Of a stretch of DNA of 64,000 bases, positions 1 to 64,000 are shown one piece after another. Made by a program: the position numbers and the translations under genes. How positions within the stretch are numbered: position 1 is the first letter of the stretch; every line of letters starts with the position of its first letter. The stretch is from a virus: positions 1 through 64,000 of IMG/VR virus record IMGVR_UViG_3300032293_001631. One strand, 5' to 3'. A model generated the notes under the pieces. That model worked only from the letters and a program-made list of their open reading frames with translations. It ran no database searches and was not told the origin of the DNA.

Positions 1-157
1 CATCTTCTTCCTCTTCTTCATCCTCATCCTCGTCTTCTTCCTCTTCGTCTTCTATGTCCATGTCATCATCTTCTTCCTCTTCGTCCCCATCTTCTTCCTC
101 TTCTTCATCCTCATCCTCGTCTTCTTCCTCTTCGTCTTCTATGTCCATGTCATCATC
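1..157. repeat. Tandem repeat, 87-nt period, inside the acidic protein gene
   Basis: Bases 1-70 recur without difference at 88-157, giving a period of 87 nt (29 codons), and further shorter ATGTCC/TCATC units continue to about 250. The array runs off the left edge, so the copy number is unknown. Confidence 0.85.
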
Positions 158-337
158 GTCCATGTCCATGTCATCGTCCATGTCATCATCTTCTTCCTCG
201 ATGTCCATGTCTTCTTCGTCAGTTTCTTCTTCTTCCTCCTCCTCTATTTCCATATCACTCCAGAATTCATTACTCTCTGGTAATTCTTGTGGGTTTTTGA
301 AGCTAAATTCTTCGAAAGATAATATTTTTTTGTTCAT
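1..337 (-). CDS. Extremely acidic Asp/Glu-repeat protein (3' partial)
   Basis: Reading the minus strand from the ATG at 335-337, an open frame runs to the window edge (at least 112 residues). The first ~28 residues are ordinary (starting MNKKILSFEEFSFKNPQE) and the rest is almost only Glu and Asp with scattered Met. The DNA is an imperfect tandem repeat with an 87-nt period. The stop lies outside the window. Very acidic proteins occur in T4-type prohead cores and as DNA mimics; here that is only analogy. The N-terminal LSFEEF plus a downstream LPES resembles the N-termini of neighbouring genes and a capsid-targeting peptide with an (I/L)xE cleavage site. Function unknown. The opposite strand is open too (a poly-Ser frame), but it lacks a plausible product. 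Confidence 0.7.
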   Translation of the reverse strand, partial: MNKKILSFEEFSFKNPQELPESNEFWSDMEIEEEEEEETDEEDMDIEEEDDDMDDDMDMDDDDMDIEDEEEEDEDEDEEEEEDGDEEEEDDDMDIEDEEEEDEDEDEEEEED

Positions 338-352
338 ATCTTTTGTTTTTTA

Positions 353-604
353 TTATTCTGTTATACCTATAGAAGCAGCACTTCCTGACTCGGTAGCGCC
401 ATATCCTGGATAGTCTATTTTAGATGTTTTATTAAAAACTGCGTCTTTATAACCAACATAGTCATAAGCAGATTCGGGAGAGATTTTATGTAATCCCGTT
501 CTATCCTCTTTGCTTAAGTTATCTGGATTCCATGGATCACTAACGACTTTCATAAAATCTTTATAACTTAGAATTTCTCTTTTCTTTACGTTTTTCTGAT
601 TCAT
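353..604 (-). CDS. Hypothetical 83-residue protein
   Basis: A short minus-strand gene between the acidic protein and the 245-residue gene, all three in the same orientation with 5-15 bp gaps. The N-terminus contains ILSYKDFMKVVSDP, similar in spacing (hydrophobic, Ser, aromatic, x, charged, Phe) to LSFEEF, SYSKF and FNFNEF in its neighbours. It is rich in Tyr and Gly (YDYVGYKD, YPGYGATESGS). No known domain is recognised. It may belong to the same group of small virion-internal or assembly proteins as its neighbours, which is inferred from position and the shared N-terminal pattern only. Confidence 0.65.
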   Translation of the reverse strand: MNQKNVKKREILSYKDFMKVVSDPWNPDNLSKEDRTGLHKISPESAYDYVGYKDAVFNKTSKIDYPGYGATESGSAASIGITE

Positions 605-609
605 CTTTT

Positions 610-1347
610 TTACTTATTGAATTGCAGAACGCTGGATAATCCAGATTTCATTGCTTTTGTAAATACGTCAGGATTTTTTTCACCTGCAGCTTCAATCTGT
701 CCTTGTATTTTTTCTTTATCTGCAGTAGTAACATTAGGTCCAGATAAAACATCGCCTAGTTTAAATCCGCATATTTTATCAGAAATCATTTTCTCTATGT
801 TATTCATAAATGCAGTATTATTAACTGCATTTGTTAATGCCTCTCTTAATCCTGCTGCAATAGTTCCACCCATTCCTGTGTTAGTATCTATAGACATTCC
901 TAATCTAGGCAATAAATATTCTATTCCTCTTTCTTGTAATGTTTCAGATAAACCTTCTATTATAGCAGTTGCCCAATTTTTACAAGAGCCTTTTCCGAAA
1001 TAACTTCCTAAATCAGTAAATTTAACAGATTCGATAACGTTTCTTATTACTTGATAAAAGAAAGTTGGTTGGCCGTTTTCATCAAATGGACTTATACCTA
1101 ATTTCTGTGCAGCCCAATCTATTATATAATCCTTAAAGGTATCTGTAAAACCTCCTCCTAAAGAACTAAAAAATGATGTAAATATATTTTCGTTTATCTC
1201 ATTCTCTGTTAAACCTTCAGATTGCATACGAAGATATTCATTTTCCAGCATAGCCATTTCTCTGCTATATTGGGTGATATCGTATCTTCTGTTTCTATTT
1301 GCTGTCTTAGATTCAGATATAAACTTAGAATAACTTCTGATTACCAT
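610..1347 (-). CDS. Hypothetical protein, possible capsid-targeted internal protein
   Basis: A 245-residue protein starting MVIRSYSKFISESKTANRN. The segment FISE/S at residues 9-13 matches the (I/L)xE cleavage rule of the T4 gp21 prohead protease, and the whole N-terminus resembles the T4 internal-protein targeting peptide. The remainder is helical by composition, with Gly-rich stretches (SSLGGGF, GMGGTIAAGL) and no recognised enzyme motif. It is first in a three-gene minus-strand unit. The start is supported by a TATA-like element upstream (1362-1374) and by the divergent gene at 1409. It could be an internal virion protein or core component; function unproven. Confidence 0.65.
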   Translation of the reverse strand: MVIRSYSKFISESKTANRNRRYDITQYSREMAMLENEYLRMQSEGLTENEINENIFTSFFSSLGGGFTDTFKDYIIDWAAQKLGISPFDENGQPTFFYQVIRNVIESVKFTDLGSYFGKGSCKNWATAIIEGLSETLQERGIEYLLPRLGMSIDTNTGMGGTIAAGLREALTNAVNNTAFMNNIEKMISDKICGFKLGDVLSGPNVTTADKEKIQGQIEAAGEKNPDVFTKAMKSGLSSVLQFNK

Positions 1348-1361
1348 TTGGTTTTTACTTT

Positions 1362-1374
1362 TATAGTATATATC
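1362..1374 (-). promoter_or_regulatory. Candidate late promoter element for the 610-1347 gene
   Basis: On the minus strand the sequence reads GATATATACTATA, 14 nt before the ATG at 1347. It matches the GATATATAA-like element found at several other starts in the window. Confidence 0.4.
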
Positions 1375-1393
1375 ATTTTATCCCAAGGAATCT

Positions 1394-1403
1394 GATATAT
1401 ATG
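1394..1403 (+). promoter_or_regulatory. Candidate late promoter element for the 1409 gene
   Basis: GATATATATG lies 5 nt before the ATG at 1409, in the 61-bp divergent gap. It is the same TATA-like pattern seen upstream of many virion genes. Confidence 0.4.
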
Positions 1404-1408
1404 TAGAA

Positions 1409-1813
1409 ATGCCCAGAATTTTAAAAATAGACAATTTTGAAAAAGTTGCTAAACCTAAATATGGATTAGGTTCAGATGGTACCTGCTATATGGTTAAGGA
1501 AACTTTTTATCTAGAAATAGCAGAAACATACGTTGTTGATGAAATAGGTGATCCTAATATTTTAAAAACCAAATGGGCAAAAATTAAAACATTAGAGGGT
1601 GATATGATCAGTATCTCCAATTCAATGGCATTCATTGAATTAAAAGGATTTACTGGATTTGTTGAATGCAGGCCAGAAAATAAAACAAAAGAAGGCGAGC
1701 CAAATTTTGATGCTTTACCACCAGAATATTTGGAAAAGATAGGAAAGGGGTTAATTGGAAGTAATCCAATGACATTCGAAGAAAGAAGAAAAGCAGTTAT
1801 AGCTAGGATATGA
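1409..1813 (+). CDS. Hypothetical 134-residue protein
   Basis: Begins MPRILKIDNFEKVAKPKYG and reads as a compact globular protein with beta-rich character (KETFYLEIAETYVVDEIG) and a C-terminal basic helix ending EERRKAVIARI. No family recognised. It is the first gene of a two-gene plus-strand unit and overlaps the next gene by 4 nt (ATGA), so the two are probably translationally coupled. The start is fixed by the TATA-like element just upstream and the lack of any earlier in-frame ATG in the divergent gap. Confidence 0.7.
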   Translation: MPRILKIDNFEKVAKPKYGLGSDGTCYMVKETFYLEIAETYVVDEIGDPNILKTKWAKIKTLEGDMISISNSMAFIELKGFTGFVECRPENKTKEGEPNFDALPPEYLEKIGKGLIGSNPMTFEERRKAVIARI

Positions 1814-2367
1814 GAAGACTATTTAATTTTAACGAATTTGTAAACGAGAGCAGTGCAGCTGGCAATATGGATAGCACTTATCATATTCCGTTTAAGTATT
1901 CATCTAACGATCCTAAGGAAGGATATAACAGCAAAAGCTTTGTTGATGATCTTAAATCTGTTTTTGTAGAAAAACCTGAACTTAAAAAAGAAATAACAAC
2001 TTTTATATCTACCACTATGAGAATCTCTAATATAGACGATCTCTCTACCAGACCATTTTCTGAGATAATTAAGATAATACCTGAAATAGAAAGAATTATA
2101 GAAGCAGGCGAATATGAGCCAGAGCTTAAGATGCCAGGAGGAGCAATACTATTTATAAGAAACAAGATCCTTAAAAACGGAAGGGGAGCAGACTTTTATA
2201 TGAATAGCCACGGAACTAAAATAGAAGTCGTTACTGAAGATGTAGAGGGAAATGAAAAAGTAATGGTCTTTAGAACAGAAGAGTTTCCTTTTGAAAGGTT
2301 CGATTTTACCGATGAAGAAAAACAGGAAACGGAAGACTTGGTAAAAGAAAAGAGATCTAACTCTTAA
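1810..2367 (+). CDS. Hypothetical protein with capsid-targeting-like N-terminus
   Basis: A 185-residue protein starting MRRLFNFNEFVNESSAAGN. FNEFVNE/SS resembles the FxEFIxE/A pattern of T4 internal-protein targeting peptides. The body is charged and mixed alpha/beta, with a segment around residues 95-145 (MPGGAILFIRNKILK, GADFYMNSHGTKIEV) that looks folded, and an acidic C-terminus. No domain recognised. Its 3' end overlaps the convergent gene at 2357 by 11 bp, so there is no room for a terminator between them. A virion-internal role is inferred only from the N-terminal pattern. Confidence 0.65.
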   Translation: MRRLFNFNEFVNESSAAGNMDSTYHIPFKYSSNDPKEGYNSKSFVDDLKSVFVEKPELKKEITTFISTTMRISNIDDLSTRPFSEIIKIIPEIERIIEAGEYEPELKMPGGAILFIRNKILKNGRGADFYMNSHGTKIEVVTEDVEGNEKVMVFRTEEFPFERFDFTDEEKQETEDLVKEKRSNS

Positions 2368-3070
2368 ATCTGTTCATTATTAAATCTATTGATTTCTCCT
2401 TAGATAGATCAGTTCCAGATTCCATATCAATGTCTCTTGATACTTCTGAAAATAAAATACAGTCATATTGATCTGAGAAATCTCTTATATTACTTTTTAG
2501 GAATCTCTTTATTTTATTTATATCCTTAGTGGATTCGCACAGAGGATCCAGAAGTTCAGTCATCAACAAAGCTACATTATCCTTATGTGATATTTTCACT
2601 ATGGAAAAAAACCATGTAAATATGCGCATAGTCTTTACTCCCTTTTTTCTAATAACTAAAAATCCCTGATCCCATAGATTATATTTAGAGCAGTGGCTCT
2701 CTATTGATACTAGTGAATTGTATTTTTCATAAAACTCCGTGTTTTCTTCAAGGAATTTATCAATAGTGGACAAAGAATTTTTTGCTATCTCCTCTATCTC
2801 TCCTATTAGATCAAGATTTTTATCAAGTAAATTATAAAAATTATCCCTCTCATCTTCTGTCATTTTAGCCAAGGTCTTTTGACTAAATTCAGTTTTCTTC
2901 ACAAAACTCTCCAGATCTCTTCTAACTGAAAGTATGTTTCTAAAATATCTCTCAAATCCAGGCTTATTAAAATTATCTTTAGTTTTTACTAAATAAGCCA
3001 TAAGCATATAATACTTATGTTCTAGATCGATAGGATCTTCTAAAAACCAATATGGCTTAGCTTCTATCAT
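2357..3070 (-). CDS. Hypothetical 237-residue helical protein
   Basis: From the ATG at 3070 the product begins MIEAKPYWFLEDPIDLEHKYY; a GTG two codons upstream (3076) is an alternative start. Residues ~40-125 are strongly helical and charged, likely coiled coil, followed by a mixed region with a WFFSIVKISHKDNV segment. No family is recognised. It is transcribed away from the glycan operon, and its promoter region contains a good TATA-like element at 3086-3098. It could be a virion or assembly factor because the flanking genes look structural, but nothing in the sequence proves this. Confidence 0.65.
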   Translation of the reverse strand: MIEAKPYWFLEDPIDLEHKYYMLMAYLVKTKDNFNKPGFERYFRNILSVRRDLESFVKKTEFSQKTLAKMTEDERDNFYNLLDKNLDLIGEIEEIAKNSLSTIDKFLEENTEFYEKYNSLVSIESHCSKYNLWDQGFLVIRKKGVKTMRIFTWFFSIVKISHKDNVALLMTELLDPLCESTKDINKIKRFLKSNIRDFSDQYDCILFSEVSRDIDMESGTDLSKEKSIDLIMNRFKS

Positions 3071-3085
3071 AGACACGTTTCTATA

Positions 3086-3098
3086 TTATTATATATAG
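3086..3098 (-). promoter_or_regulatory. Candidate late promoter element for the 2357-3070 gene
   Basis: The minus strand reads CTATATATAATAA 15 nt before the ATG at 3070. It contains the TATATAAT core shared with the elements upstream of the virion genes at 18839 and 25575. Confidence 0.4.
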
Positions 3099-3142
3099 AA
3101 AAACACCATAAATTATTCAGAATAAAAAATATTTTTTAAAAC

Positions 3143-3217
3143 ATGAAACTATCCTGCGCACGAGGACTAAAATTTTTACGAAGTAAATCCCCGGCTATGA
3201 ATACTATCTTATCTTAA
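3143..3217 (+). CDS. Possible 24-residue leader peptide before the glycan operon
   Basis: ATG at 3143 opens a 24-codon frame (starting MKLSCARGLKFLRSK) that stops at 3217, 4 nt before the first glycosyltransferase start. It lies in the 150-bp region between divergent genes and is less AT-rich than its surroundings. It could be a leader peptide, part of an untranslated leader, or chance. Confidence 0.2.
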   Translation: MKLSCARGLKFLRSKSPAMNTILS

Positions 3218-3221
3218 TCCT

Positions 3222-3845
3222 ATGAGCCCCCAGTTTTTAGTTATCGCATATTACACAGAAAACACTTCATATGAAGCACTCGCTGGCAATCTTAAAAGAT
3301 CTTTACAAAACTTTGGATTGGCTCATCATATTGAAGCAATAAAAGATCTTGGTTCTTGGGAAAAGAACACACACTACAAGGCATATTTTATAAAAGAAAT
3401 TCTAGATCATAGAAATCAGGATGTACTTTACGTAGACGTTGATGCTCAATTTAAAGCATATCCAGATCTTATTCAAAATCTAGATTGTGATATAGCGTAC
3501 AGAACACAAGACTTTAGATGGCGAGCTGATGAAGCTTTATCAGGTACTCTCTTTTTAAGAAATAACGAAAGGGTAAAGAGGTTCATGGATCGATGGATTC
3601 AACTTAACGAAGCTACTCCAGCAGAAAGAATGAAGCCAGAAACATGGGAGCAAAAGAATATGCAGAGAGCACAAAGAGAAATGAGCGATCTTGTTTACTA
3701 CAATCTCCCTCCTGAATATACATTTATTTATGATCACATGAAAATGATGTATCCTAGTACATCGCCAGTAATAGAGCATTATCAGGAGTCGAGAAACGTT
3801 CATAAAAAAATGAATCAAAATTCTAATTTTAGACTAAGAAGATAG
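3222..3845 (+). CDS. DxD glycosyltransferase (paralogue 1 of tandem array)
   Basis: A 207-residue protein with a GT-A type layout: an N-terminal beta strand (FLVIAYYTENTSYEALA), then VLYVDVDAQF with the metal- and nucleotide-sugar-binding DVD at residues 72-74, followed by an acceptor-side region. It resembles nucleotide-diphospho-sugar transferases and is clearly related to the products starting at 4575 and 5216. Donor and acceptor cannot be read from sequence. It opens a plus-strand operon of about 18 genes; the next gene starts 1 nt after its stop. The C-terminus is basic (KKMNQNSNFRLRR). Confidence 0.8.
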   Translation: MSPQFLVIAYYTENTSYEALAGNLKRSLQNFGLAHHIEAIKDLGSWEKNTHYKAYFIKEILDHRNQDVLYVDVDAQFKAYPDLIQNLDCDIAYRTQDFRWRADEALSGTLFLRNNERVKRFMDRWIQLNEATPAERMKPETWEQKNMQRAQREMSDLVYYNLPPEYTFIYDHMKMMYPSTSPVIEHYQESRNVHKKMNQNSNFRLRR

Positions 3846-3846
3846 T

Positions 3847-4578
3847 ATGAAATTAAAATATTCGGTAGTGAGCTCAGACTCTAATCCAGAGTATCTGGAT
3901 TTTTGGCCATATGTTGCAAAGGCATGGGAAAGAATAGGTATATCGCCAGTTCTTCTCTATATCGATAATAATCCACCTCCTGATTGGGTTTACGAACACG
4001 GTAGGGTTATCTATTTGGAATCTATAAAAGAATGGACAATTGTACAACAAGCCCAATGTATAAGATTTTGGGCTTCTCGGATATTAGATAAGCCTTTTAT
4101 TATATCGGATATGGATATGCTACCTATTTCTAAAGAATACTATGAAAACGGAGCAGAACAGATCGGAGACAAGGGTATCGTTTCTTACTCTTCGGATATT
4201 ATTAAATATAGATGGTACAGGACTAACCCTCAGTACCCTATGTGTTACCTAGCTGGCGATCCGCAGAGCTTTGTTGATTTGTTAAACATAATTGAGCTGG
4301 ATCACAAAATATTCCTTAGAAGATTAATGCACATGAGCATGAGAGCGGGTACAGATCAGAAGTTTTTTTATAACCAGACTCTTAGAAATAAGACCGTTGT
4401 AATAAAGCATTTAGAGAGGGGATGGATAGAAGAAAAATATGCCACGGGAAGACTGGATAAGGTTATATGGCCAAATTCTGATTATAATGTCACTGAATAT
4501 ATAGACTGTCATCTTCCTAGACCTCTTTCAGCTAATAGGAATATGTGCGAAACATTATTTGCTAAATTAGATTTATGA
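3847..4578 (+). CDS. DxD glycosyltransferase-like protein
   Basis: A 243-residue protein with IISDMDMLPI, placing a DMD at residues 88-90 after a strand, as in GT-A glycosyltransferases. Upstream segments are FWPYVAKAWERIG (20-32) and FWASRILDKPF. Downstream are SSDIIKYRWYRTN and a conserved-looking AGTDQKFFYNQTL, typical of the aspartate and histidine region of GT-A folds. It is more distant from the other DxD proteins in this cluster. It overlaps the next gene by ATGA, suggesting coupled translation. The substrate is unknown. Confidence 0.75.
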   Translation: MKLKYSVVSSDSNPEYLDFWPYVAKAWERIGISPVLLYIDNNPPPDWVYEHGRVIYLESIKEWTIVQQAQCIRFWASRILDKPFIISDMDMLPISKEYYENGAEQIGDKGIVSYSSDIIKYRWYRTNPQYPMCYLAGDPQSFVDLLNIIELDHKIFLRRLMHMSMRAGTDQKFFYNQTLRNKTVVIKHLERGWIEEKYATGRLDKVIWPNSDYNVTEYIDCHLPRPLSANRNMCETLFAKLDL

Positions 4579-5219
4579 ATACTGGAAATCCAATTTTTAT
4601 AACATACTATACAGGGAATTCTTATTACTCAGAATGTGCCAAATCAATTAAGAGTACTTGCGATTTATTGGGTATAAATATAATAATAGATAAATTAGAG
4701 GACACTGGTTTTTATTGGAAAAATACTCTAATTAAACCATCATACATACTAGAAAAAATAAAATCATTAAAGAGCGATGTTATTTGGATAGATGTTGATA
4801 CTAAGATATTTAAATATCATGATTGTTTTAAAAAATGGGACTCTGATATTACAGTAGCTAGCCACACAGGTGATCTACAAGGAATAAAAGCATCTCCAAT
4901 AGGTATAAAGTATAATGATAGAGCATTGAAATTACTAGAATCTTGGGAGTCAGTGTGTAAGCATAAAATTTCCTGTAACGATGTCGATCTGGACCATGAT
5001 ATATTAAAATATGAGATACTTCCAGATATGTCTGATAAAATTAGCATGAGTATTATGTCAAACGATAATAACTATATAGATTTCACAAACGGAAGCATAA
5101 TAGACAATGGGATATCCCGTGTTGCAAATAAGGGTAGAGAAATGAAAATAGTAATAGATAAGAACTCTATGAGAGATGGGAGGTTTAAATCCATGGATAT
5201 TAAAAATTTTAGTATATGA
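4575..5219 (+). CDS. DxD glycosyltransferase (paralogue 2 of tandem array)
   Basis: A 214-residue protein beginning MNTGNPIFITYYTGNSYYSE, with KPSYILEKI followed by VIWIDVDTKI (DVD at residues 73-75) and ASPIGIKYNDRAL, then CNDVDLDHDILKYEILPDM. The same order of blocks occurs in the next gene, so the two are paralogues by tandem duplication. A GT-A-type sugar transferase acting on a virion or cell-surface acceptor is inferred. It has ATGA overlaps with both neighbours. Confidence 0.8.
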   Translation: MNTGNPIFITYYTGNSYYSECAKSIKSTCDLLGINIIIDKLEDTGFYWKNTLIKPSYILEKIKSLKSDVIWIDVDTKIFKYHDCFKKWDSDITVASHTGDLQGIKASPIGIKYNDRALKLLESWESVCKHKISCNDVDLDHDILKYEILPDMSDKISMSIMSNDNNYIDFTNGSIIDNGISRVANKGREMKIVIDKNSMRDGRFKSMDIKNFSI

Positions 5220-6112
5220 AAAAAATTACTAAAGAAAGGGGTAGGAGATTAATAAATAGATATGGTGTTACTAGAGGAGTAACACAAATTATTAATCCTG
5301 TAATTAATCCAGAGGAGACTAAGAATGAAAGCGACAATGAAAATTCTAAAGAATATATCAATGGTAACGGAATAAATGATAATGAAATAAAAAAGGTGGA
5401 TATGAGTATATTTAACCCTATAGAAGAAGCAAATAAAAGGGAAGAAATACAAAAATGGGAGAAGATAACCGATAAGGATGTTATTTTCATTTCTTTTTTT
5501 TCTGATCCTCCTGGAAGTACTTTTTATTCAGACAGAGCTCAGTTTTTAATATCTTCTTTAGAAAAACTTGGGTATGATTATTGTGTTACTCATTTTAAAA
5601 ACGATAGAAATTATTACCAAAATTGTTGTTTTAAGCCCTCTTATATTCGTAGCAAAATAAATGAATTTGATAAGAACGTAGTATGGATAGACGGTGATAC
5701 ATTTCTTAAAAGGAATATGGACTATTTTACAGATGGAAGTAAGGATTTTGATATTGGTTTAGTTACCTATAATAATGATATATCAGGGATTATAGCTTCG
5801 CCTATATTTTTTAAAAATACTTCACTCTCTAGAGAGATGATAGAAAAATGGGATATGCACTGTACTTATAGAGTAGAGAATGGATTATGTGAATTAGATC
5901 ACGATGCTCTAAAGCATAAGATTCTTCCAGAGATGAGACAAAGAATAAGGATAAAGCTTAATTGGGATGAATCAAACAATTTACATAACGGTTCTATATT
6001 AAATAACGTAAACTCTGAAGTTCCACACAAAAGAGAAATATTAGCTGAGATGGTTAATGTAAATAGACACAGACCTTTTATATACGAAGGAAAAGATTTT
6101 ATAATTATATGA
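5216..6112 (+). CDS. DxD glycosyltransferase (paralogue 3) with N-terminal extension
   Basis: A 298-residue protein. Residues ~88-298 align block by block with the preceding gene: FISFFSDPPG, CFKPSYIRSKI, VVWIDGDTFL (DGD at 159-161), GIIASPIFF and LCELDHDALKHKILPEM. The middle Asp of the usual DxD has become Gly, still compatible with a DxD motif. Residues 1-87 are an extra basic then acidic, low-complexity extension (KKITKERGRRLINRYG, then Asn/Glu-rich) absent from the paralogues. It might bind nucleic acid or another protein, or tether the enzyme. Overlaps are ATGA on both sides. Confidence 0.8.
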   Translation: MKKITKERGRRLINRYGVTRGVTQIINPVINPEETKNESDNENSKEYINGNGINDNEIKKVDMSIFNPIEEANKREEIQKWEKITDKDVIFISFFSDPPGSTFYSDRAQFLISSLEKLGYDYCVTHFKNDRNYYQNCCFKPSYIRSKINEFDKNVVWIDGDTFLKRNMDYFTDGSKDFDIGLVTYNNDISGIIASPIFFKNTSLSREMIEKWDMHCTYRVENGLCELDHDALKHKILPEMRQRIRIKLNWDESNNLHNGSILNNVNSEVPHKREILAEMVNVNRHRPFIYEGKDFIII

Positions 6113-6951
6113 ATAAGATAAGAACAAATTGGGCACCTTTTCCTTTGGAATATTCATCGTGCTCTAAATTTAAACCTAGATATTTTGAGTGGTCTAATAG
6201 TGAGGGACAAAAAACATTATGGATTGATAATCAAATAATGAGATATCAAGGATCTAGTGAGAATAACTTCGGGTGGTTTTGTGAATCCAGTGAGATACTT
6301 CCAGATCTAAAGATATACCTAAAAAAAAATCTAGGTTTATTAAAGACAAGATTTAAAAACATATTTACGTGCGATGAAGAAATAATATCATGGGATCCTA
6401 GGTTTTTTATTTTTAATCCTCCAGGATCTAATTTACCTTGGACTCCCCACCACGATTATAGGATACCTAGTAAGAGTAAAATATGCTCAATGATATGTAG
6501 TCCTAAGGATATGACTTCTGGTCACAAATTAAGACTGGACGTATCTTCCAGATTAGCAGGTAAGATAGATTTATTTGGCGGATCACATGGAAGTAATAGG
6601 ATAGGTGAAGGGGAAGGTCCAAATAGGGATTGGTGGAGATCTAAAGAGAGCGCATTAGCACCTTATATGTTTTCTGTTGTTTTTGAAAATGCTAATTATC
6701 CTAAATATTACACAGAAAAGATAACCGATTGTTTTGCATTGGGAGTTATCCCGATATACTGGGGAACTGATCTTATATCCGAAGATTTTAATTCTGAGGG
6801 GATAATAAAATGGACCCCAGATTTTAACCCAGATTCACTGACAGAGGATCTCTATAATTCAAAAATGTCTGCGATACTGGATAATTTGGAGAGAGTAAAA
6901 AAATTAGATTTTTCTGATGATGTTTTATATAAAAATATAATTAATTTATGA
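6109..6951 (+). CDS. Alpha-1,3/4-fucosyltransferase-like glycosyltransferase (GT10 type)
   Basis: A 280-residue protein whose C-terminal half carries the GT10 donor-binding signature: FSVVFENANYPKYYTEK (about 188-204), followed by GVIPIYWG (212-219). This matches the fucosyltransferase pattern ENs..dYvTEKi..al..G.VPvywG that binds GDP-fucose. A LFGGSHG strand-turn precedes it. The length is short compared with bacterial GT10 enzymes (about 350-450), and the N-terminal acceptor domain is reduced. The operon also encodes the two enzymes that make GDP-L-fucose (12348-14283), so fucose transfer is the likely reaction. The acceptor is unknown. Confidence 0.75.
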   Translation: MNKIRTNWAPFPLEYSSCSKFKPRYFEWSNSEGQKTLWIDNQIMRYQGSSENNFGWFCESSEILPDLKIYLKKNLGLLKTRFKNIFTCDEEIISWDPRFFIFNPPGSNLPWTPHHDYRIPSKSKICSMICSPKDMTSGHKLRLDVSSRLAGKIDLFGGSHGSNRIGEGEGPNRDWWRSKESALAPYMFSVVFENANYPKYYTEKITDCFALGVIPIYWGTDLISEDFNSEGIIKWTPDFNPDSLTEDLYNSKMSAILDNLERVKKLDFSDDVLYKNIINL

Positions 6952-7580
6952 GATTAGGAAAAATATTAATAACTCCCTATTATAGAACTGAAGACTATAG
7001 GAGAAATTACGAAATCGATAACGTTCTATTTAGAAATATAAATTCGAATATTTTCGAAAAGATAATACTTTTCTGTGATAATAACTACAGACCTGAATTG
7101 AAGGACGATAGGCTGGAGTTTATTGACACAGACAGGAGAGCTACGTATTTGGATTTTTTTAATAAAGGGAATGAGTATCCGGGTAAGATAATAGTTATTT
7201 CTAATAGTGATATCTTTTTCGACAACACCATTAATTTATCATATAAATCTATAAAAGGGCGGAAGAGAGTTCTTGCGTTGACTAGATATGAATATAGATA
7301 TAATGAATACGGTGAGCCATTCTATGAAATGTTAATGGGATGTGATAGTCAAGACTCTTGGGTTTATTTTTCCCCTATAAACATGAAAGATATGGATATA
7401 GATTTTGGATTGGGTATTCCTGGGTGTGATAATAGAATCGCATATGAATTGTCCAAGAACCATTTAGTAAAAAACCCCAGCTTTAGTATAAAAACTTATC
7501 ATTTTCACGATAGCAATACAAGGAATTATAATCCCGATGATAGATTAGAGGGGGATTATTTACAGGTACATATGGAATAA
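6948..7580 (+). CDS. Probable glycosyltransferase-like protein
   Basis: A 210-residue protein with a Rossmann-like start (GKILITPYYRTEDYRR), a central IIVISNSDIFF segment resembling the NSD/DxD position of GT2-type transferases, then QDSWVYFSPINMKDMDIDFGLGIPGCDNRIAYEL and a late HFHDSNTRNY. This last pattern recurs in bacterial and phage glycosyltransferases encoded in polysaccharide clusters, where the GCDN segment corresponds to the catalytic-base region. The family assignment is by pattern only. ATGA overlap with the preceding gene; 4-nt gap to the next. Confidence 0.6.
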   Translation: MRLGKILITPYYRTEDYRRNYEIDNVLFRNINSNIFEKIILFCDNNYRPELKDDRLEFIDTDRRATYLDFFNKGNEYPGKIIVISNSDIFFDNTINLSYKSIKGRKRVLALTRYEYRYNEYGEPFYEMLMGCDSQDSWVYFSPINMKDMDIDFGLGIPGCDNRIAYELSKNHLVKNPSFSIKTYHFHDSNTRNYNPDDRLEGDYLQVHME

Positions 7581-7584
7581 AAAA

Positions 7585-8256
7585 ATGAATAACTTAAAAT
7601 TGGATCTTAAAAGAATAACCCTGATATGTATAGACGGAAGGGTAATAGACGAAGAAAAATTGGAAAGATATAGGCTTATTGTAGATTATATGGTTAAGCG
7701 TGTTGATTTTCATAGGATTATTTTTGTCGCAATGTCAAATCCTAATATTGAAGGAGTGGATTTTATAAAAACAGATAGAATGTCTATAAACGATTATTCA
7801 TCTTTTTGTGTAAAAAGGCTCAATGATCACATAGACAGTGATTTTTGTATGATATTTCAAGACGATGGATTCATATTAAATCCTGAACTATGGGAAGATT
7901 CGTTTTTAGATTACGATTATATAGGTGCTCCGTGGCCTTTTACTTTAGGATGGCCGGTAGAAGGTAGACAAGTTGGTAACGGGGGATTCTCTCTAAGAAG
8001 TAAAAAGTTTTTACAAATATCTTCTGAATTACCAGATACAAGAGAAAACGAGGACACATATATTCTATGCGCAAACAGGGATTATTTAGATAGTAACAAT
8101 ATAAGAATAGCACCTTTAGATATCGCTAGAAAATTTGCGGTAGAAGTTCCCTTAGACGATGAGCATAACATCAATAATTGTTTTGGATACCACGCAAAAC
8201 ATTTAGTCAATCAAGCAATAGAATATATAAAACAAAAAAATATCTCAGAGGAATGA
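7585..8256 (+). CDS. DUF5672-type glycosyltransferase
   Basis: A 223-residue protein with the block order of DUF5672: ITLICIDGR near the N-terminus, FCMIFQDDGFILNP (QDD at 92-94), LDYDYIGAPWPF (109-119), and VGNGGFSLRSKKF (130-142), then ENEDTYIL. DUF5672 proteins are frequent in glycan clusters and are thought to be glycosyltransferases. The substrate is not established. The stop overlaps the next start (ATGA). The neighbouring transferases make sequential action on the same glycan plausible. Confidence 0.75.
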   Translation: MNNLKLDLKRITLICIDGRVIDEEKLERYRLIVDYMVKRVDFHRIIFVAMSNPNIEGVDFIKTDRMSINDYSSFCVKRLNDHIDSDFCMIFQDDGFILNPELWEDSFLDYDYIGAPWPFTLGWPVEGRQVGNGGFSLRSKKFLQISSELPDTRENEDTYILCANRDYLDSNNIRIAPLDIARKFAVEVPLDDEHNINNCFGYHAKHLVNQAIEYIKQKNISEE

Positions 8257-8987
8257 TTAAAACTATAGCATACTACCCAGTTCATTATGGGGCTGAATAC
8301 ATTGCAGCTTCTATAAAATCAATAGAGCCTTTTGTCGATAAGATAATAATACTCTATACAAAAGATCCAAGTTACGGTTTTGGGACTTCTATGCAATGTC
8401 CAGAAAGCGAAGAAGAAATAAAAAATGAAGCATTTTCTGTTAGTGACAAGATAGAATGGGTTAATCTTAATGGATCTAGAAATGAATCGGATCACAGAGG
8501 AAACATCATGAGATACACTAGTGGATACGATGTTTTATTAGCAATGGATACAGACGAGGTTTGGAATCAGGAAAGCTTGGAAAGGTGTATAAATGAAACA
8601 TACAACGGAACATCATGGAGAAGAAATGTTTTAGGGTTTGTTAATTTCTGGAGATCGTTTGATTGGGCTTGTTATGATGGATTTCAACCCGCTAGATTAT
8701 TTAAAATAAATGCTGGAAATACTATAGAGGAACCTATAAATGGAACAATATACCACTTCGGATACGCACAATCCGATAAAATAATGAATTATAAATTCGA
8801 AATCCATGGTCACAAAAATGAATTAAAACCTGGATGGTTGCAGAATACTTATTATACATGGGAGCCTGGTAAAAAAGATTTACATCCAGTTTGTGATGTT
8901 TGGGGTGAGGCTGTACCGTTTGATAAAAACACATTACCAGGTTATTTAAAAGAACACCTTAATTTTAATAAATCTATAATATCATGA
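8253..8987 (+). CDS. Glycosyltransferase family 2-like protein
   Basis: Starting at the ATG at 8253 (244 residues, MIKTIAYYPVHYGAEYIAAS) rather than an earlier in-frame ATG at 8178, because 8253 gives the operon's usual ATGA overlap. VLLAMDTDEVW (residues 94-104) is the DxD of GT2-like enzymes. SIKSIEPFVDKIIILYT is the N-terminal nucleotide-binding region. The segment GFVNFWRSFDWACYDGFQPARLF follows, with Trp-rich C-terminal blocks. Probably transfers a sugar within the same pathway; donor unknown. Confidence 0.7.
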   Translation: MIKTIAYYPVHYGAEYIAASIKSIEPFVDKIIILYTKDPSYGFGTSMQCPESEEEIKNEAFSVSDKIEWVNLNGSRNESDHRGNIMRYTSGYDVLLAMDTDEVWNQESLERCINETYNGTSWRRNVLGFVNFWRSFDWACYDGFQPARLFKINAGNTIEEPINGTIYHFGYAQSDKIMNYKFEIHGHKNELKPGWLQNTYYTWEPGKKDLHPVCDVWGEAVPFDKNTLPGYLKEHLNFNKSIIS

Positions 8988-9634
8988 GAAAGGTAATGGT
9001 AGGTATACCCGTATTAAATGGGAACGATTGGGTTAAAAAGTGTGTGGATTCAACTTATCCGCAGGCTGATGATTTTCTCATAATAGACAATGGTGCGGAT
9101 CGTGAGGGTAAAATCATTATAGAGCCATATAAGAAAATAGTAAACGAAAAAAACATATACGTAAATCCAGCTTGGAATCAGATTATGAAAGCTTTTCTAG
9201 AATCTGACAACGATTACCTTATAATCCAAAACTCTGATCTTATTTTAGGTGCTTCTGCAATTAATGAAATAAGAAAAATTGACATAGCAAAAGATAAAAC
9301 CAATATAATAGCTCATCAGGTGGATGAATTTTCAAATAACCCATCGGAAGAAATTATAGATTTGGGCGACGGGGTTCCTGGTATTATGATAATAATGGAC
9401 AAAGAGATGTGTAAGATGGTTTATCCCATACCAGAAGATCTAAAACTTTGGTATGGTGATAATTGGATCTACTGCAGATTACAAAAAAACGGGTACAAAT
9501 TTATACTTCATAAATCTATAGAAGTTAAGCACGGATTAAGTAAAAGCATAAATTATTTACCAGACCACGAAAAAGGACCAATTATAGATTCGGATAAAAA
9601 TCTATGGGAAACTAAATATAAATATCTAATATAA
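8984..9634 (+). CDS. Glycosyltransferase family 2-like protein
   Basis: A 216-residue protein with a classic GT2 opening, VMVGIPVLNGNDWVKKCVDS, then FLIIDNGADREGK and YLIIQNSDLILG, where NSD stands at the DxD position. A WYGDNWIYCRLQKNGYK block near residue 155 resembles the W..D.....R region near the GT2 catalytic base. Short single-domain GT2 enzymes like this are common in phage and capsule clusters. Overlaps the preceding gene by ATGA. The acceptor is unknown. Confidence 0.75.
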   Translation: MRKVMVGIPVLNGNDWVKKCVDSTYPQADDFLIIDNGADREGKIIIEPYKKIVNEKNIYVNPAWNQIMKAFLESDNDYLIIQNSDLILGASAINEIRKIDIAKDKTNIIAHQVDEFSNNPSEEIIDLGDGVPGIMIIMDKEMCKMVYPIPEDLKLWYGDNWIYCRLQKNGYKFILHKSIEVKHGLSKSINYLPDHEKGPIIDSDKNLWETKYKYLI

Positions 9635-9643
9635 ATTAAAAAA

Positions 9644-10270
9644 ATGGAAAATTACACTATAATTATACCACACAAGCATACCGAACTAAACGATTTAAGT
9701 TTGGAAATAAATATAAGGATGCTTGAGGAAAATTCAGTAAATAAGGAATATGAGCTTATAATAGCAGACGAAGCTCTAGATCCTTATACATTATGGAATG
9801 TTTATGCTGAAAAAGCAAAATACGACAATCTTGTTTTTTCAAATTCCGATGTTTTAATGGCAAAAGATTGGGATTTACATTTAATAGGTTCTTTATGTGA
9901 TAATTCGATAGTTACTGGATATCTGGTAGAGTGCGGAGTAATAGGTGTTGCTTCACAGAATATACACGCAAATTTTGGAAACGGTCCTAAGGATTTTAGA
10001 AGAGAGGAATTCGAATCCTTTTGCCAAGAGCATAGTAAAAATGTTCCTGATTTTAAATATGAGAGAGGATGGTATATGCCTTGTGCTATTAAAAAATCCT
10101 TATTTATTAAAGAGGGAATGTTTGATACTAGTTTAGGCTTTCCTAATCCTAACGATATAATATTTTGGGAAAAATGTATAGCTGATGGTGTACAATTAAA
10201 AAGAGCAAAAAGCTACGCTTATCATTTCCAGAATTTATCCAATAAAGAGCACGAATATAAAAGAAACTAA
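9644..10270 (+). CDS. Glycosyltransferase family 2-like protein
   Basis: A 208-residue protein: YTIIIPHKHTELNDLSLEIN at the start, YELIIADEALDPYTLWNVYA, then NLVFSNSDVLMAKDWD, with NSD in the position of the DxD. The C-terminal GWYMPCAIKKSLF..GMFDTSLGFPNPNDIIFWEKC matches the acceptor-side and catalytic ED/ND region of GT2 enzymes. It belongs to the same functional group as the preceding gene but is not a close copy. Its start follows an A-rich run (aaattaaaaaa) with no Shine-Dalgarno sequence. Confidence 0.75.
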   Translation: MENYTIIIPHKHTELNDLSLEINIRMLEENSVNKEYELIIADEALDPYTLWNVYAEKAKYDNLVFSNSDVLMAKDWDLHLIGSLCDNSIVTGYLVECGVIGVASQNIHANFGNGPKDFRREEFESFCQEHSKNVPDFKYERGWYMPCAIKKSLFIKEGMFDTSLGFPNPNDIIFWEKCIADGVQLKRAKSYAYHFQNLSNKEHEYKRN

Positions 10271-10271
10271 T

Positions 10272-10919
10272 ATGAGCAAAAACGAAAGAGGATTTTATTC
10301 GCAATGGGGACAAGATGAGTTTGTAGTTTCTATACTAAAAAATAAAAGAAATGGATATTTTGTAGATATAGGAGCTTATGATGGGATTACTATTAGTAAC
10401 ACGTATTATCTGGAAAAAGAATTAGGATGGGATGGATTATGTGTAGAAGCAAATCCGTACACATATCAATCCCTGATATCATGTAGGGAAACACAATGTG
10501 TTAATTTAGCAGTTGGTCCTTACGAAAAGGAGGTTGATATTTTATTGAATGGATGGTCTAGCGCAATAGATGATGATTTTACTTCTAGTGAAATATTAGA
10601 TAGTAATTTTCAATCTGTTAAAGTAAAAGCTATTACTGTAAATGATCTTTTAGAAAGATATAAAGTTCCTAAGAATTTTGATTATCTAAGCATTGATATA
10701 GAAGGGGGAGAACTTGATATAATTTCTCAATTTGATTTTAAAACATGGAGATTTTCCTTAATCACATACGAACATAATGCTCATCTTGTTGACCATAAAG
10801 ATTACAACAAGCTCTTAGAAAGACAGAAACAAGTAGAGGAAATTTTATTCTCTAATGGATATGATCTTCATATGAATTTTAACGGCGATGGATTTTTTAT
10901 AGATAAAAAAATTATTTAA
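10272..10919 (+). CDS. FkbM-family methyltransferase (first of three in tandem)
   Basis: A 215-residue protein with YSQWGQDEFV at the N-terminus, the SAM-binding motif VDIGAYDG (31-38), CVEANP (57-62), and DYLSIDIEGGELDIISQFDF, the FkbM hallmark D(I/V)EG. FkbM enzymes are SAM-dependent O-methyltransferases often found with sugar biosynthesis genes. It is the first of three consecutive FkbM-like genes, and probably methylates a sugar hydroxyl of the glycan made by this operon. It starts 1 nt after the preceding stop. Confidence 0.85.
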   Translation: MSKNERGFYSQWGQDEFVVSILKNKRNGYFVDIGAYDGITISNTYYLEKELGWDGLCVEANPYTYQSLISCRETQCVNLAVGPYEKEVDILLNGWSSAIDDDFTSSEILDSNFQSVKVKAITVNDLLERYKVPKNFDYLSIDIEGGELDIISQFDFKTWRFSLITYEHNAHLVDHKDYNKLLERQKQVEEILFSNGYDLHMNFNGDGFFIDKKII

Positions 10920-10921
10920 AT

Positions 10922-11551
10922 ATGTATAGTCAATTAGGAGAAGACGATATAATATTAGATTATTATAAGGCCCTTAAAAACGGACATAGCAGCAAACTAT
11001 CTAACAATATTTTAGATGTTGGTGCAAATGACGGATTAACTCTATCTAATACGAGAGAAATTATAAACTTATACCCTGAGATAAAATGCTATTTTGTTGA
11101 ACCAAATCCTATATGTAATAAGAAATTGAAGGAGCTATATGCTAATAGCTCTCATGAGATATATGATTTTGCAATAGGTGATTATAACGGAAGCACACAA
11201 TTATACTGCAACGGAAGCCACATTACGAATAACGATAACGGACTTTTGTCTACTATACTTCCAGACGAGACTAAAAGATGGGGTGAAAATGAGAAATGGG
11301 AATTAGTAGAAGTAGAGGTTAAAAAATATCCTTTTATAGACGTTGATTTTGATTTTATATCAATAGATGCTGAGGGAATGGATGAGATTATACTGAAACA
11401 AATAGATCTAACCAGAACCTATATTATGTGTATAGAATGGAACTCTAATGAGGATACTTTCAACAGTATAAATTCTTATTGCACATCTTTTTCTATGCGC
11501 ATTTTACATCAGAACGGTATTAATTTAATATACGTAAAGGATCCTGAATAA
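10922..11551 (+). CDS. FkbM-family methyltransferase (second of three)
   Basis: A 209-residue protein with the same architecture as the preceding gene: MYSQLGEDDIILDYY, SAM motif LDVGANDG (31-38), FVEPNP (58-63), DFISIDAEGMDEIIL. It lacks a longer C-terminal region. The shared YSQ.GEDD start and block order show that it and the 10272 gene are related. Each member of the array may methylate a different position. Its stop overlaps the next start (TAATG). Confidence 0.8.
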   Translation: MYSQLGEDDIILDYYKALKNGHSSKLSNNILDVGANDGLTLSNTREIINLYPEIKCYFVEPNPICNKKLKELYANSSHEIYDFAIGDYNGSTQLYCNGSHITNNDNGLLSTILPDETKRWGENEKWELVEVEVKKYPFIDVDFDFISIDAEGMDEIILKQIDLTRTYIMCIEWNSNEDTFNSINSYCTSFSMRILHQNGINLIYVKDPE

Positions 11552-12351
11552 TGCACGAATTTTTTGATAGATTCATAGAGATCGTATCTGACCCAACAAA
11601 CAAAAAAATATCTAGACACAAAAAAGCAGGCACTATAGAGGGTGGTTATATTTATATGCACAACGGTGTAAAAATATACAGAGATTCTTACTATGGTAGT
11701 TTTAGTGATATTTTCATTATTAACCAAGGAGTGCATGAGCCACAGGAGGAATATATTTTTTCTTTAGTTCTAGATAAGATAAAAAAAATAAATCCAGTAA
11801 CATTAGAACTTGGATCTTATTGGGCTTTTTATTCTCTTTCAATTCTTGAAAAAATACCAGAGGCTAAATGCTTTCTTATAGAACCTGGAGAATTTGAAAT
11901 CTCTTGTGGTATTAGAAATTTTGAACTTAACAAAAAGAAAGGCACGTTTGTAAAAAATAATATAGGGGTAAACGGAATAAATGTAGATTGGTTTCTTAAA
12001 AATAATAATATTGAGCATTTAGATATATTACATTCTGATATACAAGGATATGAAATGGAAATGCTCAAAGGATCTGTTGAATATCTTAGTAATAAAAAGA
12101 TTGATTATATTTTTATTTCAACGCATTCTAATGGATTACATAATGACTGCATAGATTTTTTAGAAAAACACGATTATCATATAATCTGTTCGGTTAATTT
12201 AGATGAAACTTACTGCTGTGACGGTATTATTGTTGCTCAGAGTAAAAATATTGAAATTTTATTGGCGGATTTAGATAAAAAGAATAAGGATCTTCTAATA
12301 AGCAAAGCTGAGCTTCTGGAGATCTTTAATTCTAATGGTATTACTTTATGA
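11551..12351 (+). CDS. FkbM-like methyltransferase (third of three, divergent)
   Basis: A 266-residue protein with LELGSYWA (85-92) in the SAM-binding position, FLIEPG (108-113) in place of the usual FVEPNP, and ILHSDIQGYEMEML where FkbM proteins have D(I/V)EG.E. The Glu of DIEG is Gln here and the first glycine motif is altered, so activity is less certain than in the two preceding genes. The N-terminal ~80 residues are an additional region. It overlaps the downstream GDP-fucose synthase gene by ATGA. Confidence 0.7.
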   Translation: MHEFFDRFIEIVSDPTNKKISRHKKAGTIEGGYIYMHNGVKIYRDSYYGSFSDIFIINQGVHEPQEEYIFSLVLDKIKKINPVTLELGSYWAFYSLSILEKIPEAKCFLIEPGEFEISCGIRNFELNKKKGTFVKNNIGVNGINVDWFLKNNNIEHLDILHSDIQGYEMEMLKGSVEYLSNKKIDYIFISTHSNGLHNDCIDFLEKHDYHIICSVNLDETYCCDGIIVAQSKNIEILLADLDKKNKDLLISKAELLEIFNSNGITL

Positions 12352-13271
12352 AAACGTGTGTTTTAGGATCCGGAGGATTAGTCGGATCGAATCTTTATAA
12401 AAAATACAAGGAAAAATATCCGGAAGCTAATGTGCTTGCACCAAAAAAGTCAGAATTAGATTTAACAAATTGGACGGAAACTCTGAATTATTTTTTAACA
12501 AATAAGCCCGATGTTGTTTTCCTTTGTGCAGCAAAGGTTGGTGGTATAAAAGCAAATAATGATTTTAAAGCATCTTTTATAACTATCAATTTAAAGATAC
12601 AAACTAATGTAATAGAATCATGTCATCTTTCTGGTGTAAAAAAACTGGTTTTTTTAGGATCCTCTTGCATATATCCAAAAAACTCCGAGATACCGATAAA
12701 GGAAGAATATCTACTCTCTGGTCATTTAGAACCAACTAATGATGCTTATGCCATAGCAAAGATCGCTGGAATTAAGATGTGTCAATCCTATAGGCAACAA
12801 TATGATAGGGATTATATCTCAGTTATGCCATCTAATCTTTATGGGCCAGGGGACAATTTCGATCTTAATACTAGTCACGTTCTCCCTGCTCTAATAAGAA
12901 AATTCCATGAGGCTAAAATAGAAAATAACCAGGAGGTTGAAATATGGGGTACAGGAAAGCCCATGAGGGAATTTTTATATGTTGAAGATTTAGCTGATGC
13001 TTTGATATTCTTAGCTGAAAATTATTCGGATGAAAAAATAATAAATGTTGGCGCTGGTGAGGATATATCAATTTCAGATTTAGCAAATATTATATCCGAA
13101 GAAGTAGGATATACAGGAAATATAAGATTTAATACTAATTATCCAGACGGTACGATGCGAAAAGTTATGGATACAACTAGAATAAACGATTTAGGATGGA
13201 GTCCCAAAACTAGCTTACGTGACGGAGTAAGAAAAACATACGAATATTATAAAAATAAATATGGAAATTAG
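12348..13271 (+). CDS. fcl: GDP-L-fucose synthase
   Basis: A 307-residue protein of the extended SDR family. NADP-binding GSGGLVGSNL at 7-16, catalytic Ser region GSSCIYP (104-110), and Y134xxxK138 within NDAYAIAKIAG, then QYDRDYISVMPSNLYGPGDNF and HVLPALIRKFHEAK. These are the diagnostic blocks of WcaG/Fcl, the bifunctional 3,5-epimerase and 4-reductase converting GDP-4-keto-6-deoxymannose to GDP-L-fucose. The length is near the family's usual ~310-320. It overlaps gmd by 11 bp. Together they give a two-step GDP-fucose route; note the order, synthase before dehydratase. Confidence 0.93.
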   Translation: MKTCVLGSGGLVGSNLYKKYKEKYPEANVLAPKKSELDLTNWTETLNYFLTNKPDVVFLCAAKVGGIKANNDFKASFITINLKIQTNVIESCHLSGVKKLVFLGSSCIYPKNSEIPIKEEYLLSGHLEPTNDAYAIAKIAGIKMCQSYRQQYDRDYISVMPSNLYGPGDNFDLNTSHVLPALIRKFHEAKIENNQEVEIWGTGKPMREFLYVEDLADALIFLAENYSDEKIINVGAGEDISISDLANIISEEVGYTGNIRFNTNYPDGTMRKVMDTTRINDLGWSPKTSLRDGVRKTYEYYKNKYGN

Positions 13272-14283
13272 AAAATGTATAATTACCGGAATTAACGGAC
13301 AGGATGGGAGTTATCTTGCGGAGCTTCTTCTTGATAAAGGATACGAAGTTCATGGGACAATAAGAAGATCTTCGTCTTTTAATACAAGGAGAATAGACCA
13401 TTTAAGAGATCGTAAAAATTTTCATTGGCACTATGCTGATGTTACTGATCCGGTTTCAATTAGCAACCTCATAGCTAATATTAAACCCGACGAATTTTAC
13501 AATTTAGCAGCTCAGAGTCACGTTAAGATTTCTTTCGAAATACCTTATTATACTGGGCAAGTTGATGCTATAGGAACTTTAAATGTACTAGAAGCGATAA
13601 GAACGCATTCTCCGAATACTAGATTATACCAAGCATCTACTTCGGAACTTTATGGTAAGGTACAGGAAATACCACAATCTGAAAATACTCCTTTTTATCC
13701 TAGAAGCCCATACGGAGTAGCAAAATTATATGGATTCTGGATAGTAAAAAACTATAGGGAAGCTTATAATATATTTGCTTGTAACGGCATTTTATTCAAT
13801 CATACATCTCCTAGAAGGGGGGAAAATTTCGTCGAAAAGAAAATAGTAGATGGATTAGTTGATATCAAAATGGGTAAATCTGATCTGTTAAAACTAGGCA
13901 ATCTAAACTCTTCCCGTGATATAGGACATGCTAAAGAATATGTGGAGGGTATGTGGAGGATGCTTCAGCAGGAATCTCCTAGAGACTTTGTTTTAGCAAC
14001 TGGAGTAACCTATACTATAAAAGAAATAGTAGAGATGACTGCTTCTAAATTAGGCATGGGTCTTATTTTTAGCGGTGAAGGACTAGATGAATCCGGAATA
14101 ATTAAAGAAACTGGTAAAAAAATAATAGAAATTGATTCTAAATATTTCAGGCCATCTGAGGTTGATCTTCTAATCGGAGACGCAAGTGATGCTAAAAATG
14201 TATTAGGGTGGGAACCAAAACTATCTCTATCTGATATAATAGATGAAATGATAGAAGATAAAATTAATTCCTATGGATTATAA
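13261..14283 (+). CDS. gmd: GDP-mannose 4,6-dehydratase
   Basis: A 340-residue protein with the NADP-binding motif GINGQDGSYLAE (10-21), VHGTIRRSSSFNTRRIDHL (30-48), the STSELYG catalytic Thr region (126-132), the SPYGVAKLYGFW Tyr/Lys pair (Y151, K155), and the Gmd-specific NHTSPRRGENFV followed by RDIGHAKEYVEGMW. It converts GDP-D-mannose to GDP-4-dehydro-6-deoxy-D-mannose, the substrate of the preceding gene product. No key residue is missing. GDP-mannose must come from the host or from genes outside the window. Overlaps both neighbours by 11 bp. Confidence 0.95.
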   Translation: MEIRKCIITGINGQDGSYLAELLLDKGYEVHGTIRRSSSFNTRRIDHLRDRKNFHWHYADVTDPVSISNLIANIKPDEFYNLAAQSHVKISFEIPYYTGQVDAIGTLNVLEAIRTHSPNTRLYQASTSELYGKVQEIPQSENTPFYPRSPYGVAKLYGFWIVKNYREAYNIFACNGILFNHTSPRRGENFVEKKIVDGLVDIKMGKSDLLKLGNLNSSRDIGHAKEYVEGMWRMLQQESPRDFVLATGVTYTIKEIVEMTASKLGMGLIFSGEGLDESGIIKETGKKIIEIDSKYFRPSEVDLLIGDASDAKNVLGWEPKLSLSDIIDEMIEDKINSYGL

Positions 14284-14851
14284 GTCACTCCTTGATAAGG
14301 AAATAGAATACTTAAAAAATATACCTATTGATAGAATAAAAGACGTGGTTAGTCAGATTCATTGGAATCTGAACACTGGTAGGATAATAACATCTGGAAT
14401 GGGAAAAGCAGGGCAAATAGCACACACATTTGCAACAACCCTTTCTTCTACTGGAACACCATCTTTTTTTCTTCATCCAGCAGAGGCACAGCATGGGGAC
14501 TTAGGTATAGTCCAACCGGGAGATGTAGTAATAGTTTTTAGTAATTCTGGAAAGACTAGGGAATTAATCGAGCTTATTGATCTGATTCATAATCTTAAAT
14601 ATGGTAATTACATATACGCCATAGTTGGAACTAAAACCAGTGAGATATCTATAAAATGCGCAGATTATATTGAGTTTGGGCCAGTAGAGGAAATTTGTCC
14701 AATGGGACTAACTCCTACTACTTCAACAACTTGTATGTCTGTTATTTCAGATTTGATTGTCGTGGGATTAATGGAAAAAAATAACTTTAATAAACAAAAA
14801 TACTCAAAACTTCATCATGGTGGATATCTTGGACAGAAATCAAAAAACTAA
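14273..14851 (+). CDS. kdsD: Arabinose-5-phosphate isomerase, SIS domain only
   Basis: A 192-residue protein containing a single SIS domain: SGMGKAGQIA (41-50), TGTPSFFLHPAEAQHGDLG (60-78, with the conserved His of HPGEASHGDLG enzymes), and FSNSGKTREL. This converts ribulose-5-phosphate to arabinose-5-phosphate, the entry to KDO. Typical KdsD/KpsF carries a C-terminal CBS pair (about 320 residues), which is absent here; single-SIS forms are known in Bacteroides. It is followed directly (35-bp overlap) by KDO-8-phosphate synthase, supporting the KDO role. Confidence 0.88.
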   Translation: MDYKSLLDKEIEYLKNIPIDRIKDVVSQIHWNLNTGRIITSGMGKAGQIAHTFATTLSSTGTPSFFLHPAEAQHGDLGIVQPGDVVIVFSNSGKTRELIELIDLIHNLKYGNYIYAIVGTKTSEISIKCADYIEFGPVEEICPMGLTPTTSTTCMSVISDLIVVGLMEKNNFNKQKYSKLHHGGYLGQKSKN

Positions 14852-15617
14852 AATACTCATAGCGGGTCCTTGTGTTATTCAGAGCTGGGACACTTGTCAA
14901 GAAATTGCTATAGAGCTAAAAAGAATTTGTGATCTTTATAACTTTATTCCAGTTTTTAAAGGAAGCTGGGACAAAGCAAATAGAACGTCTGGTGACAGCT
15001 TTAGAGGGATTGATAAGAATAAAGCTCTTGAGATACTTTTTAGAATAAAAGAAAATATAGGTATTTCAACAATAACGGATGTACACGAAGTTTGTCAAGT
15101 CGAGGAGGTTTCAAAATGTGTTGATTTTTTACAGATACCTGCTTTTTTGTGTAGACAAACAGATCTTATAGAAGCATGTGCAAAATCTGGAAATCCCACC
15201 TTAGTAAAAAAAGGTCAATTCCTTTCTCCTGAGTCTTGCTCTTATATAGAAGATAAATTTTATAAAGCTGGCGGATCCAGAATGATGATATGTGAAAGAG
15301 GAAATTCGTTTGGATATAATGATCTAATAGTAGACACAACATCAATAACTAGATTAAAAAAATCCTGTGAAAAATCCTTAGTTGCTTTGGATTGTACACA
15401 CAGTCTACAGAAGCCAAATGGAATTGGAAAAACTGGGGGTAATTCCCAATTTATAGAGGATATGGTTAAATACGGTGCAGTAATGGGAGCGGATGCTCTA
15501 TTTATAGAAACGCATCCGTATCCACATCTTTCTCCCTCGGATTCTGAGAATATGCTGGAGTTATCTAAAATGGAAGAAATATTAATAAAAGCAAGAAAAA
15601 TATATGATGCAGGATAA
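14817..15617 (+). CDS. kdsA: KDO-8-phosphate synthase
   Basis: A 266-residue protein of the DAHP/KDO8P synthase family: IAGPCVIQS (15-23), VFKGSWDKANRTS (46-58), DCTHSLQKPNG (192-201, His195), FIETHPYPHLSPSD (229-242, Glu231 and Asp242). Cys19 in AGPC with His195, Glu231 and Asp242 is the ligand set of the metal-dependent class; the metal-independent E. coli type has Asn in place of Cys. The family's usual CVIES is CVIQS here. It condenses arabinose-5-phosphate and phosphoenolpyruvate to KDO-8-phosphate. KdsC and KdsB are not in the window. Confidence 0.92.
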   Translation: MVDILDRNQKTKILIAGPCVIQSWDTCQEIAIELKRICDLYNFIPVFKGSWDKANRTSGDSFRGIDKNKALEILFRIKENIGISTITDVHEVCQVEEVSKCVDFLQIPAFLCRQTDLIEACAKSGNPTLVKKGQFLSPESCSYIEDKFYKAGGSRMMICERGNSFGYNDLIVDTTSITRLKKSCEKSLVALDCTHSLQKPNGIGKTGGNSQFIEDMVKYGAVMGADALFIETHPYPHLSPSDSENMLELSKMEEILIKARKIYDAG

Positions 15618-16314
15618 AAAATTGGATGTAGTTATAATTAGTTATGCTAAGGATGATTATTGTAAAGATCTAACCACCAACTGTATAATTTCTTTAATGT
15701 CTTCCGAGGACAATCCAGGAGATCTTTTTAATGTTATAGTTGTTGAGTCCGAACCAGGAATAACTTGGGAGCATCTAGCAGAAAATGTAAAAACTTATTC
15801 TGCACCACTTCCCTATGGGTATCACAAATTTCTAAACTTTGGTAGAAAAAAAGGAAATTCCGAATGGGTTGCTTTATGTAATAATGATCTAGAATTTAAA
15901 AGAAATTGGTTTACCAATATATTGGAAGCTTCGGAACAGTTACCAAATTTCATGTCCTTTTCGCCTTTATGTCCAATGACACAACCTCTTTATGGAATAA
16001 ATCAAGATACTGGGTTGATAGAGGGGTATGATATAAGAAAGCAAATATCTGGATGGTGTATAGTTCATAAGAGAGAAATCTATAATATAATAGGGGATCT
16101 TGACGAAAGATTTAGTCATTGGTTTTGTGATAATGATTATGCTATGGAGATAATCGCTAATGGAGTGAGACATGCTCTGGTTACAAAATCTATAGTAGAG
16201 CATCACGATAATAACATAGGAAAGACAACAGAAAGAGTGGTTAAGGATTACGATCTAATGTATAAAATGACTAGCGGATCTTATCCTATTTTTAAAGAAA
16301 AATGGAATTTATAA
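15604..16314 (+). CDS. Glycosyltransferase family 2-like protein
   Basis: A 236-residue protein: LDVVIISYAKDDYCKDLTTN at the start, NVIVVESEPG, EWVALCNNDLEFKRNWF with NND at the DxD position, then ISGWCIVHKREIY and DERFSHWFCDNDYAMEI, the GT2 catalytic ED/ND motif. Two ATG codons stand in tandem (15604 and 15607). It is the last transferase of the operon and overlaps kdsA by 14 bp. The donor sugar is unknown; transfer of a KDO-type sugar would need CMP activation, for which there is no gene here. Confidence 0.78.
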   Translation: MMQDKKLDVVIISYAKDDYCKDLTTNCIISLMSSEDNPGDLFNVIVVESEPGITWEHLAENVKTYSAPLPYGYHKFLNFGRKKGNSEWVALCNNDLEFKRNWFTNILEASEQLPNFMSFSPLCPMTQPLYGINQDTGLIEGYDIRKQISGWCIVHKREIYNIIGDLDERFSHWFCDNDYAMEIIANGVRHALVTKSIVEHHDNNIGKTTERVVKDYDLMYKMTSGSYPIFKEKWNL

Positions 16315-16324
16315 AAATATCGAT

Positions 16325-16945
16325 ATGAAAAGGTGGGAGATAATTAATACAATAATAGAAAACAAGGGATATAAGAATTATCTAGAAATTGGGGTAAGGG
16401 ACGGAAAATGTTTCAAGGAGATATGTTGCGAAAATAAAATAGGCGTAGATCCTAGTCCAGTTTCAGACCACACCACACATATAATGACTTCCGATTCTTT
16501 TTTTGATAGTATAGATACTGATCAGAAATTCGATATAATTTTTATTGATGGCTTGCATTTAGATTTTCAAGTCGATAAGGATATTGAAAATTCTTTGAGA
16601 CATCTATCAGAGGGAGGTACTATAGTTCTTCATGATTGTAATCCGCCTACTAAATATCACGCGGCGGAGTCCCCTGTTTTTTCTGCTCCTGCCAACGGTG
16701 AGTGGAACGGGACTGTATATCTTTCGTTAATAAAGCTTAGGCTATATAGAAACGATCTTAAGTTAGTTACCGTAGATACTGATTGGGGAGTTGGTATATT
16801 AACTAGGGACATAAGCGAGAGCCTTGATGTTTTTCCTAATCTTGCTATATCCTGGGATTTCTTTTCTGGAAACAAAAATCTTATACTCGATCTAATTTCT
16901 CCTGATGAATTTAAGGAGAGATATTCAATTTATAAAAATGTTTAA
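16325..16945 (+). CDS. SAM-dependent methyltransferase (class I)
   Basis: A 206-residue protein with YLEIGVRDGKCFKEI (19-33), the SAM motif I, then KIGVDPSP (38-45), FDIIFIDGLHLDFQVDKDIE (69-88) and GGTIVLHDCNPP. This order is that of Methyltransf_24 proteins, which often act on sugars or end-cap polysaccharides. It closes the glycan operon. It differs from the FkbM trio by its IDGLH motif. The acceptor is unknown. Confidence 0.8.
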   Translation: MKRWEIINTIIENKGYKNYLEIGVRDGKCFKEICCENKIGVDPSPVSDHTTHIMTSDSFFDSIDTDQKFDIIFIDGLHLDFQVDKDIENSLRHLSEGGTIVLHDCNPPTKYHAAESPVFSAPANGEWNGTVYLSLIKLRLYRNDLKLVTVDTDWGVGILTRDISESLDVFPNLAISWDFFSGNKNLILDLISPDEFKERYSIYKNV

Positions 16946-16967
16946 CGAAATTATTTATTAAATCCAT

Positions 16968-16977
16968 GATATAAAAG
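16968..16977 (+). promoter_or_regulatory. Candidate late promoter element
   Basis: GATATAAAAG lies 5 nt before the ATG at 16983, in the 37-bp gap after the glycan operon. It fits the TATA-like pattern shared by other transcription starts in the window. Confidence 0.35.
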
Positions 16978-16982
16978 TTATT

Positions 16983-17246
16983 ATGACTATAGAAAAAGGC
17001 TATAAGCTTATTATTTCTAGGGAAAAAGGAAAAAACTATGTCGAAATAGCTAGACACAAAGATCCACATATGGATAATATACTCATAATAAATAGTTTTG
17101 GAAGTAAAAGATATGAGGATGTTTGGATAATAGAAAAGGATTTACCTTCTTGGCTTTACAGTATAGGGAAAGAGGGTTTTACAAAGATAAAAAAGGAAGA
17201 AGATGCTGAGTCTCCTAAAAAAAATACTAAAAAGAAAAAACAATAA
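16983..17246 (+). CDS. Hypothetical 87-residue protein
   Basis: Begins MTIEKGYKLIISREKGKNYV and ends in a strongly basic Lys-rich tail (SPKKNTKKKKQ). The body looks like a small beta-rich fold (YEDVWIIEKDLPSWLYSIG). No family recognised. It starts a group of small genes between the glycan operon and the virion module. The next gene starts 1 nt downstream. A nucleic-acid-binding role would fit the tail but is not shown. Confidence 0.6.
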   Translation: MTIEKGYKLIISREKGKNYVEIARHKDPHMDNILIINSFGSKRYEDVWIIEKDLPSWLYSIGKEGFTKIKKEEDAESPKKNTKKKKQ

Positions 17247-17247
17247 G

Positions 17248-17826
17248 ATGGAAAACATAGAGGAAATAGACATAGAATATCTAGACAATGAACTTAAACC
17301 ATTTCTTTACAAATGGAGTAAAGGAGATAATGCAGGGGATATTTGTGAATATGATAATGTTTTTAAGGATCCTACTACGGGAATTATATGGATAAATTTT
17401 AAGGGAGGGTCAAGAATAAACTATGCTATCCTTAATGAATATATGCTGCAAATAGAACCTTCGTCTATAGTACACAGCGAGCCTATTGTAAAAAACTCAT
17501 TACCAGTTAAAAATGTAATGCTTTCAGAAACTAAAGCAAAAGTTCCAGACTTAGAAAACCCTATAGTTTCCTTGTTACAAAAACAGAAACCCAATTGGGT
17601 TGAGGTTGGTATAAACCTAAAATTAAACCTTCCAACAAAGAATCTTTATAATGTATTGACATCATCTTTTGATGATGCAGAAGATGAAATTATAGAGTTT
17701 GTTGTAAGAGACCTAGACATCGAACTAATAAAAGAGAGTCTAAGGATAAATATAAAGGATATATATAAATCAAATGGAACTTTACGAAAAAGCGGATCAA
17801 ACAGTAATACAAAAAACGAGGAATAG
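17248..17826 (+). CDS. Hypothetical 192-residue protein
   Basis: The ATG at 17248, directly after the preceding stop, is chosen over an in-frame ATG at 17203 that would overlap that gene by 44 bp. It begins MENIEEIDIEYLDNELKPF and is acidic to mixed. A block near residue 50 (GIIWINFKGGSRINYAILNEY) looks like an RNA- or peptide-binding beta sheet, but I recognise no family. The C-terminus is Ser/Asn-rich and overlaps the Nudix gene by 53 bp. Confidence 0.6.
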   Translation: MENIEEIDIEYLDNELKPFLYKWSKGDNAGDICEYDNVFKDPTTGIIWINFKGGSRINYAILNEYMLQIEPSSIVHSEPIVKNSLPVKNVMLSETKAKVPDLENPIVSLLQKQKPNWVEVGINLKLNLPTKNLYNVLTSSFDDAEDEIIEFVVRDLDIELIKESLRINIKDIYKSNGTLRKSGSNSNTKNEE

Positions 17827-18331
17827 GGAGGTCGTTGATATAGACGGACACCTGTTTATCAGACAGATAAATCCTGGTGTTATAATAATGCCATTTACTG
17901 TGGATGATTCTGGTTTCCCTTCTAAAATAGGAATTATATCAGAGGTTCTAGATCAAAGACCTGGTGGAATGGCTAAAACCCTTATTACTGGATCTCAAGA
18001 CGATAAGGATGCTAACATATATCAGACTGCTGTTAGAGAAATGGAAGAGGAGTCTGGGTTTTTAGTTGAAGATCTTAAGAGGTGGAAATTTTTAGGAAGT
18101 CTATACACTTCCAAGATGATAATAAATTCTAATCCTTGTTTTGCTGTCAATATAACTGGACTAGTTTCAGGAGAAAAAAAGACAGACGGATCTAAATCTG
18201 AAAAGGATACCAAATTTGAATTAGTGAGTATACAAGAAGCCCTAGAATTGGAGGATTCCTTAGTTAGTACTCTTTTTATAAAAACATTTAAGGACATTTT
18301 TAATAAAGAAGAAGATGAATCTACCAAATAG
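17774..18331 (+). CDS. Nudix hydrolase
   Basis: A 185-residue protein with a Nudix core: INPGVIIMPFTVDDSGF, then TAVREMEEESGFL (85-97), matching the REUxEExGU half of the Nudix box. The preceding GSQDDKDA does not keep the usual Gly-x5-Glu spacing, so the box is partly degenerate in its first half. Nudix enzymes hydrolyse nucleoside diphosphates linked to another moiety, such as ADP-ribose, NAD(H), nucleotide sugars or RNA caps. Next to a nucleotide-sugar operon, a nucleotide-sugar substrate is conceivable, but T4-like phages also use Nudix proteins for nucleotide clean-up. Confidence 0.82.
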   Translation: MELYEKADQTVIQKTRNREVVDIDGHLFIRQINPGVIIMPFTVDDSGFPSKIGIISEVLDQRPGGMAKTLITGSQDDKDANIYQTAVREMEEESGFLVEDLKRWKFLGSLYTSKMIINSNPCFAVNITGLVSGEKKTDGSKSEKDTKFELVSIQEALELEDSLVSTLFIKTFKDIFNKEEDESTK

Positions 18332-18485
18332 GAAGGAAAGAAGAAAAATGGCTAAAGAAATGGGCCTACTCAGTAAAAAAAGTAACCTGGTAAACGATGA
18401 ATCTAAGGAGAGATCGAAGATCATGGGTAATTTAATAAGGCTGAGAAATCTAACTGAACAGAGAAACAGAAAAAAAGATAATTGA
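18315..18485 (+). CDS. Small basic 56-residue protein
   Basis: ATG at 18315, overlapping the Nudix gene by 17 bp, to TGA at 18483-18485. The product starts MNLPNRKERRKMAKEMGLL and ends NLTEQRNRKKDN. It is strongly basic and predicted fully helical. RKERR..AKEMG-type small proteins are familiar in large phage genomes, but their role is unknown to me; DNA or RNA binding is plausible. It fills an otherwise empty 160-bp interval between two genes, which supports it being real. Confidence 0.6.
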   Translation: MNLPNRKERRKMAKEMGLLSKKSNLVNDESKERSKIMGNLIRLRNLTEQRNRKKDN

Positions 18486-18492
18486 TTCTATA

Positions 18493-18816
18493 GTGGATAT
18501 AAAATCATTTATAATTTCTAAAGCTGATAAGGTTAAAACCTTTAGTACAGATTCTTGTGGAGGAATTCATGTTATAGATGTTAATATGTGGTTCAAGAAC
18601 AACAATCTTACACCATCTAACATGAATGAAATAAGGCAATACATTTTTGAAGAGTGGCTACATAAAAAAATAACAAGCTCTAAAACAAAAATGTCTAACG
18701 GATGTAGTCTTATTATAGTTTATGATAGCCCAACTGACCCTTTTATAGATCTTTTAAAACATAAAATCCTAGAAATATTAGACTATGATTTTTGTGATGT
18801 TGTTTTAGTAGACTAA
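18493..18816 (+). CDS. Hypothetical 107-residue protein
   Basis: Uses a GTG start at 18493 (no upstream ATG before the stop at 18492); product MDIKSFIISKADKVKTFSTD. It contains a compact alpha/beta body with CGGIHVIDVNMWF, IFEEWLHKKIT and CSLIIVYDSPTDPF, ending FCDVVLVD. No family recognised. It precedes the first tail gene by 22 bp, with a TATA-like element between them, so the promoter for the virion module probably starts after it. Confidence 0.6.
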   Translation: MDIKSFIISKADKVKTFSTDSCGGIHVIDVNMWFKNNNLTPSNMNEIRQYIFEEWLHKKITSSKTKMSNGCSLIIVYDSPTDPFIDLLKHKILEILDYDFCDVVLVD

Positions 18817-18825
18817 ATAAAAATA

Positions 18826-18836
18826 GGGTATATAAT
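18826..18836 (+). promoter_or_regulatory. Candidate late promoter of the baseplate module
   Basis: GGGTATATAAT ends 2 nt before the ATG at 18839. If it acts as a -10-type late element, the transcript would be nearly leaderless. Confidence 0.45.
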
Positions 18837-18838
18837 GT

Positions 18839-20743
18839 ATGGCTAAGTTACAGGGAACAAGTTTAGGGATAAACAACCCATCCAACATTTCGGAGGCGGG
18901 AACTACCGTATCAGATATACAATATTATTCCACATCTGGAATATACGCTTCTAGTGCAGATAAAGCATTTGCTACTTATGAGTTATCCGAATTAAAATAT
19001 TTACCAAAGAGTCTTTTCTATGATGCTGCTACTTCGGATGGTGTTTACAGAGGACTTTTTTCATATTATGTTTTAGGCGGATCAAAGGACAGAGTTAGAT
19101 ACGATCTTTCAGAAACAAAAGATTACTTACAAAAAATTACCACTAGAGAGTCTAAAAATCCCACAGCCAAACAAATAATGGATGTAATTAACGGAGCGGG
19201 ACCTTCAGGAATACCTAGCTATTTAGATCCACAGAGTCCTTACAGAGGGCAAATTTATAATGTTAAGGATTTTATATTCTGTAAGTATTATGGTATAATT
19301 CCTAATAACAGAATGCTCACCTTAAGAAGATTTGCTTACCCCACTTTGGATTCATTGAGAGTTTTAGCTTCTGATAAAGTTGGTGACTTTTCAGTAGCAG
19401 CGGGTGCAAATAACGTTAATCAGGTATCATACAAAAATTTTGAAATAAAGGATCTTGGACGATTACAAGACGTTAAGGGTATTTACAATACTTCTCTTCC
19501 AGTAGCTCAATTAGTAACTTATTTTGGAGGGGATACCAAAAATAACTTAAATAGTATATTAGGTATAGACACAGGACTAAACTTCACATTGCAAACACAG
19601 GAGCCAGTAAAAACAGAAAATACCGGAGATCCTGGTTTAATGAATACTCCTTATGGTGATTTAATTAAAGCTGCAATTACTAGTGGAGATAACCAAATAT
19701 CAGAAACTGATCTGGAGTCTCTTGATAAATTAGCTGCAACACTGATAAGTCCAGAGAAACAAATCAATATCCTACAAAGATCTCTATTAGATGCTGCAGT
19801 TAGTGCTGAAGGTCCATTATCTAAGAAGATATTCGTTAACGTCAATACAGTGAACCAAGTAAATACTAGGGCACAGGGATTTAATGGTGGAACTAATTCA
19901 TTCACTTTAAACTTTGATTTTACATTAAATTCTGCAGGACAGGTAAACTCTAAGCTTCTTTTCCTGGATTTAATGACTAATGTTTTCTCTGTTGCGACTG
20001 ACTATGGACAATTTTTAACTCCAGAGATAAGGATACAGCAGACTAACTTAGGTCTAGGATTCCCAGGAGGTCCTGGTAAATACGCAATGTCGATAACTGA
20101 TCCTATAAACTATGTAAGGGACGTAGTTAGTAGGATGCTTTCTAAAAGTGAGGTTGATAGACAATTAAATGCGGAGAAGAGTCTTACTGAAGAAATGTCT
20201 CAGCTAGCTAATGAAATGAAGGAGTTTGTGTATAATCCTGATCAGGGGCTAACACCGGATAAGAAACTTTATAAGTCGATAGCAGTTATGATCTCTGATG
20301 CCTTTCTTAAGAAGGTTTATTTTAGCCCGATAATGCTAAGTGGATATCCTACTGGAGATTGGCATTTAACCATAGGAAATCCTTTAAATCCTATTGCAAT
20401 GATGGGAAACCTAGTTTGTAAAAATGTTAAAATCGGCTTTAATGATGAATTAGGTCCCGATGATTTCCCTACTGAAATGAACGTTCAGATAACATTAGAA
20501 CCTGGAAGACAGAGACATAGAGGGGATTGGGAATCTATGTTTAACAGAGGTAACGGAAGATTATATCTAGGTCAGCTTGTTAAAAGCCAAGAAAGTACAA
20601 ATGCTTGGGTTAACGTTTCGACTGGTCAATTTGTTAATCAAACAGATGGTCAAGATATTTACGACATTACTAGAAATAATATAGATCCTCTAACTGGAAC
20701 AGAAACGAATGCTACAATAGGAGAATCCCAACAGGGTAATTAA
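18839..20743 (+). CDS. Tail/baseplate structural protein
   Basis: A 634-residue protein, first of the virion module. N-terminal region MAKLQGTSLGINNPSNISE, and near residues 145-175 FIFCKYYGIIPNNRMLTLRRFAYP. A C-terminal block, LNPIAMMGNLVCKNVKIGF (about 525-540), is followed by DELGPDDFPTEMNVQITLEPGR and DWESMFNRGNGRLYLGQL. This C-terminal block looks like a tail-tube-type beta domain seen in virion proteins of large phages. No exact T4 homologue is assigned. The neighbours (LysM-like wedge, hub, spike) place it in the baseplate or tube junction. Confidence 0.6.
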   Translation: MAKLQGTSLGINNPSNISEAGTTVSDIQYYSTSGIYASSADKAFATYELSELKYLPKSLFYDAATSDGVYRGLFSYYVLGGSKDRVRYDLSETKDYLQKITTRESKNPTAKQIMDVINGAGPSGIPSYLDPQSPYRGQIYNVKDFIFCKYYGIIPNNRMLTLRRFAYPTLDSLRVLASDKVGDFSVAAGANNVNQVSYKNFEIKDLGRLQDVKGIYNTSLPVAQLVTYFGGDTKNNLNSILGIDTGLNFTLQTQEPVKTENTGDPGLMNTPYGDLIKAAITSGDNQISETDLESLDKLAATLISPEKQINILQRSLLDAAVSAEGPLSKKIFVNVNTVNQVNTRAQGFNGGTNSFTLNFDFTLNSAGQVNSKLLFLDLMTNVFSVATDYGQFLTPEIRIQQTNLGLGFPGGPGKYAMSITDPINYVRDVVSRMLSKSEVDRQLNAEKSLTEEMSQLANEMKEFVYNPDQGLTPDKKLYKSIAVMISDAFLKKVYFSPIMLSGYPTGDWHLTIGNPLNPIAMMGNLVCKNVKIGFNDELGPDDFPTEMNVQITLEPGRQRHRGDWESMFNRGNGRLYLGQLVKSQESTNAWVNVSTGQFVNQTDGQDIYDITRNNIDPLTGTETNATIGESQQGN

Positions 20744-20756
20744 TATAAGATAAGTT

Positions 20757-21362
20757 ATGCTTACAATAGACGTAATAGAAGGTAAACCATTTTTCACTAA
20801 TCCGCAAACGAGCGAGAGATATCTTGATTTGCTTACCCCATCGTGGAATACTAGAACTCTGAGATATACCTTAAAAACTATTGGTATTGTAACAGAGGAG
20901 ACTGAAATGCGTGCTGATCTGGTTTCTTTTACTTATTTAAACGAGACATCTAGACTCGGGACAATGCTAAAGTTAAATAATATATCTAATCCGCTTAGTT
21001 TGAAATCAGGAGAAGTTCTTTTTATTCCTGGAGATGATATGGTAAGTGAACTTTTTAGAAGCGGGGAGGCTGCTAATAATCAAAAGCAGAAAGCAAGATC
21101 GTTTAGAAAAGAGCTACAAGAAAAAATATCCCAAGTTAGTAAAGAAAGATTGGAGTATTTAAATTCCAAGAATATCTCAAACATAGCGGATACCCCGCTT
21201 CCTCCCAATTTGCTAAGGGAAGGAGAACAGCAGATATTAGTAACAGAGGGAAGATTGATATTCGGTCCTGATATAGGACAATGTAGAACAAGAACGAAAA
21301 AGAATGTATCCGTTACTGATGTTAAAACTAAACTAGCACAGAAAAACATATTCAGAAGATAA
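20757..21362 (+). CDS. gp53-like baseplate wedge protein with LysM-like domain
   Basis: A 201-residue protein. Residues ~58-97, RADLVSFTYLNETSRLGTML..NNISNPLSLKSGEVLFIP, have the LysM-like pattern (D.....Y.......l...NNi..p..l..G..l.IP). T4 gp53 (196 residues) has the same size and a LysM-like fold and bridges wedges in the baseplate. The C-terminal half is a charged helix followed by a basic tail ending KNIFRR. Position next to the hub and spike genes supports the call. Homology is by pattern only. Confidence 0.6.
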   Translation: MLTIDVIEGKPFFTNPQTSERYLDLLTPSWNTRTLRYTLKTIGIVTEETEMRADLVSFTYLNETSRLGTMLKLNNISNPLSLKSGEVLFIPGDDMVSELFRSGEAANNQKQKARSFRKELQEKISQVSKERLEYLNSKNISNIADTPLPPNLLREGEQQILVTEGRLIFGPDIGQCRTRTKKNVSVTDVKTKLAQKNIFRR

Positions 21363-21364
21363 TT

Positions 21365-22981
21365 ATGGCTGTACAGGTAAACGTAAGAAAAACTATATTA
21401 CAGTATAGAGATCCGGATATATTTCTAGATGAATTGTCTGTAGTTGATACATCTTCACAAAAAGGAGATACTAAACTAAACGACGAGAAAAATGACAACA
21501 TTCAGAAAAAATATTTCGGAACTAGTAAACCTTTAATAAGAATAAATTCCCAGATTATTGAGGGATTATCTTACTTTAAAATGGATATGACTGGGTTCAA
21601 GCCAACAGTTATATTTAGATTTGAAACTATAGATGAAAGATTTATATCTACTGCATTTCCAAAAGATGGCGATATTGTTTCAGTTTACATAAGACCCTTC
21701 GGTGAGATATTTAAACCGATAAGGATGGATTTTATAATAAACGAGGTTATATCACCATTCTCAAATGGTCCTTATAATGACTATGCGCCTTCTACTGGTA
21801 GATTTCAAAGCTATACTGTTTTAGGAGAGGTTAGGATACCTAAACTATACAAGGATATATGCAAAGTGTTTAAAGGTAATAGCTCAGATGCTTTACTTAA
21901 GATAGCAGAGGATCTTAATTTAGGATATGCTTCTAACGAAACGAAGACTAATGATTCAATGAACTGGATATCCCCAAATATTGATTACAATACATTGATT
22001 AAGCATATTGTTAATGGATCTTGGTTAGGTGAGGAGGATTATTTCGATTGCTGGATAGATCAGTATTATAACTTAAATTTTATAAACTTAAAGAAGCAAT
22101 TTGATGACGTAAATCCTAGTATCGAGACAATGAGAATGGCTTACGGAGCGGATAGCTTTGGTGCGGTATTTCCAGGAGGAACTGAAACAGCTGAAGTTGA
22201 GTTCCCTTTGTTGTTAACCAACTCTACCCAATTTAGTAAATCCCCTCTTTTTATAAAAGATCTTTCGGTAGAGCAAAATGCTGGTTCTATAAATAACGAT
22301 CTTGGTTATTTTCAAAAGGTACAATTTTACGACAGTAAGCTCGTTTCTGATAAACCTAAAAATAAATTCGTTGAGTATAATATAGAATCAGTTACGAACA
22401 AGAATCTAGGATCAAGAGATAATATAAACAAGGGAAGACTTGGTGAGGATTTATATAAAGAGGAAATTAAAAAGACTTATGTTGGTACTCTATATTTTGA
22501 AAATGTTCATGAAAATTTCCAACAGGCATCTATACAGAACATCATTAATAGAAACGATAGTTATAAGATAATCCTTAAAGTTAAAAATAATTCATGGACA
22601 CCTTTCCTTTATAGAGGACAGACATTTCCTGTAATAATTGTTTCAGAGGGTAGTCAGACAGCTAGCGCATCTTCTAAATACAGTCCAGGTGGAGGACAAA
22701 AATCTTCATTAGCAAATTCCGGTGATAAGAGAAATATAAATGCTTTTCTTTCGGGTAATTATGTTGTTTTAGGATTTACCGTGGAATATGATACTAGTGG
22801 GATATATCAAACAATGGTACTTGGAAAAAAACAATGGGCAATGAACCCTGGATTATCATCAGAACCTCAAGCTCTAGATCCTAAGATCTTTAATGCTGAG
22901 TTCGATGATCTTGTTAGTAATGCTTCCACTATTTTACAAGAAAACACACAGAAGCTTAAGAGTGACATATACTCTAAATAA
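21365..22981 (+). CDS. Baseplate hub protein (gp27/gpD-like)
   Basis: A 538-residue protein. It contains IEGLSYFKMDMTGFKPTVIF and a hub-type central region, ICKVFKGNSSDALLKIAEDL (about 160-180), then SMNWISPNIDYNTLIKHIVN and SWLGEEDYFDCWIDQYYNLNFINL, which is the typical hub pattern in which a peptide-like motif 'W.....d.l..ia....' is followed by a conserved D.....F. T4 gp27 and P2 gpD trimerise to form the tail-tube adaptor above the spike. Its place two genes before the OB-fold spike agrees. Confidence 0.7.
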   Translation: MAVQVNVRKTILQYRDPDIFLDELSVVDTSSQKGDTKLNDEKNDNIQKKYFGTSKPLIRINSQIIEGLSYFKMDMTGFKPTVIFRFETIDERFISTAFPKDGDIVSVYIRPFGEIFKPIRMDFIINEVISPFSNGPYNDYAPSTGRFQSYTVLGEVRIPKLYKDICKVFKGNSSDALLKIAEDLNLGYASNETKTNDSMNWISPNIDYNTLIKHIVNGSWLGEEDYFDCWIDQYYNLNFINLKKQFDDVNPSIETMRMAYGADSFGAVFPGGTETAEVEFPLLLTNSTQFSKSPLFIKDLSVEQNAGSINNDLGYFQKVQFYDSKLVSDKPKNKFVEYNIESVTNKNLGSRDNINKGRLGEDLYKEEIKKTYVGTLYFENVHENFQQASIQNIINRNDSYKIILKVKNNSWTPFLYRGQTFPVIIVSEGSQTASASSKYSPGGGQKSSLANSGDKRNINAFLSGNYVVLGFTVEYDTSGIYQTMVLGKKQWAMNPGLSSEPQALDPKIFNAEFDDLVSNASTILQENTQKLKSDIYSK

Positions 22982-22990
22982 TTATTAGAA

Positions 22991-25555
22991 ATGGCAGATT
23001 ATTTTTCAGGGTTTGGAAGTTCTTTAGGAGATAAGGTTTTACCTACCGGTGATGCTTTAAAAAGAAAGGTAGACGGCCAGAGAGAAAATTGGTTAAGAGG
23101 AATATCCACAACTAAACACGGGAAAAAAGAAGATCCCACGTATTTACACTTCAGATTTATATTTGATTTTGGTGATACTTCACTAATAGACCCAGAAACA
23201 TTTTTACCACCATCTCCGCTTTTTAGAGCAGTATCTTCTGATAATCCTTTAGCAGAAGCTCAGTCTCTTAATAATCTGGATCCTAATGCACCTACACCTT
23301 CACAGATTATAGATGCTGCTCAAAGGGCTCAAGCTGGTAACTTTTACACCGACATGGATTTTTTCTACGGTAGTAAAATGGTAATAGACTCGAGGGTGCA
23401 AAACGGGGTTTTCCCTGTTAACGGACCTGTTGCATATATGGGAGCTCAGCAATTTTTAGCACAGAGATCTGTAAAAAGACAGCAGATGCTTAATTCTTTT
23501 AGGAAGGGGTTAAAATTTATAAATGAGAAATGTCCTTATTATTTTCAATCTCTTTCGGGGCTAGACCAATTATTAAAAGTAGACATTAAGAATTTCCATA
23601 AAGTAGCAGGAAAACCACAAAGAGCAGGGACACTAACAGTAGAGTGTCTAGAATCTATAGACATGAGAATTTTTGCTTTGTCTGATCTTTATAGAAAAGC
23701 AATATACGACTATACTTACCATAGAACAATGCTTCCTGAAAACCTTAGGAAGTTTAGGATGTGGGTAGTTATAACTGAGATAAGGAATATACAGTTAACC
23801 TATGGTATTAATGACGTTTTAAACCCTTTCTCTATTCCTTCAGTTGCTCAGGGAGCTAATTTCTTAGATAGTTTTAATAGTCAAACTGGACTATTAGACA
23901 ACACGGAAGGAATTTTACAAAAAACAACAGGAAGAGACGAGGATAAATTCGGATCCTATGAGTTAGGTCCATACGCTTTTATTTACCAACTAGATCAGTG
24001 TGAATTTGATTTCGACGATTCTTACCCATCTTTTTCTACCATAGATAATAAAGGGTTAAGTACACCAGTTAGCAACAAGTTTAAGATACATGTTGGTAGA
24101 GTAAGAGATCACAAGATACAATTTAATCAAATAGCGGACGTTATACAGAAAAACGATAATATAAAATCCATGGTTCTTTCCGATATCTGGGGTCCTAGAA
24201 CTGGCGATTATGCTGATTATGATTATTTTGGATCTGCTGGTATTGCTGAAGCTAATGCTACAGGAGCTAGTCAGTCTGCTGAATACTTTGCACAACTTGC
24301 TTCTAATTTTATAACTAATAGCGTTGCAGATCTTAAAGATCAAGGTGTTCAGATATTACAAGGTGCTCTTCTTGGGAATATCTATGGATTAGGAGGTATT
24401 AATCCTGGTACAGCATTAAGAAGTGTTCAATCTACAATTAACACTGTAAATAATTTTGTAAATAACGGAGTTCCAAATCCATTTGCAGACAACACTCCTC
24501 AAGGACAGGGATTAGGAGGTCCGGGGCAAAGACAGTATCCTTCTCTTAATGAAGATGCTTATACCGGAGTTCCGTCCAGCACACAGGAAAATTTAGGAAC
24601 TGCTTATAGCGGAACACCAGGTAATCCTGGTTCTTTAAATGAGGATGTATATTCAACTAACCCTGGAACATCACTAGGATTACCCGACAGGGAATATCCT
24701 ATACCAGGAGGGGATGAATATGCCAATGTTCCTGGATCCGATTCAGGAGTCCCTGGTAGGGTTTATCCATCGGTAGACGAGGATTTATATAACAATAATC
24801 CGGGGAGTGATCTTGGATTACCTGATAGACAATATCCTATAGTCGGAGGAGAGGATGAATACGATAATGTTCCTGGATCTGATTTAGGCGTGCCTAATAG
24901 GGTTTATCCAACAACGAGTGATGATATCTATAGCGGTAATCCTGGAGCTGAATTAGGTTTACCCGATAGACAGTATCCTCCTATATCTGAGGATCAATAT
25001 CCAGATCAACCGCAGATAGAGACGAACAACATTGGCTCGATCTATCCCGATTTGAGTAACGAGTATGATTCAATTAACACTAGGGAGTATGAGGACTCAA
25101 TTAAGGTTACAACTGATAATATAGGAGACGTCTATGAGGATAGAAATAACTTGTATACTGAGATAAATGAGACTGTATATAATAATACCTCATCCTTAGT
25201 GATTAATGAGCCTATAGGCGATGTTTACGAGGATAACAGTAACAGATATCCGCAGGTTAATGATAGTGTTTATGACACGGTAAACCCACCTAATAGTGAT
25301 TTCCTAGGAGAAGTTTATGAGAGATCAAAAAATACATATCCGCAGGTAAATGATGACCTATATCCTAATCAAAGATCAGTAAGCGGTAATATAAATGATG
25401 ATGTATATAAAAGAGTACCTGGATCGGATCTAGGAACACCTGGAAGAAATTACGAAGGAAATAATTCTAATGAATATTCTAAAATACCTCAGCAAATTAA
25501 TGTAAATAATATAGGAAGAGTTTATCCTAATAAACAAAATGAAAACAATCTGTAG
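22991..25555 (+). CDS. Tube/baseplate junction-like protein with long repeat tail
   Basis: An 854-residue protein. Residues 1-~380 are a structural domain: TYLHFRFIFDFGDTS, GAQQFLAQRSVKRQQMLNSF, LTVECLESIDMRIFALSDLY, MLPENLRKFRMWVVITEIRN and CEFDFDDSYPSFSTIDN. This resembles tube-cap or initiator-type proteins of large myoviruses. Residues ~515-854 are low-complexity tandem repeats (see the repeat entry) rich in Pro, Asp, Tyr, Gly and Asn. A likely role is the baseplate-tube junction, with the tail exposed or acting as a flexible tether. Family assignment is uncertain. Confidence 0.55.
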   Translation: MADYFSGFGSSLGDKVLPTGDALKRKVDGQRENWLRGISTTKHGKKEDPTYLHFRFIFDFGDTSLIDPETFLPPSPLFRAVSSDNPLAEAQSLNNLDPNAPTPSQIIDAAQRAQAGNFYTDMDFFYGSKMVIDSRVQNGVFPVNGPVAYMGAQQFLAQRSVKRQQMLNSFRKGLKFINEKCPYYFQSLSGLDQLLKVDIKNFHKVAGKPQRAGTLTVECLESIDMRIFALSDLYRKAIYDYTYHRTMLPENLRKFRMWVVITEIRNIQLTYGINDVLNPFSIPSVAQGANFLDSFNSQTGLLDNTEGILQKTTGRDEDKFGSYELGPYAFIYQLDQCEFDFDDSYPSFSTIDNKGLSTPVSNKFKIHVGRVRDHKIQFNQIADVIQKNDNIKSMVLSDIWGPRTGDYADYDYFGSAGIAEANATGASQSAEYFAQLASNFITNSVADLKDQGVQILQGALLGNIYGLGGINPGTALRSVQSTINTVNNFVNNGVPNPFADNTPQGQGLGGPGQRQYPSLNEDAYTGVPSSTQENLGTAYSGTPGNPGSLNEDVYSTNPGTSLGLPDREYPIPGGDEYANVPGSDSGVPGRVYPSVDEDLYNNNPGSDLGLPDRQYPIVGGEDEYDNVPGSDLGVPNRVYPTTSDDIYSGNPGAELGLPDRQYPPISEDQYPDQPQIETNNIGSIYPDLSNEYDSINTREYEDSIKVTTDNIGDVYEDRNNLYTEINETVYNNTSSLVINEPIGDVYEDNSNRYPQVNDSVYDTVNPPNSDFLGEVYERSKNTYPQVNDDLYPNQRSVSGNINDDVYKRVPGSDLGTPGRNYEGNNSNEYSKIPQQINVNNIGRVYPNKQNENNL
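24536..25545. repeat. Degenerate tandem peptide repeats in the 22991 gene
   Basis: Two interleaved peptide units. Unit A has PGSDLGLPDRQYP or PGSDLGVPNRVYP followed by a DEY or DDxY tail and recurs about every 20 residues (about seven copies from residue ~515). Unit B (NxIGxVYxDxxNxYPxVNDxVY) recurs from about residue 675 to the end. Variable DNA but conserved peptide implies selection on the protein, not on DNA structure. Confidence 0.75.
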
Positions 25556-25560
25556 TATTT

Positions 25561-25569
25561 GTATATAAT
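25561..25569 (+). promoter_or_regulatory. Candidate late promoter element of the spike gene
   Basis: GTATATAAT ends 5 nt before the ATG at 25575 in an 19-bp gap. The core TATATAAT is the same as at 18829. Confidence 0.4.
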
Positions 25570-25574
25570 TTAAA

Positions 25575-26489
25575 ATGGGATTAGTAGACAGAAATAAATT
25601 AGAAAAGCCTAATATAGAGATATCTCACTATTTGGGTGTTGTTGTAGACAATAAAGATCCAGAGTTTAAATGTAGGGCTAAGATAAGAGTTTTTGGAGTT
25701 TTTGATGAACTACTCGACGAGGATCTTCCTTGGGCACATCAAAGATTCGAGCAGAGCTATGGATTAGGAGGAGGATCCGGGAGAATGTCTGTTCCTAAAC
25801 TTGGTTCTGTTGTTCATGTGCAATTTAACAATGGTAACTATTATAGTCCTGAGTATAAGGCAGTCCAGGAATTGGCACCCGACTTGGTTGAAGAGATAAG
25901 AGCTAGTTATGATGGATCACATTCTTTGATATACGATGGTATAGAAAGATTGAAAATGTATTATACTGTAGAGAAGGGATTAGTTATTGATCTTAAAGAA
26001 TCAAAAATCATAATACGAAACGACAACTCTATACTTATAACACATGCTGATGATACTGCTTCAATAGAATTAAAAGGTGGAAAGATAACAAAGTATGCTG
26101 ACCAGGAGATAGAAAATACTGCTATAACTAGGATCAAGCACAGTTCAGAAGAAGTTTGGATGGATGGTAAAACAACGAATCTAGGACACTCTCCGCTTTT
26201 TTCTGCTGTTTGTGCAGAGCCTTTATTTGATTTTCTAAAAAAATTAGCTATATCAGTCGATGCTAAAATGCCAGCAACACCTGGTGTTAATTCGACATTA
26301 GCTTCTAGTTTTGAGCAATTAGCAACAAGTCAAACCGTTAGGGTAACTAGGGAAAATGCTCCAGACTTTCCAGTAGTCCCTGCTACTGCTGATTCCCCTG
26401 TTGGTATACCTAATACTGGTACATCAGGAACTTCTGGTACATCAGGTACGTCTGGAACATCAGGAACTAGCGGAATAACAGCAGTCTAA
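25575..26489 (+). CDS. Baseplate spike protein (gp5/VgrG-like OB-fold, no lysozyme)
   Basis: A 304-residue protein. ISHYLGVVVDNKDPEFKCRA (about 16-35), VFGVFDELLDEDLPWAH, LGGGSGRMSVPKLGSVVHVQF and NYYSPEYKAV form the OB-fold of gp5/gpV spike proteins. A beta-prism-like stretch follows (MYYTVEKGLVIDLKESKIII, ELKGGKITKYADQEIENTA). The T4 lysozyme insert is absent. The C-terminus has a GTSGTSGTSG tract (DNA 26414-26472). It forms the central piercing spike below the hub. Spike tips often end in Gly-rich or PAAR-associated sequence; no PAAR motif is seen here. Confidence 0.8.
   Translation: MGLVDRNKLEKPNIEISHYLGVVVDNKDPEFKCRAKIRVFGVFDELLDEDLPWAHQRFEQSYGLGGGSGRMSVPKLGSVVHVQFNNGNYYSPEYKAVQELAPDLVEEIRASYDGSHSLIYDGIERLKMYYTVEKGLVIDLKESKIIIRNDNSILITHADDTASIELKGGKITKYADQEIENTAITRIKHSSEEVWMDGKTTNLGHSPLFSAVCAEPLFDFLKKLAISVDAKMPATPGVNSTLASSFEQLATSQTVRVTRENAPDFPVVPATADSPVGIPNTGTSGTSGTSGTSGTSGTSGITAV
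26414..26472. repeat. GTS peptide repeat tract
   Basis: Imperfect 9-nt repeats (ggtacatca / ggaacttct) encode six consecutive Gly-Thr-Ser units near the C-terminus of the spike protein. Synonymous changes between copies point to selection on the peptide. Confidence 0.8.
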
Positions 26490-26490
26490 T

Positions 26491-29400
26491 ATGGAAAGTA
26501 TAGAATCTAGAATAGACAGCTTACTCGGTAAGGATTTTGCTAATATGTCTGCTGACGAGATATTAAATACGATATCTGGCGGACAGAATTTTAATATACC
26601 TTACGAGGATCTTCAGTCTAAAGAGGGATTCGAGAAAGAGTTAAATAAAACTCAAAAAGAAGTAGACGGAGTAATAAAGAGCTTAAATCCTCAAAAACCC
26701 CCTATACCACTAAAGGATATTGAAGATTTAGCTTGTAACTATGAGGGAGATGATCTATACAGTAGAATAATATTAGAAACTATAAGGAGAGATGATAAGA
26801 AATTATATGCTAATCTTATAAATTCCGCTGAATATAAAAATAATTTACCAATATCCGAGACGGATCTTGGTGTTGAAGTAAAAGGGGTAGATCTAGGATT
26901 TTCTAAAAAAATACCATCTGAGGGAATAACAAAATACCTTAAAAGAAAAAATCCTGGATTTTTAGAAAAAATAAACGAAAAAATATTCGATAACCTAGAC
27001 CCTCTGATTTTAGGAAAGCCTTCAAATTCTGGATCTAGAAAAAAAAGAAAACTAAATATACTAGGATTTGAGATACCACTTGAATTCATAATGAACGGTA
27101 CACAAATAGTACACGTAAAAATAGGAGGCGATGAAATAAATTTAGATCGTGCATTAGAAAAAATAAACGGTCTCTTAAAAAAACAGAATGAGAATTCTAA
27201 GCCTTGTGATTTTGATGGTATAGATGTAAATACATCATCTGAAAGAATAGATGGCTTCGATGCTAATTTTTTTCCTGATGGAGACGATCCTATAGTTGAT
27301 GACGAGTGTTTACCTGGTATTCCAGAAGATCCTATAACAGGAGATCCTATATTAACCAAGGGAAATTTTGATGAATCGTTAGAAGATTTCTGTGATCCGC
27401 CTATTTATGAATTTAAAAGAGATGAGGTACCAGATCCTGAACCACCTCAAGTTGATGTTGATTCAATAGATGCTTGTCTATCTTCTGCACTTGACAAAAG
27501 CAAAAAACTGGAAGATGATATTAAACTTCTAGCTAGATGGCAAATGATAGAGATGAGTCTACAAGAAATACTTTATCATTATGAGCCAATATATGAATAT
27601 CAAAAATCTTTATCTGAAAATTGGAGGGATAGAATCACAGTAAACAGCGGAGGCGATCCTTCAAATTTTGATATAGGTATTCAGATATTGACATATAGAG
27701 ATGAGATAGAAAGATATAACCAGGAGCTTACTGACCAGGAGGAAAAATATAATAATGATAAGGACCTATTTCTAAAAGAGAATGAAATATTTACCGAGGA
27801 TCTTTTTCTTTTAAATGTTTATGATACAGAACTAAGTTCTATTGGGGTTGAAGAATTATTTAACAACCAGATAAATGCTAATAAATCTCCTATAACTTAT
27901 GAAAGCTCTACAGATTCATGGCCTATAGCGGAGGGTGTTTCTAAATTTTTATCTAATGCTGAGAGTATTAGAGATATTATGATAGAAAAGAATTTTATAG
28001 GTATAATAGAAACTAAAATAAGTGATACACAGGCTTTATTAGATGCTTCGATACAGACTCTATCTGAAAGGTTACAAAAACAAGTCACAGTTAGCGACGT
28101 TGAAAAATCTTTTATCCCATCTAGTACTACTACATCGGATCTCTATGGACAGGGTAATGAGTCTTTAGAGATAAATGCTAGAGTTTTTAAAAGCCCCGCG
28201 CAACTTCTCTTAACTACTTCTTCATACACATATGATTCATATGGATATGATTTTTTAGAAGCTCTTAAGGAATTTTCAGTTAGATATACAACAAACTTTA
28301 ATAAGTCACTGAGCGAGTTAGAATTTAAGTTATCCTTGGCTACGGACTACGGATTCCCTTTACCTTACAAGAAAGTAAAGAAACCATCCAAGATAACATT
28401 TACTGGAAAAAGCACTGGTCCTTTGGGAGATGTTAATATACCAGACGAGGAAAAGATAAAAATAGGAAACGAATATGCAAATAACGGAGGACTTTTAAGT
28501 GATGAATCCGCGGACTATTTAGAATCTTACCAGTTTATAAAAATAGATAACATAAGAACTGGATTTCCCGATGTAGCTAAATTTTATGATTTTATAGATA
28601 AGATAGTAAATACAAACAGATCTAAAGAAAACATAATAGAAGACATAGTAGAAGATAGAGGAATACTATACGGTCAGCTCATAGAGAAATCTGCTTCGCC
28701 ATGGCTTTTCTTTACTCCTGAAGAAAGGGGAGACAACGATGCTAGAGATCCTTCTAAAAGCAGGCCATCTAGTTTTACAGCGGACGGGGAACCAACTCCG
28801 GTATTTACTGAATTTTATAGCAACTTTAAAACTAAATGGAACGAGAAGTACATTTTAAATAAAGAGACTTATATTAATCCAGCCATAGAGGATTTAAAAG
28901 AAAAAGCTAGAAAGGCTGGTGAAGGATTAGGAAAAACACTACCCACCTCGGATGTTATCGGTATAAGAATATTTGAAAATTATACTGACGTAAAAAAGAA
29001 ATACGACCAGATAAAAGAAACTATCTTGCTCGCATCTCAGAAGATCAACGAGCTTAATGAATCTCTAAAACCAGAAAACGTAGAGAAAAGATTTAGTGAT
29101 ATTAAATGCGCTGGTGCCCAATCTCCTCCAGACGAGGACGATAAAGAAAATTGTCCTCCCGTTTGTTGTGGAGAGCCTGGATCTGATTTTAAAACCGGTA
29201 ACTATCTGCTTTCTTCTCCACCGAGTTCAGATTGTCCGACTATGTTTCAAAGATGCTGGTGGAAGCAATTTTCTAAAGACCTCACTAAAGTTGGGTTGCT
29301 ACCATATCCAAATGGACTCCCACCAATTGAGGATCCTAAGTATTTTTTAACACCTGGACCTTCGGTTAGGTTGGGATTAAAATATTGGCCGGTGGGATAT

Positions 29401-31587
29401 CTACCACCTTCTTTTATTCCTATTCCTGTACCTAATCCGATAGATGGTAATCCGTACATAAGAATACCTCTTCCTATGATATGGACTATAGTTCCTCCTA
29501 TATTAATACCTTTACCTTTCAATTTGGGAATGTTAGTTATATTCATTCCATTTATAGGAGGGTTTATGCCAACTCCTTTAGTTTATCTGAAAGAGTTTGT
29601 CACGGGTAGTTCTTTATTTCTTACTGGACTTAGAGGACCAAGATTTATACCTAGGAAATCCGATCCGTCTGTTAAAGATCCATTTGAAAAAATTAAACAG
29701 GCTCTATCTTTTGGTATTCCTGATAAATTAATTCCACTTCCTGGATTTGGCTTGGATGATCTAGATTCTCCGTCTAGAGTATTGAGCGATATTAGAAGTA
29801 ATTTGACTAAGATATTTGATTCTGTTCCACCACCGGGTAATGTCCAACAAATAAGGGATATACAAGAAAAGGAGAGGGAGTTAAAAAGAAAGATAAGAGA
29901 AAAAGAGAAGGATTATAAGAGTAAAAGTGCACTTCTAGATTTACCAGCACCAGATCTTTCAGCTGAAGAAGAGCAACTAAAAATATTACTGGGACAAAGG
30001 AAGGAAGCTTTAAAATCTACCATAAAGGATTATCTCAAAGTAAGTATACCTGATCCTAAATCAATATATTTCCCAAAAGATAAAGATAAGCTAAAAATAG
30101 ACATACCAGGGATAATAAAATCCTTGAGGATACTAAAAGAAATGAGAGCTAGTTTAGTACCTATAGATTGTCCTAGCTTTGTGAATTTTAAGGATGAAAT
30201 GAGGGAGGTTTTAAAACTAATGAAAATAGTTTGTCCTCCGATATACCTGGATGAAAATCTAGGAGTAGCTAATTCTAGTAAGATATTTTTAAGAATTAGA
30301 AAAGACCCTAGGTTAATGACTGATGATGAATTCAGATCACTAGTAAAAGGGATAAGGGGATCTTCGATGGTGATAGCCAAAGTTATACTTTGGGGTAACA
30401 GATTCTCCGTAATAAAGAAAGTTAGAGACGGAGCATTCTCTTTAGTTGAAAGAAGTGAATTTGAAGGAGTTTTTAAATTTCCAGAAATAAAGATAACAAA
30501 CTTAGCTCCTAGAGCACTTAAATTTTTCAGAAAGAAAAATCCTATTATAGAAGCTATGAAGTTTCGTATAATGGAGGGATTACTAAATATAGAATATACG
30601 AGGGAGGATTTTTCAAGATATGTTAGATATGACGGTGAAGATCCTATACTAGTTATAAGAGTTAAGGATTTAAAGAGGTTGGTGTCTAAAAAGATTGGAT
30701 TAAGTAGGATTGGTCCTTTTGATCCTGTCAGACCCTTAGATCAAGAAGATCCGTTAATATCTAATTTCCCTTTTCCTAAAGGACCTTTATCATGTCTTAG
30801 CTCTTTGAATGGCGGATTCGGTAATGCGGTTGCAGCTTTTGAATTACCTACAGTTTTTCCACCTAAGCAGGATCAAGTTGCTCAAATTCCAGGATTAGGA
30901 GGGATTGTACAAGTTACTATACCTGGATCTGTCGTAAAGAACTTTTTAATAAGTACTCTGGATAAATCATTAGATGCTGGAGCTCTCGAAAAAATATTCC
31001 CAGAAATATCGGATATAAATTCACCCAAGTTTTTGAACATAGAGCCTTCTGATATACAGAAGATAGCTAAGAATCTGGTTACAGATTTAATAAAGCCAGA
31101 ATCAAAGGATATACCTGCATTTTTAAATGTTCTAAAGATACCAGTGATTCCTAAATCTAGACCTACTGATATAATAGAGCAGGCGTTAATAGGAATGGGA
31201 GCTCCACCTCCTGCTAGAATCGTTTACAGTCTTTTCTGGCAATACTTCAAGAGTCTACCAAAAACGCCATTATCAGATATATTGGTGTTACCTAAAGTGA
31301 CTGCTTCCGCAGAGTTGCTTTCTAAAATACCTTGGCCTCTTGCTGTGCTAATAGGAAGGGATATATTAAATATAATCAACCCGATATCTATGAACGACGA
31401 CCATCCTGTTTGGAGAAGAATGAGCTTAAAGAATACATACTATGTGGTTTATTTAGACGAATTCTTAAGAAGCGCTGCTGATGTATCGGGATTATTCAAG
31501 TTTTTCCTCGGATCAGCAGATCCAGTATACCCTATACCGGAGCTTCCTTCCGAATTAAAAAAAGCGACCAATATAAAAAAATATTAA
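26491..31587 (+). CDS. Large 1698-residue baseplate-region protein
   Basis: The first ~220 residues are charged (SIESRIDSLLGKDFANMS). About 330-560 is coiled-coil-like (DKSKKLEDDIKLLARWQMIE). A Cys-rich segment lies near 870-885 (DIKCAGAQ..ENCPPVCCGE), then a Pro-rich hydrophobic stretch at about 970-1045 (YWPVGYLPPSFIPIPVP, PPILIPLPFNLG, IFIPFIGGFMPTPL). Another coiled coil lies at ~1120-1180, followed by repeated Pro and Lys-rich alpha/beta blocks. No known family. It lies between the spike and a triple S1 protein, inside the baseplate module, so a structural or injection role is likely. The two coiled coils and its length also leave open a tape-measure-like function. Confidence 0.6.
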   Translation: MESIESRIDSLLGKDFANMSADEILNTISGGQNFNIPYEDLQSKEGFEKELNKTQKEVDGVIKSLNPQKPPIPLKDIEDLACNYEGDDLYSRIILETIRRDDKKLYANLINSAEYKNNLPISETDLGVEVKGVDLGFSKKIPSEGITKYLKRKNPGFLEKINEKIFDNLDPLILGKPSNSGSRKKRKLNILGFEIPLEFIMNGTQIVHVKIGGDEINLDRALEKINGLLKKQNENSKPCDFDGIDVNTSSERIDGFDANFFPDGDDPIVDDECLPGIPEDPITGDPILTKGNFDESLEDFCDPPIYEFKRDEVPDPEPPQVDVDSIDACLSSALDKSKKLEDDIKLLARWQMIEMSLQEILYHYEPIYEYQKSLSENWRDRITVNSGGDPSNFDIGIQILTYRDEIERYNQELTDQEEKYNNDKDLFLKENEIFTEDLFLLNVYDTELSSIGVEELFNNQINANKSPITYESSTDSWPIAEGVSKFLSNAESIRDIMIEKNFIGIIETKISDTQALLDASIQTLSERLQKQVTVSDVEKSFIPSSTTTSDLYGQGNESLEINARVFKSPAQLLLTTSSYTYDSYGYDFLEALKEFSVRYTTNFNKSLSELEFKLSLATDYGFPLPYKKVKKPSKITFTGKSTGPLGDVNIPDEEKIKIGNEYANNGGLLSDESADYLESYQFIKIDNIRTGFPDVAKFYDFIDKIVNTNRSKENIIEDIVEDRGILYGQLIEKSASPWLFFTPEERGDNDARDPSKSRPSSFTADGEPTPVFTEFYSNFKTKWNEKYILNKETYINPAIEDLKEKARKAGEGLGKTLPTSDVIGIRIFENYTDVKKKYDQIKETILLASQKINELNESLKPENVEKRFSDIKCAGAQSPPDEDDKENCPPVCCGEPGSDFKTGNYLLSSPPSSDCPTMFQRCWWKQFSKDLTKVGLLPYPNGLPPIEDPKYFLTPGPSVRLGLKYWPVGYLPPSFIPIPVPNPIDGNPYIRIPLPMIWTIVPPILIPLPFNLGMLVIFIPFIGGFMPTPLVYLKEFVTGSSLFLTGLRGPRFIPRKSDPSVKDPFEKIKQALSFGIPDKLIPLPGFGLDDLDSPSRVLSDIRSNLTKIFDSVPPPGNVQQIRDIQEKERELKRKIREKEKDYKSKSALLDLPAPDLSAEEEQLKILLGQRKEALKSTIKDYLKVSIPDPKSIYFPKDKDKLKIDIPGIIKSLRILKEMRASLVPIDCPSFVNFKDEMREVLKLMKIVCPPIYLDENLGVANSSKIFLRIRKDPRLMTDDEFRSLVKGIRGSSMVIAKVILWGNRFSVIKKVRDGAFSLVERSEFEGVFKFPEIKITNLAPRALKFFRKKNPIIEAMKFRIMEGLLNIEYTREDFSRYVRYDGEDPILVIRVKDLKRLVSKKIGLSRIGPFDPVRPLDQEDPLISNFPFPKGPLSCLSSLNGGFGNAVAAFELPTVFPPKQDQVAQIPGLGGIVQVTIPGSVVKNFLISTLDKSLDAGALEKIFPEISDINSPKFLNIEPSDIQKIAKNLVTDLIKPESKDIPAFLNVLKIPVIPKSRPTDIIEQALIGMGAPPPARIVYSLFWQYFKSLPKTPLSDILVLPKVTASAELLSKIPWPLAVLIGRDILNIINPISMNDDHPVWRRMSLKNTYYVVYLDEFLRSAADVSGLFKFFLGSADPVYPIPELPSELKKATNIKKY

Positions 31588-31643
31588 TTTCTTGGAAATT
31601 TTAATCCAATTTTATACTAGAAAACAATACAAACCCAAATAAT

Positions 31644-32753
31644 ATGAAAAGCAAAAATTTTAGTTGTTTCGAGTACGAAGTTACTGAAAGAGAAAGATTA
31701 CAATCAATGTATGACGGAACATTTCCTGAGGATGTTAGAAATATCTCAGGAAAAGATATACAAAATAATACCTCAGAGAGGATTGTTATTACGTCTGTAG
31801 ACGACGAAAAAGGTGTTGCCTTAGGTGAAACATCTTTTGGACAAACTATCATAATAGACACAAAGAAAGAGGAGAAAAACATGAGGAAGCTAGGATATCC
31901 ATCTATGGAGATATCTAGTGGACAGGTACTCGATGTTGTGATCCATAAAGATTCTGGAGGATCGTTCAACGGATCGGTTTCTGCCGGATACGAAAAAGCA
32001 CTTAAGAAGGAGCTACATAGATCTATCAAGGACGAGGATTGCGCATTTAAAGTTAGAGTGAAGAATGTTTGTAACGGAGGATTCATGGTGGATCTTTCTG
32101 GAATAGAATGTTTCCTACCTGGTAGCTTAGCAGCTGCAAATAGAATAATGAACTTCGCTGATTATGTAGGCAAAGAATTAAACGTTATGGTTGAGGTCTA
32201 TGACCAGAAAAGAGATATCTTCGTAGTTTCATTTAAAAAATACCTAAGGAAGATCATCGACAGAGAGGTTCAAAATCTATCGTTCTCTAGCAAGTATGAA
32301 GGGGTCGTTACTGGAGCTTCTAACGGAGGAGTTTTTGTTGAATGGGACGAGATCTATACAGGAATAATTCCTATGGACGACTCAAACAGAGAAACTCTTT
32401 CTTCTTATAGTGCTGGTGATGTTGTAGAATTTTATATCTTAGATATAAAGAATCCACAAAGAATATCCTTGTCTGTTACTCAGCCTAGCGAGAAAATGAA
32501 AAATATCCAAGAAATGAAGGATACTTCGTCTGAAGTTTTAGGGGAAAATACCGATTTGAAAATATATAAAGGAGAGATTACTAAAATTAAAACCTTCGGT
32601 GTTTTTGTTAAAATGGAAAACGGATTAACTGGACTTATCGAAAAAGAAAGATTAGTAAACTCTATTAAAGAATATGAGGTTGGAAAATCGGTTGATTTTT
32701 CTATCTTGAGTGTAGATAGTTCTACTCTCAAAATACAATTAATAGAGAAATAA
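31644..32753 (+). CDS. Triple S1-domain RNA-binding protein
   Basis: A 369-residue protein with three S1-type OB folds at about 132-200 (FKVRVKNVCNGGFMVDLSGI), 216-282 (YEGVVTGASNGGVFVEWDEI) and 307-369 (YKGEITKIKTFGVFVKMENG). Each has the GxV......GG(F/V) (M/F)V....  G pattern. S1 domains bind single-stranded RNA and occur in ribosomal protein S1. A free-standing S1 array in a phage late region is unusual. It may help translation of the leader-poor phage mRNAs, or regulate them, which is inferred. The N-terminal ~120 residues may hold a degenerate fourth domain. Confidence 0.8.
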   Translation: MKSKNFSCFEYEVTERERLQSMYDGTFPEDVRNISGKDIQNNTSERIVITSVDDEKGVALGETSFGQTIIIDTKKEEKNMRKLGYPSMEISSGQVLDVVIHKDSGGSFNGSVSAGYEKALKKELHRSIKDEDCAFKVRVKNVCNGGFMVDLSGIECFLPGSLAAANRIMNFADYVGKELNVMVEVYDQKRDIFVVSFKKYLRKIIDREVQNLSFSSKYEGVVTGASNGGVFVEWDEIYTGIIPMDDSNRETLSSYSAGDVVEFYILDIKNPQRISLSVTQPSEKMKNIQEMKDTSSEVLGENTDLKIYKGEITKIKTFGVFVKMENGLTGLIEKERLVNSIKEYEVGKSVDFSILSVDSSTLKIQLIEK

Positions 32754-32757
32754 AAAA

Positions 32758-34200
32758 TTGGCTAATTTACTTGGTAATGATTTTTTCTATTCTGCTAAAC
32801 TTGGTTTCGAATTTGAGTTTTATAGCAACTTAAATAGAAACGAAATAGCATATGACCTTGGCAAGGTCCTTGGAAAAAAAGTGCTAGTTTTTAAAAATTA
32901 TCATTCCAACTTTAAACCAACTAAGGACATTTTTAAGTTAGAACCTGATTATTCGGGAGGCTCAAAAATGGTAGAATTTATTACTGGACCGCTTCCCTAT
33001 TTTGAAGCGGTCGTAATATTAATAAAAACCCTTAAGTGGATAGACGAGAATGGATATACTGATAAGAAATGTGCTTTCCAGTTCGGTGTTAGCATAGACA
33101 CTTCGATTTATCCTGACGTTCCTCCTATGACCCAAATAAATATTCTTAAATTTATATTAGGGTTTGATGAGAATATTATCTATAAAAGATTCCCAGATAG
33201 AATGGGATCTTTATACGCTAAGTCTATAAAAAGAATAGTGCCTTCTAATAAGTTTGTAGATCCCACTAACATATCTTTTATAGACAAGAATCTTTTTGAC
33301 GTTCCTCTCGAAAAAAACATGGGAATTAATTTCTTAAAGGTTCCGGATGGATATTTTGAGGTTAGATATTTAGGAGGTAAGGATTATCAGAAAAAATATA
33401 ATGCTATAAAGGATGTAATAGACTATATAGTAACTTATACTGTTGATGTCCTTAGATTCAATAACGGATTTACAGAGAATGATGTTAAGATTCTTAAATT
33501 ATTTCTGAATGAGATATACAAGAATTCATCGACATTTATAGATCCTGAGACGTTTCAAAAGAATTATCCTCACTTAAATGTAATGGTTGATCTTAGATCT
33601 GATCCACAGATTTTAAGATCTTTCTTCCTTAATATAAGAGAGGTTCTTTACGATATAATAGTAGAGAATAATATAAAGGAAGGAATTATAAATTACGATA
33701 GTAATCTTGGTAAATTCCAGCTAAAAGATATTAAAACCCAAAGAGCTTACTTGTTGAAGGACTATGATATTTTAGAAAGCGAAATAGCTGGAAATGTTTT
33801 AAACTGTAGATTGTTTACTTGTAAACTTAACGATTGCACTATTGAAGAATGTGATTTGATAACGAATAATGAAATAAACAGATCTAAAATAATGGTTTCT
33901 GATATTTATTTCACAAACACAGTTCATGATAGTTATATTGATAACAAGGAGAAGGAAATAAACTGTGAAGTATTTGGTGGTATAATTAGATCTGGGTTTA
34001 TTGGGAAACTTGCTACTATATCTCCAGAAACTGAAATAGTTAAAGAGGCTGAGGACGATAAGAAATTAAAAGGAAGTTCTAAAAAACAACAGTTCCCAAA
34101 TAGAAACGAGGGTGAAGCTCTTTCTAAGCCAGTAAGATTTGGTGATAACAATTCTAAGCCATCAGGTATTCCTGGAATAAACTTCAAATCAAATAATTAA
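32758..34200 (+). CDS. Amidoligase-like protein with pentapeptide-like C-terminal helix
   Basis: A 480-residue protein from a TTG start (MANLLGND); no other early start exists. It resembles the amidoligase/glutamine-synthetase-like fold: KLGFEFEFY near residue 15, DYSGGSKMVEFITGPLPYFE near 65-80, and AFQFGVSIDTS around 105. The typical His-x-His of family members is replaced by FQFG, so catalytic activity is doubtful. Residues ~345-410 (NCRLFTCKLNDCTIEECDLI) look like a right-handed beta-helix of pentapeptide type. The C-terminus is Pro/Asn-rich. Function in virion or assembly unknown. Confidence 0.55.
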   Translation: MANLLGNDFFYSAKLGFEFEFYSNLNRNEIAYDLGKVLGKKVLVFKNYHSNFKPTKDIFKLEPDYSGGSKMVEFITGPLPYFEAVVILIKTLKWIDENGYTDKKCAFQFGVSIDTSIYPDVPPMTQINILKFILGFDENIIYKRFPDRMGSLYAKSIKRIVPSNKFVDPTNISFIDKNLFDVPLEKNMGINFLKVPDGYFEVRYLGGKDYQKKYNAIKDVIDYIVTYTVDVLRFNNGFTENDVKILKLFLNEIYKNSSTFIDPETFQKNYPHLNVMVDLRSDPQILRSFFLNIREVLYDIIVENNIKEGIINYDSNLGKFQLKDIKTQRAYLLKDYDILESEIAGNVLNCRLFTCKLNDCTIEECDLITNNEINRSKIMVSDIYFTNTVHDSYIDNKEKEINCEVFGGIIRSGFIGKLATISPETEIVKEAEDDKKLKGSSKKQQFPNRNEGEALSKPVRFGDNNSKPSGIPGINFKSNN

Positions 34201-34204
34201 TGTC

Positions 34205-34984
34205 ATGACTGAAGCAGATCTAATACAGGAAATAAAAGATGACATATCTCATTCTTGTGCATTACCTTACAATCTAAATGAGCAAGAGATAAAAAGGATC
34301 ATTAAAAGAGCAAGAGCATACTTTTATGATAACTATCAATATGCAGTAGAAGATAGAATTTTTGTATTAGGGAGAGAGCTTTTTTCAACACCTGCTTTCA
34401 GAGCAACTAGACAAATACAAATGCCTCAGTGTGTGAGATCTATATACGAGGTAAGAGAGGTTAACGGAGGAGGATTGATCGGTACACCGGATAAAGATTT
34501 TGGTGACTCTAAACTTTTAGGATCTGAGCTTATGCTTTCTCCTTTTGTTGGGGATAACCTAGTTTATAGAACGGTTTTATATTCATTCTTCGATTTAGCA
34601 AAAGCTTATCTTTTGGAAACATATGCTTTTAATTATAACAAAAACACCAAAAGATTAACCATACTAGGTAGAGATCCTAATAGAACTTACCAAACAGACG
34701 GAGGAAGCTCCAGTACTCTTTTTACTGGTACCGATGTTGGTGTAAGAGCATACATTGATATACCGGAAGAAAATCTATATGATGACGAACTATTTGTTAG
34801 ATATTGTTTAGCAGAGGGTAAAATAAATATAGGTAGATTACTAGGTACATTCGAATACAATCTCCCTGGTGGTGTTAGAGTCAACTATAATAATATACAA
34901 ACTATAGGATCCACAGAAAAACAGGAGATTATCCAGATGATAAAAGACGAGAATACTCCTTCATACTTCTTGCAGTGGAATTAA
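34205..34984 (+). CDS. Putative virion protein
   Basis: A 259-residue protein: MTEADLIQEIKDDISHSCAL, LNEQEIKRIIKRARAYFYDN, then TRQIQMPQCVRSIYEVREVN, LVYRTVLYSFFDLAKAYLLE and a C-terminal beta block ending YFLQWN. It resembles small structural proteins of T4-like phages (adaptor or neck-type), but no family is recognised with confidence. It sits between the amidoligase-like gene and gp25, so a tail or baseplate role is the parsimonious reading. Begins 4 nt after the previous stop. Confidence 0.55.
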   Translation: MTEADLIQEIKDDISHSCALPYNLNEQEIKRIIKRARAYFYDNYQYAVEDRIFVLGRELFSTPAFRATRQIQMPQCVRSIYEVREVNGGGLIGTPDKDFGDSKLLGSELMLSPFVGDNLVYRTVLYSFFDLAKAYLLETYAFNYNKNTKRLTILGRDPNRTYQTDGGSSSTLFTGTDVGVRAYIDIPEENLYDDELFVRYCLAEGKINIGRLLGTFEYNLPGGVRVNYNNIQTIGSTEKQEIIQMIKDENTPSYFLQWN

Positions 34985-35006
34985 TTTATTGTGTTATTAA
35001 TTCTTG

Positions 35007-35016
35007 GAATATATAG
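35007..35016 (+). promoter_or_regulatory. Candidate late promoter element of the gp25 gene
   Basis: GAATATATAG ends 6 nt before the ATG at 35023, in a 38-bp gap. Confidence 0.35.
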
Positions 35017-35022
35017 AGCAAG

Positions 35023-35394
35023 ATGGCAAGATTTTCTGAAATTTATCCAAGGAATCCTGATGATCCAAATTACAAGGAGGGTCTTTTACATACCGATGAT
35101 GAGGTAGAAATCCTTATTGGTATGATTAAGAATTGTATGCTTTCTAGACCTGGTGAGGTTTTAGGAGATCCTTATTTTGGTATAGATCTAGAAGGGCTTA
35201 TATTTGATCTTGGTGTAGACCAGAACACTTTAACTAGAGCTATAGATCTTCATCTCATGACGTATGTACCTATAGCTTATTCCCTTTTTAATGTTGAATT
35301 CAAAATCGGATTTTTTCAGGGTGATACTAGAGATGCTTGCGTTATCGATTTTGCAATAAAGGGTAACCCTATATTAGGAATTAAAATATTATAA
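35023..35394 (+). CDS. Baseplate wedge protein gp25-like
   Basis: A 123-residue protein, near the family's usual ~130. Blocks: DDEVEILIGMIKNCMLSRPGE with the conserved R-P-G-E (SRPGEVLGDPYFGIDL), then LIFDLGVDQNTLTRA and ACVIDFAIKG. RPGE followed by DP.FG is the diagnostic motif of gp25/W-type proteins, which connect wedge and tail sheath and carry the lysozyme-like sheath-initiator fold. It precedes gp6 by 1 nt, the same order as in contractile tails (gp25-gp6). Confidence 0.88.
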   Translation: MARFSEIYPRNPDDPNYKEGLLHTDDEVEILIGMIKNCMLSRPGEVLGDPYFGIDLEGLIFDLGVDQNTLTRAIDLHLMTYVPIAYSLFNVEFKIGFFQGDTRDACVIDFAIKGNPILGIKIL

Positions 35395-35395
35395 A

Positions 35396-37093
35396 ATGGA
35401 TTTATTATCAAAAAATCGGGCAAAGATATCTGACTTATTAACACAGACTTTTGAGTTAATACAGGCAAGATATGGAATGTCTAATCAGCTATTTACCGTA
35501 GCTTCGGTGTGGGGACAAATAATATTTGTTTTAGATAACCTTTCCCAATTTATCTTATTCTTCATTGAGGATTCAATAACTGAATTAAACATAAACACAG
35601 CTACCAGAGAATCGTCTATATATGGATTGGCAGCTTTAACTGGGCACAATCCAACTAGAGCAATATCAGCTAAAGGAGAGGTTATTATAAAATGGAACGG
35701 TAAAGGATTTGAAGATATTGGAGGAAGCGCGGTTCTTATTCCTAAAAACTCCGAGATCAAATGTGTAAATAATGGTAAAACATATCTGCTTAAATTTCCA
35801 CAAGAATACACAAGACTAAATCTAGATAGCACATCAAATTTAGCATGTTCTGTAGTAGAAGGAACGCTAAATGTAAATCAATATACCGGGAATGGTGGGA
35901 AACTCCAAAGCTATAATATCTCTTCAAGAGGAACTTCGAGTATAGAAAACTTTGAAGTTTATGTTAAAGTTAACGGTGTTGAATGGAAACAATACGATTC
36001 TCTCTATGATATTCCTAGGAACGGATTAGGGTACATAGTAAAAAGTTCCATAATATCTGGTATAGATATATTTTTTGGAACGGGTGACTTTGGGTTACCT
36101 CCATCGTCTGGATCTATAATAGAAGTTACCTACCTAGAATCTGCTGGTGCTTCTGGTAATATAGTTGTAGACGACTCTGCACAGGTTATATTTAGATTTG
36201 ATTCTGAGGGAACAGATCTTTTTGGCAATACAGTAACTCTTGCAGATGTTCTTCAAATTTCTTGTACTATTGCTCCACAACTTGGAGCTGGACAGGAGCC
36301 AGTAGATCTAACAAGACTAATAGCTCCTAAGACATCAAGAAGTTTTGTTTTAGCAAATCCTACTAACTACATAACTTTCTTTGAAAAGTTTGGGCAATTT
36401 TCCATAATAGAAGCCTTTACAACTTTTGACGATCAGTACATAGATGACGATAATATTATTTACTTGATACTTGTACCAGATATACAATTGACTTTAAAAA
36501 GCAACGAAACGTATTTTGATATACCGGTTTCCAGATTTAAATTAACTCAACCACAAAGAGATAGAATAAATCAATTATTAGATGAGAGCGGACAGAAAAT
36601 AGTTACCACTGAGGTAAGAATATTAGATCCTGTCATTAAAAAATATGTTGTTAACATCTCAATAAGTATATTCGAGGGGAATGATCCTGATACTGTAAAG
36701 TCACAGATAGTAAATACAATGAGCGATTACTTTTTGAATATCAGAAGAAGAGATAAGATCCCGAGATCGGATTTAATCGCTGCGGTAGAAGAAATAGAAG
36801 GGGTGGATTCGGTTTCACTTTATTTTGTTGGTGAAGAAAACGAAGCTGCTAAGGCACAAAATCCAAATTCACCAGAGATTGGCTTTGATGAATTTGGTGA
36901 TATAGTTATGAGTAAGGACGAGATAGTTATTATATCCGGAGGATGGGAAGATAGAAACGGGATCTTTTACGATCTTGGAGCTGGTATGAATACCCTGTCA
37001 TCTATAAATATAGATATTAGATCTATTGTTCCTTTCACTTATAACTCGAGAGTTAATAATATATTAAAGAGCTCGTTAAAAACAGGAAACTAA
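35396..37093 (+). CDS. Baseplate wedge protein gp6-like (baseplate J family)
   Basis: A 565-residue protein, T4 gp6 being 660. The N-terminus has KISDLLTQTFELIQARYG and INTATRESSIYGLAALTGHN, a conserved R...S...LA...G motif of baseplate J-like proteins. GGSAVLIPKNSEIKCVNNGK follows, and a beta-rich C-terminal half (KKYVVNISISIFEGNDP) with IRRRDKIPRSDLIAAVEEIEGVDSVSLYF, the conserved end region. It forms the wedge ring around the hub. The next gene overlaps no sequence but follows after 1 nt, as do the surrounding wedge genes. Confidence 0.85.
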   Translation: MDLLSKNRAKISDLLTQTFELIQARYGMSNQLFTVASVWGQIIFVLDNLSQFILFFIEDSITELNINTATRESSIYGLAALTGHNPTRAISAKGEVIIKWNGKGFEDIGGSAVLIPKNSEIKCVNNGKTYLLKFPQEYTRLNLDSTSNLACSVVEGTLNVNQYTGNGGKLQSYNISSRGTSSIENFEVYVKVNGVEWKQYDSLYDIPRNGLGYIVKSSIISGIDIFFGTGDFGLPPSSGSIIEVTYLESAGASGNIVVDDSAQVIFRFDSEGTDLFGNTVTLADVLQISCTIAPQLGAGQEPVDLTRLIAPKTSRSFVLANPTNYITFFEKFGQFSIIEAFTTFDDQYIDDDNIIYLILVPDIQLTLKSNETYFDIPVSRFKLTQPQRDRINQLLDESGQKIVTTEVRILDPVIKKYVVNISISIFEGNDPDTVKSQIVNTMSDYFLNIRRRDKIPRSDLIAAVEEIEGVDSVSLYFVGEENEAAKAQNPNSPEIGFDEFGDIVMSKDEIVIISGGWEDRNGIFYDLGAGMNTLSSINIDIRSIVPFTYNSRVNNILKSSLKTGN

Positions 37094-37094
37094 A

Positions 37095-37340
37095 ATGGAA
37101 AAGAAAAGCTGGTTTGAATTTATAAACTCTCAGAACGATGTTAGATCTAATGTTGGTTTTGATTACGAAGGAAAAATATTCCAAAAGACATTGTCTAATC
37201 CTGTATTAAATGGTGATAATAATAGATTGGTAATATTAGCAAGTATAGAGAAAGTTGTTTATTCCCTGTTTGAAACTACTAAGTATATAAAGAACTATTT
37301 TAATTATACTGTTCCTAAAAATAACAAATACGTAAGATAG
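37095..37340 (+). CDS. Hypothetical 81-residue protein in the wedge module
   Basis: Begins MEKKSWFEFINSQNDVRSN and ends NYFNYTVPKNNKYVR. A small, mostly alpha/beta protein with no recognised family. It lies with 1-nt gaps between the gp6-like gene and the gp7-like gene, so it is almost certainly co-translated with the wedge complex and could be a small wedge component. The conserved position is its only evidence of function. Confidence 0.6.
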   Translation: MEKKSWFEFINSQNDVRSNVGFDYEGKIFQKTLSNPVLNGDNNRLVILASIEKVVYSLFETTKYIKNYFNYTVPKNNKYVR

Positions 37341-37341
37341 A

Positions 37342-40300
37342 ATGGCTTTTGAAAATCTTTTATTCTTTAATAAAAAAGGGGACCAATATAATTTTAAATG
37401 GAATGGTGAATATTGGGAGGGATCGGTTCTATTTGAGGTAGTATCCGAAAAACTTTTTGAGATTGAACACATATTCGTAATTGAAAAATTTCTAAACCCA
37501 TCTTCTGAAATAAAATATGGATTTCCACACTCTTATGGAGTTAGCCCGGGTGCTCCTGTTTGGAGAACTAGATGGGTTTCCAATTACGATGGAAGGACCA
37601 ACGTAGAATCCATAATTTATACATACGAGCTTGGTGTTGATGGAAATCTGGATGCTCCTATACTCGTTAAGTCTAATAATATTGAGTTTTATCCTGAGGT
37701 TGTAAGTGGCGATACTATTTCATCTCCTGGTGGAATAGTTATCAGTAACGATATCAATCCATCTTCAATGCAAATCAATATTGCATTAAACTCTAACACT
37801 GAAGGGATATATGACAGAACTTTAATATTAGAAGACTATACTGATCCTAATAATCCGGTAACTATAATGTCTATTAACTTCCACGGTGAAGTAGAAGGCG
37901 AAGATAGTAGATTGTCTGTTATTCTAGGTAACTTTGGTAGATCATTTAATCCGGATGACGCTTTTATAGTAAGAGAAAGTGATATAAAGGAAGAATTTCC
38001 AGATTATGAGATAATAAACAAGAAAAGAAAGGAGTTACTTCTCACTGGGGAAAGTATATTCCCGTATTTAGGTTCATATAAGTCTCTTTTCAATGCAATA
38101 AAATTCTTTGGATACTATGATCTTAGAGTAAAAGAATATTGGCTAAATATAAAAAAAGATGATGCTGATACATTAACACCTTTACAGCAAAATCAAAAGA
38201 TTTTAGATCAGCTATCACAGCCAAACTTAGAGGGCCAAAGTAAATTGGAACTGATAAGTAGTTTAATAAAAGACGAGAACGAGGGAAAATACAAGCAAGT
38301 AGAGATATACGGTAAAAAGAAGGACGGTACATTCGGACTAAAAAAACAGCTGGATAAAATATTCCCTTCTAAATCTTATAAGAAAACCGCTTTATTTGGT
38401 CTTTTCTATGATATTAACAGAGTAGTAGAGGATCAAGATGAGGATCAATACGGATACCCAATAGTTGAAGATAGCTTCTTGTTTAGTCCAGAGGAAGTAC
38501 TTATAAAGCTATTCGGACTAAAAGAAAGATTAAAAAGAGATTACCTTCCATTAAATGCCAGGATTATTGATATAACCGGAGAGGGTGTTTATTTTAATAT
38601 TTATAAAACAAGAGGCTGGACAGATTCTGTAGACATAAGTGAAATTAAAGGCGGTATAGAGGTTGACTTTACTGTTTTCCCTAATGAAGGTTACATAGAG
38701 GATTTAAGACCTTTTTATACAAAGCCAAATCAATCGGGCCTTTTATATCCTGCAGTAAATGGAACTGAGGCGGGCATAAGTCTTTATGGTAATACTGTAG
38801 ATCCTTATTCGTTCTTCCAGAAATATCCTAAATCAGCAATACCAGCATTAGAAACTGCAGTAAGAAGCTTTTATGATGATGTTAAATCTGGAGAAATGCC
38901 TAAGTTTCTTGGAGATGGGGATTACGATCCGCCAGGGTATAAACTATTTTCTGATAGCAGTGACTATGTTTTTCCTGCTGGGTGTCCTATCATAATAACG
39001 AATAATACCTTTGATCTCTCTTGGGAAGAAATAAGTGGTAGCTGGACATCTTTCGATACAACAATAACCCTAACTGATTTAGATATAGCTAGTTACACTA
39101 GTACAGCTTCACAAAATCCAGGAGGACCTTTACAAAATGCCTATAGTACTGACACATTTACATTGCCTGATACTTTTCCTAGCAATACAACAATTAATAT
39201 AGGAACAGGAAAGGATTGGTTTTCTACCACATCTCCAGAGGTTATATTTGTAAGAGTGGAATCAGTGGACTCTCCTGGTAATTTAGTTTTAGGATACTGT
39301 AGTTCTGGAGATTATAATACACTAACCGGAGATCTTTATATTGAATTCGTATACACAAGGGGATCTGGAGAATATTCAAATTGGAAGGTCAGTCCGACGA
39401 ATATTAAATTCAGTTCTTATGTTTTTGATTACTATCAGAATTTTGTACACTCTAACGGATTTTATTCTTGGGACAGAATACCATATTTGGATTTCTATGA
39501 AATAGAATGGACAATATACAAGGATGATGACGATAAGCCTTATTATTTCCAGATAACTGGTGATTTACCGGGATTGGATACTCTCGTACATTTTTTACCA
39601 TATGACGGGGAGTACAATGTTAAATGTAGAGTTTGGGACACATTAAATTCTATATCTCTGGGTATAAAAAGAGGGATAGTAAAAGTAGATAAGAGGGGAA
39701 TAGAACTAAATACGATTACTAGATTTAGAGAATCCGAAATCTATAACTGGGACAATATGCCTCTTAAATGGGATAGCTATTTTTCTCAATGGATTTTCCC
39801 AGTAGAGAACACAAGTAACTTATTAGATATTTCACAATTTATACAGAACTATCCTGAATACTCTAATAACTTTAATGAGGGTCAACAATGCGAGGTGTTA
39901 ACTAAATTACCTGAAGTTAAAGCCACCGCAACTTTCGATATAGGTGCGGATGAAATAGGTATATCTAGTATTGTTAGCTCTTATAACGGAAGTGGATATG
40001 ATTTAGCTACTGTTACTACTTTAACTCCTCATGGGTATTCATCAGGATCAACTGTTTGGATATACGATGCAGCCGGCGCTCCTTATGGACAATACCCTAT
40101 AACAGTTACTGGAAGCAACACATTTGAGATCCCTGACATAATTATTACTCCTATAAGCGGTGGGAATGTTTATGGATCGGGTACAATAAATATAATAATT
40201 GATTCCGTTCAGGTAGCGTCTTGTAATTTTCAGGGTGATTTAAATTCAACGACATCTTTACTGTATAGTATCATAAATGCTTCTCCAATAAATCCAAAGT

Positions 40301-43300
40301 ATAAAGTTGTATCCTTAGTTGATTCAGTTATTCCTGGATACAAGACTTTTACTATACAAGCGCCAAACAACTCCGGTTCTTTATGGAACGGTAAGTCAGT
40401 TATAATACAGGTAACCGGATCAATACTAGCATCTCCTATATCTACTAGCTTCTCTGGTGGTGTTAACGAAACAGAATCTTACGTTCCTTATGACTTCGTT
40501 ACTATCCCTAAAAAGGAAATGAAGTACTGGGGTACTAAAAGGTTATCATGGGAAACTTTTGAAGATTTTGCTTTTGAAAAAGCTTATGCTCATACATGGG
40601 ATATGTACGACTACCATAATGATTGGCTAGGTGGGTTCGATTTATATTCACTACAATATGGTGATAGGATTAGAGTTACTAGTGATTCTTCTGGAATAAT
40701 ATTAACTGAAACAGATTCGCCGAATAATAATTATTTAGATTTAGAGGAAGCAGCAGACCAATTAAACAATTCTGGTGATGTAAACATTGATAGGTTTGAT
40801 TACACTGTAAGAGGATTCTCAGCTCTTCCTAATAATTTCTATATAAATAGTAATCCAATCTCTCCTGATCTTAGTACAAATCCAGGACCTAAGAATATAA
40901 CTTCTAAATTTTTCAAGATTCCAACATATTCACCTGTTCTTTTCGAGCCAACAGGATTAGCTTGGGATGCTGATGGAGATATATGGGTAACTGGGGAGGA
41001 TGTTATAAAATTTGATGGATTAAATTACACCACTTATGACTCTACTAACAGTGTAATGCCTGGTGTATCTATTTTAACAAATTGTATAAAAATTGATAGG
41101 AACGATGTTAAATGGATCGGTGTAGAAAACAGTTTAACACCTCTGGTTAAAATAGACGATAGAGATCCTTCTAACAGCTTAGCTTATTCCGTAAGTGATT
41201 TCGTAGACAATGGAGGAAACCCAGTTAGTCCTATAACTGCTTCAAGTATAAATGCGATAGAAATAAATCCACAGAGCGGAGATATATTTGCAGCATTTAC
41301 TTGTAACTCATCGCCTTCTTTTGACGGTCTTTTATTTTATGATTCTCATGCTAATTCTTGGGGACTTTATACAACAGCCAATTCTGATATTCCTTCAGAT
41401 AATATTAGGGATCTTAGATTAGAATACTATGGAATAAATAAATGGTATTTGTGGATAGCCACAGACAATGGACTATCAAGATTTAACGGCGTTAATTTTA
41501 AAAATTATAACGATGGAAATTCGGGACTACCTGATAATGATGTTTATTCGATTGAGCTTGATAAATTAGATCACAAATGGATAGGAACTGGATCTTCATT
41601 AGTTTATTGGGATAATACAAGATGGGCAGTATGGAACAATGGAACTAATCCAGAGATATCAACTGGAAAGTTCGGTAATATCGTAGAGACTGGTAATGCT
41701 AACATATGGTTTACAATAGATCAGGGATCTTCTCCAGGAAATGCGGAGCTATATTTCTTTGATGGATATTTCTTTACTAAAGTTTTATACAGGAACGATG
41801 GAATTTCTTTAATAAATCCTTGTAATGTACTACACGGTAAAACACTTCTTTCTGCTCCATGGAAAACAATTAAAAATGGAGAAACTACATATCCTAGAAA
41901 TTTGATATTCCTGACAGAGGACGGCGAGATAGGAAAGCTTGACTATATTATACCTCATGTACATGCAAGTTCTAAAATATCTGATGTACAGGGGTGGGAT
42001 TTCGTTTATCATGAATCTTCTACACCTCTTCCTTCCATAGAGTATATTTATAACAGCGCTATAGGCAACTCACAGTTAGGATTTAGCTTTGTAGTAGGAC
42101 CTTTTAATGACAATATAACACTAAACTCTGATTACACTAGACCAGTGATGCCTAATGTCGATAGATATTCATGGTATAAGCCCGTTTGGCAGCGTTATAA
42201 CATCGATCGTCTGAAAGACCAGTTTCCATCTTTGAATCTGGATCATGTCTTCTTATACGCGCCCTTACGAGATATTATAGAGGGTAAAGCAACGAAAGAA
42301 CCTTACTGGAAAAATTCACAAATAGAAAGGATAGCTCAGAAAAAATCTAGGGATCTTTTCGAGAATTTTGAATGGGTTATAACTCTAGGAAATAGCGACC
42401 CAGATCAGGGGGTTAAGGTCACAGTAGATAATGAAGGGGATATTATTGCTATCGGAGATTTCAATGGTACTATATTCATGGGAGAGGTAAACAATATAGG
42501 TACTCAAGACGTTTATTTAACAACATTAGACCAGGGTGTTTATATAGCAAAATATAACAAAGGCGGTGTATTACAATGGGCAAGATCAATTGACTCAACA
42601 TCTCCACAAGGTCCTATATTCGGAAGATCTGTTGTAACAGATGAAGGCGGGAACATTTACGTAGTTTGTGATAACAATCTAACAGGATTTATAGAAATAA
42701 ACAAATACAATTCTGGAGGAGATCTTCTAAATATAATAAACATACCAGTTACACCTTCCCAATTTTTGGGTGATATTAAAGTAGACAAATATGAAAATGT
42801 CTATATATGTGGCGGATTTGAAGGAACACTTAATCTTGGTATTTATACATTAACATCATCTGGACAAGATTCTGGATTCGTTGCTAAACTAGATTCCACT
42901 TTAAATTTTGTTTGGGCTAAGCAATTAACAGATGGAACTTATTCCAAAGCTAATGAAATAGCTATATTAAAAGAGGAATATCTTTATTTAACGGGTGTTT
43001 TTGAAACTGAGATAAATCTAGATCCTATCCAGCTATCTGGTGTTGGTAATCCGGATATGTTTGTAGCTAAAATTTACACGGGAGATGGAACATGTCTATG
43101 GGCAGATAGCTTTGCTTATAACGCATCTACATCATTTACAGATACTTCAATTTGTGTAGATCCTAAAGGACATGTTTTAATAACTGGATCATTCCAAGGT
43201 ACTATAGAAATAGAGGATAAACAGCTTTCATCATTCCCTGGAGTAAATGATATATTCCTGATAAAACTTCTGTCTACTGGAAAATTGGTTTGGATGAAGA

Positions 43301-44121
43301 TGTGTGGAGGATCTTCAGGAGATACTGCTCACGATGTTGAAAGTGACTCAGAGGAGAATGTTTATATTACTGGATCCTACACATCTGGAGCATACTTCTC
43401 TCCGGTAGAGCTTGAATCTAGAGGAGGAACTGACATATACTTAACTAAATTCAATAAGGACGGATTACTTGTTGATATAGTTACTGCTGGAGGAATAAAC
43501 AATGACTCTGGGGCTGATTTAGTACTCGATAAGGAAGAAAATATTTACATAACTGGATATTTTGACGGAGAAGCTGAATTCTCACCTTATGTGGTTCTTT
43601 CTCCTCCTGGAGGTAGCTTAGATGCTTTCCTTGGTAAAATACCTAAACAAAGATTCCAGTCTGGGTTAAAAATAGGAGGAGTTCAATCTTGGCTAGGATC
43701 TCACTCTTGGTCTTGGAGGGAAGAGAAATTTTATCAAGAAGAGTTTGAAATACCTTTGGCTACTACTATATTTATAAATCCAATAGATTCTTTAATCCCT
43801 GGTAAGAAAGATCATATATGGACTCTTACAGATACAGAAAATGGAAATGTTATAGTCAAGATAAGAAAAACACCTTATTTCATATGGACTTTCCTAGAAC
43901 CAGGATTCTACACTATATCCTGTGAGCTACAAGATGCCAATGGAAACATATATCAAACAGAACACAAGGGCAAAATAAGGGTAATAGATCATAAATCTCC
44001 TTTTGCTGGTGACCTAACACCTGAAGTAGTTAATCCTAGCGATTATTTAATCAGATCAATATACTACGACAGAAAGGATTTAGGATTCCCTCCTTATTCA
44101 AGATTTGATATAGGATCTTAA
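37342..44121 (+). CDS. Gp7-like baseplate wedge protein with two beta-propeller blocks
   Basis: A 2259-residue protein; T4 gp7 has 1032. The N-terminal ~430 residues hold FLNPSSEIKYGFPHSYG, ESIFPYLGSYKSLFNAIKFFGYY and ERLKRDYLPLNARIIDITGEG, tail-protein-I-like. A beta-sandwich or PKD-like segment lies at about 715-800. About 1200-1540 has propeller repeats of the two-component-regulator type (WIATDNGLSRFNGVNFKNY, DHKWIGTGSSLVYWDN). About 1670-2100 has SBBP-like propeller repeats (ENVYITGSYTSGAYFSP). A further PKD-like end (FLEPGFYTISCELQD) follows. Position after gp25-gp6 supports the gp7 role; the propellers may mediate binding. Confidence 0.65.
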   Translation: MAFENLLFFNKKGDQYNFKWNGEYWEGSVLFEVVSEKLFEIEHIFVIEKFLNPSSEIKYGFPHSYGVSPGAPVWRTRWVSNYDGRTNVESIIYTYELGVDGNLDAPILVKSNNIEFYPEVVSGDTISSPGGIVISNDINPSSMQINIALNSNTEGIYDRTLILEDYTDPNNPVTIMSINFHGEVEGEDSRLSVILGNFGRSFNPDDAFIVRESDIKEEFPDYEIINKKRKELLLTGESIFPYLGSYKSLFNAIKFFGYYDLRVKEYWLNIKKDDADTLTPLQQNQKILDQLSQPNLEGQSKLELISSLIKDENEGKYKQVEIYGKKKDGTFGLKKQLDKIFPSKSYKKTALFGLFYDINRVVEDQDEDQYGYPIVEDSFLFSPEEVLIKLFGLKERLKRDYLPLNARIIDITGEGVYFNIYKTRGWTDSVDISEIKGGIEVDFTVFPNEGYIEDLRPFYTKPNQSGLLYPAVNGTEAGISLYGNTVDPYSFFQKYPKSAIPALETAVRSFYDDVKSGEMPKFLGDGDYDPPGYKLFSDSSDYVFPAGCPIIITNNTFDLSWEEISGSWTSFDTTITLTDLDIASYTSTASQNPGGPLQNAYSTDTFTLPDTFPSNTTINIGTGKDWFSTTSPEVIFVRVESVDSPGNLVLGYCSSGDYNTLTGDLYIEFVYTRGSGEYSNWKVSPTNIKFSSYVFDYYQNFVHSNGFYSWDRIPYLDFYEIEWTIYKDDDDKPYYFQITGDLPGLDTLVHFLPYDGEYNVKCRVWDTLNSISLGIKRGIVKVDKRGIELNTITRFRESEIYNWDNMPLKWDSYFSQWIFPVENTSNLLDISQFIQNYPEYSNNFNEGQQCEVLTKLPEVKATATFDIGADEIGISSIVSSYNGSGYDLATVTTLTPHGYSSGSTVWIYDAAGAPYGQYPITVTGSNTFEIPDIIITPISGGNVYGSGTINIIIDSVQVASCNFQGDLNSTTSLLYSIINASPINPKYKVVSLVDSVIPGYKTFTIQAPNNSGSLWNGKSVIIQVTGSILASPISTSFSGGVNETESYVPYDFVTIPKKEMKYWGTKRLSWETFEDFAFEKAYAHTWDMYDYHNDWLGGFDLYSLQYGDRIRVTSDSSGIILTETDSPNNNYLDLEEAADQLNNSGDVNIDRFDYTVRGFSALPNNFYINSNPISPDLSTNPGPKNITSKFFKIPTYSPVLFEPTGLAWDADGDIWVTGEDVIKFDGLNYTTYDSTNSVMPGVSILTNCIKIDRNDVKWIGVENSLTPLVKIDDRDPSNSLAYSVSDFVDNGGNPVSPITASSINAIEINPQSGDIFAAFTCNSSPSFDGLLFYDSHANSWGLYTTANSDIPSDNIRDLRLEYYGINKWYLWIATDNGLSRFNGVNFKNYNDGNSGLPDNDVYSIELDKLDHKWIGTGSSLVYWDNTRWAVWNNGTNPEISTGKFGNIVETGNANIWFTIDQGSSPGNAELYFFDGYFFTKVLYRNDGISLINPCNVLHGKTLLSAPWKTIKNGETTYPRNLIFLTEDGEIGKLDYIIPHVHASSKISDVQGWDFVYHESSTPLPSIEYIYNSAIGNSQLGFSFVVGPFNDNITLNSDYTRPVMPNVDRYSWYKPVWQRYNIDRLKDQFPSLNLDHVFLYAPLRDIIEGKATKEPYWKNSQIERIAQKKSRDLFENFEWVITLGNSDPDQGVKVTVDNEGDIIAIGDFNGTIFMGEVNNIGTQDVYLTTLDQGVYIAKYNKGGVLQWARSIDSTSPQGPIFGRSVVTDEGGNIYVVCDNNLTGFIEINKYNSGGDLLNIINIPVTPSQFLGDIKVDKYENVYICGGFEGTLNLGIYTLTSSGQDSGFVAKLDSTLNFVWAKQLTDGTYSKANEIAILKEEYLYLTGVFETEINLDPIQLSGVGNPDMFVAKIYTGDGTCLWADSFAYNASTSFTDTSICVDPKGHVLITGSFQGTIEIEDKQLSSFPGVNDIFLIKLLSTGKLVWMKMCGGSSGDTAHDVESDSEENVYITGSYTSGAYFSPVELESRGGTDIYLTKFNKDGLLVDIVTAGGINNDSGADLVLDKEENIYITGYFDGEAEFSPYVVLSPPGGSLDAFLGKIPKQRFQSGLKIGGVQSWLGSHSWSWREEKFYQEEFEIPLATTIFINPIDSLIPGKKDHIWTLTDTENGNVIVKIRKTPYFIWTFLEPGFYTISCELQDANGNIYQTEHKGKIRVIDHKSPFAGDLTPEVVNPSDYLIRSIYYDRKDLGFPPYSRFDIGS

Positions 44122-44789
44122 GTAGTATATTCTCTATAAACATCAAGAATTTCAGGAACTATAGGATGCCTGTGGTTTTTCTTTAATGTAATAACCTTAA
44201 CACCAGGGACTCTTGCTGCAAGTGTATTCATAAAATCTAGACCTGATTCTTTCTTGTTTTTTAAATCGATCTGAGATGTGTCCCCACATATCATTATTTT
44301 AGATCCTATACCAAGTCTACCAAGAACCATTTCCATTTGACTCATAGTTACGTTTTGAGCCTCATCTACTATTACACAAGAATTAACCAATGTTCTACCT
44401 CTCATGAATGGGAAGGGAAGAATTTCGATGATACCCTCACTGAGTAATTTTTCTATTTTGGTTTTATCGTAGACCATTTCTAGATTAGCATAAATAGGGG
44501 CTAACCAAGGATCCATTTTCTCCTTTAAATCTCCAGGAAGAAATCCGATATCTTCTTTTGCAACAGTTGGTCTAGTGATAACTAGCTTTTCTATTTCCCT
44601 GTTGAATAACATATCCAAAGCTATCTGGACCGCTAATAAAGTTTTACCCGAACCTGCTGCTCCTTTTAAAACGTTAACTGGGTTTTCCAGTATGATGGCT
44701 TTAGCATCTTTTTGCTCCTCGTTTAAATTGATTTTAAATTTAATGGGATTTTTTGGTTTTCTCTTTTGAGTCCAATTGCTTCCTGTCAT
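44118..44789 (-). CDS. phoH: PhoH-like ATPase
   Basis: A 223-residue protein. Walker A GAAGSGKT (43-50), ITRPTVAKEDIGFLPGDLKEK (71-91), Walker B VIVDEAQN (140-147), a sensor GRLGIGSKIMICGDTSQID and a final KKNHRHPIVPEILD. These are PhoH family signatures. PhoH proteins are P-loop NTPases linked to RNA metabolism and common in large phages. It overlaps the 3' end of the gp7-like gene by 4 bp and is the only minus-strand gene between 3 kb and the window end. Confidence 0.92.
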   Translation of the reverse strand: MTGSNWTQKRKPKNPIKFKINLNEEQKDAKAIILENPVNVLKGAAGSGKTLLAVQIALDMLFNREIEKLVITRPTVAKEDIGFLPGDLKEKMDPWLAPIYANLEMVYDKTKIEKLLSEGIIEILPFPFMRGRTLVNSCVIVDEAQNVTMSQMEMVLGRLGIGSKIMICGDTSQIDLKNKKESGLDFMNTLAARVPGVKVITLKKNHRHPIVPEILDVYREYTT

Positions 44790-44872
44790 AAGATTTTTTT
44801 TATTTTGAGAAACATATTCGATATTTCTCAGTTTAATAATTATCCCTGTCTTTTCTTAAAGTATTAAGTACA

Positions 44873-44883
44873 GGATATATATC
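44873..44883 (+). promoter_or_regulatory. Candidate late promoter of the fibre module
   Basis: GGATATATATC lies 17 nt before the ATG at 44901 in the 111-bp gap between the divergent phoH and fibre genes. Confidence 0.4.
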
Positions 44884-44900
44884 AAAAAAAGAAAAATCAA

Positions 44901-45818
44901 ATGGCAATTACAATTACCGAAATCCTTGGAACAGATTCTATTTCCGGATCAAGATTAACTATTAATGCTAACTTTTTGCTATTAGAGAATGCCTACAACG
45001 ATCTAGAAAACACTTTTAATATAAATGTGTTAACTGGATCACTAGACGTTTCTAGTGCTTCAAGCGGGCAAATTAAATCAAAATCAATGCTAACAAATAG
45101 TTTGGTTATGCCCGCTTCGGGATCACCAACTATACAGATATACGGAACTGGAGCGAGTGGTGGATCTGTAATTGCATCTAATACAATTGCTGGAGCAACT
45201 GGTATTTTTTCCAACGTTCTTCAAGCTAATGTGTTAGGAGCATCTGGAACTGCTACTTTTGGAGCTACTGCTACTTTCCAATCAGTAGTTAATCTGGAGG
45301 GAAGAACTAGCATAGGAGCATCTGGAAATTTTGTTAACACAAATAGAAAAGCAACTGTAGGATCAACAACAGCTTTCCCTTCTGCACCAGGAGCTGGTGT
45401 TACTGGAACTTATTCCACACCTTATCAATTAACACTAACTGAAAATGTCATTTATATACAATCTGATTATGTTTCGACTGCGCCTGCTGATGCTGCAAAC
45501 TCTACAGGATTTTTCTTTTATGCAACAACAGGTGCTGGAGCAACTGCTTCTGATATTCCTGCAGGTTACACTTTAACACTTATAGACGCTGCGACATCTA
45601 CTGGATTGATAGCTACTGGTGTTACTGGACCTTCACCTTACTACTACACAGGATTCTCAACTGGTGACGGCTCATACACAGATCCTTCTATACAAACACC
45701 TGGAAATCAGTATAAGTCTTCGTTTACTATTATGTGGGAGCCTAGAATAGACCAATCCTCAGGTACACAAAAAGGATCTTGGGTATTGGTATCTGATACA
45801 CAAGGATTCACATACTAA
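44901..45818 (+). CDS. Fibre-type virion structural protein
   Basis: A 305-residue protein. The N-terminus (ITEILGTDSISGSRLTINANFLLLENAYNDL) resembles that of the collagen-like fibre at 57163 (LNILQGDSQSNIVDKINYNFDQIL), suggesting a shared attachment module. Residues ~50-150 are Ala/Gly/Ser/Thr-rich (SGTATFGATATFQS), typical of a beta-helical shaft. The C-terminal ~150 residues are a globular beta-rich domain (FTIMWEPRIDQSS). Likely a tail fibre or decoration protein. No chaperone or receptor-binding signature is recognised. Confidence 0.6.
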   Translation: MAITITEILGTDSISGSRLTINANFLLLENAYNDLENTFNINVLTGSLDVSSASSGQIKSKSMLTNSLVMPASGSPTIQIYGTGASGGSVIASNTIAGATGIFSNVLQANVLGASGTATFGATATFQSVVNLEGRTSIGASGNFVNTNRKATVGSTTAFPSAPGAGVTGTYSTPYQLTLTENVIYIQSDYVSTAPADAANSTGFFFYATTGAGATASDIPAGYTLTLIDAATSTGLIATGVTGPSPYYYTGFSTGDGSYTDPSIQTPGNQYKSSFTIMWEPRIDQSSGTQKGSWVLVSDTQGFTY

Positions 45819-45832
45819 TTAAGTATCAATAA

Positions 45833-48016
45833 ATGGCAAAAACACCTTATATAAGACCCATAGCAGTTCAGGGAGGTACATTCTATACCTTCTCTTCTGC
45901 TGCGGAAGATCTATCTTTAACATTCAATAATTCATTAAAGAAGTTCTCTTTTTCTAAATATGCTTTATTAAAGCTTCCTGAATTTGGATCTCCAACATAC
46001 GGAGAGAATACAATTCAGTTCAATGCTATAGATACTACATTTTTAGATGCTGCAGAAGGTGATTTTATTCTTACCAACCCGAATAACTTAAGTCCTTCTC
46101 CTGAGATATCATTTCAGAATTACTGTTTAAATCTAGAATCAACTGTTATATCAGATCCTAATTACAATCCAGATTTAAAAAGAAATGTATCAGAGAGAGT
46201 TTTTTGGAAATGGGTTAAAGAGCTAGGTGGTGTAAGATATAGAGCTGCCAATAATAATGAGGTGGTAGCTTCTTTAAACCAAACAACTACTACCACTAAA
46301 GATGGATTTCCATATTCAGATAAAAGATGGGTAGAGGAGGATACATTCCTAACAGGTAACGGATCACCTACCCCAAGATATGAAAGAATTGTTCAATACG
46401 TAGGTGATATTGATGTTGTAAATTCCGTACAGAATTCAGAAAACGCGTATTCCGAGGTTTATATACATGTACCAACTGGTGATGGAGGAACTCCTTATGT
46501 TCTTTTTAAAACTGTAGCGGATGAGAACTATTACCCAGACCGTACTTGGACACATTTACCAGCGGATCCAACAGACACCGAATATTTACAAGGCAGAGAT
46601 TCTGCTTCCGGTTTATATGGTCCTAATGGATTACCTAAGCTGGCAATATTTGATCAGGACGTATTAGGAGATCCTGGAGTTAGTGGTGCATCTGCTACTG
46701 GATCATTTTCTAATAACTGGTATTCACCAAGGGATGAGGCTAATTCATATTTTACTGATCCCTCTTTCTTTGACAATACTAACTACACATTAGAAAAATA
46801 TTTAGCTGCTTCAGGACCTACTGGTTATACTGTAACATACAAGAGAAGTAATTTAGATGGTGTACAAATTGATTTTGATCCTGCATCTTACAAAGCAATT
46901 CAAAACTACGTTGGGATATCAACAATAGAAGAGTGGAACGGTACTCCAATTACTACTTCTTTTGAGTTTAATGCAGTTCTAGTTTATTACGATGTATACG
47001 ATCCTAATAATCCCACGGATTCAGAAACAAATCTATACGGTATACTTTTTCTAAATGATCCGGAGCCTGTATCTACAAATGCAGCTAAGCTACCAACATT
47101 TAAGAAATTCAAGCCAGATCCTATAACAAAATTAAACGGTAATTCTTACGGATTTAAGATAAATCTAAAGTTTGATACTGATGTAGAAAGTACTGGGGTT
47201 GAACAAGCGATAAATGATTATTCATCATTCTCTCTATCTATTTTCATGGATGCTGCTACTGTTTTACAGGATGCTGCTAAAAATCTAAACGATAGAACAC
47301 TTCAGATCATTAATATGCAACAAGATATTAATGACCTTAAGGATCTAATAATAAACACTGATGATAGTAATGAAATAAAAGCAAGATTGGATGTAGTAGA
47401 AGCTTCTCTGCAAGCTAATCAGGCTCTATTTGATAACACTCAGGATATTTTAAGTCTAATCGAACAGAATACTGATAGTATACAAAATATCTTACAAAAC
47501 CAAACTTCCATCAACATGTCTTATAATCTAGACCTGTTAAAAGATGGGAATGGAACTTCTGTAAACAGAAATACACCTAACATATTAAAGGTTGATGTAA
47601 CACAGCAAGATTATAATATAGGTAACAGTTCATTGTTTACAATAAATCCAGTTTCAGGTAATACTGTTCCTCTATCTCTATACACCAATTATTTAAAACA
47701 TAAAAATAATGGGGTATCTATAACTGCCACTAATGATATAGTTATAAGAATAGATGATAGCTTAAATAAATGGCAAAAAGGACAGGTAATAAGATTTGTA
47801 ATAGGAGATGAGATCGATCTCGGAAACTATTCAATAGTTATCCTTACAGATGCTTTAGGAGAATATCCTAAAACTAATCCTTCTGGTGTACCATATTCAG
47901 TAGTTGTTGCTGGATTCTTAAACGTTCAGTTTTCTAGTTCTGGATATAAACCAATATTTGATATTGTTTGTGTAGACGAGAAAAACTTAATATTTGAAAT
48001 CGATCAAATAAGATAA
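45833..48016 (+). CDS. Virion structural protein, fibre/baseplate-appended
   Basis: A 727-residue protein starting MAKTPYIRPIAVQGGTFYTF. It contains a beta-rich middle part with YENTFGS-type segments (GSPTPRYERIVQYVGDIDVV) and a coiled coil at about 475-560 (INMQQDINDLKDLIINTDDS) that probably trimerises. The C-terminal domain (FVIGDEIDLGNYSIVILTDA) is beta-rich. No known family is recognised. It is the second of a run of five plus-strand fibre or adhesin genes with short gaps. Confidence 0.55.
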   Translation: MAKTPYIRPIAVQGGTFYTFSSAAEDLSLTFNNSLKKFSFSKYALLKLPEFGSPTYGENTIQFNAIDTTFLDAAEGDFILTNPNNLSPSPEISFQNYCLNLESTVISDPNYNPDLKRNVSERVFWKWVKELGGVRYRAANNNEVVASLNQTTTTTKDGFPYSDKRWVEEDTFLTGNGSPTPRYERIVQYVGDIDVVNSVQNSENAYSEVYIHVPTGDGGTPYVLFKTVADENYYPDRTWTHLPADPTDTEYLQGRDSASGLYGPNGLPKLAIFDQDVLGDPGVSGASATGSFSNNWYSPRDEANSYFTDPSFFDNTNYTLEKYLAASGPTGYTVTYKRSNLDGVQIDFDPASYKAIQNYVGISTIEEWNGTPITTSFEFNAVLVYYDVYDPNNPTDSETNLYGILFLNDPEPVSTNAAKLPTFKKFKPDPITKLNGNSYGFKINLKFDTDVESTGVEQAINDYSSFSLSIFMDAATVLQDAAKNLNDRTLQIINMQQDINDLKDLIINTDDSNEIKARLDVVEASLQANQALFDNTQDILSLIEQNTDSIQNILQNQTSINMSYNLDLLKDGNGTSVNRNTPNILKVDVTQQDYNIGNSSLFTINPVSGNTVPLSLYTNYLKHKNNGVSITATNDIVIRIDDSLNKWQKGQVIRFVIGDEIDLGNYSIVILTDALGEYPKTNPSGVPYSVVVAGFLNVQFSSSGYKPIFDIVCVDEKNLIFEIDQIR

Positions 48017-48020
48017 AAAA

Positions 48021-51000
48021 ATGTCGAATACTAAAAATTCATTCTCATCATTAATAGCACAGTTTCTTAGACTCCAAAAGAACTCTTTGGAGATAATAAA
48101 CAAATTAAATGATGTAACTACATCTTCTAAAGATTCTGTGGAGATAGAATTTCTGATGGATGATAATACATCGGAGAATATACAGGTTCCTTCCTTTGGT
48201 TACTTAAAAACCGAAATTAATAGACTAGATCAGAACATCAAGGCTCTTTCTGGATTAGATGATAATAAAGCTAATGTTAGAAATCCAGATGGTACAGTAG
48301 CAAAAATATATCAGTCCAGAACATTAACTGATCCATCATCTCCTACTAGTTTACAGATACCTTCTACTTTCCAAGCTAGAAATAACTGGTTTTTTGAATC
48401 TTTTTTAAATCCACTTCTCTATATAGAAATCGATGTTGAAAATCAAATACCAGAAAATTCAGAGAGCGTTTATGTAAAAAGAGTTATAGCTAATACACAA
48501 TCTGATGTACAGAAGCAGTACTTTGATAATAACTTAAAAGGACGTAACGATTTAACAGATTCTGACTTTATAGCATCTTTAGAGAGCCAAGGCATACAAT
48601 ACTTTATAGACGAGCAAATAAACAGTTTAGACTTAAGAACAGTAAGATTTACTGGATCTTTTGGAGTTCTTAGAATATTTGACGAGGAAGTACAAACTAC
48701 AGTTGATGGGGTTACTACTACCACTACAGTTAGAAAGTATAAGCTTAACGGAATTAGATACACTGATAACTTATCAGATACCGAAAATTCAAGAACATTA
48801 GCAAAAGGTGATTTACTTATAACTAGTGGAGGAACTAAATACGAGATAAGCTCAATAGACGTAAGTGATCAAACTGTTGTACTAAAAAGACTATTTGGAT
48901 TCGAACCTATTAAGATAGGTGATGCCTCATTAACAATCTATTCAAATGTTTTATCAAATAGACAAGTAGAAATAAATGTTGGGTTTGACGAGAGACAGGG
49001 CGTATTTATAAAATCTATAGATGGGGACTTTAATGTCGCAGCTAGTAAATATAGCCCAGGAATTTGCTTCTGGTCTAATGAATTACAGATAAGCACTTCA
49101 GATGGAGTAAAAACATTGGAGGAATTTTATAATTCACAGGTTTCGGATTTCGGTAAAATATTTATAGCTGCTGCTAAAGAAAATACCATACCTGCTGTTT
49201 ATGGGCAATCTCCATCTGCTCCGGTAGTTTCCACAGATAACTTTAAAGTAGTTAAGGTAAATTCTCAGGTAACTGATTCCAAAGAGAACAATTCTTTTAA
49301 AGATAAGATAAAGATTAAAACCACTTTAAAGAATGAAGTAGAATCAATAGATAGAGCTATAGATCAGACAAGAAAACAACTTTCTGAATTAACTACGACA
49401 TCTAGTTCAAAAACACCTAATGCGGAGTTTAAAAAATTAAATGATAAGATATTAACTCTTACTAAAGATAAGGGTTCTAAAACAGATCTTTTATCTACTA
49501 CGATAACGGAGATAAACAACTTAATAATAGCAGTTCCGGAATTAACGGAAGCTCCTAAATACAGAGTTAGGGGATTCTGGCCAATACCTGAACCTATATC
49601 TGATCCTAAAACAGGAGAACAAAATATAGTTCAGTTTAATGTAAGATATAGATATCTTTCTCTAACCGGGAATCCTAATGGCGTTGAACAGATAGATTAC
49701 ATCGATAATAATGGAGTTCAAAAGACTGGACAATTTACAAACTGGACTCAGTTTAAAACTGATGTAAGAAAGAAAGTATATGATATTAATACTGGAACTT
49801 ATATTTGGCAAATAGAGGACGTTAGCGACGCTAATACAGTAAATATAAATCAATTAGATATTCCTATAACCAAGGGAGAAAAGGTAGAGATACAAGTTCA
49901 ATCAATATCTGAGGCTGGCTGGCCTACTAACCCTTTAACTTCCGATTGGTCAACGTCAGCTATTGTCGATTTTCCACCGGATTTAGTTGTACAAATAGAT
50001 AACACTTCTTTTGTTTCACAGAACAACACAGATAATGCAGTAGTTAAAATTCAGGAAGATCTACAAGCAAAAGGATTAGATCAGCATTTATCTACTCAAT
50101 TTACTTCTGGTGATAAGTTTTATGCACATAATTCTTCTGTTATAGCATCTGGATTCTTTGATTCAACTGGTAAAGCTTTAGATCTTTTCCAGAAGCTTAC
50201 ACAAATTGATAATGAATTACAGTCGCTAAGAGCTTTGATAGCAAAAGCAAAAGGAACTTTAGGTGTTTATATAAGAAATGGAAGCACTTCAAACAAAGTA
50301 AATCCTGGAAGTACGGTAAACCTTTTTGCTGGATATTATGATCAATTAATAGATCTTACAAATCCTAATAACAAAGGTAAGATTGCATCTGTTGTTTATT
50401 ATGTAGAATTAAGAAACGAAGCAGCAACTCCTTTAGAATTATCATCTCTTATTCCAGGAGGACAAGGAGTAAAAGCTCCTAATACTATATCAAGTCAGAC
50501 CGATTACAATAATAATAGAAAATATGGGGAAACCCCTATTCAGCTTTCCGGAATAACAGACGCAGATGTTAATGTTTCTTCCCCTGGAGCATTTATTCAA
50601 GCTTCTGGGTATCAGAGTGGAAATGCTTATTCTCAATTCATATATCCTAGATATAAATCTTCTGGATTGGATGAGAATCTATATTTTACGCCTCCGACAT
50701 CATTAGCTTGGAATATAAATGACGGATCCCTAGTAGGTACTAGCCAACTTCCTATAGATAACAATGGGGTATTAATACCTTTCAGACCAGATACAACTTC
50801 AGTTACTGGAGCGGGTTCCAATGCTAATATTTGGGCAGGGACTTATACTTCTTTTGCTCCGGACGGAAATGGTAACTTAAATGAATTTTGTATCCACGTT
50901 TCTCACCCAGATATAAGCTCGGGAGTTCCTATTTTCGTAAATCTTGTGAATCCTTCAGTTTCACCATCTGGTCCTATGCAATATCCTGCATTTAGACATG

Positions 51001-51515
51001 CCCTAGGATTTGAAACCGATACAAATACTACTACTTCAGTTCCTGGATTTCAAACTGCTCCATATCAGCAGTTGGAATATTATCCAGCACTATCTAGTTC
51101 TAGTTTCGGTGTTAATAACAGCGCTTATCCTAACAAATTAGGATTTGTTGAGTCGGATGAATTCTTATGTGGTAAGTTCTCTTGTGGATCATATCTTTTC
51201 TTATCACCAACTAATCATACTGCAGTTCAAATAGAAGGCTCAACACAACTTGCCAAGAAGACGCTAGATTTTGGACAGGAGAATGCTATAACTGTTCCTC
51301 TTATATTCCAAATGAGAGCTCAAGATAAATTAGGATTTGTTGGAGGATGGAGATCTGCTGGTAATCTTAAGAATATTACCTACACTAAGAAAATTGGAAT
51401 AGATATACAGGTGAAGAACGAGGATCTTTTCTCTTTCGATATTCTTGTAACGGGAAGTTATACTAAGACATCTCTAGTTTCACCAGCTTATTCACAAAGT
51501 AAGAAAACTATTTAA
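48021..51515 (+). CDS. Large virion structural protein with FN3-like domain
   Basis: A 1164-residue protein. The N-terminal ~120 residues are helical (LIAQFLRLQKNSLEIINKLN). A coiled coil lies at about 430-480 (DRAIDQTRKQLSELTTTSSS). Residues ~510-650 look like a fibronectin type III-like fold (APKYRVRGFWPIPEPIS, QVQSISEAGWPTNPLTSDWS). The C-terminal half is beta-rich with a distal FDILVTGSYTKTS. FN3-like domains occur on many phage tail proteins. A fibre or receptor-contact role is plausible; the target is unknown. Confidence 0.55.
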   Translation: MSNTKNSFSSLIAQFLRLQKNSLEIINKLNDVTTSSKDSVEIEFLMDDNTSENIQVPSFGYLKTEINRLDQNIKALSGLDDNKANVRNPDGTVAKIYQSRTLTDPSSPTSLQIPSTFQARNNWFFESFLNPLLYIEIDVENQIPENSESVYVKRVIANTQSDVQKQYFDNNLKGRNDLTDSDFIASLESQGIQYFIDEQINSLDLRTVRFTGSFGVLRIFDEEVQTTVDGVTTTTTVRKYKLNGIRYTDNLSDTENSRTLAKGDLLITSGGTKYEISSIDVSDQTVVLKRLFGFEPIKIGDASLTIYSNVLSNRQVEINVGFDERQGVFIKSIDGDFNVAASKYSPGICFWSNELQISTSDGVKTLEEFYNSQVSDFGKIFIAAAKENTIPAVYGQSPSAPVVSTDNFKVVKVNSQVTDSKENNSFKDKIKIKTTLKNEVESIDRAIDQTRKQLSELTTTSSSKTPNAEFKKLNDKILTLTKDKGSKTDLLSTTITEINNLIIAVPELTEAPKYRVRGFWPIPEPISDPKTGEQNIVQFNVRYRYLSLTGNPNGVEQIDYIDNNGVQKTGQFTNWTQFKTDVRKKVYDINTGTYIWQIEDVSDANTVNINQLDIPITKGEKVEIQVQSISEAGWPTNPLTSDWSTSAIVDFPPDLVVQIDNTSFVSQNNTDNAVVKIQEDLQAKGLDQHLSTQFTSGDKFYAHNSSVIASGFFDSTGKALDLFQKLTQIDNELQSLRALIAKAKGTLGVYIRNGSTSNKVNPGSTVNLFAGYYDQLIDLTNPNNKGKIASVVYYVELRNEAATPLELSSLIPGGQGVKAPNTISSQTDYNNNRKYGETPIQLSGITDADVNVSSPGAFIQASGYQSGNAYSQFIYPRYKSSGLDENLYFTPPTSLAWNINDGSLVGTSQLPIDNNGVLIPFRPDTTSVTGAGSNANIWAGTYTSFAPDGNGNLNEFCIHVSHPDISSGVPIFVNLVNPSVSPSGPMQYPAFRHALGFETDTNTTTSVPGFQTAPYQQLEYYPALSSSSFGVNNSAYPNKLGFVESDEFLCGKFSCGSYLFLSPTNHTAVQIEGSTQLAKKTLDFGQENAITVPLIFQMRAQDKLGFVGGWRSAGNLKNITYTKKIGIDIQVKNEDLFSFDILVTGSYTKTSLVSPAYSQSKKTI

Positions 51516-51518
51516 TAA

Positions 51519-54500
51519 GTGGCAAGAAAAATAATTAAGCAGGATTCATCTTTTGGAGTACTTAGAGCTAATCCAAGAATTTCGGGAAATGTAAAAATAA
51601 CCGTAGATTCTAAAAGCGGGATATGGCTAAATTCTATTGACTCTAACCAAGAGATGTCAAATAGCTATTATAAAGGTTTTCGTATATCTCCGGAAACTTC
51701 TTATGATAAAGATCTTTATAGATTTTTTAATGAGGGTAAGACTCCTTCTCAATTTGTATTCGGAATGTTGGGAGAAGGAGATCCAGTTCAGAACCAGATA
51801 AACAATCTTTCAAGCAGCTATAATTTTTTTTATAGCTCTGGTGTTTCTCCGCTTATATCTGACAAATACGACGAGGACTTTTCTTATTTAGCACCTCTTT
51901 GGCTAGGTAAGGATGTTCCTGACTATTTTGTTATATTTAAGGTTAACGATCCTATAGATTATCCTTATCAAATTCCAGTAACTTCTTTAGAGATTGGTAA
52001 ATCTTATAAGGTACTACAAGACTCATCAGTAAATACACAGTCTTCTTCTTATTTACCATTCCAGATTTCCAGCGGATCACAAGTTTATAGCGACGGAAAT
52101 ATTTTTACAGCAACATCGTATACGTTTAATGTTTTACAGGGACAAGGTACTGTGGTATTAATGGATCCTTTGTATAATATTAACCTAGTAGAAAATACTG
52201 AACAGCATTTCTACGATAAGATCCTACCAAAATCTACTGCAATTGCAACTTTTGATTTAACTGAAAGTTCTAATATTGGTAAGTATTTAAGAAAGATAAA
52301 AACAACTCCTGGTTACACAGATAGTTTAATAGATGTTAGATTTGAGGAGAACCAATTAACAACATTCAATGGTGTTAATTATTCAGTGGGTATATTTGAT
52401 AAAAAGGGGGATTTCCTCATAGATTATTATAAAAATCCGGATACACAAATAGGGTTTGAAGATTTTATAACTAATGGTTTTAGAAACAACGGGATTCTAA
52501 GCTATAAGCTTTTAAATCTAGAGTTCCTTTTTAATGATAACGATTCAGAAAACTATACAATTAACAGGTATTTTGGGCTTTATGTAAATGCTGCAGATAT
52601 TTCTAATTTTAAATTAGATGGTGATGCTTTATATAAAAGTCAAGGAACTTCGGGAAATACTCCTATACCAGAGAAGAATAATAAAGGATATTATTATCAG
52701 GATGTTTCTTATTTTCAGTATAATGATAATGGCGTTAGATTGTATCTTGAGCCAACAAAGATATCAGGAATAATACCTAATTCGGATGATGTCAATATAG
52801 TAGAAGAAACGAAGCTTTTCTGGGTTAAGGATAAAAATGGTAGCTTCCATTCTTTAAAAAGAGATGAGAACTATTTAAGTTCTTCTCCTCCACCAGCAAC
52901 GTCAAGCTACGGAATACTAGGATATGATAACGAGATTGTAATACAGGATACTTCCATAGATATTTCTTTATTTACTGGTAAGGATAAAACTACTAAAAAA
53001 CAGTATCCTGCAGTAACTACTGGAGATAAAGGTAGAGCTTATAGTGTTATTAGAATAGCCAATGAAATAAATAATCTTGCCGAGAATTGTTTTATATTCT
53101 ATAATCCTTTGGGATATTACGGAGTACCTGGTTCTAAATATGATATTATAAAAGCATCTGATCTTTCTCTTTCTGTTGATGAGTGGGGTCCAGGAAGTTT
53201 TTATGCACAAGATAATGCTTATTATTATCATCCATTTGGAACAAATGAAGATATAGCTAAAGCTCTAACTGGTATATTTAATAGCTTTAATTATAATTCT
53301 TTCGAAGCTTTCCAATCTGGAGATGAGGTAGTCATAAGAACAAATGCAACTGGTACTGCTGAGAATAGTAAATACTATTTGGACTTTTTCCAGAATTTCA
53401 CAACATCTCAGAGAATGCCTGATTCCAGAAGAGGAATTATATTCATAAATGAGAAAGATGTATGTGATATAAATCAGAGACAATCTTTTATAGGAGGGTC
53501 TAATTATTCTAACACTAGAGTAAAAGTAAAAATAGAGGATGCTAATAAAATTATAGTAGGTGAGACTTTTATAGAGACTATAAAAAACACATCGACTGAT
53601 TCTTTCAGCAATCTTCCAGAGTATTCAAATATATCTTCCTCAGTAGTTACTGGAAAATATAGATTCATAGATCAATACGCATTTGATCAGAACGGTGATA
53701 TAGTAGGATTAAAGGATTTTGAGACTCATGCAACTATAGAAATTTCTAACTTTACAGAATCTATAGCTTTTGGATCTTCTAAAACAATCTCAGCATTTAA
53801 TACTTATGACGTACCTTTAGGAATATTTTCATTCTATGGTCTTAGAGAGATAGACATGGATTTCTGGTACAGTGAATATGGGTACACACCTACGGAGGAA
53901 TATTATAAGTATTTAGATACCCAACCAGAGGGTAAAACTAAGATAGTATCGGGTAAAACTTATTTCGTATCATCAGGTGCGGAAATTGAGTACGGGGGAA
54001 ATACCATAAATGGTCCGGATTTCTTTGAAGGATTTCCAGGGGATGAGGAATATATGTTAGTTGCTGGATCTACTTCTGCTGAATCAAATGTATTCCCTAC
54101 TCTTTCATCAAGAGGTAATGTAACAGGGGGTATCACTACTAGCAATTTTGATTACCTGTTTTACCCGGATTTAGATGCTTTCCCGGGATTCTATGGAATA
54201 CAATCCTTACAATTTATAGACAACGAGGTAGGTATAGACACTAAATTTAAGCAGCTTAATTTTGGTAAATTATATTCCGAGTATGATTACACGCAGGATA
54301 ATTATAATCCGGACTATGCTTTAAATAGTAGAGTTAGTCCATATATTACAAAATGGGTTTATAGAGGAGGTACAGATGTTAGGGGAAATGGATACAGACT
54401 TAATGCAAATTTAGCTTTTAATCCACTTAACTTTTCCCCTAGTTTTTTCAAAATAAATCAGGATCCGCAGTACTTTACTCACGAGTGGTATCATCTACAG

Positions 54501-57119
54501 AGACCGCCATATTCTTTACCTGAGTCTAATCTTCACACGGACAAAAATTATCTATCTGGTGAATTTAACGAAACCCTTTTAAACGATGCTAATCCGGCTC
54601 TTAGGGATTATTTCTTAGATTATTTTTCTATAGAGGGTGAAGATTTAGATACTTATTATCCAGGTAGTACAACAATAAATGATATAGATCTTACGGAGAG
54701 GTATTCATTATTTAATTTCAATACAGGAAACGGATATTCGGAGTCTTTGTACAGAGGTGCTAAGATAAGAATCAAGAGAACTTTTACTGACTATGCACAA
54801 CAAGAGTCTATAAAATACATAGAAGATGATAGATTCTATGATGGATATAAATTCTCTTGTGTTATAATTCCAGTAAAAAATATAGAGGATGAGATACAAT
54901 CCCCTGTAAAAATAAAAGTAATAGAGAATAGAACTTTTAAGAATATAACTTTTCTAGTTGAAGTTTTAATCGATGATGCTAGAGCATTAAATTTTGAAGA
55001 GGTAAGCCCAGATAATCAGTATATTGATCTGGATTATTTCCTTTTATATTCTTTAAGGGATAAATTAGACGATCAATATTTTCCAACTGCAAGCAGTGTA
55101 TCACTTCCTTCTGGATCAATAGAACTTCCTGTAGTTGGTGACGTAAAGCTTTCTTCAGCTTTGAACATATCATCAGCACCTAACCAACAAGGAATTTTTT
55201 CAGTAGTTAATCCAGGTACTATTGGAAATGAGGGAGAAATATTTATAATACCAAATCCAGAATACGAGACTGATTTAAGAGACGAGATCAACTTCACGTT
55301 TCTTCCTTCCGTTACACCTTCACCAGGAGATTCAACTGGACCTGGTTCATTTTATGGAGTTGTAGGACCTGCTCCTTATAACTATACTCTTCCTTTCCCT
55401 ACAGGAGTTGGACAGGATGTAATAAATTTTACTAACACCGGACCAAACTACTTTTTTGATTTTGGGAATATAAGTATACCTGGACCAGTTAATATTCCAA
55501 CTGTAGCTAATTATTCTGTTATTTCTTCGATACCAATCTACCAGAAAAACGGAGGATTAGGATATTGGGGAAATATACTACAGAAGATATCTTTTGCTAA
55601 TATATCATTATGGGTAAATACTGGATATCCATATATTGAATATTTAACTTACGAATGGGATTCTTCAACACAAACCACTAAGGTTTTAGAAAATCAGTTT
55701 GTTTTAGAATTTTTAAGGCCTTCGTTTTTTGAACAAAACGCGGTGATTGTTCCGGTTGAAATAACAGATAAGCCACAGGAGTTGGATGTATTTAACGTTG
55801 GATACACTACAGAAGATATCGAAGGTGAGAGCGAAATGTATAGATACAGTGGAGAATATGTGCCTAGTTTCAGAGAGGTATTAAAATTCGAGAACGTAAA
55901 ATATGATATACCATTTTGGACTACCCCTGAATCTTACACATTTTATGTTAAAGTTGTAGATAAACAGACATCATCATCCTCTTATGATATAGGATCTTCG
56001 CTTTGTTTTGAAATAGATGGGGTTTCTCAAGGTGATGTAGATTTGATAAAAGGCGTTATCTATTATTTTGATCTTAGTGATTCTAGTAATTCTGGATATC
56101 AATTATATTTTTCTGAGAACAATAGAGGTAATGATATAACAGTAGATTCCTTACCTCAGGGATATACACTATTTGGTACTCCAGGAAATACTGGGTCTTA
56201 TATTAGATTTGAAGTACCATACGATTTGCCTTCAACTGTTTATTATGTAGCAGAAGGAGGAAAATATATGGGCGGTGATATTAGATCGATAGATCCAATA
56301 GAATATGCCTATTGCTCGTTCGGTCCTTATAAAGATAATTTTGGAGTATCAAGAAATTTAAATTACTATAAATATTCTACGCAATGGATATTTAGAATAG
56401 GTCAGAATTCTCCTTTTAACCCAGTATATAATATAATAGGTGAAACCCCAGTGGATAAGAGAGATCTTTCGATATTTGAGAGTTCTTGGGATCCTGGTTT
56501 CTATAGAGAGTACACTGGTCCTACTGGGTATATTAGTTTACCAGGAACTAGAGAAATGAAGGAGCAGAAGTCTTTCTTCGGTAGTAAGTTCATGCAAACT
56601 CCAGATCTAGTTAATTCCCAAAAGCAATTAGTTTATCCTCAATCCATATCTAATGTATTAGATCTTAATTATGATAACTATCCAAACTATGAGATATTAT
56701 GGGAAGAAACTTCTACAGAATTAAGAGGGGTTTTATTAATAGATAGGATGCTTACTAGATATTTCTTAGATGATGGAGGGAAAAAATCTTTTCAGGAATT
56801 TATTGTTCCTGAGTTTGGGTTTGGTACAATCACTGATATTGACGATGATTTTAAAGAGTATATGAGTCAAAATATAATACCAATATTCCAGTCTAAAAAT
56901 AACGGAGGATATCTTAAAAAAGTTCCTATAGCACAAAACCAATCACTTACTCCTGTTGTTGGTAATTTAGCAGATTATCAAAAATTAATAGATGGATACT
57001 TCAGATCATCTGAAATTAGATATACTAAGATTAACGAGCTTAGATACGAGTTTAGAGTTCCTAAGGATCCTTCTTTTGATTACTCAGTATCTTTCTCTAT
57101 AGAAATTGGAAAAATTTAG
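51519..57119 (+). CDS. Giant 1866-residue virion structural protein
   Basis: Uses a GTG start (MARKIIKQDSSFGVLRANP), 3 nt after the preceding stop; no other start is near. The first ~200 residues include KGFRISPETSYDKDLYRFF and YLAPLWLGKDVPDYFVIFKV, a block I associate with structural proteins of Bacteroidota phages. The rest is a long, beta-rich, Tyr/Ser/Asn/Gly-rich chain with no recognised domain. Likely a baseplate-attached fibre or adhesin. It carries no chaperone or autocleavage motif that I could see. Confidence 0.55.
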   Translation: MARKIIKQDSSFGVLRANPRISGNVKITVDSKSGIWLNSIDSNQEMSNSYYKGFRISPETSYDKDLYRFFNEGKTPSQFVFGMLGEGDPVQNQINNLSSSYNFFYSSGVSPLISDKYDEDFSYLAPLWLGKDVPDYFVIFKVNDPIDYPYQIPVTSLEIGKSYKVLQDSSVNTQSSSYLPFQISSGSQVYSDGNIFTATSYTFNVLQGQGTVVLMDPLYNINLVENTEQHFYDKILPKSTAIATFDLTESSNIGKYLRKIKTTPGYTDSLIDVRFEENQLTTFNGVNYSVGIFDKKGDFLIDYYKNPDTQIGFEDFITNGFRNNGILSYKLLNLEFLFNDNDSENYTINRYFGLYVNAADISNFKLDGDALYKSQGTSGNTPIPEKNNKGYYYQDVSYFQYNDNGVRLYLEPTKISGIIPNSDDVNIVEETKLFWVKDKNGSFHSLKRDENYLSSSPPPATSSYGILGYDNEIVIQDTSIDISLFTGKDKTTKKQYPAVTTGDKGRAYSVIRIANEINNLAENCFIFYNPLGYYGVPGSKYDIIKASDLSLSVDEWGPGSFYAQDNAYYYHPFGTNEDIAKALTGIFNSFNYNSFEAFQSGDEVVIRTNATGTAENSKYYLDFFQNFTTSQRMPDSRRGIIFINEKDVCDINQRQSFIGGSNYSNTRVKVKIEDANKIIVGETFIETIKNTSTDSFSNLPEYSNISSSVVTGKYRFIDQYAFDQNGDIVGLKDFETHATIEISNFTESIAFGSSKTISAFNTYDVPLGIFSFYGLREIDMDFWYSEYGYTPTEEYYKYLDTQPEGKTKIVSGKTYFVSSGAEIEYGGNTINGPDFFEGFPGDEEYMLVAGSTSAESNVFPTLSSRGNVTGGITTSNFDYLFYPDLDAFPGFYGIQSLQFIDNEVGIDTKFKQLNFGKLYSEYDYTQDNYNPDYALNSRVSPYITKWVYRGGTDVRGNGYRLNANLAFNPLNFSPSFFKINQDPQYFTHEWYHLQRPPYSLPESNLHTDKNYLSGEFNETLLNDANPALRDYFLDYFSIEGEDLDTYYPGSTTINDIDLTERYSLFNFNTGNGYSESLYRGAKIRIKRTFTDYAQQESIKYIEDDRFYDGYKFSCVIIPVKNIEDEIQSPVKIKVIENRTFKNITFLVEVLIDDARALNFEEVSPDNQYIDLDYFLLYSLRDKLDDQYFPTASSVSLPSGSIELPVVGDVKLSSALNISSAPNQQGIFSVVNPGTIGNEGEIFIIPNPEYETDLRDEINFTFLPSVTPSPGDSTGPGSFYGVVGPAPYNYTLPFPTGVGQDVINFTNTGPNYFFDFGNISIPGPVNIPTVANYSVISSIPIYQKNGGLGYWGNILQKISFANISLWVNTGYPYIEYLTYEWDSSTQTTKVLENQFVLEFLRPSFFEQNAVIVPVEITDKPQELDVFNVGYTTEDIEGESEMYRYSGEYVPSFREVLKFENVKYDIPFWTTPESYTFYVKVVDKQTSSSSYDIGSSLCFEIDGVSQGDVDLIKGVIYYFDLSDSSNSGYQLYFSENNRGNDITVDSLPQGYTLFGTPGNTGSYIRFEVPYDLPSTVYYVAEGGKYMGGDIRSIDPIEYAYCSFGPYKDNFGVSRNLNYYKYSTQWIFRIGQNSPFNPVYNIIGETPVDKRDLSIFESSWDPGFYREYTGPTGYISLPGTREMKEQKSFFGSKFMQTPDLVNSQKQLVYPQSISNVLDLNYDNYPNYEILWEETSTELRGVLLIDRMLTRYFLDDGGKKSFQEFIVPEFGFGTITDIDDDFKEYMSQNIIPIFQSKNNGGYLKKVPIAQNQSLTPVVGNLADYQKLIDGYFRSSEIRYTKINELRYEFRVPKDPSFDYSVSFSIEIGKI

Positions 57120-57136
57120 TAGAGGGATGAATTTTT

Positions 57137-57147
57137 GATATATAATA
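57137..57147 (+). promoter_or_regulatory. Candidate late promoter of the collagen-like fibre gene
   Basis: GATATATAATA ends 15 nt before the ATG at 57163; a second, weaker GTATAATAAG lies 2 nt before it (57151-57160). Confidence 0.45.
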
Positions 57148-57162
57148 CAAGTATAATAAGAG

Positions 57163-59856
57163 ATGCCACAGATTAATATATTAAACATACTACAAGGAGA
57201 CAGTCAATCTAATATAGTTGATAAAATCAATTATAATTTTGATCAGATCCTCAGTGCTGGGGGTGGACCTCAAGGAGCTCAAGGATTAATAGGTCCAACT
57301 GGACCAATAGGACCTCAAGGTCCTCAGGGGGTTCAAGGAGCTCAAGGACCTTCAGGAACTAAATGGTTTGTACAAGACACATCACCAGCTTCTGGTGGTA
57401 TAACAGGATCTAATCCATTTGGATTCCCAACTTTAGGAGATTATTGGTTAGATCCAGATTCTGCTAATCAGGACATTTATGTATTCGGAACAACCGGATG
57501 GCTCAATAGTGGATATGGATTGGCTTCTGGGCAACTATTTCAAAAGGTTACTCCTATAGATTTAATTGGGGGAGCTACTGGACAAGCAATACTTATTGCA
57601 GGATCTACTGCAGGGGATCAGACTTTGGTTCTTTCTGATTCAACTATAAATGATTATACTCCAGGGGGAAGCGCTATACAGAATCTAAATTTCGAAGATG
57701 CTAAGTTAAAAATAGCTACAAAAGATTCTAGAACTAAATTGATAAGTTTTGGTAGATCCACATTTGATGTGAGTCCATCCGGAACAGGATCTTCTTCTAG
57801 TTCATCTAATCCTTATTTTGCTTGGGATCTTTCAGTTAATCCATCTGGAGCATCAGGTGCTGGTCCTAATTTTTATAATCTGTCTTTTACCAACCCTAAA
57901 GGATCGATCAGTATTAATTCTAATGGAGCTACTGCAGAATCTGGAATTAATATGTTAAGTAGTAGCGAGATAAGTGCACAGTCTACCTCAGATAACATAG
58001 TTCTAAAGACATCTTCAGTAAATAAAGGTACTTTCATAGATGCTAGCTCTAATGGGGGCTTTTTAGAATTGTCAAATAACTCTTCGACGCCTTCAAACCA
58101 ATCTTTTGCACCTCTATTTGCTAATCCAACTGGAGTAGGTATAGGTTTAGGCACTGGACAATTTAAATCAACGGGGGATGATTCTAGAAAATTGGCTGTT
58201 TTAGGAAACACCAGTATTTCTAAAACACAAACGTTACACGCTTCGGATTTTTATATTGGTGACCCTTCTGCAAACAATTACAATAAAGGTATTTTATTTG
58301 TTGAAGGTCATGTTGGTTTTGGATCAACCGGTTCAACAGGGGATTTAATATCGGGTATCTCCACAACAGGAATGGCGGAATCTCAAAATAGATTCCCTCA
58401 ATTATGGGTAACTTCTCCTAATTACGGCCCAGGTGTACAGGTAAGAACGAGAGGAGCTTCCACATATTCTCCTAGAACAGTGATAGGAGATGGTGTTTTT
58501 GATTATGCTCTAGCTGGTGGAGCTACTGCTTTAGCAGGAACTGGTCCTGATATAACACAGGAGTTCTATTCTAATGGATATACATTCCAAGCAGGTCCTT
58601 TAATAAGTTATCAGCATAAACTATCTACTCCAACAAATACAACTGGAGACGCACCAGTTTTTTCGATTACAACGTACACCAACTCGGGTACTTATGGTAG
58701 TAATACAATAAATAGAACTACTATACAGACTAAGAATTCTAACAAGGCTATAGAATTAATGGCTAATGGTACAGGAGGTGAGAACCAGATTAGAATAGGT
58801 GTATCTGAGGAAAGCTTAGTAACCGTCTGGTCAGGAACTGCTGGAGCTCCTAAATTGGGAGGAGTAGCAATAGGGGTTTCTGGATCAAATTCTTCATTCG
58901 GAGCTCCTCTGCAAGGTAATTTAACAGGATCTAGATTTACTAATAATAATTTAGGAACACATAGCTTGGTTGTAACAGGAGTACAAACTATAGGAACTAA
59001 TAATCCTGTTTCTTTAATGAATCCTGGAGCATCTGGAGCTAGTGCATCATTCGGCGGGAATTCGATGCTGAAGATATCCAGAAATTTATATAGCACGACA
59101 ACACCTTTCGGGGTTAAGGGAATAAGCGCAGCTGGAACTTATCCTTTCAACTATACAAACGGGTTAGAGATAACGTCTTTTATTCCTACATCTCCTACGA
59201 CAGTCAAAGGGTCAAATAGATCAGTTGCAATATCCGTTGCAAGCTCTGCCACTATAAGAAACAGCGATGGCTCATCACCGACTTCTCCAGCTACTGGATT
59301 CTACGTTAGTGATACTGGTGAGAATATAGCAATAGGTAGATACATTGATTCTACTGCTGCAATAGGGGTATCAGGAGCTGCAGGTGATCATGCTATAAAA
59401 GCACTTGGTGATGTTGGCATAACTGGTAATTTTAGCGTCGTAGGTAACATATCAGCAACTGGTAATACTATCCTTAATGGTAATACGAATACAACAGGAG
59501 GATCACTAACCATAGGGAACGGAGGTACACCAATATTAAAAACTATTGCAGGATCAGTTACCTGTCCAATTAATGGAACACCGCCTACTATTAACTACGG
59601 AAGCGGATTTACTGCTACTATGGTTGCTTCTGGATTAAATACCGCTAGAGTTAGAATAACATTCAATGTGCCATTTTCTAATGCTAACTTAGTTGCAACT
59701 AGTAATATATTCCTAGGTACTGCTGGACCAACATTACAGTACACAGGATCTGCTGGAAATTACGGAGCTCCTACTACTACCCATTGTGAATTTATTTTTA
59801 GAAATATAGGATCAGGAACAGCAACCCTTAATTTTTTAATTCAACAAGTTGCATAA
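57163..59856 (+). CDS. Collagen-like tail fibre protein
   Basis: An 897-residue protein. Residues 1-32 (LNILQGDSQSNIVDKINYNF) resemble the N-terminus of the 44901 gene. Residues 33-66 hold a G-x-y collagen-like array (GPTGPIGPQGPQGVQGAQG). WFVQDTSPASGGIT and a beta-helical shaft follow, and the C-terminal part is Ser/Thr/Gly-rich with VYGSTGNFS-type turns. The final ~130 residues (FNVPFSNANLVATSNIFLG, CEFIFRNIGSGTATLNFLIQ) form a globular tip. A receptor-binding tail fibre is the usual reading of this architecture. Confidence 0.7.
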   Translation: MPQINILNILQGDSQSNIVDKINYNFDQILSAGGGPQGAQGLIGPTGPIGPQGPQGVQGAQGPSGTKWFVQDTSPASGGITGSNPFGFPTLGDYWLDPDSANQDIYVFGTTGWLNSGYGLASGQLFQKVTPIDLIGGATGQAILIAGSTAGDQTLVLSDSTINDYTPGGSAIQNLNFEDAKLKIATKDSRTKLISFGRSTFDVSPSGTGSSSSSSNPYFAWDLSVNPSGASGAGPNFYNLSFTNPKGSISINSNGATAESGINMLSSSEISAQSTSDNIVLKTSSVNKGTFIDASSNGGFLELSNNSSTPSNQSFAPLFANPTGVGIGLGTGQFKSTGDDSRKLAVLGNTSISKTQTLHASDFYIGDPSANNYNKGILFVEGHVGFGSTGSTGDLISGISTTGMAESQNRFPQLWVTSPNYGPGVQVRTRGASTYSPRTVIGDGVFDYALAGGATALAGTGPDITQEFYSNGYTFQAGPLISYQHKLSTPTNTTGDAPVFSITTYTNSGTYGSNTINRTTIQTKNSNKAIELMANGTGGENQIRIGVSEESLVTVWSGTAGAPKLGGVAIGVSGSNSSFGAPLQGNLTGSRFTNNNLGTHSLVVTGVQTIGTNNPVSLMNPGASGASASFGGNSMLKISRNLYSTTTPFGVKGISAAGTYPFNYTNGLEITSFIPTSPTTVKGSNRSVAISVASSATIRNSDGSSPTSPATGFYVSDTGENIAIGRYIDSTAAIGVSGAAGDHAIKALGDVGITGNFSVVGNISATGNTILNGNTNTTGGSLTIGNGGTPILKTIAGSVTCPINGTPPTINYGSGFTATMVASGLNTARVRITFNVPFSNANLVATSNIFLGTAGPTLQYTGSAGNYGAPTTTHCEFIFRNIGSGTATLNFLIQQVA
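57261..57360. repeat. Collagen-like Gly-x-y tract
   Basis: Nine-base units such as ggaccacaa / ggtcctcag encode GPQGPQGVQGAQG and similar triplets within the fibre gene. The tract has about ten consecutive Gly-x-y triplets. Confidence 0.8.
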
Positions 59857-59860
59857 AAAT

Positions 59861-60082
59861 ATGGAAAATAATAAAGACTGGTTCATAAACGAGTATTCAG
59901 AAATACACGATAATCTATCTAAGCTAGAAGAGGAGATAGATGGTCATATTAAAAATAAAATATATCTTTTAGATAAGGGAGAAGTCCTTGAAGGACTTAG
60001 GAAAAGAGCTCAGGAAGAAATTGAGAGACTAAATAAAACAAGAGAAGATGAAAGAAGAATCTTTAATTACAAAGGTATTTAA
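59861..60082 (+). CDS. Small coiled-coil protein
   Basis: Starting at the ATG at 59861 (73 residues, MENNKDWFINEYSEIHDNLS) rather than the in-frame TTG at 59849 that overlaps the fibre stop. It is highly charged and helical (LEEEIDGHIKNKIYLLDKGE), probably a coiled coil. No family recognised. It overlaps the membrane protein gene by 35 bp and lies between the fibre and that gene, so it may belong to a lysis or tail-accessory pair with it. Confidence 0.6.
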   Translation: MENNKDWFINEYSEIHDNLSKLEEEIDGHIKNKIYLLDKGEVLEGLRKRAQEEIERLNKTREDERRIFNYKGI

Positions 60083-60845
60083 AAGAAAGGATATTGTATT
60101 GACGATAGGTATAGCAATACTCCTTTTATTGTTGTTTAGACAATGCAATAGCAACGCTGATCTTAAGTCACAGCTGTTTATACAGAATCACAATTTAGAT
60201 GCCTTAAAAGACACTGTTAGGCTTCAGAAGAATAAAGCTGGTGAAGATACCTATGTTAGAAAAACACTATTAGCTTCGAAGAATAATTTAGAGAAACTGA
60301 ACAAGGATCTTGCAGAGGAACTAAAAAAGGTTAAGGGTCAGGTTCTAGTAATACAGAATGTAGAAACTGTAATAGAAACGGATACACAATACGTCAATAA
60401 CTATCTTACTGTATATCCTGATGGCAACTATAGTTTAGATTGGAAATTTGACACTACGTTTTTAGCTAATAACTATCGTAAATTTTCCGGCAATAGTTTC
60501 TTTAAGATCGATACAGTTACAAATAAAGTAACACCAGGGATTACTAGAATAAATCAGGACGAGCTTGGATTTTCTTTCATTACTGGGCTTAGAGAAAAAG
60601 ACAAATCATTGGAGATATTTGTAACACCTAAATATCCAGGTATGAAAATTACTGAGATTGAGGGAGCAATTATAGATCCTCATAAATCTGATGTACTAAA
60701 AAATATGTTTCCTAATAAGAAGTTTTCTGTTGGACCATATGTAGGAATTGGGTTGGGTGCAGGATATGGTATAAATGGTAAGCCTATAGCAGGTGCAATG
60801 TTCAATGTTGGTGTAGGTATACAATATTCTATCATTAAGTTCTAA
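60048..60845 (+). CDS. Membrane-anchored coiled-coil protein, spanin-like
   Basis: A 265-residue protein. One N-terminal transmembrane segment (residues 16-31, IVLTIGIAILLLLLF) follows a basic MKEESLITKVFKRKD, giving a type II topology, with a coiled coil at about 36-105 (LEKLNKDLAEELKKVKGQV). The C-terminal ~60 residues are beta-rich (FSVGPYVGIGLGAGYGI), ending in SIIKF, reminiscent of outer-membrane-type strands. The anchor-coiled-coil-distal domain shape resembles inner-membrane spanins or tail accessory membrane proteins known in Bacteroidota phages. A spanin role is inference from shape. Confidence 0.55.
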   Translation: MKEESLITKVFKRKDIVLTIGIAILLLLLFRQCNSNADLKSQLFIQNHNLDALKDTVRLQKNKAGEDTYVRKTLLASKNNLEKLNKDLAEELKKVKGQVLVIQNVETVIETDTQYVNNYLTVYPDGNYSLDWKFDTTFLANNYRKFSGNSFFKIDTVTNKVTPGITRINQDELGFSFITGLREKDKSLEIFVTPKYPGMKITEIEGAIIDPHKSDVLKNMFPNKKFSVGPYVGIGLGAGYGINGKPIAGAMFNVGVGIQYSIIKF

Positions 60846-60846
60846 G

Positions 60847-60858
60847 GGATATATAAAC
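60847..60858 (+). promoter_or_regulatory. Candidate late promoter element before the 60860 gene
   Basis: GGATATATAAAC ends 1 nt before the ATG at 60860 in a 14-bp gap. The match to the TATATAA core is exact. The position would give a nearly leaderless transcript. Confidence 0.45.
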
Positions 60859-60859
60859 C

Positions 60860-63184
60860 ATGGCTTATACCTCTACACAAAGATTTGTAAAGTTTGGATC
60901 ATACTTGTTAATGGAGTATGATTACACTACTGCACCAACGCCCGAAATATATTACGTAAACACTGGTGTTCCTGCAGTAGGGTTTGAGAAGATTGTCAAT
61001 GGATACTTTGATAATTCTGTACAGATATTAAATAATCCTTCCTCTGAATCAATAACGGGTAACGTAAGAGATCTTAGTGTTGTTCAGGTAGATAAAAATA
61101 GGTTCGTAACCTTAGACAATGATTATCTTGTGCCCTATTTAGATACGGATCCTAAATTAACATCCGTTAACAATCTACCTGTTGTATTTCCTTCTAACAT
61201 AGGTGTATACTATGACACTATAAAATTTCATATAGTAGCTGGATACAATTTTGGGAATATAGATGGTATAATAATACAGGGACAATTCCAAGAAAGAACC
61301 GGAAAAAAAGCAACAATATTCCAGAGGATAATCACTAAATCTGATACATCATCAACTATATTAAACCCTAATCCTATTTATTTAGGAGGAGCTTTATATG
61401 ACCACTATATAGAGGTTAAGATTCCTGCTTATGCTAATATGGTTTATGAATTTGACATATTAGCAGGAACCCCAGCACAAGCAAATACATTAGCAGCTAA
61501 AATATCTTCTGACGGTAACGGATTCTTAAAGGATGCACCGGTTAGCTTAAGTCTTTATGAAATATCTGCTACAACTTTAAAAAACGGATACGAGAATTAC
61601 ATAGCTCAGGTAAGAAATCAATTATCTGTTATTCCGAAAGATAACTTCTCTTCTTTAGCTGCTGTTATACAGCAGAATCAATTTTATAATTATTTGGAAT
61701 TCTATCCAACTTGGGATGGTAACTTCCTTGAGGATTTTTTGAATGCGGAGGGTAAAGTTGGTAATGTTTACTATGTTGTAAACGAGATAGAGGTAAAAGA
61801 ACAAGTTGGTTTAACATACATTACAACATACAACTTTAGCAATACACAGACTCAGGATTTTAATGCGCCTAATATATTTAGACCTGTTTTAATTAATCCT
61901 CTAACAACATCTTTTGTTGTTAATTATACTATGAGACTTGTAAACAAGGGTAATCAAAATCAGATAATACGAAGATCTTCTTTCTCGTCTTTTGATGTTA
62001 CTAAATACGGTAAAGAAAATAATGTAATATCTCTAACCACTGGTGCTTATTCACAAAAGGTTTATAATAAGGTTGTACAGGCTCCTAATGTTATATCAGG
62101 TGGGCCTTCAATTGCTCCTCCTACACCTATAGAGAAAAGAATACCTGTTTTCTATAAGGATAATAATATTTCTGTAACCAAAGAAACCTTAACTGTAGAC
62201 AAGGATGGAAATATAATATCGGAAACATCCGTACCTGATGCTACTCAGATATATGGACAAGGTAAGGCAAAAATAGTTGTAGATCCCTTTGATAACTTCT
62301 ATAAATTCACAGTGTATAATTATAAAGATGGAACATCTCCCGAGATTATAGATTTAGGAACTTCACTTAGCTATTATATAGTTTTCTTAGATTCATCTGG
62401 ACAAAGTGTAAGAGTAGAGAATATAAAGAACAGAACAACTGTATCTAATCCTTCTGCTGGACAAATAGCATTTAAGGTAGTAGAGACAAATTCTAAAAAA
62501 GTCCTAGGATTTACTTCAAGAGATTTCTATATAGTTTCGAGAACACCAGATGGAGTGGAGACTAAATTGTATTCTGGATCCTGGCAAACACAAGCGGAAT
62601 TTATTGCAAGTACTACAACACCAACTACCGCTACAACCACAACCACAACAACTGGAGTAACTGGAACAGTGGTAAATACAGTGGAAGGAACAAGTACAAC
62701 AGGAACAAGTGTATCATCAATACCGACTACTTCTCAAGGAAATCAAATAGCTTCTAGAGTACCAGTAACCAAATTAATAAAGAAAGTTAAGCCTTATAAT
62801 TTAGGAAGCAGCTCTATACTAAGTGTAAAACCAACATCCGAGTTAAATACTACGGGTGGATTTGTTAGTACTTCTAAGAACAGCGTACCACCTGTGGCAA
62901 AAAGTAGCAACCAGGCCAATAGTATAAACATTGATGCTTTAGCAGATTCTATAGCTGGAAGAGAGGCACAGGGATTAAATGTACAGAAAGTTGTTAATTA
63001 TTATTTTACTCCTGGAGCTCCTGGTAATTCTTTATTTAAAGGAATAAAAGGAAGCCAATTCTTAACTGCAGCTTTACAGATACATCCTAAATTAGAGAAT
63101 GGAGAATTTAATAAAACTTACATCCAATACTGTAATGCTTTAGGATTCCCTGTAACTAATGATCCTGGATCGGTTAAAAAATAA
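60860..63184 (+). CDS. Virion structural protein with Thr-rich linker
   Basis: A 774-residue protein (MAYTSTQRFVKFGSYLLMEY). The N-terminal ~580 residues are beta-rich (GYNFGNIDGIIIQGQFQERT, TYNFSNTQTQDFNAPNIFRP). Residues ~584-625 are a Thr-rich low-complexity linker (TTTPTTATTTTTTTGVTGT), followed by a ~150-residue C-terminal region (SIAGREAQGLNVQKVVNYYF). It may be a baseplate or sheath-associated protein. The next gene, possibly a tail tube protein, starts after 7 nt. Confidence 0.55.
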   Translation: MAYTSTQRFVKFGSYLLMEYDYTTAPTPEIYYVNTGVPAVGFEKIVNGYFDNSVQILNNPSSESITGNVRDLSVVQVDKNRFVTLDNDYLVPYLDTDPKLTSVNNLPVVFPSNIGVYYDTIKFHIVAGYNFGNIDGIIIQGQFQERTGKKATIFQRIITKSDTSSTILNPNPIYLGGALYDHYIEVKIPAYANMVYEFDILAGTPAQANTLAAKISSDGNGFLKDAPVSLSLYEISATTLKNGYENYIAQVRNQLSVIPKDNFSSLAAVIQQNQFYNYLEFYPTWDGNFLEDFLNAEGKVGNVYYVVNEIEVKEQVGLTYITTYNFSNTQTQDFNAPNIFRPVLINPLTTSFVVNYTMRLVNKGNQNQIIRRSSFSSFDVTKYGKENNVISLTTGAYSQKVYNKVVQAPNVISGGPSIAPPTPIEKRIPVFYKDNNISVTKETLTVDKDGNIISETSVPDATQIYGQGKAKIVVDPFDNFYKFTVYNYKDGTSPEIIDLGTSLSYYIVFLDSSGQSVRVENIKNRTTVSNPSAGQIAFKVVETNSKKVLGFTSRDFYIVSRTPDGVETKLYSGSWQTQAEFIASTTTPTTATTTTTTTGVTGTVVNTVEGTSTTGTSVSSIPTTSQGNQIASRVPVTKLIKKVKPYNLGSSSILSVKPTSELNTTGGFVSTSKNSVPPVAKSSNQANSINIDALADSIAGREAQGLNVQKVVNYYFTPGAPGNSLFKGIKGSQFLTAALQIHPKLENGEFNKTYIQYCNALGFPVTNDPGSVKK
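62610..62725. repeat. Thr-rich low-complexity tract
   Basis: Runs of ACA/ACT/ACC codons in the 60860 gene encode a Thr-rich linker (PTTATTTTTTTGVTG). Several synonymous codons are used, so the peptide rather than the DNA seems conserved. Confidence 0.6.
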
Positions 63185-63191
63185 AGAGTAA

Positions 63192-63743
63192 ATGATTTTA
63201 AACGCAAGGCAGAATGGATTTATTTTCAATTTTCCAAAGGGATTTATTATTCCCGAGGTAGTTGAAAAATATGAGAAGTATATTAATAGAATGCCTATAC
63301 CGTATGATACTGTAGACAGCTTTATAAATTCTACAATACAGCAGGTTAATTTTCCTACTCTTAGAACTATTGATACAGTGGAACAAGTTAGACCTGGAGG
63401 TTTCAGACAATCTTACAAAAGTGCTACTACTTTACAGAACTTAATACAGAGAGATTTTACTGTTACCTTTAAACTTGGAGAGGGCTTTATAAACTATTGG
63501 GTCCTTTATGAGAACATAATAAAATTCCTAGATTTCCAAAACCCTAATGAATATCTTCCTGATTTTAGACTATTGCTTTTAGATAACGATGGGATCGTAA
63601 TGACTAGTGTTCTTTTACAACAGCCGATATATACATCACTGTCGGAGATACAATTGAACTATGCAAGCACTACTCCTCAGTTTTCAACCTTTAGTATAGG
63701 ATTTAAATGCAATTACGTTGATGTTAAACTTGAAATCGGATAA
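63192..63743 (+). CDS. Putative tail tube-like or tail protein
   Basis: A 183-residue protein, T4 gp19 being 163. It has NGFIFNFPKGFIIPEVVEKY at the N-terminus and FTVTFKLGEGFINYWVLYEN, LLLLDNDGIVMTSVLLQQPI and a closing STFSIGFKCNYVDVKLEI that looks like a tube-type beta strand. This is consistent with a tail tube-type domain but unproven. It overlaps the RuvC-like gene by 23 bp. Confidence 0.45.
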   Translation: MILNARQNGFIFNFPKGFIIPEVVEKYEKYINRMPIPYDTVDSFINSTIQQVNFPTLRTIDTVEQVRPGGFRQSYKSATTLQNLIQRDFTVTFKLGEGFINYWVLYENIIKFLDFQNPNEYLPDFRLLLLDNDGIVMTSVLLQQPIYTSLSEIQLNYASTTPQFSTFSIGFKCNYVDVKLEIG

Positions 63744-64000
63744 GATAATAGGAGTTGATTTTTCCCTTAATTCCCCTGGATTTTGTATTTTAGAAAAAGA
63801 TAAATGTAGATGGATAAGTCTTCATAGGACAACTAATATTATAGATAAGATGTTTAAGAAGGATGGATCTCCTTTTAACGTCTTAAACGACAATAAATGG
63901 GTCGATATAAACATAATTCCTAAGAAGGAATTCAATGGTGAGTATCACGAAAAGGAAAGGGATAAAATAATAAATGCTATATACTTTTCAGATTTTGCTA
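63721..64000 (+). CDS. RuvC-like (RNase H fold) nuclease, 3' partial
   Basis: From ATG 63721 the frame is open to the window end (at least 93 residues, MLNLKSDKIIGVDFSLNSPG). IIGVDFSLNSPGFCIL is the RuvC/RNase H opening strand with its catalytic Asp (D in GVDFS), as in phage Holliday junction resolvases. The remaining catalytic acids would lie outside the window. In phages RuvC-like resolvases process recombination and packaging substrates. It overlaps the preceding gene by 23 bp, out of frame. Confidence 0.7.
   Translation, partial: MLNLKSDKIIGVDFSLNSPGFCILEKDKCRWISLHRTTNIIDKMFKKDGSPFNVLNDNKWVDINIIPKKEFNGEYHEKERDKIINAIYFSDFA

What the first reader, a model, noticed from the sequence alone, without database searches (positions are those of the whole stretch)
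37342..44121. Wedge protein fused to two kinds of beta-propeller
The gp7-like N-terminal part is followed by regulator-type propeller repeats (about residues 1200-1540) and SBBP-like repeats (about 1670-2100), both typical of Bacteroidota proteins, plus PKD-like segments. I am not sure whether T4 gp7 propellers, which exist, are homologous. Acquisition from the host could give this baseplate a sugar- or polymer-binding surface.
Basis: partly seen in the sequence, partly recalled or inferred. Interest (0 to 1): 0.7.

Follow-up and report, generated by a model that had tools for sequence, protein, structure and literature searches.

The report
Phage wedge protein with inserted propellers
In a group of large freshwater phages that probably infect Bacteroidota, a baseplate protein carries two disc-shaped beta-propeller domains, each inserted cleanly at its own site and resembling bacterial surface proteins, while related phages lack them or have a different propeller-like domain at the same site, which makes this protein a place where phages appear to gain new binding surfaces.

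Summary
ORF 37342-44121 (2259 aa) contains two seven-bladed beta-propellers of different families. Residues ~1187-1537 are regulator-type (profile match to Bacteroides hybrid sensors, E 9e-25). Residues ~1677-2101 are SBBP-type (CylK, E 6e-25; Pfam SBBP 4e-7). Both fold confidently in AlphaFold2 and occur in 35 other full-length viral contigs at 54-87% identity plus one near-identical.

Twelve distant homologs, and a closer ~1000-aa family, lack both. Empty-site relatives show two separate insertions: ~438 aa at a point with no spacer, and ~448 aa at a second site ~60 residues of ancestral sequence away. One relative carries a third, probable propeller (Kelch-like) exactly at the first site, absent from relatives at 51-63% identity.

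The regulator-type propeller is strongly Bacteroidota-associated. SBBP has its best matches there but its origin is unresolved. The best cellular matches are T9SS-type secreted proteins.

"gp7-like" rests on synteny (beside gp6), not sequence: T4 gp7 does not match, and P2 gpI aligns only at a motif, not above noise. Host-surface or fibre binding is inferred, not shown. New variant of a known kind: propellers at phage baseplates have precedents (phiKZ gp131, phi11 RBP).

The parts
37342..44121 (+). Wedge protein, 2259 aa, single ORF
   Evidence: PHROG 28177 (unknown function) E 3e-23
37774..38631 (+). Conserved core, residues 145-430, the only part shared by all 12 distant homologs (motif KRKELL..I.PYIGSYKAL.NAI.YFGY.DL..KEYW)
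39442..39702 (+). First PKD-like domain, residues ~701-787
   Evidence: shared with LR756500, MaF61 and L281-L290; PKD-like by sequence reading only, no Pfam match
40465..40809 (+). Ancestral module before site 1, residues 1042-1156
   Evidence: empty-site family profile E 1e-5
40810..42153 (+). Insertion at site 1 (residues 1157-1604) in place of ~42 residues in empty-site relatives
40900..41952 (+). Regulator-type seven-bladed beta-propeller, residues ~1187-1537
42154..42336 (+). Ancestral segment between the two insertions, residues 1605-1665
   Evidence: profile E 9e-6
42337..43650 (+). Insertion at site 2 (residues 1666-2103), no spacer in empty-site relatives
42370..43644 (+). SBBP-type seven-bladed beta-propeller, residues ~1677-2101
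43672..43995 (+). C-terminal PKD-like domain, residues 2111-2218, ancestral C-terminus
35396..37093 (+). gp6/Baseplate_J wedge gene directly upstream
   Evidence: phrog_219 E 2e-27
35023..35394 (+). Small gene in the gp25 position, conserved next to gp6 in relatives
   Evidence: no family match; synteny

Best explanation
The gene encodes a gp7-like baseplate wedge protein of a large Bacteroidota phage. Its ancestral ~1000-aa scaffold took up two autonomous seven-bladed beta-propellers at two separate loop sites, a regulator-type one at site 1 and an SBBP-type one at site 2, before the present clade diversified. The scaffold (N-terminus, core, C-terminal PKD-like domain) assembles the wedge with gp6; the propellers project from it as extra domains, two per copy, so about 12 per virion if the copy number is that of T4 gp7. 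They most likely serve as binding surfaces toward the host envelope (glycan or surface protein) or toward the phage's own fibres. Shown: the propellers, their absence in relatives, the two insertion sites, the conserved gene order, the Bacteroidota association of the regulator-type propeller. Inferred: gain rather than loss, surface exposure, copy number, the host phylum, ligand binding.
For: Fold and family. Absence: 12 distant homologs keep the core (E 1e-26 to 1e-97) and have no propeller match; the ~1000-aa family (L281-L284, L287, L289, L290) lacks both. Clean sites: the empty-site profile aligns to 1042-1156, 1605-1665 and 2104-2218 with model positions 785/828 and 890/888 at the junctions. 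Reuse: L286 has a 340-aa propeller-like insert at model position 787/788, absent in L287, L289 and L290. Baseplate context: gp6 upstream; the gp6-wedge neighbourhood is kept in L038, LR756500, Lak-A1, MA9V-2, PTm1 and pT24. Cellular counterparts look like T9SS-type secreted proteins: Reg_prop or SBBP plus Por_Secre_tail, total 342 bits for L245. In prop1, BC loops are least conserved (0.62) and AB loops most conserved among loops (0.82), as expected of one outward, faster-evolving side. [quoted passage not shown]
Against: No sequence homology to T4 gp7 and none above decoys to P2 gpI. The AF2 model of the N-half is poor and has no fold match, so wedge identity rests on gene order. No ligand, virion or host data. 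Both propellers are about as conserved as the rest (0.76-0.78 against 0.75-0.88 elsewhere), with no sign of the hypervariability often seen in receptor-binding domains. No relative with a cultured host carries the propellers.
Confidence: 0.6

Rival explanations
1. The propellers are structural spacers or docking platforms for tail fibres or other baseplate parts and never touch the host.
For: Even conservation and fixed position across 36 contigs. In T4, gp9 and gp10 bind gp7 (PMC3004832), and the gp7-like part of AlgoCIS contacts fibres (PMC8894135). Large fibre-like genes follow downstream (51519-57119).
Against: Relatives with the same core and a homologous downstream gene (48021-51515) do without them. 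The cellular counterparts look like secreted surface proteins.
Confidence: 0.3
2. The propellers are ancestral and were lost in the other lineages.
For: The direction of change is not rooted by an outgroup.
Against: Losses would be needed in Lak, LR7565xx, Tenacibaculum, Chryseobacterium, Flavobacterium and L281-L291 lineages, precisely at both junctions, and L286 shows site 1 filled by a different domain while near relatives are empty.
Confidence: 0.07
3. The propellers have catalytic activity, for example on envelope polysaccharide.
For: The SBBP match CylK is an enzyme, and propeller folds occur in phage endosialidases (PMC4901313).
Against: The CylK match covers generic propeller repeats at ~20% identity; catalytic residues were not mapped.
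Confidence: 0.08
4. The protein is not the gp7 equivalent but another baseplate or tail-tip protein next to gp6.
For: No sequence or fold match to gp7, gpI or any solved wedge protein.
Against: Gene order beside gp6 in six other phages, as for T4 6-7 and P2 J-I; the best hhalign columns with P2 gpI fall on its KR..KGT..A..GY..EWW motif, though not significantly.
Confidence: 0.25

Closest known systems
T4 gp7 / P2 gpI (Tail_P2_I) wedge proteins
   Same: Gene next to gp6/J; large multidomain protein in the T4 case
   Different: No significant sequence match; no significant match of the T4 gp7 family to either propeller profile
Bacteroidota hybrid two-component sensors (BT4663, BT3049, BT4673; Reg_prop, PF07494)
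   Same: Sequence family and fold of propeller 1
   Different: There the propellers form the sensing domain of a signalling protein; here one is inserted in a baseplate protein
SBBP propellers (PF06739), incl. CylK and Bacteroidota T9SS-type proteins
   Same: Sequence family and fold of propeller 2
   Different: Not followed by a secretion signal; inserted in a protein of a phage tail cluster
phiKZ gp131C
   Same: Seven-bladed propeller at the baseplate periphery of a jumbo phage (as described in PMC4901313)
   Different: Not among the 50 best Foldseek PDB matches; different carrier protein
phi11 RBP
   Same: Propeller in a baseplate host-recognition protein with a proposed sugar site (PMC4901313)
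   Different: Five-bladed trimeric RBP of a siphophage
AlgoCIS Alg11/Alg12
   Same: Contractile system of a marine Bacteroidota; added domains on wedge proteins (CBMs on Alg11), gp7-like part named as hotspot (PMC8894135)
   Different: CBMs, not propellers; no sequence relation tested

Membership tests
gp7-like baseplate wedge protein | Gene adjacent to gp6/Baseplate_J | tested here: met
gp7-like baseplate wedge protein | Sequence homology to T4 gp7 | tested here: not met
   hhalign probability ~0.1%
gp7-like baseplate wedge protein | Sequence homology to P2 gpI (Tail_P2_I) | tested here: inconclusive
   aligned at the motif, E 0.1, not above decoys; no Pfam match
gp7-like baseplate wedge protein | Helix-turn-helix core bundle with two gp6 | tested here: inconclusive
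   core modelled with pLDDT below 50
Reg_prop propeller | Reg_prop repeats and seven-bladed fold | tested here: met
   A3 profile vs PDB E 9e-25, fold; the 24-residue Pfam model PF07494 alone does not ring on the window
SBBP propeller | SBBP repeats and propeller fold | tested here: met
Bacteroidota origin of propellers | Nested among Bacteroidota sequences in a tree | tested here: inconclusive
   SBBP tree unresolved; no tree made for Reg_prop, only counts

The most novel reading that the evidence does not exclude
Two loops of this wedge protein are recurrent cassette sites where Bacteroidota phages capture beta-propellers of host surface-protein type, making the wedge itself a receptor-binding protein that changes host interaction by domain insertion rather than by fibre exchange.
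Probability: 0.3. Interest if true: 0.75.

Novelty: new variant of a known kind. Interest (0 to 1): 0.52.

Why it matters
It gives a natural experiment: related wedge proteins with empty sites, two propellers, or one other propeller-like insert. If the inserts bind host surface material, baseplate wedges join fibres as evolvable host-recognition parts in large phages of a major aquatic and gut phylum.

Tried and rejected
T4 gp7 homology and P2 gpI homology: not significant. T4 gp7 family against the propeller profiles: E 0.03-0.5 on seven sequences, treated as noise. Fold search with the N-half: no match at E<=1e-3. SBBP donor tree: unresolved, long branches. One phylum comparison (that of G004) held only 4 genomes, all rich in SBBP, so it only shows that SBBP is not exclusive to Bacteroidota. 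Early alignments against LR756500 alone suggested a single ~950-aa insertion; the closer relatives showed that it is two. Recent acquisition in this phage was rejected: all 36 full-length orthologs have both propellers. Paper searches found no report of this fusion, in an open-access library only.

Full report
What is there. The 2259-codon ORF at 37342-44121 lies in a tail/baseplate cluster of a 95,476-bp virus record. The gene upstream is gp6/Baseplate_J (phrog_219 E 2e-27). The protein matches PHROG 28177 of unknown function. In INPHARED, 29 records match by tblastn: Lak phages, LR7565xx/LR745206 huge phages, and Tenacibaculum, Chryseobacterium and Flavobacterium phages; most match only around residues 145-430. 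The cultured hosts among these are all Flavobacteriales, and Lak phages are assigned to Prevotella, so a Bacteroidota host is likely but inferred.

The propellers. A profile of residues 1190-1570 from 18 orthologs hits the Reg_prop sensors 4a2l and 3v9f at E 9e-25 and 6e-19. A profile of 1650-2120 hits CylK at 6e-25, and Pfam SBBP is hit at 4e-7. AlphaFold2 of residues 1060-2259 gives confident strands at 1187-1537 and 1677-2101, which I read as seven four-stranded blades each (blade count from the DSSP string). Foldseek puts BT3049, BT4663, BT4673 and CylK at E ~1e-19 to 1e-18 and PorZ at 9e-13. The viral library returns giant-virus, Synechococcus-phage and Bacillus phage G proteins, so propellers on viral proteins are not new in themselves.

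Two insertions, not a fused C-terminus. In 36 full-length contigs at 54-99.7% identity both propellers are present and colinear. In 12 distant homologs the core is found in all and the propellers in none. Relatives found with LR756500 and L285 form a ~1000-aa family. Its profile aligns to the window protein in ordered blocks, the last three being 1042-1156, 1605-1665 and 2104-2218 (E 1e-5, 9e-6, 2e-18), with the model running 785 then 828 and 890 then 888 across the gaps. So about 448 residues sit at site 1 in place of ~42, and about 438 at site 2 in place of none. Direction (gain) is by parsimony; no rooted tree was built.

Site 1 was used again. L285/L286 (one contig, 1352 aa) has 340 extra residues exactly at model position 787/788, which L287, L289 and L290 (best-segment identity 63, 61 and 51%) lack. 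The insert matches Kelch_6 at 8e-5, below Pfam's cut-off, designed Pizza propellers at E ~0.01, and has 44-49-residue spacing between most of its similar motifs (self-match reached by 13 of 500 shuffles). It is a probable propeller of another family; it was not modelled.

Where the propellers come from. Regulator-type: 135 of 198 Bacteroidota genomes match at E<=1e-3, 78 at <=1e-9 by my count of the table, best single match 72 bits, against 1 of 195 Verrucomicrobiota at <=1e-9 and 0 of 144 in the phylum of the Bacteriovoracales genome. SBBP: 36 of 198 Bacteroidota, best 154 bits, 8 of 195 Verrucomicrobiota, best 110 bits, and all 4 genomes of a small phylum, best 136 bits; the tree does not resolve where the phage branch attaches. 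The best Bacteroidota counterparts carry Reg_prop or SBBP repeats plus, in most, a Por_Secre_tail match, some below Pfam's cut-off, so they look like T9SS-secreted surface proteins. Host capture is plausible for propeller 1 and open for propeller 2.

What the carrier is. The gp6 neighbour is kept in L038, LR756500, Lak-A1, MA9V-2, PTm1 and pT24, as in T4 (6-7) and P2 (J-I). Sequence tests fail: T4 gp7 family probability ~0.1%; P2 gpI aligns at KR..KGT..A..GY..EWW but at E 0.1 and not above decoys. The core model is too poor to use. I therefore call it gp7-like by position only.

How it may work. T4 gp7 is present in six copies and contacts gp6, gp8, gp9 and gp10 (PMC3004832); the gp7-like part of AlgoCIS is described as a hotspot for re-engineering that contacts fibres (PMC8894135). 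Domains that can be inserted or absent without changing the flanks are most likely exposed. The variable BC loops of propeller 1 (0.62 against 0.82 for AB loops) suggest one outward face. Whether it meets a host glycan, a host protein or a phage fibre is unknown.

Noticed in passing
31644-32753 (+): 369-aa protein with three S1 RNA-binding stretches (Pfam S1 E 3e-21) inside the tail gene cluster.
   Followed up: no
44118-44789 (-): PhoH-like ATPase on the opposite strand directly after the wedge gene.
   Followed up: no
57163-59856 (+): Collagen-like stretch in an 897-aa protein with weak tail-fibre matches.
   Followed up: no
L059 (LR756502) and L064 (LR745206): In ~640-kb phages the wedge homolog has ~1400 residues inserted after the first ~50, and a CBM_5_12 match C-terminal of the core (E 7e-6 and 2e-4): a different decoration of the same scaffold.
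   Followed up: partly
L060, L061, L066 (Lak phages): Homologs of ~1800 aa (read with TAG=Q) with the core at ~320-640 and a long C-terminal extension without Pfam match.
   Followed up: partly
window 39889-40491 (wedge protein residues ~850-1050): Well-modelled beta-rich domain (pLDDT ~85) with no convincing match in the distant homologs; may be a further lineage-specific insert.
   Followed up: partly
L218/G001 and G004, G546-G548: One Verrucomicrobiales genome is rich in regulator-type propellers (57 matches) and a four-genome phylum is full of SBBP repeats.
   Followed up: no
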